Below, piece after piece: positions 1 to 26,468 of a DNA stretch of 26,468 bases (its first letter is position 1; each line of letters opens with the position of its first letter). The DNA lies in IMG/VR virus record IMGVR_UViG_3300021356_000139, positions 1 to 26,468 of that record; one strand, written 5' to 3'. Source of the stretch: a virus. The notes beneath the pieces are model-generated. The model was not told the origin of the DNA and did no database searches. It worked only from the letters and a program-made list of their open reading frames with translations. Position numbers and translations under genes: made by a program.

Positions 1-584
1 ATAAGCGAAAGCCCTGCTGCTAAGTAGGGCATAACCTTGTCGGGTTGTTGTACTAGGCTTTCATAGTCAAGTTCACCGACCATGTTCGCTGCTGCCTGTT
101 TGTAGATATCCATTTTTTCTTTATCGGCTAACCCTTCAAGTAGACTAGCACTTTCAAGGTATGACATAAAAGAATCTTGATTATTCATAGCCCCAGCTAT
201 ACTACCAGAGTTTACCGCTTGGTCGAGGGTTAAGTCATCGTCTTCACCTTTATTGACACCCAAACTTTCGTCTAAGAAACTTTTTATATCTGCCCCTTCT
301 CCTTCACCGCTAGTCATACCGTCTATAATTACTTGAGTAGTAGGGTCAATACCTGTATTACTACCAGTTATACCAGCACCATAACTATTTCTATAGTCAT
401 CAGGTTGCATAACTGATTCAGGCATAAGCATATTCTGCGTTAATAGATTATTAAGAGTATTTCTGTCAAGACCTAGCTGAGAAGATATAGTTTCTATAGG
501 TACGTTTTGGTCAAGCATTGTTTTAGCTTGAGCTAAAAGCCTAGATCTATCTACATTAGCCATTAAGTCTTGTTCATTTATCAT
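1..584 (-). CDS. Virion-module protein of unknown function, C-terminus cut by window edge
   Basis: The frame opens with ATG at 584, overlapping the TAA of the upstream gene by one base (TAATG), and stays open for 194 codons to the left edge, so the C-terminus is missing. The visible protein is acidic and rich in Asn, Gln, Met and Leu. Residues of about 26-48 (containing ETISSQLGLDRNTLNNLL) resemble a helix-turn-helix, but this is too short to call DNA binding. There is no signal peptide or membrane segment. It is the last of three co-directional genes behind the putative promoter at 3192-3237, next to two Gly/Ala-rich virion-module proteins, so an internal virion or tail-associated role is plausible by position only. 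Confidence 0.75.
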   Translation of the reverse strand, partial: MINEQDLMANVDRSRLLAQAKTMLDQNVPIETISSQLGLDRNTLNNLLTQNMLMPESVMQPDDYRNSYGAGITGSNTGIDPTTQVIIDGMTSGEGEGADIKSFLDESLGVNKGEDDDLTLDQAVNSGSIAGAMNNQDSFMSYLESASLLEGLADKEKMDIYKQAAANMVGELDYESLVQQPDKVMPYLAAGLSL

Positions 585-2170
585 TATTTAAATGCTCCAT
601 ATGCTGCTATAGCCGTACCTAACCCTTGCATTAAGGAGTTACTACCACCACTAGTAGAACCTTGTGCTAAAGTAGTGCCACCTAAAGTTGGTGCAAAACT
701 TGCTGCGGTCTGACCTGCTTGTCCTATTATTTGTCCTGGTAAGTTATATTGACCTACAAAGTTTTGATAAGCTAAATCTAATCCAGCTTGATTTTGAGCA
801 CGTTGCATACCGCCTACGTTCATCATATTACCTACATCACCTTGACGTAAAGCCGATAAACCTTGACCTAACCCAGCCATTTGACCACCCACGTTAGAGC
901 CAAACTGACCAGCTTGTAGTCCGCTACTAGCTAAGTTTTGACCTGTACCGCCATATATATTACTTAATCCTGTACCTAAACTACCTAGTCCTCCAGCTGC
1001 AGTACCTATAGTACCAGCTAGGTTTTGTCCTAACCCAGCTATTTGTGCACCCATAGCCCCTTGACGTTGACCTAAATTGGCCATAGCATTAGCTTGATTA
1101 AGTTGTGCACCTTGTTGACCTAAACCTAAAGTACCCATAGCTTGACCACGTTGTATGCCTTGTGCTCCTTCGCCCAATCCTAACTGACCTAACTGACTAC
1201 CGATACCTGCTTGCTGACCTGCTAAATTACCTAATAAACCTGCTTGTTGTGCTTGTCTGGCTTGTTGTGCTTCAAATGCTGCTTGTGCCCTACCCGCTGA
1301 AGACTCATAACCTTGAGACCTTAAACCAGCAGCAGTTTTTAATTGAGCTTCTCTTAATGCTTCTTCTCTTTCTTGTGCACCTAATCTAGCTCTACTACCG
1401 CCGAAAGCACCAGAGCCTATAGCTTGTGCTCTACCCGCTATGTCTGCTTTAGCCCCCTGCTCTTCTAAATCTTGCATAGCTCTACTTACTACTGCGTCTT
1501 CGTAAGGATTCATAAAACTAGAGATACCTCTAGGGTCAAAACCTTGAGTAGCACCAAACCCAGTTTGAGCTGCAGCTCCAATATTACTTAAAGAACCAGA
1601 TATGGCATCTCTTGCTGTACCCAAGCTTGGTCTAGAACCAGCTACTTCACCCAGTGCTCCGCTTAAATCAACATTAGCTCCACCTATCATTTGACCAGCT
1701 CTACCTAAAGTATCTTGACCGCCACGTAACGCTCCTAAACCTTCATATGTTGCGTCTTGTGCTATACCTGGAACTTGCCTTAATAAACCTTGTGCTTCGC
1801 CTATGCCTGCTGCACCTTCAGCAACACCTTGACGCATATAATCCATGCCTTCAGCAGCACTGCTTCTAGCGTCACCATAACCTTGCCTAGCCATACCTGC
1901 TGCTTCATCAAAGTAAGGTTGATATGAACCTACATTCTCAGCAGTCATACGCATAGCCATTTGCTCAGCAGGTGTAAAGTCTGCTATCCTTTGACCTTGA
2001 TACGTATAAGGGTTAGCCCCAGCAACACCTATGCCTTGTAGCTTATTGACTAAGTCTTGATTAAGCATAGGCAGTATGCCAGGGATATTAGCCCCTGGGA
2101 CACCAGCCATAAACTGTCTATAATACTCTGGTGGTAAACTCTCGGTACGTCCTGTTGTTTGTTCTGCCAT
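584..2170 (-). CDS. Ala/Gly/Gln-rich putative virion-internal or tail protein
   Basis: This 528-residue protein is dominated by Ala, Gly and Gln. A conserved-looking N-terminal half includes GQRIADFTPAEQMAMRM near residues 59-75, and a central block FMNPYEDAVVSRAMQDLEEQ is followed by AIGSGAFGGSRARLGAQERE. From memory, this NPY...GAFGGSR...E block recurs in large uncharacterised proteins of marine podoviruses beside tail genes. The C-terminal half is low-complexity GLGQ/NLGQ text that could form long helices. No enzyme motif, signal peptide or clear membrane span is seen. Its start abuts the stop of the 333-residue gene with no spacer. An ejected internal virion protein is the preferred guess, from size, composition and position only. 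Confidence 0.7.
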   Translation of the reverse strand: MAEQTTGRTESLPPEYYRQFMAGVPGANIPGILPMLNQDLVNKLQGIGVAGANPYTYQGQRIADFTPAEQMAMRMTAENVGSYQPYFDEAAGMARQGYGDARSSAAEGMDYMRQGVAEGAAGIGEAQGLLRQVPGIAQDATYEGLGALRGGQDTLGRAGQMIGGANVDLSGALGEVAGSRPSLGTARDAISGSLSNIGAAAQTGFGATQGFDPRGISSFMNPYEDAVVSRAMQDLEEQGAKADIAGRAQAIGSGAFGGSRARLGAQEREEALREAQLKTAAGLRSQGYESSAGRAQAAFEAQQARQAQQAGLLGNLAGQQAGIGSQLGQLGLGEGAQGIQRGQAMGTLGLGQQGAQLNQANAMANLGQRQGAMGAQIAGLGQNLAGTIGTAAGGLGSLGTGLSNIYGGTGQNLASSGLQAGQFGSNVGGQMAGLGQGLSALRQGDVGNMMNVGGMQRAQNQAGLDLAYQNFVGQYNLPGQIIGQAGQTAASFAPTLGGTTLAQGSTSGGSNSLMQGLGTAIAAYGAFK

Positions 2171-3172
2171 TTATGCCCTACCTAAACCCATGCTTTGGGC
2201 TTTGTTTTCGTTCATGTCCATCATAGCGTATAGCTGAGCTATACCTGCGTCATGGTCACCGTTCCCTATTCCTTTTACGGCTTGTTTAGTCATTACAAAC
2301 TCACCGTCTGCTAATAATGCGGGTACTGTATCTTCATCGCCTGAGCCTTCAGGGTCTTCAATATCTCCGCCATTTTCTCTTAAATCTATTTCTGGTAACT
2401 CACCACCGTCTTGTAGTCTAGCTATTTGACCGCCATCTTTTACGTTTACCCTAGCGAACTCAGGGAAAGCTAATTCATACTCATCTTGTTGTCTAAGTAA
2501 TTCAGCTATAGCAGAATTAACTGGATCATAATCATAACTTTGAGCTAAACTAGGCATACTACCCGCTATGCCCGTACTTGAGCCTTGAGTACCATATACA
2601 TCACTCAATTGAGCAGGAGTTAAACCTTGAGTTAAATATCCGCTTTGGTCTATTGGTCCTGGCATAGTGGCTGGTTCTTCATCTCCTCCTAATAGTTTTC
2701 CTTTAGTGAGACTATTAAGTCCGCTCATTCCTATAGCCCCAGCCCCAGCTTTTTGTAAAAAACTTAAATCTTTATAAGCGTCTCCTATACTGGTAAGATT
2801 TTTTAATTTTGCACTTTCAGGTGCTAGTGCGTTAAATGCGTTGGCACCTATGCCTTCAAAAAATCCCCCCAAACCTTGACTACTAACTCCAGGAGTACCA
2901 GCCATAAATTTACCTGTAAAACCTTTACCAGCAGCATCAAAACCGAAACCAGCTCCACCCAACATTTTACCACCAGCCCACACACCAGCCCCAGCTAATG
3001 CTGCTTCTTTTAAATCTTCTCCTTCCGCTAAACCGCCTACACCTCTACCTATGCCCGCACCTAATGCTGGACCAACTCCAGGAATAAATAACCCTGCTAT
3101 TGTAGCGATCTCTTTCGTGTTCTTTTTAACGAACCTCTTTATGCTTTTGAATGCACTTTTTAAACCGCCCAT
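2171..3172 (-). CDS. Gly-rich virion-module protein with C-terminal GG...DGEFVMT motif
   Basis: The protein has 333 residues. The N-terminus (about 1-40) is Lys-rich and then hydrophobic (IATIAGLFIPGVGPALGAG), an amphipathic or membrane-active type of segment. The middle is Gly/Ala-rich. The C-terminus carries DGGQIARLQDGGELPEIDL, then DTVPALLADGEFVMTKQAVKG and LYAMMDMNE. From memory, this GG-repeat plus DGEFVMT-A-V plus LY-MM block is widespread in marine phage proteins of unknown function. It is the first gene after the putative promoter at 3192-3237, with only a weak Shine-Dalgarno (TAGGA). The membrane-active N-terminus and the neighbouring Ala/Gln-rich gene would suit a virion-internal or ejected protein. 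That role is inference. Confidence 0.75.
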   Translation of the reverse strand: MGGLKSAFKSIKRFVKKNTKEIATIAGLFIPGVGPALGAGIGRGVGGLAEGEDLKEAALAGAGVWAGGKMLGGAGFGFDAAGKGFTGKFMAGTPGVSSQGLGGFFEGIGANAFNALAPESAKLKNLTSIGDAYKDLSFLQKAGAGAIGMSGLNSLTKGKLLGGDEEPATMPGPIDQSGYLTQGLTPAQLSDVYGTQGSSTGIAGSMPSLAQSYDYDPVNSAIAELLRQQDEYELAFPEFARVNVKDGGQIARLQDGGELPEIDLRENGGDIEDPEGSGDEDTVPALLADGEFVMTKQAVKGIGNGDHDAGIAQLYAMMDMNENKAQSMGLGRA

Positions 3173-3191
3173 TACACCGTTCCTATGTTCA

Positions 3192-3237
3192 TGTATTTAT
3201 TATATATACAACTTCTTGAACTGTATAGTCTATACAG
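3192..3237 (-). promoter_or_regulatory. Putative sigma70-like promoter with overlapping 17-nt palindrome
   Basis: On the minus strand a perfect TATAAT (3204-3199) is preceded, after exactly 17 bases, by TATACA (3227-3222), four of six matches to TTGACA. The -35 lies inside an uninterrupted palindrome, CTGTATAGTCTATACAG on the plus strand (3221-3237): 8-base arms around one central base. This is the layout of a promoter whose -35 is covered by a dimeric repressor or activator site. It sits in the 76-base gap before the gene at 3172, one of the few real gaps in this gene block. The palindrome could instead be a short RNA hairpin. Confidence 0.5.
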
Positions 3238-3248
3238 AGTTACCATAC

Positions 3249-3590
3249 CTAGTTATTAACCCCTACTTGTATAGATGTATTACCACCCGTTACTACTGTA
3301 ACTCTGCCAACACTAGCTGTAAGTTCATAACCTACGTCAGTAATTCTTTCTCCAATGTCAAGCCATTTGTAGCCAGTCCAGACTTGTAACACACCTACAC
3401 TAGTATTCCATATAAGACTACCAGCGTTAAATTTAAACTTGTCTCGCTCTGTTTGATTGATCTGTCTTGTGTTATCGGGGTCAAACGTACCTAAATTTAA
3501 TTCTAAAACTCTTACTAACCTGTTATAAGTATCAGAATTGACAGTATCCTCTACAGATACAGGAAGTCTAGTAGCTAGTAGCTTACTCAT
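3249..3590 (-). CDS. Small conserved phage structural protein, function unknown
   Basis: This 113-residue protein has an N-terminal helix-prone part (MSKLLATRLPVSVEDTVNSD, then TYNRLVRVLELNLG) and a beta-rich C-terminal half. That half contains AGSLIWNTSVGVLQVWTGYKWLDI, a short Trp-containing hairpin pattern common in tail and fibre proteins that display short beta units. Its start overlaps the end of the tail nozzle-like gene by four bases (ATGA), implying translational coupling. Proteins starting like this are, from memory, common beside that large tail gene in marine podoviruses. It could be a tail-tip or fibre-attachment subunit. No enzymatic motif is visible. Confidence 0.7.
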   Translation of the reverse strand: MSKLLATRLPVSVEDTVNSDTYNRLVRVLELNLGTFDPDNTRQINQTERDKFKFNAGSLIWNTSVGVLQVWTGYKWLDIGERITDVGYELTASVGRVTVVTGGNTSIQVGVNN

Positions 3591-5452
3591 CTTCTACCGT
3601 CGTTTCTTACTTCTAATCTAGTAGCTCCTAATCTCCATCCTGTATCATCATTACCAGAGTCTGTATTACCGTCATAAGATTCAAGTCTTAATACTGCTTG
3701 TCTGGCTCTACTACGTACATGTACTTGTTGGGTTGTACTAGCTACGCTACTTGTACTACTTGTAGTTAATGTATCACCTGGGAAATTTCTAGTTTTTAAA
3801 ACTATGTTTACTTTACCGCTACTACTGTTGTTTAAGAATTTGATGTCAGGGATAACTTTTGATATAAAAGCGAACTGTTCTCCGTCGCCTATGTCAAAGT
3901 CTGAACTTTCTATATACACATTAGTCATAGGCTGACCATCATCATTATAACCGAACTCATGTTCATATAAATAACCATTACTTGTGGCTCTAGGATAATT
4001 TACAGTACCTTCATCTATCCATGCAGTTCTACTTAGTTCACCATAAGTCCAAACATTATCGTTATAATCATAAACTACATATCTATCAATCTCTTCTGAA
4101 CTAGCTGAAGGGTAAAACCAACCTACTTCATCATGATCATTGTTAGTGTATGCAAAAATTTTATAAGCCTGACCTGAATTGATATCGTCAAAAACGTAAC
4201 TCAACACGCTACAAGGTACTTTTCGAACACTACCGTTATACACGTAAAAATTGTCGTAGCCCATCCAGTAAACACCTCCAGGAGAAGTGACAGCCCCGTT
4301 AGGAGATATAAGACCAGTATTGTTATTAATTAAATTAATACCAAAAGTAAACGGTGGTCCAATAAAAGACATACTGTACAAAGCTGTATCAGTCCAAACT
4401 AATGTTTCTTGTCTTGCTTTTACCGAACCAACTATTAAACTACCTTCTGACAATCGTAAACTACCAGCTGTGTTAGTATCTAAAGGTTCAAAATCAGTTA
4501 AGTTTTCTTGGTCGCTAAAAGATATAAGCATAGGGTCGAGTACCCCAGTTCTTGATGCACCTGATATTGGGTCACTACCTAAAATTATAAGATGACGGTC
4601 AGTTTCTGAAACTGTTACACCTAAACATATTGTAGGTACTAGATTAGCCCCAGCTACATCTGTTAACGCTACGGCTCTAGTTTCTACACCACCACTAGTG
4701 TCATGATAATAGATAGCTCCATTACGTACCGCCATAACTAAGTCTTCGCCAAAATGGTCATGTGACCATAGACGTAACTGGTTTGTGTTTGATAACGCAG
4801 TAACTGAGCCCCAAGTACCTGAGTTCCATGCACCAGCACCCCAACCTGTTGATTGTACGTATACGTCTAAACCTACGTTTATCTGGTACACTCCGTCAGT
4901 AGCAGAACCTCCGTTACCAGTATCACTTGAATTAGCTGTTACTGTAGCTCCGCTAGTATCTTTAGCTGTTATCGTGTATGAATTAGTGTTAACTACGGTA
5001 ACTATTTGATATTCTTGATTTAAAACTGTTGCCGTTATATTACCGCCTAAACTGACCGCTTGACTAAACGTAACAAAATCATTTATTACCGCCCCGTGAC
5101 TTGAATCAGTTACGGTAATAGTAGAGCTACCGTCAGTAGCAGAAAAAGTAACGCTATTAGTTGATGTTTTTCGTATTGGGGTGACATCGTTAAAAGTATC
5201 TCCTTCGTTTATGTAATATTTTAAATGAGTACCTAAACCTAAAAATTTACTACCGTTTAAAGCTACCCAAGGGTGTAAAGCACGACAAGTGCCCAAAAAA
5301 CTGTTTTGAGTATCTTTACGCCAACCGCCTATTTTTTCTGGTCTACCAGAATTAAACCTAACTAAGTTAGAATCAAACCACCCACCTTCATTATCGTAAG
5401 CTGTTCCTTCTCGTACTATCCCTGGTTTAAATACAAACTTATTTAACGGCAT
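3587..5452 (-). CDS. Putative tail nozzle/stabilisation protein (P22 gp10 / T7 gp12-like role)
   Basis: The 621-residue protein begins MPLNKFVFKPGIVREGTAYD, followed by NEGGWFDSNLVRF and RPEKIGGW. From memory this opening is typical of a large tail protein of marine podoviruses that resembles packaged-DNA stabilisation or tail-nozzle proteins with a beta-propeller body. Residues of about 105-185 look like an inserted Ig-like or beta domain (HGAVINDFVTF ... NQEYQIVTVVNTNSYTITA), a module often found in phage tail proteins. The rest alternates beta strands with aromatic turns (YWMGYDNFYVYNGSVR, VGWFYPS, YVVYDYNDNVWTYGELSRTAW). It starts 1 base after the endolysin stop region, so late tail genes continue beyond the lysis cassette. 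The specific nozzle role is inferred. Confidence 0.65.
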   Translation of the reverse strand: MPLNKFVFKPGIVREGTAYDNEGGWFDSNLVRFNSGRPEKIGGWRKDTQNSFLGTCRALHPWVALNGSKFLGLGTHLKYYINEGDTFNDVTPIRKTSTNSVTFSATDGSSTITVTDSSHGAVINDFVTFSQAVSLGGNITATVLNQEYQIVTVVNTNSYTITAKDTSGATVTANSSDTGNGGSATDGVYQINVGLDVYVQSTGWGAGAWNSGTWGSVTALSNTNQLRLWSHDHFGEDLVMAVRNGAIYYHDTSGGVETRAVALTDVAGANLVPTICLGVTVSETDRHLIILGSDPISGASRTGVLDPMLISFSDQENLTDFEPLDTNTAGSLRLSEGSLIVGSVKARQETLVWTDTALYSMSFIGPPFTFGINLINNNTGLISPNGAVTSPGGVYWMGYDNFYVYNGSVRKVPCSVLSYVFDDINSGQAYKIFAYTNNDHDEVGWFYPSASSEEIDRYVVYDYNDNVWTYGELSRTAWIDEGTVNYPRATSNGYLYEHEFGYNDDGQPMTNVYIESSDFDIGDGEQFAFISKVIPDIKFLNNSSSGKVNIVLKTRNFPGDTLTTSSTSSVASTTQQVHVRSRARQAVLRLESYDGNTDSGNDDTGWRLGATRLEVRNDGRR

Positions 5453-5453
5453 T

Positions 5454-5897
5454 CTATACCTCGTGCCACTCTTTGTTTTGGAATAGCAAAGCTTCAGCTT
5501 CTCTACGTCTTACTAGCCCTTGAAGTACTTTACCACCAGCTTTGTTCCATCTTTTGATTTGTGCTGGTACTTCTTCATAGTTTTTGTTGTTTAAAACTTT
5601 TAGCATAGTAGATGCTTTTAAGTTTGCTGGACCTAAATTAAACACCCAACTTACTAAAGCGTCAAATTGGTTTTGTTCAAGTTCTACAGCTACATTATCT
5701 TTTACGTACCCTTCATACTCTTTCATTTCGTGTAGGAGTAATTTGTCAGCTTCTTCTTGTGTGATTGTATCGCCTTCTTTTACACCTTTAGTTGAGCCGT
5801 AACCTATAGTCCATACACCTGCTGCACACTTATATGCTTCTAGCTCACAACCTTCAAACTTTTTAATTAGACCTAAACCTTCTTGTGATATGTTCAT
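5454..5897 (-). CDS. Endolysin, T4-type/GH24 lysozyme (muramidase)
   Basis: The enzyme cuts the peptidoglycan glycan strand at lysis. The chosen start is the ATG at 5897, four bases after the o-spanin stop and preceded by AAGGGG. It gives MNISQEGLGLIKKFEG, the usual N-terminus of the family (147 residues); a longer frame to 5960 would run through the o-spanin gene. The GH24 signature is clear: KFEGCELEAY, then GVWTIGYGST, and later QFDALVSWVFNLG and RRREAEALLF. By spacing to T4 lysozyme (Glu11-Asp20-Thr26) the catalytic positions are Glu15, Cys24 and Thr30, so Cys replaces the Asp, as in some related phage lysozymes. There is no signal peptide or SAR anchor, so release should need a holin. 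Confidence 0.93.
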   Translation of the reverse strand: MNISQEGLGLIKKFEGCELEAYKCAAGVWTIGYGSTKGVKEGDTITQEEADKLLLHEMKEYEGYVKDNVAVELEQNQFDALVSWVFNLGPANLKASTMLKVLNNKNYEEVPAQIKRWNKAGGKVLQGLVRRREAEALLFQNKEWHEV

Positions 5898-5901
5898 ATT
5901 C

Positions 5902-6273
5902 TTAATCCCCTTCGTTGATTGTAACTTTTCTATAATACACAACAACTTCTTTAAGTTCATTTATATACCTTTTTAATTCCTGCATGTTGTACGCCATAAG
6001 TTCATAATCACTCACAGACATAGCTACAAATACTACTTGACCTTGATCTTTTTCTACTCTTGCTAAAAACTCTTCTAAGTTTTTATCACTTACAACATAC
6101 CAATAAGGATCCTTTAAATCTATTTCTCTAGGTAGTATAGGCTGAACTATAGTCCTTTGTATAGGTTTTGATATAACTTCTACCGACTGTTTACTTGGTA
6201 TCAGGCTGCAACTGCAAGCCATCATCAAGACTGTCGATGTTACGACTATCTTCTTCAATACTATCGAATACAT
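5902..6273 (-). CDS. o-spanin (Rz1-like outer-membrane lipoprotein)
   Basis: The 123-residue protein has an N-terminal lipoprotein signal (MYSIVLKKIVVTSTVLMMAC) with the lipidation cysteine at 20, or at 22 in ACSC. A Pro-rich stretch (ISKPIQRTIVQPILP) follows, then a helical C-terminal part ending near ELKRYINELKEVVVYYRK. It overlaps the i-spanin gene by 83 bases in another frame, the classical Rz/Rz1 arrangement, and has a good ribosome site (AAGGGA, 8 bases from ATG). o-Spanins bind the periplasmic end of the i-spanin and fuse inner and outer membranes in the final lysis step. It is longer than lambda Rz1, but its order, overlap and lipobox all fit. The endolysin starts four bases after it. 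Confidence 0.85.
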   Translation of the reverse strand: MYSIVLKKIVVTSTVLMMACSCSLIPSKQSVEVISKPIQRTIVQPILPREIDLKDPYWYVVSDKNLEEFLARVEKDQGQVVFVAMSVSDYELMAYNMQELKRYINELKEVVVYYRKVTINEGD

Positions 6274-6586
6274 CTTTCGTTCCCTTGTTTATTCTTGGTT
6301 CTATTAGTCCAGGTTTAGCTGAAGCTAATTTAGTCAAGTTGTGTCGTTTAAATATATCGATATAACGATTCATTTCTTTCTGTATTTCTTGACTTTTTAG
6401 TTGTAATTCTTGCAGACCTTCTGTCTGTAGTGCAAAATCATTTTGTAAAGTTTCTATAGCTAGTTTTTGTTCTTTGTCTCTTAGCTCAAAAGCTTGGTTA
6501 AGTGCAGAAAGTTTTGAGTTTTCACTCCACAATAAATAAGTGCTAAGCACTAGTACACCTATTATCCCTATTAACACTTTACTCAT
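6191..6586 (-). CDS. i-spanin (Rz-like inner-membrane protein)
   Basis: This 131-residue protein has one N-terminal membrane anchor (residues 4-20, IGIIGVLVLSTYLLW), then a long charged coiled coil of about residues 22-80 (LSALNQAFELRDKEQKLAIE, LQELQLKSQEIQKEMNRYID) and a polar tail. This is the topology of an inner-membrane spanin whose coiled coil spans the periplasm. Its 3' end overlaps the lipoprotein gene by 83 bases, as in Rz/Rz1 pairs. Its start overlaps the cyclase stop by eight bases (ATGAGTAA), so it is probably translationally coupled to the signalling gene before it. The family call rests on topology and context, not on sequence motifs. Confidence 0.82.
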   Translation of the reverse strand: MSKVLIGIIGVLVLSTYLLWSENSKLSALNQAFELRDKEQKLAIETLQNDFALQTEGLQELQLKSQEIQKEMNRYIDIFKRHNLTKLASAKPGLIEPRINKGTKDVFDSIEEDSRNIDSLDDGLQLQPDTK

Positions 6587-8318
6587 ACGTATATATTTCC
6601 AGTGATTTTGATTTACCTTTTACTTTTATTGGTTTCAATAATTTTAACTTAAATTTAGACTTTTGTTTAGTGTTTAGTCCTATAATTAAATCTTTGCCTA
6701 CTTCTTTAGTTGCTGACTCTAGTCTTGCAGCTGTATTAACAGCGTCACCTATAGCACTATAATCAAACCTAGTATCGCTCCCCATGTTGCCTATCACTGC
6801 TTCTCCAGTATTGATTCCTATACCTATAGCAACTCCTATATCAGCTTTTTTCATATCCTCTATAATTTTTATGGCAGTTTTAATAGCTTTATCTTCATGG
6901 TTTGGTAAATCTATAGGTGCATTAAATATAGCCATCATTGCATCACCTATATATTTATCCACCATTCCTCCGTGCTCTTTTACAGCATTTGATTGTATAG
7001 TCAAAGCTTTATTCATTATTTCTGTAACCTGTTCTGGCTCTAGTTGTTCTGATAAACTTGTGAAACCTCTAACGTCTGTAAACAAAAAAGTACAAACTCT
7101 TTTTTCTCCACCTAATTTTAATAGATTAGGATTATTTTGTAGTAATTTCACTTGTCGTGGATCAAGGTAATGTTCAAACTGTTTTTTAATAAGTAAACGT
7201 AATTTATACTGTTCTCTAAATCTAAGGTAAAAAGCTGTTGCTCCTACTACAAATTGACTTATGAGTGTCCAAGTAACATCTATAAGCATACCTTTACTAA
7301 TTAAATAGTATCCGCCTAAAGCCGTTACAGACGCTGTAAGGACTCCAGAAACTAACCCCCACGTTATACCTAAATAAAATAATAAAAGCCATACTAACGT
7401 TACTGTAGTTATTAGAATTAATATTTCTACGGCTAACGCCCAATCAGGTATATAAGGACTATTTTGTACTAATATACTTTCAGCGAGTGCTGTTTGTATT
7501 TTATGAGGTTCTAATAACCCTACAGGTGTAGCTATTTGCGGCATCACCCCATTAGCTGTTACACCTACGAACACAAACTTACCATTTACATCCATTTCTT
7601 TTAAATCAGTTTGTGGTGTATCTACCCAACTAATCCATTTACGACCTAAACTATCAGTTTTTACTGGAGGTATACCACGTATAGCTATTTCCTGTATACC
7701 GTTTTCGTTTGTAGTAATAATATAAGTTTTTACATCAAATAATGCTTTATATATTTGTGTACCGAAAGAAGCTAACCAACCGTCAGGAGACTTTAATAAG
7801 AGAGGAACTCTCCTTACAAGTTGGTCAACTTCAGTAGGAGCTGTAGCTATTCCTTGTAATACGTTATCATATGTGTCAAAATTTTCTTTGACTCCTTCAG
7901 TAAGTATACCACCAATATCTTCACCTTTTATAACTGTTCCTGTTGTTTTAGGATAGTTACCATTTGGAGTTTCAAACATAGCTATTACACTAGGAGCATA
8001 CTCTAAACTCGCAGCAAACCTAACATCGCCACCTAATCTATCAGGTTGTGGAAAACTTATTACCCAACCAACACCTAAAGCACCTCGACCTAATAATTCA
8101 AGTTGTATATCTGCTAATCTTTCTCTAGGTAAAGGGTAGCCACCCTCACGTTCTACATCTTGTTCAGTGATATTAAGTATAACGAAATTACCACTAGGCT
8201 CAGGTGTTTGTATAAACGTATCAAAAGTTCTAAGTTTTATAATCTCTGTTGGTGTCGATTGAAATATTAACGGTAATGCTAATAATATCAATAAAGGTAA
8301 TAAATATAATTTTTTCAT
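6579..8318 (-). CDS. CHASE2-domain class III adenylate cyclase, membrane-bound
   Basis: The 579-residue protein has an N-terminal membrane segment (about 4-20), an extracytoplasmic CHASE2 sensor (about 25-285, with YPLPRERLADIQLELLGRGA), three membrane spans (about 292-364) and a C-terminal class III nucleotidyl cyclase domain (about 400-579). Catalytic residues look intact: metal-binding Asp415 (FTDVRGFT) and Asp459 (GDAMMAIF), substrate-selecting Lys455 (VDKYIGD), Asn528 and Arg532 (GDAVNTAAR). The second base-selecting position is Ser521 (DYSAIGD) where class IIIb enzymes usually have Thr, so ATP to cAMP is the best prediction. Its start overlaps the FecR-domain gene (ATGA), and its end overlaps the i-spanin gene. 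CHASE2 cyclases next to FecR-type genes are familiar in bacteria; one inside a phage lysis region is odd. The CHASE2 ligand is unknown. Confidence 0.93.
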   Translation of the reverse strand: MKKLYLLPLLILLALPLIFQSTPTEIIKLRTFDTFIQTPEPSGNFVILNITEQDVEREGGYPLPRERLADIQLELLGRGALGVGWVISFPQPDRLGGDVRFAASLEYAPSVIAMFETPNGNYPKTTGTVIKGEDIGGILTEGVKENFDTYDNVLQGIATAPTEVDQLVRRVPLLLKSPDGWLASFGTQIYKALFDVKTYIITTNENGIQEIAIRGIPPVKTDSLGRKWISWVDTPQTDLKEMDVNGKFVFVGVTANGVMPQIATPVGLLEPHKIQTALAESILVQNSPYIPDWALAVEILILITTVTLVWLLLFYLGITWGLVSGVLTASVTALGGYYLISKGMLIDVTWTLISQFVVGATAFYLRFREQYKLRLLIKKQFEHYLDPRQVKLLQNNPNLLKLGGEKRVCTFLFTDVRGFTSLSEQLEPEQVTEIMNKALTIQSNAVKEHGGMVDKYIGDAMMAIFNAPIDLPNHEDKAIKTAIKIIEDMKKADIGVAIGIGINTGEAVIGNMGSDTRFDYSAIGDAVNTAARLESATKEVGKDLIIGLNTKQKSKFKLKLLKPIKVKGKSKSLEIYTYE

Positions 8319-9430
8319 CCGCTACTTTGTCTAATAGTGATAGTAGAATCACCACCACCGTTTATTTTCACTATATTAGAAACTCCGTCTTGTATCAAAA
8401 TTACGGTATAACCGTCACTTGCATTTAAATCTACTTGAACAGATTCACTCACTTGTCTGCGTAAACTTATGGTTTGCCCTGTTACTATTGTAGTTATTTG
8501 TGTTTGAGTATCTTGCCCTATAAGAGTACCTGATACATTTACACGAGTAGCCAATCCAAGTTGGTCTTCTTCCTCTTTTACAGCTAAAGTGTCAAGTACG
8601 TCTAGTAAATCTTCTAAAAAATTTACGTCAAGATAATTTATATCTAGTTCTGTAAACTCTAAGTCACTATCTTCTAAGAAATCTTCGTTTAAGTAATCAA
8701 TATCTAAATCGTTAAAATCTAACAAGTTTACTGTTTTTGTACTTGATGTTTCTTCTTGAGCTAGGGAGTCTTCTTTTGGTGGAGAGACTATCAACATGTT
8801 ATCAATAATGTCTAATGATAAGTCTAAGATTACAGGTTTACTAGGTGGGTTTTCAAACACATTTACTGTTGTAGCTTGATACGGTTTATTTAACAGAACA
8901 CTACCTGTAGCTGTTACTACTTCTATTTCACCGCTAGATAAACCAAAAGCATCTGGTAATAAAATTATCAGACTACGACCTAACTCATCAACGGTAGCTG
9001 TGAAGTCTGTGCCCCTAATGGCTATGTTAGCAGTAGGAGTGCTAAGTTTTATGTTTTGTTTATCTATACGATTTAGATTACCTGTAATAAACCTAGCCGT
9101 ACCTAATGCAAAGTTGAGCGACATTTTAGATTTACTAGGGTCAGGATCATAGATATATTCATCTATTAGAAGTTGAGAATGTTCTGTGAGTTTTACAACC
9201 GATTTATCTAAAAAAGTTATAGCCATACGACCATTAGTTGTTATGGCTTCATCGTTGCTTTGAATAGCAAACTGTAGATTAGCGTCGTAAGGTTTATCTC
9301 TTACTATTTGGGCAGAGCCGTTTAGTTCAGATATATCACCTATATCAGCAGCTTGTGCTTGTGCCTTGGTCGTTTTGAATAACGCAAACAGTACCGTTGT
9401 TACCGTTAGAAATAATCTTAAGCCAGTCAT
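8315..9430 (-). CDS. Secreted FecR-domain protein
   Basis: The 371-residue protein has a Sec signal peptide (about 1-27, hydrophobic run then AQAQA) and a FecR domain at about 28-195. That domain includes ISELNGSAQIVRD, TNGRMAITFLDKSVVKLTEH, SKMSLNFALGTARFITG and IKLSTPTANIAIRGTDFTAT. Residues of about 230-280 form an acidic Leu/Asp-rich stretch with imperfect repeats (LDIDYLNEDFLED, LDINYLDVNFLED), and the C-terminus is beta-rich (GYTVILIQDGVSNIVKING). FecR domains are periplasmic sensor or scaffold modules. There is no sigma-factor partner here. Instead the gene is coupled by ATGA to a CHASE2 cyclase, so it may present a periplasmic signal to that sensor (inference). Its first 86 bases overlap the curlin-like gene in another frame, with no clear Shine-Dalgarno. 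Confidence 0.85.
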   Translation of the reverse strand: MTGLRLFLTVTTVLFALFKTTKAQAQAADIGDISELNGSAQIVRDKPYDANLQFAIQSNDEAITTNGRMAITFLDKSVVKLTEHSQLLIDEYIYDPDPSKSKMSLNFALGTARFITGNLNRIDKQNIKLSTPTANIAIRGTDFTATVDELGRSLIILLPDAFGLSSGEIEVVTATGSVLLNKPYQATTVNVFENPPSKPVILDLSLDIIDNMLIVSPPKEDSLAQEETSSTKTVNLLDFNDLDIDYLNEDFLEDSDLEFTELDINYLDVNFLEDLLDVLDTLAVKEEEDQLGLATRVNVSGTLIGQDTQTQITTIVTGQTISLRRQVSESVQVDLNASDGYTVILIQDGVSNIVKINGGGDSTITIRQSSG

Positions 9431-10049
9431 TATCTTGTGTACTCGATTGTGTAATATTAAACGTTCTAGAATTACCTGTTTGATCTAAATAAAAATAACC
9501 CCCAGCGTAACCAGAGCCTGTAAAGTTTACAGTATTGCTATCACCGTCTACATCTACGTAGTTAGTAGCACCATCATAATTTATATCAAAATCAAAAGTA
9601 TTACCGTCACCGTTGATTATCCAATCTAAATCTAATGTTGCAGCCAGTGCTGTAGTTCCGTGATCTAACGTAAAGGTGTTTGTGCTACCTGTAACGTCTA
9701 CATTATAATTTGAATTATCAATACCGTAGGTATTTGTAGGGTCGCCCTGTATCGTAAAGGTGTTAGTATCCCCATCAAACTCAAAGAAACCTGTTATAGA
9801 ATCTCCTAATATATCTCCTAAGAATTTATTAGTATCTCCTATTTGGTTTATATCTAAAGTCATAGTAATACCGTCTAAATCTAATGCGGTTAAAGAACCA
9901 GCAGAAGAGTTAAGTCCACCAATAATATTACCTGAACCAAGTTGTTCTAAATCAATATTTGCTGTAGCACCTGATTGGTCAACGTATATTTCGTTATCAG
10001 CAGCAAAAATAAATGTTGAGGTTAGTAGTAAACTAATCAATATTTTCAT
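9345..10049 (-). CDS. Secreted curlin-repeat-like protein, candidate amyloid substrate of CsgG
   Basis: This 234-residue protein has a Sec signal (MKILISLLLTSTFIFA, cut near ADNEI) and then only short beta-strand repeats. The recurring pattern is alternating hydrophobics, Gln or Asp, x-Gly-x-x-Asn, and alternating hydrophobics: IYVDQSGATANIDLEQLGSGN, LDINQIGDTNKF, FTIQGDPTNTY, WIINGDGNTFDF, YLDQTGNSRTFNITQSS. This matches the Gln/Asn ladder of CsgA/CsgB curlin repeats (Q-x4-N-x5-Q), although several copies have Asp instead of Gln. It is longer than E. coli CsgA (about 150) and ends with two cysteines (CVIQNDQGTSTSC). It starts 17 bases inside the csgG-like gene behind a strong ribosome site (GGGAGGTG), so it may be made abundantly. 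A soluble beta-solenoid is the alternative. Confidence 0.75.
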   Translation of the reverse strand: MKILISLLLTSTFIFAADNEIYVDQSGATANIDLEQLGSGNIIGGLNSSAGSLTALDLDGITMTLDINQIGDTNKFLGDILGDSITGFFEFDGDTNTFTIQGDPTNTYGIDNSNYNVDVTGSTNTFTLDHGTTALAATLDLDWIINGDGNTFDFDINYDGATNYVDVDGDSNTVNFTGSGYAGGYFYLDQTGNSRTFNITQSSTQDNDWLKIISNGNNGTVCVIQNDQGTSTSC

Positions 10050-10854
10050 CTTTCACCTCCCAGTAACCTTTAGTATACCCTATTTTAACGATTTGCAAAA
10101 CAGCCTCCTCAATGGCTCTTTGTAAAGCCAAAGTTGCTGGTTCATTTTCAGCATCACCTGTTTCTATTTCTACTAATTCTGTTCCTGCTTCTATAAACCT
10201 AAAAACATCTTGTGACCGTCCATAGCTATACAACTGTTTACTTACTAAAACATCTATTAAAACTTCTCCTGTAGCTATAGAAATCATCCTTAGTGCGACT
10301 GTTATATTATCTACTCTGTATTGCGTACTTGTTCCTATGCCTAAATATCTAGCACCTCTACCACCGCTTTTAATATTTGTGTCAAAACCAATAACGGCAC
10401 CTTCCATCAATACACCTGCAAAAAGTAATGGCATTATTGGTTTAGGTCCATCAGATTTTTCGTTTTGTTCTCTAGCAGAACGTATGAGCTGTCTTTCTTT
10501 TGTTAGATTATCAAGACCAACTCTTTCAGCTACTCTGAAAAATCTACCTTCAGCAGTATGTTTTAAGCTTCTAATTAATAAATGGCTTGGTGCTTGTGTA
10601 AGTGCTGTAGAAAATAAAGCAAACTCACTATTGCTTTTACGTTGTCCTGTTTGGTCTGTAAAACTATTAGGATAAACAGCAACCACAATTGGGGCTTTTG
10701 GTTGTGGTACTTGTAGTAATTCTTTTGATTGTATTTCTAAAACATTAGGTAATGTTTTATTTTTTAATAGTGTGTTGTTTACAGATACTAAACTACAACT
10801 AGAAAGCAAAATCGCCAATAGGCAACTGTATCTCGGTAATATTTCCATCAGCAT
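10033..10854 (-). CDS. csgG: CsgG-like curli secretion lipoprotein, outer-membrane pore
   Basis: CsgG forms a nonameric outer-membrane channel that exports curlin subunits. The 273-residue protein matches the E. coli family in length and along its whole sequence: a lipoprotein signal with lipobox LSSC (Cys20), VVAVYPNSFTDQTGQRK (57-73), LDNLTKERQLIRSARE (114-129), FAGVLMEGAVIGFDTNIKSG (145-164) and GARYLGIGTSTQYRVD (167-182), then TGEVL, DVFRF, NEPATLALQRAIE and YWEVKDE. The constriction loop keeps the FSTA phenylalanine (Phe81), but the E. coli Tyr51 and Asn55 positions are not conserved and the loop is about one residue longer, so pore selectivity may differ. It overlaps csgF by 56 bases and the curlin-like gene by 17. 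No csgE is visible. An alternative start lies two codons downstream. Confidence 0.95.
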   Translation of the reverse strand: MLMEILPRYSCLLAILLSSCSLVSVNNTLLKNKTLPNVLEIQSKELLQVPQPKAPIVVAVYPNSFTDQTGQRKSNSEFALFSTALTQAPSHLLIRSLKHTAEGRFFRVAERVGLDNLTKERQLIRSAREQNEKSDGPKPIMPLLFAGVLMEGAVIGFDTNIKSGGRGARYLGIGTSTQYRVDNITVALRMISIATGEVLIDVLVSKQLYSYGRSQDVFRFIEAGTELVEIETGDAENEPATLALQRAIEEAVLQIVKIGYTKGYWEVKDENID

Positions 10855-11341
10855 CAGTTATTTTTAAAGTTATAATATCATTTTCAATACTGTATTCTAT
10901 CGTGTTTCCCTCCAAGCTCAAAACACCTGATGTGCTAGGAGTTTCTCCGAATAAATTTTCTACAAGCTGTCGTGATAATTGTGCATAGATTCTTGACTCT
11001 AAATTGCGTATAAATCTAGCTAGTGTAGTATTTTCTTTATCTCTTTCTATTTGTTCTTGTAAAGCTTTTATTTCTTCTTTAATGCTCATCTTACGGTTAA
11101 ATTCTTGGTTCTCAATTGTTAAATAATGAGAAGAAGTATTTATACCGCTAAAACTAGGGTTTTTAAATTTATGTACTATTTGGTCTGATTGCACGTTTTG
11201 AGCTAAGATGGCTAAAAATAAAATGATACCGATTACAGCTACCCATTCAATAACTTTTTGTTTATCAGCCTCTACTTTCCTACGTTTTAATTCTACGTTA
11301 GAGGGTCTACCTCTTTTTCTTTTAATCTTTCCTTTGGTCAT
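10799..11341 (-). CDS. csgF: CsgF-like curli assembly factor with basic N-terminal extension
   Basis: CsgF inserts its N-terminus into the CsgG pore and helps couple curlin export to nucleation at the cell surface. The family signature is HKFKNPSFSG (58-67), equivalent to FQFRNPNFGG of E. coli, and the C-terminal beta part (FIRNLESRIYAQL, EYSIENDIITLKITDADGN) also follows CsgF. Instead of a short signal peptide there is a highly basic 23-residue leader with an AT-hook-like KRKRGRPS, then a hydrophobic segment at about 31-49, so it may be a signal anchor or a long-n-region signal. A helical insert (MSIKEEIKALQEQIERDKE) separates the two halves. I chose ATG at 11341, with AAAGG nine bases upstream; a TTG at 11359 would add six residues. 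It overlaps the preceding membrane-protein gene. Confidence 0.85.
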   Translation of the reverse strand: MTKGKIKRKRGRPSNVELKRRKVEADKQKVIEWVAVIGIILFLAILAQNVQSDQIVHKFKNPSFSGINTSSHYLTIENQEFNRKMSIKEEIKALQEQIERDKENTTLARFIRNLESRIYAQLSRQLVENLFGETPSTSGVLSLEGNTIEYSIENDIITLKITDADGNITEIQLPIGDFAF

Positions 11342-11672
11342 CTCTATCTGCCTTTGCAAGTTTATCTTGGTTTATTAATTGAGGTACTCCTAATATAGTT
11401 TTTATCATAGTATCTTGTCTTATAATTTCATTATCTAAGCTACGTACTCTATCTATTAAAGCTACTAAAATACCGTGTTGTGAGTCAAGTTTTGTGCCTA
11501 GGCGTTCTTCTATTGCTGCTATCTGTGATTCTACTTTTTCATCAACAGCGTCTAGTTTAGATTCCATACCATCAACAATACGTATAACTAATTTATAAAT
11601 AAACCAACCAAGACCTATTGCTGCTGCTATAGGAAATCCAACTTCTTGGATTACTGTTACTGCAGATTCCAC
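11322..11672 (-). CDS. Membrane-anchored coiled-coil protein, holin candidate
   Basis: The 116-residue protein starts at GTG 11672, overlapping the nuclease stop by one base (TAGTG), with GGGGTGAT as ribosome site. One membrane span is visible at about residues 11-33 (VGFPIAAAIGLGWFIYKLVI). A long heptad-rich coiled coil follows (MESKLDAVDEKVESQIAAIE, then LIDRVRSLDNEIIRQDTMIK), ending in a charged tail. Similar one-span coiled-coil proteins are frequent in the lysis and accessory regions of marine phages. It may be a holin or membrane adaptor; topology alone does not decide. It lies directly before csgF and overlaps it, so it marks the upstream border of the curli and cyclase island. Confidence 0.7.
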   Translation of the reverse strand: MESAVTVIQEVGFPIAAAIGLGWFIYKLVIRIVDGMESKLDAVDEKVESQIAAIEERLGTKLDSQHGILVALIDRVRSLDNEIIRQDTMIKTILGVPQLINQDKLAKADRDDQRKD

Positions 11673-12055
11673 TAGTAATCACCCCAAACTTTAGTTTTAG
11701 TTCCGCCGTGATATTCTACTGCATGACCCTCTTTAATTAATATTTCACAGATATCTTTACCATCTTCCGTATAAGGTATACCTAGTATGCGACCATATTT
11801 ACCTTTACCTAAAGATTTAACTTTAAATTTACCAACACAAAGTTCTTTCAATCTTTCTTTAGCAGCAAGTCCTAATACTTTTTCTGCTTTATCTCTTGTT
11901 CTTGATTCAGGTGTATCTATACCTGCAAGCCTAACACGTTGTTTATGTAGTTTTACATCAAAACCCAAATCTAAACAACAGTCAAAAGTATCGCCGTCTA
12001 CAATACGTTCAAGGGTAGCGTTGTAAACAAAAGCATCTGGTGCTTTTTTAGCCAT
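11672..12055 (-). CDS. Staphylococcal nuclease-like (SNase/thermonuclease) protein
   Basis: This is a 127-residue protein with a complete SNase fold signature. VDGDTF gives Asp22, RVRLAGIDTPE gives Arg42, Asp47, Thr48 and Glu50, and GKYGRILG gives Arg89. These align with the calcium ligands and catalytic Arg/Glu/Arg of staphylococcal nuclease (Asp21, Arg35, Asp40, Thr41, Glu43, Arg87). The C-terminal helix region GKDICEILIKEGHAVEYHGG also fits. It should hydrolyse DNA or RNA. No signal peptide is visible, so it would act in the cytoplasm until lysis. Being late and next to lysis genes, it may degrade residual host nucleic acid or entering phage DNA; that is inference. It is joined by one-base overlaps to both neighbours. 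Confidence 0.92.
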   Translation of the reverse strand: MAKKAPDAFVYNATLERIVDGDTFDCCLDLGFDVKLHKQRVRLAGIDTPESRTRDKAEKVLGLAAKERLKELCVGKFKVKSLGKGKYGRILGIPYTEDGKDICEILIKEGHAVEYHGGTKTKVWGDY

Positions 12056-12237
12056 TAAACAAACCTAGCTAAAAATACTACACCAACTATAAAAGGGTAC
12101 ACAGCCCAAATCATATTTTCTAACTTATCAAAACGTTTTGAGCCATCTTCTAACCTTTTATCAATGCTTTTATATAAAGCTTTACATTCTCTTTCGTGAG
12201 ATTCTATAGCGTTTAATGCATCTTTAGCTGTAGCCAT
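12055..12237 (-). CDS. Small single-span protein, haemolysin XhlA-like holin candidate
   Basis: This 60-residue protein has a charged helical N-terminal part (ALNAIESHERECKALYKSID, KRLEDGSKRFDKLE) followed by one C-terminal membrane span (about 43-59, MIWAVYPFIVGVVFLARF). The helix-then-membrane layout with R-x-D-K-L-E before the span resembles the XhlA family of phage holin-associated proteins, which act with a holin to permeabilise the inner membrane. It lies just before the nuclease and within the lysis region. TAATG overlaps link it to both neighbours. A membrane adaptor without lytic function is the main alternative. Confidence 0.7.
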   Translation of the reverse strand: MATAKDALNAIESHERECKALYKSIDKRLEDGSKRFDKLENMIWAVYPFIVGVVFLARFV

Positions 12238-12416
12238 TACCCTGAGTTGTCCGTAAAAGATTTTTTCTTTTTCTTGACACGTTTAGTTGTGTAAGCTTCA
12301 TTTATATTAGGAGTAGACTTGTCGTCTGCTACGTAATGACCTTTTTTATTTCTAGCTCTTACTTTAACTTTTTCTGTGCCAGTAACTTTATCCCAAAATT
12401 TAGAGAAAATACCCAT
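12237..12416 (-). CDS. Small basic hypothetical protein
   Basis: This 59-residue protein starts MGIFSKFWDKVTGTEKVKVR, contains GHYVADDKSTPNINEAY and ends in a Lys-rich tail (KRVKKKKKSF). I do not recognise the family. The amphipathic N-terminus could associate with membranes, as the opening MGIFSKFW would suit a membrane-surface helix. The start at 12416 is preceded by AAGGAG seven bases away, and the stop overlaps the next start (TAATG). The coding call rests on the ribosome site, the tight overlaps and a plausible composition. Confidence 0.68.
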   Translation of the reverse strand: MGIFSKFWDKVTGTEKVKVRARNKKGHYVADDKSTPNINEAYTTKRVKKKKKSFTDNSG

Positions 12417-12417
12417 G

Positions 12418-12573
12418 CTACTTCTCCTTTGCTTTACCTATGTTCAGAGCCAGTAAATCTACAAATTTATAGAGTTTACCAATCCATGCATCGTCTTTAG
12501 GTGTAGGTGTGCTAGCTGCAACTATTGAAGCCACCGTAACTATTGTGGTTATCCACATAACTAATTCAACCAT
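12418..12573 (-). CDS. Small membrane protein
   Basis: This 51-residue protein has an N-terminal hydrophobic segment (MVELVMWITTIVTVASIVAA) followed by TPTPKDDAWIGKLYKFVDLL and ALNIGK. Short proteins of this shape (one span, a TPTPKDD-like linker and an amphipathic helix) occur often near lysis genes of marine and enteric phages, from memory. A holin or pinholin-like role is possible but unproven. The start overlaps the upstream stop by one base (TAATG). Its end lies one base before the following ATG, and that gene's AAGGAG ribosome site is inside its last codons. Confidence 0.7.
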   Translation of the reverse strand: MVELVMWITTIVTVASIVAASTPTPKDDAWIGKLYKFVDLLALNIGKAKEK

Positions 12574-12806
12574 TATTTTTCTCCTTTTTCTAAAATTTCT
12601 TCAGCTGTCTCTTTAGTAGTTTCTACTAAAGCCTGCTGAAAAACATTAAGACTAGCTTGTACTTGATCAAGTTCAAATTCAATTCTAGCTTTTTTACCTA
12701 GTAAGTCTCTACACTGACTAGTTAAATATTTTTGTTTGTCAGTTAGTTCTGACTCTTTTATTTCAACACCGTCTATACTTACTGTGTTTTCTTCTTTATC
12801 TGACAT
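12573..12806 (-). CDS. Small acidic coiled-coil protein (DUF6447-like)
   Basis: This 77-residue protein starts MSDKEENTVSIDGVEIKESE, then LTDKQKYLTSQCRDLLGKKA and a heptad-like helix FELDQVQASLNVFQQALVE. The order 'TVSIDGVE...L-T..QKYL...RDL' resembles a small phage and cyanobacterial family I remember as DUF6447; no function is known to me. It has an excellent ribosome site (GAGGAGG, six bases from ATG). The 35-base gap upstream is one of the few gaps in this region. It sits between the fibre-associated gene and the small membrane proteins. Confidence 0.75.
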   Translation of the reverse strand: MSDKEENTVSIDGVEIKESELTDKQKYLTSQCRDLLGKKARIEFELDQVQASLNVFQQALVETTKETAEEILEKGEK

Positions 12807-12841
12807 TAGTACCTCCTCAGGAATTTTGTCGTTTATTAAAA

Positions 12842-13165
12842 TTAACTATTTGAACTAATATACGCCTTACCTGTAGTAATAGCGTTAGTACAATCAGTTT
12901 TTTTACTGCTAGATGAACCCACTACGTTAGGTGTAGGGTCATCTTCATCAACAGGTGCATAAGCTAAAATAGTTTCTAAATGGTCTACATTTCTTTGTAC
13001 GACTATATTAATTTCAGCTTGTGTCCATTCTGTTGCTACAACATTTCCATCTTTATCAGTTGTGCTTCCTGCGTATTTTGAATTAACTCCGTTAGTATTA
13101 ATATCATTAATTAAAGTTACGCTATCTATTGCTTTAGTTAATACTTCGCTTACTGTTTGTGGCAT
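12842..13165 (-). CDS. Small fibre-associated protein, function unknown
   Basis: This 107-residue protein lies one base after the tail fibre gene and has AAGGAG upstream of its ATG. It starts MPQTVSEVLTKAIDSVTLIN and contains EWTQAEINIVVQRNVDHLET, with a Ser/Thr-rich end (TDCTNAITTGKAYISSN). There is no membrane segment or signal. From memory, proteins with the 'VQRNVDHLETIL' block follow the fibre genes of marine phages and cyanophages. A fibre-assembly or fibre-binding role is plausible from this position, but nothing in the sequence proves it. Confidence 0.68.
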   Translation of the reverse strand: MPQTVSEVLTKAIDSVTLINDINTNGVNSKYAGSTTDKDGNVVATEWTQAEINIVVQRNVDHLETILAYAPVDEDDPTPNVVGSSSSKKTDCTNAITTGKAYISSNS

Positions 13166-13166
13166 A

Positions 13167-16100
13167 TTATTCTCCTTTTAAAATTTGTATTTCGGCTTTT
13201 AATTCATCTACTTGTGATGAAAGTTCCTGTATTGCTTTAGTTAATATAGGAACAAATTTTTCATATTTTATTCCATATAGTTTTTCATCTTCAGATAGAT
13301 TAACAGCTAAATTAGTTTTATCAGCTACGTTATAACCTGCTGCTTGTTCTAATACTTCAACTTCTTGTGCTTTAAAGCCTATATCTAACCAATCTTCTTT
13401 ATGAGTGCCATCATGTGTAATAGTGTCTAAGTCTGTATCTGGGTTTTTATCCCAATCCACATACTTTGACCTTTTATCCCATTTATAAGTATAAGGTTTT
13501 AATTGTTTTACAAAATCTAACCCTATATCTAAATCACTAAAATCTGTTTTATCTCTTTCATCAGAAGCTACAGTTAGGGCTACTTGGCAATGAAAGCTTC
13601 CTATACTACTATCGCCTAAAGCTATAATATTATTACCACCTGTAATTGAACCTCCAGGCTGACCTGATTTACCTGCTCTATATCCAAGACCTATATTATT
13701 TTCTCCAGTCGTAACTTCTGCTAAAGCATTAGAGCCTAACGCAGCATTATTTTGACCATTAGTACAATCTTCAAGAGAGTCTATACCTACAGCAGTATTA
13801 CCTATACCTGTTGTAAGTTTTGTATTTGCACGAATCCCAAGAGCAGTATTATTATTACCAGTAGTACAAGCATCTAAACAAGCCTGTCCTACAGCCACAT
13901 TACCACTACCACTTGTACATTCTACTAAAGCATTTCTACCTATAGCGACATTATTATCACCTGTACAATCCTGTAAAGCTCTATAACCTACCGCAACATT
14001 ATCTTCGCCACCTGTGCCTAATTGCATGGCTTCTCTACCTAAAGCTGTATTACCACTACCAGTAACATTAAGTGCTGCAGCTTCACCCATAGCAGTATTA
14101 CTATGACCAGTTACTACGCTTGTTAAAGCCTTACGCCCAACTGCCGTATTGTTTGAGGCTGTAGTATTAGCTGACAACGCAGAAGTGCCTACGGCTGTAT
14201 TTTCAGCACCTGTTGTATTAGCATCCAGAGACAATGCACCAACTGCTGTATTGTTTGTAGCTGTAGTGTTTGCTGCTAAAGCATTATCACCAACTGCTAC
14301 ATTATTATCTGCTGTCGTATTGGCAAATAGAGTATTCCAACCCACTGCTACATTACTTCCACCTGTAGTATTTGATGATAAAGAAATTCTGCCTACAGCT
14401 ACATTATAACCTCCTGTTGTATTAGCATCTAAGGCATTACCACCTACAGCAGTATTAAATTGCCCTGTAGTATTAACACCCATAGCAAAAACACCAACTG
14501 CCGTATTGTTTCCAGCAGTAGTATTAGCTTCTAATGCTTTCATGCCTAGTGCTGTGTTTGCACCACCAGTCGTATTTGCTTCTAATGCTTCTACACCAAC
14601 TGCGACATTTTCTGTACCTGTAGTATTTCCTCCTAAAGAAGATGTTCCTACAGCAGTATTTTCGCTACCAGTTGTATTAGCATCTAGAGAAGATGCTCCT
14701 ATGGCAGTATTTTTAATAGCTGTCGTATTTGCTTGAAGTGCTGTATGACCAACTGCTACATTAGAATGACCTTCCGTGTTTGCTGCTAAAGAATCTCTAC
14801 CAACTGCGGTGTTATTAGAAGCTGTGGTGTTAGCTTGTAAAGAACCCTGTCCAACAGATGTGTTGTCTGCTCCAGTTGTGTTTGCTGTTAATGCAGCATG
14901 ACCTATTGCTGTGTTATTGTTCGCAGTTGTATTAGCATCTAAAGCGTTACCACCTAAAGCAGTATTTGCTGCACCTGTGGTGTTTGTTAAAAGTGCATCT
15001 TTACCTACTGCTGTATTATTATCTGCGGTGGTATTAGCACCAAGGGCATCGTGTCCAACTGCTACATTATTTTTACCAGTTGTATTAGCATCCATTGCAT
15101 CCATACCAAGGACTGCATTATTACGACCTTCTGTATTATTTCTCATAGAACCACTACCAACAGAAGCGTTTGAATGGCCTGTTGTTGTAGCAGTCATTGA
15201 CGCATTACCAATGGCTGTATTATCGTCTGCTGTGGTTGCAGCATCTAAAGCCAATCTTCCTACTGCTGTATTCTGGGCACCTGTAGTGTTTGCTGCAAGT
15301 GCGTTATAGCCGATACCTGTATTATTAGAAGCTGTAGTGTTTGCTGCTAAAGCAGTTGCTCCAACAGCTACGTTTGTTGTACCTGTAGTATTAGCACTTA
15401 AAGCAGATGTTCCTACCGCTGTATTATTTGAAGCTGTCGTATTAGCATCTAGTGCTTGACCACCAACAGCGGTATTAGAACCACCTGTGGTATTAACCAA
15501 TAAAGCGTTTCTGCCTATGGCTGTGTTAAAAGTTGCTGTAGTATTAGCTCCTAGTGCATCTGTTCCTACAGCTGTGTTATAGCCACCTTCTGTAATTGCA
15601 TCACCTGCACCTTTACCCATTACAGTATTTTCTGTACCTGTAGTAATAGCTAATAAAGCATCAGCACCAACTGCCGTGTTGCTAGTACCAGAAGTAAGAA
15701 ACTTAAATACGCTATCACCTAAACCTGTATTGTTAGTAGCACTTGATAAAGTACCTGTAGTTGTATCTTGTTTAATTAGAATACTATTAACAAAGTTTGT
15801 AGTATCAGCAAGAATACCTACGCCATTAATTGTGCTGTTAAATGTAGCTGCACCTGCATCTGACATATTAAGGGTAAGAGCATTAAAAAATGTACCGCCA
15901 TCATTACCTCGTAATATAAGGTCTTTATCTTGAACAATAGATACTATTCTAAAATCATTACTATTGTTTTGTAGAGTACCGAAATGTGTTCCGTCATCTT
16001 TAAGAAAAATATTTCCACTATCTGCATCAAGAGTTAAATCTGTGCCTACATCTATTGTTAAACTTCCAGCATCAGAAATAGTAGAACCATTAATTGTTAT

Positions 16101-16685
16101 ATCGTCTACTGTAAGTGTTGTAAGAGTTCCAAGACTTGTAATATTAGGTTGTGCTGCTGTAGATAAAGTTCCTGCAATACTGCCTGTAACAGTCAAATCT
16201 CCTCCAACTGAAGCATCATCTGTTACGGTTAAATCGTCTTGTACTTTTAAATCTACTACGCTTAGACTAGCAAAAGCGTCAACTACTGCTGCTCCAGATC
16301 CTGCTCCGTCTGAATAAACTACTTTTACGTCCCCTGGTGGAATAGTTATATTAGCTCCACTACCTTGAGAAATTATTATGTTTTGTGATCCAGATGTTGC
16401 GTTTTCTATAAACCACATTTTGCTAACGGTGTTAGGACCAATGGTTATAGTGCAAGCTGAATCTAAAGTACCTGTATATTTAAGATACAACGACCTTCCA
16501 GGGTCAGTTGCTCCGTCTGCTATAGTGGTTGTATGTGTATCTGCGTTAGTAGTTATAGCTTCTGTGCCATAACTAAATGCTTCTGCTATTAACTCTAAAT
16601 TTGTATTAGTAGTATCACCCCAAGTACCTGATTCATCACCAGTAGCGATTTCTTTTAACCTAAGGTCATTAACATATGTTGCCAT
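13167..16685 (-). CDS. Long trimeric tail fibre with TAVG-AL-ANTTG repeats and S74 self-cleaving chaperone
   Basis: The 1172-residue protein opens with MATYVNDLRLKEIATGDESG, TWGDTTNTNLELIAEAFSYG, a phage-attachment end familiar from marine phages. Residues of about 140-320 are beta-rich shaft. Residues 319-1010 are about 41 tandem 17-residue repeats (NTAVGxxALxANTTGxx), expected to fold as a trimeric left-handed beta-roll like YadA-type adhesin heads. Residues 1041-1172 are a peptidase S74 intramolecular chaperone: SDERDK supplies the Ser1041/Lys1046 dyad, followed by LDFVKQLKPYTYKW, DIGFKAQEVE and a terminal coiled coil (ELSSQVDELKAEIQILKGE). The chaperone trimerises the fibre and cuts itself off before Ser1041. 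This is the likely receptor-binding protein. The start has GGAG seven bases upstream and its own putative promoter. Confidence 0.93.
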   Translation of the reverse strand: MATYVNDLRLKEIATGDESGTWGDTTNTNLELIAEAFSYGTEAITTNADTHTTTIADGATDPGRSLYLKYTGTLDSACTITIGPNTVSKMWFIENATSGSQNIIISQGSGANITIPPGDVKVVYSDGAGSGAAVVDAFASLSVVDLKVQDDLTVTDDASVGGDLTVTGSIAGTLSTAAQPNITSLGTLTTLTVDDITINGSTISDAGSLTIDVGTDLTLDADSGNIFLKDDGTHFGTLQNNSNDFRIVSIVQDKDLILRGNDGGTFFNALTLNMSDAGAATFNSTINGVGILADTTNFVNSILIKQDTTTGTLSSATNNTGLGDSVFKFLTSGTSNTAVGADALLAITTGTENTVMGKGAGDAITEGGYNTAVGTDALGANTTATFNTAIGRNALLVNTTGGSNTAVGGQALDANTTASNNTAVGTSALSANTTGTTNVAVGATALAANTTASNNTGIGYNALAANTTGAQNTAVGRLALDAATTADDNTAIGNASMTATTTGHSNASVGSGSMRNNTEGRNNAVLGMDAMDANTTGKNNVAVGHDALGANTTADNNTAVGKDALLTNTTGAANTALGGNALDANTTANNNTAIGHAALTANTTGADNTSVGQGSLQANTTASNNTAVGRDSLAANTEGHSNVAVGHTALQANTTAIKNTAIGASSLDANTTGSENTAVGTSSLGGNTTGTENVAVGVEALEANTTGGANTALGMKALEANTTAGNNTAVGVFAMGVNTTGQFNTAVGGNALDANTTGGYNVAVGRISLSSNTTGGSNVAVGWNTLFANTTADNNVAVGDNALAANTTATNNTAVGALSLDANTTGAENTAVGTSALSANTTASNNTAVGRKALTSVVTGHSNTAMGEAAALNVTGSGNTALGREAMQLGTGGEDNVAVGYRALQDCTGDNNVAIGRNALVECTSGSGNVAVGQACLDACTTGNNNTALGIRANTKLTTGIGNTAVGIDSLEDCTNGQNNAALGSNALAEVTTGENNIGLGYRAGKSGQPGGSITGGNNIIALGDSSIGSFHCQVALTVASDERDKTDFSDLDIGLDFVKQLKPYTYKWDKRSKYVDWDKNPDTDLDTITHDGTHKEDWLDIGFKAQEVEVLEQAAGYNVADKTNLAVNLSEDEKLYGIKYEKFVPILTKAIQELSSQVDELKAEIQILKGE
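13655..15731 (-). repeat. About 41 tandem 51-bp units encoding 17-residue fibre repeats
   Basis: These tandem repeats lie inside the tail fibre gene. Nearly every unit is 51 bases (17 residues) with the consensus N-T-A-V-G-x-x-A-L-x-A-N-T-T-[G/A]-x-x; two units near the C-terminal end are 16 residues. The DNA copies are diverged, so protein spacing is conserved more strongly than DNA. Units often alternate ANTTG with ANTTA, giving a partial 34-residue super-period. Four of five successive units near the end carry Cys at the position otherwise taken by Asn. Confidence 0.92.
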
Positions 16686-16697
16686 GTTTGTCTCCGT

Positions 16698-16734
16698 TCA
16701 AATTAATTATAAGTTGTTTTTTCATAAAAGTTAA
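16698..16734 (-). promoter_or_regulatory. Putative sigma70-like promoter for the tail fibre gene
   Basis: A perfect TATAAT (16711-16706, minus strand) is preceded after 17 bases by TTAACT (16734-16729), four of six matches to TTGACA. The element lies in the 45-base gap between the repeat-rich fibre-like gene and the tail fibre gene, with its -35 overlapping the upstream stop codon. A transcript starting near 16698 would enter directly upstream of the fibre ribosome site (GGAG). The layout is the same as at 3192-3237. Confidence 0.42.
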
Positions 16735-17435
16735 GCCACATCTTCCCAATTAGGTGTGTTAGTATTTGTTACTGATTGCCAATTAGGGGAATTACTATTT
16801 GTTATATTTTGCCAATCTGCGTCTTGATTTGTATCTACTTCCCCCCAAATTAAAATAGAACCAAGTACTGAAGTAGCTTGTCCTAGTTCTATATTAATAT
16901 TCGCTAACCCAGTAACGGTTATTTCGCCTAAGGAACTTGTGCTAGAAACACCAGTTATAAAAACATTGTTAACCGTAGTGATACTGGTAGTACCTAAAGC
17001 TGAAGTGCTACCTAGACCACTTACCGAAATATTATTGTTAGTGCTTAACGTAGTAGTACCTAAAGCTGAAGCACTAGATAACCCATCTACTGAAATATTG
17101 TTGTTTGTTGATAGTGTTGTTGTGCCTAAAGCTGAAGTGCTACCTAGACCACTTACCGAAATATTATTTACTGAAGTAGTAGTTGCTGTACCAAGATTGC
17201 CTGCTGCCAACACACCAGAAACTGACACGTTAGCTTCTGCTTGTATTGTGACACTTACTGAACCTAAACTAGCTGTAACCCCACCTACTGAAGCTACCGC
17301 CTGAGCATTAACTGCTACAATTGGTGTGCCTACTGAACCTGCTGCGGGTGCGGTAATTGAAACTGGGATACTGCCTTCGCCAAAAGCAAGCTGACCCCAA
17401 GTTCCTCGACCCCAACCGTTTAGGTATTCAGCCAT
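16731..17435 (-). CDS. Repeat-rich fibre-like structural protein
   Basis: The 234-residue protein begins MAEYLNGWGRGTWGQLAFGE, a start common in small marine phage tail proteins. Residues of about 47-192 are tandem 22-residue beta repeats (NISVSGLGSTSALGTTTLST and variants). The C-terminus has three Trp at 11-residue spacing (W208, W219, W230; N-S-P-N-W, N-T-P-N-W), likely stacking units. There is no signal peptide or enzyme motif. It probably forms an elongated beta-solenoid spike, linker or fibre subunit next to the main fibre. It follows the 142-residue structural gene after one base and precedes the fibre gene with its putative promoter. Confidence 0.75.
   Translation of the reverse strand: MAEYLNGWGRGTWGQLAFGEGSIPVSITAPAAGSVGTPIVAVNAQAVASVGGVTASLGSVSVTIQAEANVSVSGVLAAGNLGTATTTSVNNISVSGLGSTSALGTTTLSTNNNISVDGLSSASALGTTTLSTNNNISVSGLGSTSALGTTSITTVNNVFITGVSSTSSLGEITVTGLANINIELGQATSVLGSILIWGEVDTNQDADWQNITNSNSPNWQSVTNTNTPNWEDVA
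16860..17297 (-). repeat. 66-bp tandem repeats encoding 22-residue beta units
   Basis: About six to seven 66-base units lie in the fibre-like gene. Two copies share an exactly identical 44-base segment (16993-17036 and 17125-17168), placed 132 bases apart, that is two units. The near-identity implies recent duplication or gene conversion, in contrast to the diverged repeats of the neighbouring tail fibre. Confidence 0.85.
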
Positions 17436-17436
17436 T

Positions 17437-17865
17437 TTAGGCTATACGTATAATCGCTGTACTTGCTGCTGCTGCTGGAAAAACTATAGTAAAATCGCCT
17501 GCTGTTGAAGTTTTATCTCCACCGAAATCAATAGAAGCTACTGCTCTATCTGAATTAGTGTCGTTATAGATAAGACAACCTCTAGCAGTAACCGTTGCGT
17601 TACTAAAAGTAAGATCAGAAAAATCTGTAAAACCTGTAGTACCACTCGAAGTAGGATTTACATTAGTAAGTGCTGCTCCTCCTGCGGTATAATTGGTTCC
17701 ACTAGCTTCATTAGAAGTTGAGTACGCTGTTGTACTGGCGTCTAATGTTGCAGAACTAGTATATAAAGCAAGTTTAAAACTGTTTCCGCCACTCGCTAAA
17801 AAATTATGCTTGGCTTCTAAAAGTTCTTTTTTAAAACTTGTGGTAAGTGTAGATGTAATTGCCAT
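17437..17865 (-). CDS. Conserved phage structural protein
   Basis: This 142-residue protein starts MAITSTLTTSFKKELLEAKH, with FKLALYTSSATLDASTTAYS, then TNYTAGGAALTNVNP, FSNATVTARGCLIYN, IDFGGDKTSTAGDFTIVFP and IIRIA. From memory this order (ALYTS, TAGG, ARG-LIYN, DFGGDK, FP, IIRI) is highly conserved in a virion protein of marine phages and some other tailed phages, mostly unassigned. The fold is clearly beta-rich. It lies between the connector genes and the fibre genes, so a tail-associated or virion-surface structural protein is likely. TAATG couples it to the gene upstream. Confidence 0.8.
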   Translation of the reverse strand: MAITSTLTTSFKKELLEAKHNFLASGGNSFKLALYTSSATLDASTTAYSTSNEASGTNYTAGGAALTNVNPTSSGTTGFTDFSDLTFSNATVTARGCLIYNDTNSDRAVASIDFGGDKTSTAGDFTIVFPAAAASTAIIRIA

Positions 17866-18158
17866 TATTTAAGTTCCTTTAAAATCTTAGCCATATCTTG
17901 ATGACCTTGAGTTGTAAGTTCAGCATTCATGGTCACTGAGTGACTATTGATTGCTTGTTTAATATGATATAGTACTTGTTCATAAATAGCTAGTCTGTAT
18001 GCTTCTGCCTGCTGTCGTATGTGTGGTGCTGCGTTTGCTGATATCCCACATATTCTAGCTGTGCACCTTTCTGCCCAAAACTCTGGTGTGTGGCCACCAA
18101 ACTCTGTGGTTGATACCCCTATATCACCTAATCCTGCTGTTGTATCTACTTCTATCAT
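17865..18158 (-). CDS. Small conserved helical virion-module protein
   Basis: This 97-residue protein contains FGGHTPEFWAERCTARICGI, then APHIRQQAEAYRLAIYEQVL and YHIKQAINSHSVTM. The sequence is mostly helical. From memory, small proteins with 'GGH-PEFWAE' and 'APPHIR-QA-A' are conserved among marine podoviruses between the adaptor and the structural genes, with no known function. It overlaps the adaptor gene by four bases (ATGA) and the following gene by one (TAATG), so it is part of the connector operon. Confidence 0.72.
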   Translation of the reverse strand: MIEVDTTAGLGDIGVSTTEFGGHTPEFWAERCTARICGISANAAPHIRQQAEAYRLAIYEQVLYHIKQAINSHSVTMNAELTTQGHQDMAKILKELK

Positions 18159-18805
18159 GCTTGTGGTTGTCTCCTTATTTCATCATACCTGAACTGATCT
18201 CTAGTATCTTTGGCTTCACCTAAATTTTTAAGTGAAGTTAAGGCTTCCTGAAAACGTTGTTCATAGACTGGGATGCTTTCAAAGTTTTTTAAGTATGTGC
18301 ATGCCTCTACTAAACTGCCATACAACATAGCGTTCATTGCGTTTTCTGATAACCATGTTGTACCACTATCAGAACCAGCAGTAAGTGAAGCTGGTCTGTA
18401 GAAATAGTGTAGTTCAAAAGTAAATCCTGTGCTAGGTGTAGGGGCTAGTATAAATCTTTCTTGGTCAAACTCTGCGTAGTATTCTGGTGTGCCTGTAGTT
18501 GCGGTGGCTGGTTGGTAGTCTCGTATAAAAGAAACGTGTTTTAATTTTAAAAAATTATAATTACTGTCACTATCAATTACTGCTAAACTAAACGGGGCTA
18601 AAAAATCACTAGGCATAGCTAGGTATGTATTGCTGCTTGAACCTGTGCCTGTAACATTTTTTCTGAAAACGTCTAACTGAACATTCTTTAATATTCTTTC
18701 TTCTGTACTTTCTATAAAATTATCTATGTTATTAACTAAAGAAGTTTCTGTACTCTCTATATAATCTTGTATAGCAGTTTTTAACGTTGATTTTGTCCAG
18801 CTCAT
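18155..18805 (-). CDS. Head-tail adaptor protein (SU10 adaptor / T7 gp11-like)
   Basis: This 216-residue protein begins MSWTKSTLKTAIQDYIESTE with a helical N-terminus. A beta part follows (TYLAMPSDFLAPFSLAVIDS, then PEYYAEFDQERFILAPTPST and ELHYFYRP), and then a helical C-terminal block (NAMNAMLYGSLVEACTYLKN, YEQRFQEALTSLKNL). The sequence order 'LP-DFL...I...F.L.P.P......YY-RP..L.......LL.......YG.L.EA..Y' is the known pattern of adaptor proteins that form the ring between portal and tail in short-tailed phages. A second connector-like protein (19169-19846) lies just upstream, supporting this assignment. Confidence 0.72.
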   Translation of the reverse strand: MSWTKSTLKTAIQDYIESTETSLVNNIDNFIESTEERILKNVQLDVFRKNVTGTGSSSNTYLAMPSDFLAPFSLAVIDSDSNYNFLKLKHVSFIRDYQPATATTGTPEYYAEFDQERFILAPTPSTGFTFELHYFYRPASLTAGSDSGTTWLSENAMNAMLYGSLVEACTYLKNFESIPVYEQRFQEALTSLKNLGEAKDTRDQFRYDEIRRQPQA

Positions 18806-18809
18806 AATA

Positions 18810-19169
18810 TTATGTTACTATAGTTACGCTACCTAGAGTAGCCGTTAATTTTGTCATGGTAAATTGAGAACCTATGGTATTACTATTTTCAGCCCACATA
18901 ATTGGTGAACTTACACCATTAGCATCTACAGGGTTAGAAACTATAGCTTTACCTAAATGCAAGGTAGGGGCTTTTTCTGTGGGTCTTGGTTCTCTCAAAG
19001 CTTCTGGGTCTACACGATGTACTATTGGGTCTAATTGTGGATGTTTAGGCTCATAACATTCATCACAAACTCTTAAACCGTTCCACTCTTTCTTTAGTTC
19101 AAGATACCCGTAGACAAAACCGCATCTATCGCACCTAGCTAAAGATTTTTTACCAACAGCATAAGCCAT
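18810..19169 (-). CDS. Zinc-ribbon virion-module protein
   Basis: This 119-residue protein has a four-cysteine zinc ribbon at about residues 13-40: CDRC followed by GFVYGYLELKKEWNGLRV and CDEC, then YEPKHPQLDP. The rest is extended and beta-rich (PTLHLGKAIVSNP, MTKLTATLGSVTIVT). From memory, 'CDRCGF...L..EWNGL.VC..CYEPKHPQL' is one of the most conserved small motifs of marine phage structural modules. It is placed between two connector genes with TAATG coupling to the upstream gene. A structural zinc knuckle in the neck or tail is likelier than a transcription role, because of position and late expression. Confidence 0.8.
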   Translation of the reverse strand: MAYAVGKKSLARCDRCGFVYGYLELKKEWNGLRVCDECYEPKHPQLDPIVHRVDPEALREPRPTEKAPTLHLGKAIVSNPVDANGVSSPIMWAENSNTIGSQFTMTKLTATLGSVTIVT

Positions 19170-19846
19170 TAATAAGAACTCCTAGCTGGGGTAAGGTGTA
19201 GAGAAGCTCTGTTTCTATCTTCTTGAGCAGCAAGCTGAAAATCTTGTTCATACTGCTGTTTCATAATACCAGCTTTTTCTGGGTTCTTTTTTAGAGCCAG
19301 ATAATAGGCTAACCCACTAGCCATACAAGGTATAAATCTTGAGGGTACTTCTGGGTCTTGGTTAGAAGCTGAAGCGTCGTCAATTCTTTGTATAGTGTTA
19401 GCTACTAAAGTGTAAGTTGAAACGTTATCTGGGGTTGGCCACACTTTAAGTACAGGAGTAGTTTGCCTATCTAAAAATATTTGTGTGGGTCTGCCTTGGA
19501 TAGTTTTATCTGGTATGTTTAGGTACTCTGTTCTACCTATACGTTCTACACCTAAATCAGTAGAACTACCGCTACTGTCTGTAACTTTAACTACAGCAGA
19601 TACTATATCAATATCATACGCATTTAAAGTATAACTAGCTGTGCCTGTGGTTAGGGTTGTGCTTACTTGATCTATTGTCCAAAGATTTACACCTCTGTTA
19701 GACCAATCAGCGAACATAATATTTAATGAACGCCTAGCAGTTTCAGCATCATACCCAGTCCTTAATTCAAGACCAGCTAGTTCATACGCTTCTTCTATAG
19801 TGTCTGCTATACTAAGCTTAAACGTTTTAGTACCAGAAGTAGCCAT
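19169..19846 (-). CDS. Head-tail connector/head-completion protein (P22 gp4-like)
   Basis: This 225-residue protein starts with a helical domain (SIADTIEEAYELAGLELRTG, ETARRSLNIMFADWSNRGVN, then LWTIDQ). A beta part with VERIGRTEYLNIPDKTIQGR, PTQIFLDRQTTPVLKVWPTP follows, then a helical C-terminal part (PSRFIPCMASGLAYYLALKK, KQQYEQDFQLAAQEDRNR). This helix-beta-helix layout with WP-P and a terminal 'Y...F..A...DR.R' helix is characteristic of the connector and head-completion proteins (P22 gp4 / T7 gp11 type) in marine podoviruses. It would stack below the portal. I am sure of the structural role and less sure which ring it forms. Confidence 0.72.
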   Translation of the reverse strand: MATSGTKTFKLSIADTIEEAYELAGLELRTGYDAETARRSLNIMFADWSNRGVNLWTIDQVSTTLTTGTASYTLNAYDIDIVSAVVKVTDSSGSSTDLGVERIGRTEYLNIPDKTIQGRPTQIFLDRQTTPVLKVWPTPDNVSTYTLVANTIQRIDDASASNQDPEVPSRFIPCMASGLAYYLALKKNPEKAGIMKQQYEQDFQLAAQEDRNRASLHLTPARSSY

Positions 19847-19848
19847 TA

Positions 19849-20253
19849 CTAGAATGTTTTTACTACTGTTAAAACTATAACGTAAGAATCTCCACTAGTA
19901 TGTCCTGTGGTAGTCAAGTTTATATCACCTGTTTTACCAGAACCAGATGTATTTTGTATACCGCCAAACTCTGTAAAGTCTAATTGATCACTATAGTTTT
20001 CATTTAAGTCTAAACAAATAGTATCAGTAGTAGCATCCCAAAGTAGTTTTACACTCATACCAAAAGTTGTGTAAGAAACTTTAGCTAATTTACAACCAGT
20101 GCAAGTTGCACCATCGCTTTTTCTAGTAGCTAAAGCACTTACATCAATCTTAGTTACAGCTGACTCACCTGTTCCATCTGACGTATTTGTTAGCTGGATA
20201 ACAGCTTTTCTATCATCATCAACAATAGTTGTTGAGGTTACTGCGTCTGCCAT
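19849..20253 (-). CDS. Beta-rich structural protein, possible capsid decoration
   Basis: This 134-residue protein begins MADAVTSTTIVDDDRKAVIQ and reads LTNTSDGTGESAVTKIDVSA, with a CTGC pair near residue 52 and a long beta-rich remainder (LDFTEFGGIQNTSGSGKTGD, YVIVLTVVKTF). There is no signal or membrane segment. The 'VI.LTN.SDGTGES.V.K.D' opening is, from memory, conserved in marine phage structural modules directly after the capsid gene. The CTGC pair could bind a metal only if other ligands come from a neighbouring subunit. Its role as a capsid surface or stabilising protein is inferred from position. Confidence 0.72.
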   Translation of the reverse strand: MADAVTSTTIVDDDRKAVIQLTNTSDGTGESAVTKIDVSALATRKSDGATCTGCKLAKVSYTTFGMSVKLLWDATTDTICLDLNENYSDQLDFTEFGGIQNTSGSGKTGDINLTTTGHTSGDSYVIVLTVVKTF

Positions 20254-20265
20254 AAATTACTCCTA

Positions 20266-20772
20266 TTAAGCGTCAGCAAATGGAGTTACTATAGTACCTG
20301 AGCCTAGGATGATTCCTTCTACAGCATACTTAGCACTACCGATTGCAGTTACTTTAACGATACTACCTGCTAAACCACCTTTAGTTGTTCCATTCATAGT
20401 GATAACATCATTAGATGCACCAGATATAAATGTTTTACCAGTAGAGTCATCTTTACCTGTGTATACCCCGCCTACGAACTTATCTGTTCCATCAGTTAAG
20501 ATGTCCATATCTGTGGCTGCTGTTTCTACTACAAAGAAAAAAGAAGCACCTAAATTATTAGTTTGGTTAGGGTCGTCATCACTGCCTGGGGCTGTTGCCA
20601 CTATACTTGGTAAAGTGAATTTACCATCTGCATCGTTACAAGTTAAAATCTTACCAGCGTGTGAATCTACGCTTAGTGTTGTGTCTGCAGTTAAACTAAC
20701 CACGTTAGCGTTACCTGCTGAAATAAATCCTGCTAATGACTTAACTGGACCTGAGAATGTCGATTTTGCCAT
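20266..20772 (-). CDS. Beta-rich virion surface/decoration-type protein
   Basis: This 168-residue protein begins MAKSTFSGPVKSLAGFISAG, then a beta-rich Thr/Gly/Asp-rich body (KILTCNDADGKFTLPSIVAT, GASFFFVVETAATDMDILTD, FVGGVYTG, SNDVITMNGTTKGGLAGSIV). No enzyme motif or signal is seen. The opening resembles virion proteins I remember next to the capsid genes of marine phages. It is the first gene after the capsid terminator and has a very strong ribosome site (AGGAGG, seven bases from ATG), part of which is enclosed in a perfect 7-bp hairpin. This implies high but possibly controlled expression. Confidence 0.72.
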   Translation of the reverse strand: MAKSTFSGPVKSLAGFISAGNANVVSLTADTTLSVDSHAGKILTCNDADGKFTLPSIVATAPGSDDDPNQTNNLGASFFFVVETAATDMDILTDGTDKFVGGVYTGKDDSTGKTFISGASNDVITMNGTTKGGLAGSIVKVTAIGSAKYAVEGIILGSGTIVTPFADA

Positions 20773-20773
20773 A

Positions 20774-20791
20774 ATTTCCTCCTAAGGAAAT
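20774..20791 (-). promoter_or_regulatory. Hairpin enclosing a strong ribosome binding site
   Basis: On the minus strand ATTTCCT, a four-base loop TAGG and AGGAAAT form a perfect 7-bp stem directly before the ATG at 20772. The Shine-Dalgarno TAGGAGG is split between loop and 3' arm, so pairing would partly hide it. This could tune translation of the first gene after the capsid terminator. The evidence is sequence complementarity only. Confidence 0.55.
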
Positions 20792-20793
20792 AA

Positions 20794-20835
20794 GTTCTAC
20801 CGTCTTGGCTTGTCTGCTAGGTCAGTCTGTAGAAC
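20794..20835 (-). other. Leader inverted repeat between terminator and next gene
   Basis: GTTCTAC (20794-20800) and GTAGAAC (20829-20835) are perfect 7-base inverted arms with 28 bases between them. They lie in the 150-base gap between the capsid stop and the next gene. Together with the ribosome-site hairpin they suggest a structured leader or an RNA-processing site. No convincing -10/-35 pair was found in this gap, so readthrough or processing may feed the genes downstream. Confidence 0.35.
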
Positions 20836-20874
20836 AAGTTAATAAACCCTAGAACTAAATGATATACCTTATTT

Positions 20875-20906
20875 TAGAAAAAAGAAAGGGAGCCGAAGCT
20901 CCCTTA
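20875..20906 (-). terminator. Rho-independent terminator after the capsid gene
   Basis: The minus-strand RNA reads AAGGGAGC-UUCG-GCUCCCUU followed by UCUUUUUUCU. The 8-bp stem with an extra-stable UUCG loop and a U-rich tail is a textbook intrinsic terminator, 18 bases after the major capsid stop. It would cut transcription so that capsid genes are over-expressed relative to the connector and tail genes. A small attcg/cgaat hairpin (20910-20924) lies between it and the stop codon. Confidence 0.88.
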
Positions 20907-20923
20907 AAAATTCGAAAAACGAA

Positions 20924-21832
20924 TTATGCTCCTGGGGAACCGTAGATTCCACGCCAGTCACTGAAGCCGAAAGAATATCTTTCTCTAGCTTTGTATCTAA
21001 CGTTACCAGTTTCAAAATCACCTTCCATGCCTGTTGACATAGGAGATCTAACGAAATGTTTTAATCCGTTAGGTGCATCTGTTTTGATAAAGAATGCATC
21101 TGTGTCAGTCAAGTAATGATTAACAACATATCCATCAGGGAGCATACCCATATTTTTCATTGCGTTAATATCATTATCAGAAGTACCAACTCTACCTGGA
21201 GTTTTTAACACTCTCTCAGCTACAAATTGTAGTTGAGGTGGTATAATTAGTTTTCTAGCTTGAACGTTCACTTTAATGCCTCTTTCATCAACAAATTGTG
21301 ATATGTCAATCATCGCATTTTCTAATGAAGTTTCGTTTAAGTCAGCTGCAGTGCTTGGCTCATTTGACTGATCTCCACCTGATAAAGTAGGATGGTCAGT
21401 TGTCATAAGAGGTTTGCCGTCTCCTCCTGGGAAGGAAGTTGAGAAACCATTATTAAGTACATTTGCTGCTTTCACTTGCTTAGTAGTAGCCATTGATCTA
21501 GCTAAAGCTTTTGTGTATCTTGAAGATAAGCTGTCATAAAGGTTGTCCTCTATTGCTTCTTCAGTCAACGCAAACGCTAAAGCTACAGTTTCGTGGCTGT
21601 ACCTTGCTGTGAAAGTTTCTTGTGCTGTATCATAAGTAACGGATGCGCCTTCGCCTTTAACTGGGGCTTGACCGAAACCTGATAACATCACTTCTTCCTC
21701 AAACGCTCTATCTGAATTCTCTGTATCAAAGATTTCAGTGTGTTCGTTTTCGTATCTGTCGTACTCAAGACCAAAAAGTGCATTTAGTCCTGGTTCGAGT
21801 TCTTTTACTAATTGAGCTCTATTTATTGCCAT
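20924..21832 (-). CDS. Major capsid protein (HK97-fold type)
   Basis: This 302-residue protein begins MAINRAQLVKELEPGLNALF. It contains AFEEEVMLSGFGQAPVKGEG, then RYSHETVALAFALTEEAIED, ARSMATTKQVKAANVLNNGF, LMTTDHPTLSGG, KLIIPPQLQFVAERVLKTPG and a C-terminal RYKARERYSFGFSDWRGIYG. The 'HETVA.AF..TEEA..DN.Y' helix, the 'DHP' segment and the C-terminal 'R.RYSFG..DWR' are typical of Mu gpT-like and related HK97-fold capsid proteins of marine phages. It follows the scaffold and a small putative decoration gene, has an AAGGTGAT ribosome site, and is closed by a strong terminator, as expected for the most abundant virion protein. No delta-domain or protease motif is fused to it. Confidence 0.9.
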   Translation of the reverse strand: MAINRAQLVKELEPGLNALFGLEYDRYENEHTEIFDTENSDRAFEEEVMLSGFGQAPVKGEGASVTYDTAQETFTARYSHETVALAFALTEEAIEDNLYDSLSSRYTKALARSMATTKQVKAANVLNNGFSTSFPGGDGKPLMTTDHPTLSGGDQSNEPSTAADLNETSLENAMIDISQFVDERGIKVNVQARKLIIPPQLQFVAERVLKTPGRVGTSDNDINAMKNMGMLPDGYVVNHYLTDTDAFFIKTDAPNGLKHFVRSPMSTGMEGDFETGNVRYKARERYSFGFSDWRGIYGSPGA

Positions 21833-21845
21833 TGTATATCACCTT

Positions 21846-22385
21846 TTAGCTATTGCCGAATACAGAAGCTGGGAATGTTACATACACTCTAGCGTATTGA
21901 CCAATAGAATTGTTTGGCTTATCTGGGAAGCCTACTATTGTCGCAATACCACTAGAAGTTGTTGTAGTCACACCTTCTTTTGATCGACCTGTTGAAGTAT
22001 TACCTGCAGTAGTACTAATAGTATTTGTTGTGCCGATAGATGCTTGAGTAGGAGTACCAGTAGACTGAGCCTCGTAAACAATATCTGGGTCGACATAAAC
22101 AAATGCTTTAGCATTCGCAGCACCTAATGTAGCAGTGTCGGCAGTCCACATGTTTGAGAAAACAACTGAACCGTCGGTTGCTTGGTATTCTACACCGTAA
22201 AATACGCCGAGTGGTGTACCTGTTGCAGTACCTTGGATAACCAGACCACTAGAAAGATTAACAACATCACCTGAAAAGATTGATGCGTTAGTTCCACTTG
22301 CTATTGCAAATTCTGAAGGTCGGATTACGCCACCTGACATATGATAAGCTGGTGTGAATCCATCTGGGGCGTTTGTATTTGCCAT
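21846..22385 (-). CDS. Putative capsid decoration/structural protein
   Basis: This 179-residue beta-rich protein begins MANTNAPDGFTPAYHMSGGV, with FAIASGTNASIFSGDVVNLS, GTPLGVFYGVEYQATDGSVV and AFVYVDPDIVYEAQSTGTPT. The C-terminal half is Thr/Ser/Gly-rich and ends ARVYVTFPASVFGNS. The NAPDGF-P and 'GD.V' features recall small head proteins placed directly before the capsid gene in marine phages, which may form trimers on the capsid surface. There is no signal peptide. The ribosome site AAGGTGA is strong. The assignment rests on its position between scaffold and capsid and on its beta-rich composition. Confidence 0.72.
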   Translation of the reverse strand: MANTNAPDGFTPAYHMSGGVIRPSEFAIASGTNASIFSGDVVNLSSGLVIQGTATGTPLGVFYGVEYQATDGSVVFSNMWTADTATLGAANAKAFVYVDPDIVYEAQSTGTPTQASIGTTNTISTTAGNTSTGRSKEGVTTTTSSGIATIVGFPDKPNNSIGQYARVYVTFPASVFGNS

Positions 22386-22434
22386 GTTAATTCACCTTAT
22401 AAAAATAAATTTTTATTAAAGCCCCTAACATAAG
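22386..22434 (-). promoter_or_regulatory. AT-rich gap with a possible weak promoter and AT hairpin
   Basis: The 49-base gap before the decoration-type gene holds a TTAACT box (same sequence as at 16734-16729) followed after 17 bases by TAAAAA, a poor -10. It also holds a perfect but all-AT inverted repeat ATAAAAAT-TT-ATTTTTAT directly before the ribosome site AAGGTGA. This may be a weak promoter or just AT-rich leader; the evidence is thin. Confidence 0.22.
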
Positions 22435-22911
22435 TTAAGAGCCACCTTTACCAAATGTAACCTTAGTACTTCTATTAGGGTTACTAATAGGCATTACTTG
22501 ATTACTTTCTCTCATAAGATCATTATCAACTGCTTGAATCTGTTGGTCAGCTACATTTTGATAGTAAGCTCTCCTTTCATCAACAGTCTCCTTGGGTATC
22601 TTAGCGAGAATTAAGCCACCAACTCCTATGACACCAGCATGTTTACCATCATCAATACTCGGAGCTTCAAAATCTGGATGATCTTCAGCCCTTACAGGTT
22701 CCCAACCTTCACGAATACGTTTTGACATATTCGCTGGGTCGTTTTGCCCTATCATTGATTCTCGTATCCATCTGTATACATATCCCTGTGGTGGGGGAGG
22801 TGCGTCTAATAAAGACGGGGGTTGCCAAGGTTTACGACGAGAAACTTTGTCTCGACTTTCAGCAGATCGTGGAGTTCGATCTGTTTGAGTAGTATTTTTT
22901 TCATCTACCAT
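22435..22911 (-). CDS. Conserved head-module protein, function unknown
   Basis: This 158-residue protein has a polar, charged N-terminus (TQTDRTPRSAESRDKVSRRK) and a Pro-rich PPSLLDAPPPPQGYVYRWIR. The core is MIGQNDPANMSKRIREGWEP, HPDFEAP and GVIGVGGLILAKIPKETVDE with RRAYYQNVADQQIQAVDNDL. The end is MPISNPNRSTKVTFGKGGS. From memory, 'YRWIRE......D..N...R..EGWE.V' occurs in small proteins between scaffold and capsid of marine phages; function unknown. It has no signal or membrane segment. It may help capsid assembly, given that it sits four bases from the scaffold gene and shares its transcript with the capsid. Confidence 0.72.
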   Translation of the reverse strand: MVDEKNTTQTDRTPRSAESRDKVSRRKPWQPPSLLDAPPPPQGYVYRWIRESMIGQNDPANMSKRIREGWEPVRAEDHPDFEAPSIDDGKHAGVIGVGGLILAKIPKETVDERRAYYQNVADQQIQAVDNDLMRESNQVMPISNPNRSTKVTFGKGGS

Positions 22912-22914
22912 TTT

Positions 22915-23829
22915 TTACTCCTTAATATGCTTAGCATATTCTTCTAGTGGCACACCTAATCTTTTTGCTATTGCTACTTGACTCGGTGTGAGTTTTATAG
23001 TTCTACGTGATCGAGCCCTAGTAGTTCCAACGCCTTTGCTAGAACCTGCTACTGTCTCTTTCACTTCCTTTTGAGTATTCCCTAATTTATGAGGGAATGC
23101 CTCTGCAAGTCTTTTATCTACTTCTGCATAATATTCATCAGAAGTAGGATCATAACCTTCTCCTTCTGTGAGCTGTCTATGGAACGCAAAAGCTGCAGTT
23201 GTCATAGCTAGGTCATCACCAAACCACTCATTCTTTTCTGCCCAAGCTTTTGCTTTTGGGTCAGGCTGTGGAGCCTGTTGCTGTTGGGCAGGTTGAGTCC
23301 ATTTAGGAGCAACCTGTTGCTCATCAGGAGTAACTTCTACTGTTTCAGTTTCAGCTTGAGGTTTTACCCTTTTTAAGCTTTCTTCTTCAACTGCTAACTT
23401 GGCTAAATCTTTTTGGGCTTCTAGTAAAGCGTCTGTATCACCTGATTCATACGCTTTTTTGTACCTCTCCTGAGCCGAGTTAAGTTCAGTAGTTACTCTT
23501 GTACTATATTCATCATATAGGTTTTGATCAGTTTTTGAAAGTTTATTTTTAGTTTTATTTAATTCTTCCTGAACAGACTGAGCATATTCTATTGCTGCTT
23601 GTTCTCTTCTTTCAGATTCTCTAACCTTGTAAGTTAGCTTATTAATACGTTTTTTAACGCCTTCGCTGTAATCTTCAATCTCATCTTCTTGATCAGATTT
23701 AGTTACTTTCTTTTCTTTTACTTCTTCGGCTTTCGCCTCAGGTTCAGTTTCCTCAGTTTCACTTTCTGGAAGTTCTACTTCAGTCCCTTCTTCCTGTTCT
23801 TCTACTACTTGCATAGCTTCTTCTGCCAT
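22915..23829 (-). CDS. Capsid assembly scaffolding protein
   Basis: This 304-residue protein is very acidic at the N-terminus (MAEEAMQVVEEQEEGTEVEL, many Glu to residue 50). It has a long charged coiled coil (about 60-155, e.g. RINKLTYKVRESERREQAAI) and a Gln/Pro-rich linker (PAQQQQAPQPDP). The C-terminus is basic (TTRARSRRTIKLTPSQVAIA, KRLGVPLEEYAKH). An acidic N-terminal region, a helical rod and a basic capsid-binding C-terminus describe a phage scaffold. The final 'LTP.Q...AK.LGV..EEYAK' block is typical of scaffolds in marine phages. Position between portal and capsid supports it. It has AAGGAG seven bases before ATG. No protease motif is seen. Confidence 0.85.
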   Translation of the reverse strand: MAEEAMQVVEEQEEGTEVELPESETEETEPEAKAEEVKEKKVTKSDQEDEIEDYSEGVKKRINKLTYKVRESERREQAAIEYAQSVQEELNKTKNKLSKTDQNLYDEYSTRVTTELNSAQERYKKAYESGDTDALLEAQKDLAKLAVEEESLKRVKPQAETETVEVTPDEQQVAPKWTQPAQQQQAPQPDPKAKAWAEKNEWFGDDLAMTTAAFAFHRQLTEGEGYDPTSDEYYAEVDKRLAEAFPHKLGNTQKEVKETVAGSSKGVGTTRARSRRTIKLTPSQVAIAKRLGVPLEEYAKHIKE

Positions 23830-23856
23830 GTTATTCTCCTTTTTTGCGTAACAAAA

Positions 23857-24318
23857 TTAAGCTGACTGTATGTCTTCAGGGTCTGAGACTACGGCTAAAA
23901 TTTCATCATCGTTTAATAAACGCAGTTCGCCACCCTCAATTTTAAGTCTAGCTCCTGCATACCTGCCAAATATCACCCAATCTTTAGGTTTACACCATGC
24001 TCCTTCAGGGAATTTACCTGAGTCACGGTATGCATCTGGACCGAGTGAAACAACATATCCAACGTTAGTTCCTATACGTTCTTTTTCTAACACTGAATCA
24101 TGTAAGTAAATACCACCTTTAGTTTTTTGTTTAGGACTAAAAGGTAGTATTAAAATTCTATATCCTGTTGGTTTAGGTAACTTAGACTGTAAGTCACCAT
24201 CTTCATGCACTGATTCTGGAGTCACATCTGGTGTAGACTCTACTGGCTCAGTAAATCTTTCTACTTTATCGGGTATTGGTTCTCCGCCTGAACCGAAGGC
24301 TTCTATATTTTTTGACAT
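23857..24318 (-). CDS. GroES-like co-chaperonin (Cpn10 domain)
   Basis: This 153-residue protein has a charged, Pro-rich N-terminal extension of about 50 residues (SGGEPIPDKVERFTEPVEST), then a Cpn10 domain: GYRILILPFSPKQKTKGGIY (52-71), GYVVSLGPDAY (87-97), DWVIFGRYAGARLKIEGGEL and LLNDDEILAVV (134-144). The mobile loop carries Ile70-Tyr71-Leu72, equivalent to Ile-Val-Leu of GroES, which docks onto GroEL. It probably forms a heptameric cap that lets the host GroEL fold the phage capsid protein, as T4 gp31 does. This fits its place between portal and scaffold. The N-terminal extension is not part of GroES and has no recognised function. TAATG links it to the gene upstream. Confidence 0.9.
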   Translation of the reverse strand: MSKNIEAFGSGGEPIPDKVERFTEPVESTPDVTPESVHEDGDLQSKLPKPTGYRILILPFSPKQKTKGGIYLHDSVLEKERIGTNVGYVVSLGPDAYRDSGKFPEGAWCKPKDWVIFGRYAGARLKIEGGELRLLNDDEILAVVSDPEDIQSA

Positions 24319-24494
24319 TATTCGTCATCCTTATCCTTGTGCAAGTCTTTTATTAGTGAGAGAGTAAACGACAGACTTGATATTTCGCCTACTATCTTGT
24401 GATAACTTTCAAAGTTTTGTATTCCACCACCTGCAAGAGTTTCTTTAAGTTGCTCTTGTCGTTCTATAATCTGTTTACGCAGTTTATCTAACAT
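24318..24494 (-). CDS. Small helical hypothetical protein
   Basis: This 58-residue protein is framed by TAATG overlaps on both sides. It begins MLDKLRKQIIERQEQLKETL, then AGGGIQNFESYHKIVGEISS and LSFTLSLIKDLHKDKDDE. This predicts two helices separated by a Gly turn, a helical hairpin. From memory, small proteins with 'L..G..KSFE.Y..L.G.I..L......I..L' are common in the head module of marine phages. Function unknown. It could aid assembly or bind the terminase or portal, but nothing shows that. Confidence 0.78.
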   Translation of the reverse strand: MLDKLRKQIIERQEQLKETLAGGGIQNFESYHKIVGEISSLSFTLSLIKDLHKDKDDE

Positions 24495-24757
24495 TATTTT
24501 CTTCTAGATTTTTTACCTGAACACTTCCATCTTTTTCTAGATAAGTTGTTGGGAGTGTTAGGGTTATTTCTTTTCTTTTTAGATAACCTTTTCTTGATAC
24601 CGTAACTTCTTGCACAGTATGAGTCACCTTTTGATGTTCCTGGTTTTACCCTTGGTCCACCACCTTTAGCTTTACCTGCTTGTCCGTAACTAACTCTTTT
24701 ACCTGATTTAGTTACCTTAACTCTAGCCTTACCTCTTCTTGGTTTAGCCCTAGCCAC
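24494..24757 (-). CDS. Small very basic protein (DUF6321-like)
   Basis: This 87-residue protein starts at GTG 24757 and overlaps the upstream gene by eight bases. It is extremely basic (KPRRGKARVKVTKSGKRVSY, later KRLSKKKRNNPNTPNNLSRK). The motif S-Y-C-A-R-S-Y-G-I-K-K-R-L, then N-P-N-T-P, L-S-R-K-R-W-K-C, keeps two Cys about 32 residues apart. From memory this matches a family of small basic phage proteins (which I recall as DUF6321) with unknown role. A nucleic-acid or capsid-lumen contact is plausible from charge. The position after the portal is shared with three other small basic proteins. Confidence 0.8.
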   Translation of the reverse strand: MARAKPRRGKARVKVTKSGKRVSYGQAGKAKGGGPRVKPGTSKGDSYCARSYGIKKRLSKKKRNNPNTPNNLSRKRWKCSGKKSRRK

Positions 24758-25067
24758 CTTGTTGTTGTCTCCTACGGTTAGCGTTACCTGATAAAACTTC
24801 TCCTCCGTGCTTCATCATTTTAAAATCAGTACCTGATATTTTACCGTCTTTATTTTTATCTAATTTCTTTTGATTGCCGTGTAGTTTACCTTCACCACCA
24901 TGGCTAAGTTTTTGTATTCCTCCACCATGTTTTTTACCTTGTGCTTGTTTTATTTGCTCTTCGGTAGGTGCACCTTTCTCACCTTTTTTACGCATGCGTT
25001 CGCCACTACCTTCTTTTATTCTTTTACGTTTAGCGTGGATATTATCCCAAAGTCCTCTTTTACTCAT
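24750..25067 (-). CDS. Small basic Gly-rich protein with an EF-hand-type loop
   Basis: This 105-residue protein begins MSKRGLWDNIHAKRKRIKEG, SGERMRKKGEKGAPTEEQIK, a start seen in many phage proteins. The middle is Gly/His/Lys-rich (GKKHGGGIQKLSHGGEGKLH). Residues 70-81 (DKNKDGKISGTD) fit the calcium-binding loop with D1, N3, D5, G6, I8, S9 and D12. The end is MMKHGGEVLSGNANRRRQQQ. The GNANRRR and GGEV motifs recur in the 63-residue gene upstream. It overlaps the 46-residue gene by ATGA. A lone EF-hand loop without a full helix pair may be a calcium-binding or structural turn. Confidence 0.8.
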   Translation of the reverse strand: MSKRGLWDNIHAKRKRIKEGSGERMRKKGEKGAPTEEQIKQAQGKKHGGGIQKLSHGGEGKLHGNQKKLDKNKDGKISGTDFKMMKHGGEVLSGNANRRRQQQGG

Positions 25068-25204
25068 GATTTATTGTACCCCTTGCCTCTAGTTGCTTTA
25101 CCGCAACCTCTGGCTGTTCCTCTTTTGGCTTTACCGCCTCGATTCATTTTCTTAGGCTCACCGCCTCGATTCATTTTCTTCATACCTCTATTAGTTCCTG
25201 GCAT
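25064..25204 (-). CDS. Tiny basic Gly-rich protein with internal repeat
   Basis: This 46-residue protein starts at ATG 25204, overlapping the upstream TAA (TAATG). It ends at TGA 25064-25066 in an ATGA overlap with the next gene. The sequence is MPGTNRGMKKMNRGGEPKKM, then NRGGKAKRGTARGCGKATRG and KGYNKS. It contains a duplicated KKMNRGG at nine-residue spacing, which at DNA level is two 21-base identical copies. Very high Lys/Arg/Gly content suggests binding to nucleic acid or to the acidic scaffold. The coupling on both sides is what supports it as a gene. Confidence 0.72.
   Translation of the reverse strand: MPGTNRGMKKMNRGGEPKKMNRGGKAKRGTARGCGKATRGKGYNKS
25133..25180 (-). repeat. 21-bp direct repeat, 27-bp period
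   Basis: accgcctcgattcattttctt occurs exactly at 25133-25153 and 25160-25180 (the first twenty bases quoted plus a final t). The 27-base period keeps the frame and creates the duplicated KKMNRGG in the tiny basic protein. It was probably generated by slippage or duplication. Confidence 0.85.
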
Positions 25205-25395
25205 TATGGTCTCCTTAGATGTTTTTTAGTGTTGGTCATTGACCCACCTGTATTTTTCTTCACCATATCTGAATCTTTCATAATAGACCCATCTGGCATT
25301 CTATGATAGCCTTTAGGTACTTCACCACCGTTTCTCATACGTCTACGGTTAGCATTACCGCCCATCATTTCTTCAAAGTTAGCTTTATTTAACAT
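25204..25395 (-). CDS. Small basic Gly-rich protein
   Basis: This 63-residue protein starts MLNKANFEEMMGGNANRRRM and continues RNGGEVPKGYHRMPDGSIMK, DSDMVKKNTGGSMTNTKK. It follows the portal by a one-base overlap (TAATG) and is coupled the same way to the tiny basic gene. The GNANRRR and GGEV motifs are shared with the 105-residue protein, which suggests duplication or a shared docking element. No family with known function is recognised. Its location directly behind the portal makes a head-assembly or capsid-lumen role possible. Confidence 0.75.
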   Translation of the reverse strand: MLNKANFEEMMGGNANRRRMRNGGEVPKGYHRMPDGSIMKDSDMVKKNTGGSMTNTKKHLRRP

Positions 25396-26468
25396 TATAT
25401 ATCTTTAGTCCTACTGTCTGAATCTCTAACATCTTTTAGTATATCACGATAATCTTTACGCATACCTTCTTTTTCTTTTATTAGAGCTTGTTCTCTTTGT
25501 TGTGCTATTTTCATTTCAGCTATGGCTTCGTTTGACTGTTGTTTTAATAAGTCTACTTCAGCCCTTATTTGATCGCTTTGTGCTCTTTGTTGTATCTCAG
25601 CTTGTTTTAATTGTACTAACGGCTCAACTTGAGCATTTTGTTGTGCTTGTATTAAAGCTTGTTCTTGACCTGTTACTTGCTGAGTAGCCTGTGCTGCTGC
25701 AGTTGCTATCTGGTTCATAACTTCAGGTGGCATTTCACCTTCACCCATCTGTGGTAGAGGTTGACCTAATACTTGTTCAATCTGTTGTCTATACTTCATG
25801 GCTTGATGTTCTTGTATATTAGCCTGAATCGCAATAGTAGCGTTCTGATTTTGTTGTACCATGGGGTTTTGTAAAAAAGCTGTATGACTGGCTATATATG
25901 CATCGTGATTTTGGAACACATAAGCTTGTATAGGCTGACCTGTTAGTGCTGCTTGTTGTTCTGTTATAGGGTCACGAGCTGGCACTTCAGCCTGAGGCGG
26001 TAATAAAGCGTCTATGTTTTTAACTTCTAGGGCTTCGTACATACGTCTATAAGCTTCACGTAAGTCATGTATTTCTGGTGCAGCTCTAGCCATCTCAAGT
26101 TCTTGTTGTGCTAACATAACTCTTTGTGCCATACTGAATATGTTCGGGTCGCTGACTGGTACTATATCTACTCTATCGTCGAAGTCTGTGGCTTTTATTT
26201 CTCTAGTAGCTCCTGGAACTTCATATGGGTAGACTGGTGGTAAACTTTTAGCAAAAATACTAGCTAATAACCTAAATTCTTTTTTCTGAGCGTAGTGCAT
26301 ACGTTTATGTATAGCACTCATTACCTTACTGCCTCTTTCTAGCATAGCCACCGTAGTACCTACTGGTAGTTGTTGAGAACCGATATCGCCAACATTCATG
26401 TCCGCAATTGAAGCAAAACGTCTTCCAGAGTCAATAATTATGCCTAATAACTGACTTAATACTTTACT
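25395..26468 (-). CDS. Portal protein, N-terminus beyond window edge
   Basis: The reading frame is open to the right edge, so the first visible ATG (26399) is internal: the 23 codons before it continue in frame (…GRRFASIAD). The visible 357 residues contain VGTTVAMLERGSKVMSAIHK, RMHYAQKKEFRLLASIF and PVSDPNIFSMAQRVMLAQQE, LEMARAAPEIHDLREAYRRM, which are typical of the C-terminal half of a large portal family in marine podoviruses (P22 gp1-like role). A Gln-rich helical tail follows (QVTGQEQALIQAQQNAQVEP). The portal forms the dodecameric DNA gate of the head. Terminase should lie beyond the edge. The C-terminal helical tail may form a barrel inside the capsid. Confidence 0.85.
   Translation of the reverse strand, partial: SKVLSQLLGIIIDSGRRFASIADMNVGDIGSQQLPVGTTVAMLERGSKVMSAIHKRMHYAQKKEFRLLASIFAKSLPPVYPYEVPGATREIKATDFDDRVDIVPVSDPNIFSMAQRVMLAQQELEMARAAPEIHDLREAYRRMYEALEVKNIDALLPPQAEVPARDPITEQQAALTGQPIQAYVFQNHDAYIASHTAFLQNPMVQQNQNATIAIQANIQEHQAMKYRQQIEQVLGQPLPQMGEGEMPPEVMNQIATAAAQATQQVTGQEQALIQAQQNAQVEPLVQLKQAEIQQRAQSDQIRAEVDLLKQQSNEAIAEMKIAQQREQALIKEKEGMRKDYRDILKDVRDSDSRTKDI

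Follow-up and report, generated by a model that had tools for sequence, protein, structure and literature searches.

A probable sigma70-type internal promoter before the ejection-protein genes of a marine podovirus, and the palindrome that overlaps it

Between two late genes of a marine podovirus lies a short gap in which a promoter-like pair of hexamers is overlaid, at its -35 box, by a perfect palindrome. The arrangement raises the question of what the site is for, namely whether it is a promoter for the genes behind it, an operator at which a regulator binds, or the trace of an RNA hairpin. The question has wider relevance, as very little has been described of late transcription in these abundant, uncultured marine podoviruses.

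The promoter letters and their place in the late gene block

The window, meaning the whole stretch of DNA that was analysed, is one entire virus record of 26,468 bases, and nearly all of its genes are read from the minus strand. Following transcription, portal-side genes give way to the capsid gene (20924-21832), tail genes and the fibre gene (13167-16685), and then by a curli/T8SS-like island, lysis genes, a nozzle-like gene, gene A, a 76-nt gap, gene B and two more genes; where no family is cited, 'portal-side', 'tail' and 'nozzle' are what we take these genes to be from position or recall. A preliminary description of this DNA had remarked on a real gap at this point, which is the 76 nt that separate genes A and B, both on the minus strand, and its placing of the site behind the island, lysis and nozzle genes is borne out by the gene order, with the CHASE2-cyclase gene upstream. 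The features around the gap are the following.

3587-5452: nozzle-like gene, with a match to phrog_3287
3249-3590, minus strand: gene A, the last before the promoter, 113 aa, no family match
3221-3237: 17-nt palindrome CTGTATAG-A-CTATACAG; minus-strand reading CTGTATAGACTATACAG, 3237-3221
3227-3222, minus strand: -35 box TATACA, read from the sequence; TATAC(A/G) is kept in relatives
3198-3211, minus strand: 14-mer TTGTATATATAATA, invariant in relatives
3204-3199, minus strand: -10 box TATAAT, inside the 14-mer
3192, minus strand: predicted transcription start (+1), the seventh base behind TATAAT
3181-3184, minus strand: AGGA, the likely ribosome binding site of gene B
2171-3172, minus strand: gene B, the first behind the promoter, 333 aa
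584-2170, minus strand: second gene behind the promoter, with a weak match to the DNA ejection protein family phrog_4287 (E 6.8e-5)
3-584, minus strand: third gene behind the promoter, running off the window, no family match

Read on the minus strand, the gap thus consists of the palindrome, nine bases, the 14-mer and a short leader with AGGA that leads into gene B. On re-reading, the letters and coordinates first reported for TATAAT, the 17-base spacer and TATACA, with the -35 box inside the palindrome, proved correct. By sigma70 criteria TATAAT is a perfect -10 element, the 17 nt between the two hexamers fall inside the range of 16-18 nt; TATACA matches the TTGACA consensus at only 4/6 positions. 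A consensus match alone proves nothing, because shuffled sequence gives as many sites: a scan for promoter-like consensus sites returned 57 in 20 kb, eight of them with at least 10/12 matches, as against 60.4 +/- 7.1 in shuffles. The 14-mer is unique within the window with up to 2 mismatches allowed. A DNA-level search of the promoter region against phage records gave no match, and an Rfam search of the site gave nothing of note.

The proteins on either side have recognizable relatives among phage isolates, the nozzle-like protein in HTVC023P and HTVC027P (32%) and the C-terminal part of gene B in the 'tail tape measure protein' of DSL-LC04. The fibre gene (minus strand) encodes a protein of 1,172 aa in which 17-residue repeats (51-nt spacing) form a long array and which ends in a Peptidase_S74 chaperone domain. 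An ARAGORN call of tRNA-Gly on the plus strand (330-425, 96 bases) lies within the opposite-strand gene 3-584 and is probably spurious.

The curli/T8SS-like island (6579-11359, minus strand) contains CsgF, CsgG, FecR and CHASE2-cyclase by Pfam; one of its genes (9345-10049) has no Pfam match and carries repeats that look CsgA-like. All promoter-bearing records that reach far enough upstream of gene A hold the island, that is, the window and 10 others (G001, G003, G005-G008, G013, G015, G016 and G019). CsgG matches are found in G030, G031, G038 and G039 as well, and in the two of these that were inspected, G031 and G038, the 14-mer was not found, so the island as the cause of the promoter was rejected. 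A CsgG match is absent in G014, which begins at the lysozyme gene, and in the short records G017 and G018.

Other features of the late block lie behind the capsid gene. A strong intrinsic terminator, AAGGGAGC-TTCG-GCTCCCTT-TCTTTTTT (20886-20905, minus strand), stands directly behind it and is also present in G001 and G005. Between the capsid gene and the gene at 20266-20772 lies a candidate structured RNA (20792-20838, minus strand) with a putative stem of ~9 pairs around the loop CTGACCTAGCAGACAAGCC, which would be the most surprising thing met besides the promoter. The loop, whose invariance is fixed by the search itself, occurs in at least 120 viral stretches, and among the matches listed a capsid match lies upstream of it in 88/96 distinct rows. 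Among the matches listed, 553/603 pair cells are standard (0.92) in 67 distinct rows, as compared to 0.33-0.46 in slid versions, and the stem shows many two-sided changes across rows, i.e. it covaries strongly. The candidate is present within 260 nt in 4/38 genome-contig or isolate loci with a capsid match. Single-sequence folding of the window's copy is not unusual (z -0.5 and -0.7), and a second hairpin predicted in the window would cover GGAGG before the next gene. Rfam returned no match at gathering score, with weak ones below it, and a search of the literature for an RNA of this kind behind the capsid gene found nothing.

Conservation of the promoter and of the palindrome

Relatives of the locus were fetched by protein similarity to gene B (33 loci) and gene A (76 loci), not by motif. 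The 14-mer is exact in 44/44 locus entries with gene B directly behind gene A, a count that includes the window and in which some contigs appear twice, having been fetched by both scans; these entries hold 18 distinct gaps. TATAC(A/G) stands at a fixed distance from the 14-mer in 18/18 distinct rows, the spacer is 17 nt in all 18, and TATAAT is invariant throughout. Among 22 aligned rows, 20/20 promoter columns (CTATAC and the 14-mer) are invariant versus 6/134 other columns, a contrast (Fisher 4e-20) that ignores the relatedness of the rows and their alignment on the 14-mer; because these rows were anchored on the 14-mer, the 44/44 is the unbiased statement. Among relatives that carry the 14-mer in the gap, the identity of gene B itself is only 49-94%. 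The promoter letters are kept across relatives, and the promoter is therefore under selection. The constraint includes the spacer stretch TTGTATA directly before TATAAT, whose invariance exceeds what an ordinary spacer would require.

The site is also specific to its place. Thirteen records, 9.9 to 52 kb long, contain the 14-mer once each with at most 1 mismatch allowed, and a reversed control gave none. A scan of the viral collection for TATAC-N11-14-mer yielded 44 stretches; gene B follows the motif in 40, and the remaining four (L140, L142, L145 and L158) look like chance in AT-rich DNA. For 18 more distant relatives of gene B, the upstream sequence lacks the 14-mer, because there other genes separate A and B.

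The palindrome follows a different pattern. It has 8-bp arms and one central base, is centred at about -37, and includes TATACA in its right arm; it had earlier been given in its plus-strand form. It is slightly out of the ordinary: counting perfect inverted repeats with arms of 8 or more and a loop no longer than 1, there are 4 in the window versus a mean of 1.2 in 30 shuffles, and for the four distinct rows with the palindrome the local p values are 0.002-0.009 (CTATACA fixed, 1,500 shuffles each). Over the 18 distinct rows, identity is 0.58 in the left arm, 0.65 in the variable spacer, 0.70 in the flank, 0.95 in the right arm and 1.00 in the 14-mer. Four rows, which all belong to the closest relatives of the window, pair perfectly; one row pairs 7/8, and the other 13 reach at most 5/8. 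In L141 the right arm, the spacer and the 14-mer are identical to the window's, and the left arm pairs merely 5/8. Across these rows, hexamers, spacing and place are fixed, and the rest of the gap varies, the left half of the palindrome with it. The site exceeds chance, then, because the promoter letters, not the palindrome, are conserved in relatives.

Two checks proposed in the preliminary description, for the palindrome in related phages and for further copies of it, can be answered accordingly from the same data. It is largely not kept, with promoter letters unchanged where pairing is lost, and the promoter site occurs once per record; no second copy of the palindrome was found within the window with up to 3 mismatches. 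The letters CTGTATAGNCTATACAG occur in 11 viral stretches; in 7 they precede gene B, and the settings of the other 4 are unrelated. In one unrelated phage contig (L120:7950-7966), ACTGTATAGGCTATACAGT forms the centre of a longer inverted repeat, seemingly in a gene gap, and this is possibly a real operator there. Other inverted repeats lie over the same box, with 9-bp arms around 11 bases in L007 (p 0.003) and as CTACTAT-AC-ATAGTAG in L020 (p 0.023), and rows without a notable inverted repeat are L004 (p 0.71), L005 (0.73) and L050 (0.93), all of these p values being uncorrected and the rows related to one another.

These observations bear on the idea that a dimeric protein of phage or host binds the palindrome and either represses or assists the promoter, which would put the ejection genes under separate control. 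The perfect arms over the -35 box are locally improbable, as the p values above indicate, and there is a precedent by analogy in the Pm promoter of phage Mu, where inverted repeats near -35 bind an activator (PMC4390567). The left arm, however, is the least conserved stretch of the gap, pairing is lost in L141 despite its having the right arm and spacer of the window, and the site is single in the window, with 4/11 exact viral matches in unrelated settings. Known regulators fit no better. The E. coli-type LexA site is CTGT-N8-ACAG, which has 0 matches in the window, and the palindrome has CTGT-N9-ACAG, a spacing of 9 that is off by one. The CtrA site is TTAA-N7-TTAA, whose sole match in the window is at 440-454, away from the promoter. 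Doubt had already been voiced about a link to a CRP-like protein, and rightly, since TGTGA-N6-TCACA has no match within 2 mismatches at 3192-3237. An operator of this kind is therefore very unlikely, and as a general operator the palindrome is not supported by the rows compared. Of the earlier proposal that the virion-internal protein genes at 1-3172 may be switched separately, the part that survives is that a conserved promoter of their own would drive these ejection genes; a dimeric regulator acting through the palindrome, which is perfect in 4/18 rows, does not. In the closest relatives of the window, the letters to the left of the conserved -35 box would mirror that box by coincidence and so make up the palindrome, which may modulate the promoter there, outside what appears to be the conserved design. 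As a regulator site it is worth pursuing only once binding has been seen.

Inverted repeats can also act as RNA, and another explanation holds that those seen here form a hairpin in mRNA reading through from A to B, with a role in processing or stability, the promoter letters being partly a by-product. The sister group typified by L007 has a strong hairpin, ATGAGCTGT...ACAGCTCAT (z -5.3), whose stem is kept through G-U pairs in the variant L004 (z -3.4), and CTACTAT-AC-ATAGTAG in another group points the same way. The window's own gap sequence, on the other hand, folds no better than shuffles (z -0.39). Among the other five types tested, one sequence each, four have z between -0.04 and +0.82, and L050 (z -3.4) forms a different hairpin, so that folding is unusually good in 3/8 sequences overall. 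The hairpins of the different groups are not homologous, and the invariant part is the 14-mer, not a stem. An intrinsic terminator at the site was rejected: a scan of the minus strand over 1.6-6.5 kb found no terminator-like site, that is, no GC-rich stem with a T run, and no T run, or U-tract in the RNA, follows the palindrome. No single conserved hairpin or operator is seen across the rows compared, and the chance that an RNA hairpin explains the site seems slight indeed.

Reading of the promoter and translation of gene B

The explanation preferred here, and one that we hold with considerable confidence, is a sigma70-type internal promoter lying among the late (particle) genes of a marine podovirus, which would give the ejection genes a transcript of their own. 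Most likely, host RNA polymerase with its housekeeping sigma factor would bind TATACA-17-TATAAT and start at about 3192 on the minus strand, as predicted, and the ejection-protein genes from 3172 downwards would thereby gain transcript beyond read-through from the upstream structural genes. Use by a polymerase, the sigma factor, the exact start and the purpose, be it dose or timing of the ejection proteins, are points that we infer. A second sigma70-like promoter, TTAACT-17-TATAAT (16734-16706, minus strand), lies before the tail-fibre gene, with both hexamers exact in G001 and G007 and likewise in G005. A second conserved promoter of the same build suggests that internal promoters belong to the way in which the late genes of these phages are read.

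The same letters would also be conserved if they were the target of a phage-encoded late sigma factor or single-subunit RNA polymerase in place of host polymerase. Conservation does extend beyond the hexamers to TTGTATA, and the inverted repeat TATACA-N11-TGTATA is exact in 17/18 rows. There is one site per record, however, unlike phage-wide late promoters, and a search of 4 long, possibly incomplete records for Sigma70_r2 gave 0/4, with a lone Sigma70_r4 match that is under its cut-off and lies in a relative lacking the promoter. PF00940 (phage RNA polymerase) was likewise found in 0/4 records, a result that says little because its control was equally silent. A phage-encoded factor of either type is thus highly improbable. 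TTGTATA mirrors TATACA, and therefore a regulator of another kind may be conceivable. From comparison of sequences, the verdict is that the promoter appears real, well conserved and ordinary, and that the palindrome is not its conserved part.

If host polymerase does start at the predicted position, the leader that results is a very short one. Position 3192 is the first base of an ATG with which a frame of 6 codons, MNIGTV, begins; the frame ends in TAATG, which overlaps the gene B start. Of 12 distinct leader types, 10 have an ATG at precisely this distance, six bases behind TATAAT and at the expected +1. The short frame that begins there is 6 codons long and closes with TAATG in 6 types, and in 3 types its length is 4 to 10 codons. 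In the L004 type it is the ATG of gene B itself that coincides with the expected +1, and no Shine-Dalgarno-like sequence precedes it, so that the mRNA would be leaderless there, an arrangement that makes sense if the promoter is used. TA-like signals ~10 bases upstream of a start codon are read likewise in a survey of leaderless genes (PMC3160421). It is possible, though we consider it rather doubtful, that the ejection genes are generally expressed from a (nearly) leaderless mRNA, and that a regulator at TATACA-N11-TGTATA adds to this; were the leaderless reading true, the amount of ejection proteins made could be set by translating the mini-frame. The leaderless variants thus predict the mode of ejection-protein translation, and an invariant promoter before the ejection genes offers a precise and cheap target for start-site mapping.

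Relation to isolates and to known phage promoters

Related promoters appear beyond the group that shares the 14-mer. A more distant group has TATACA-17-TATTAT (L077) or TATACA-17-TAAACT (L073 and L076) behind gene A, with the palindrome absent. Isolate counterparts share the C-terminal part of gene B, and the gap before the counterpart holds a sigma70-like TTGATA-17-TATTAT in HTVC023P, a sigma70-like TAGACA-18-CATAAT in DSL-LC04 and a weak site, 9/12 with a poor -10 (TAAAGT), in HTVC027P; no sigma70-like site was found in this gap of CRP-902. The open-access literature searched on promoters of this phage group yielded no paper on the present site. For HTVC027P, expression data from infection are described at gene level (PMC12753301).

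A T8SS island with FecR and a cyclase is known from HTVC023P-type pelagiphages (PMC9599517), and the accessible text describes the same kind of CsgF/CsgG/FecR/CHASE2-cyclase cluster as in the window; the word 'promoter' does not occur in that text. When the capsid protein was used to look for the host of the window's phage among genome contigs, 48 loci at 33-80% identity came up, with labels too mixed to point to any one host, and the 14-mer and matches to genes A and B were absent from these 48 loci.

For pelagiphage Skadi-1, predicted sigma70 promoters and Pribnow boxes are given and a phage RNA polymerase is absent, according to the passages available (PMC10504331). The present site is likewise a predicted sigma70 promoter. 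The promoters of Skadi-1 lie near genes for DNA replication and manipulation, whereas the present site lies before ejection genes, and it was tested against relatives, while those passages contain no conservation analysis (PMC10504331).

The Pm promoter of phage Mu with its activator Mor resembles the present site in having inverted repeats near the -35 of a phage promoter read by sigma70; the Mor sites have their centre at -43.5 and take the place of the -35 element (PMC4390567). The present palindrome, in contrast, lies nearer the start, contains a -35-like box and is not conserved. With the sigma70-type internal late promoters of phages that rely on host RNA polymerase the site shares two hexamers, a 17-nt spacer, a perfect TATAAT, a short leader with AGGA and a place before a functional set of genes, and it differs from them in its -35 box, TATACA and not TTGACA, and in the invariant TTGTATA next to TATAAT.
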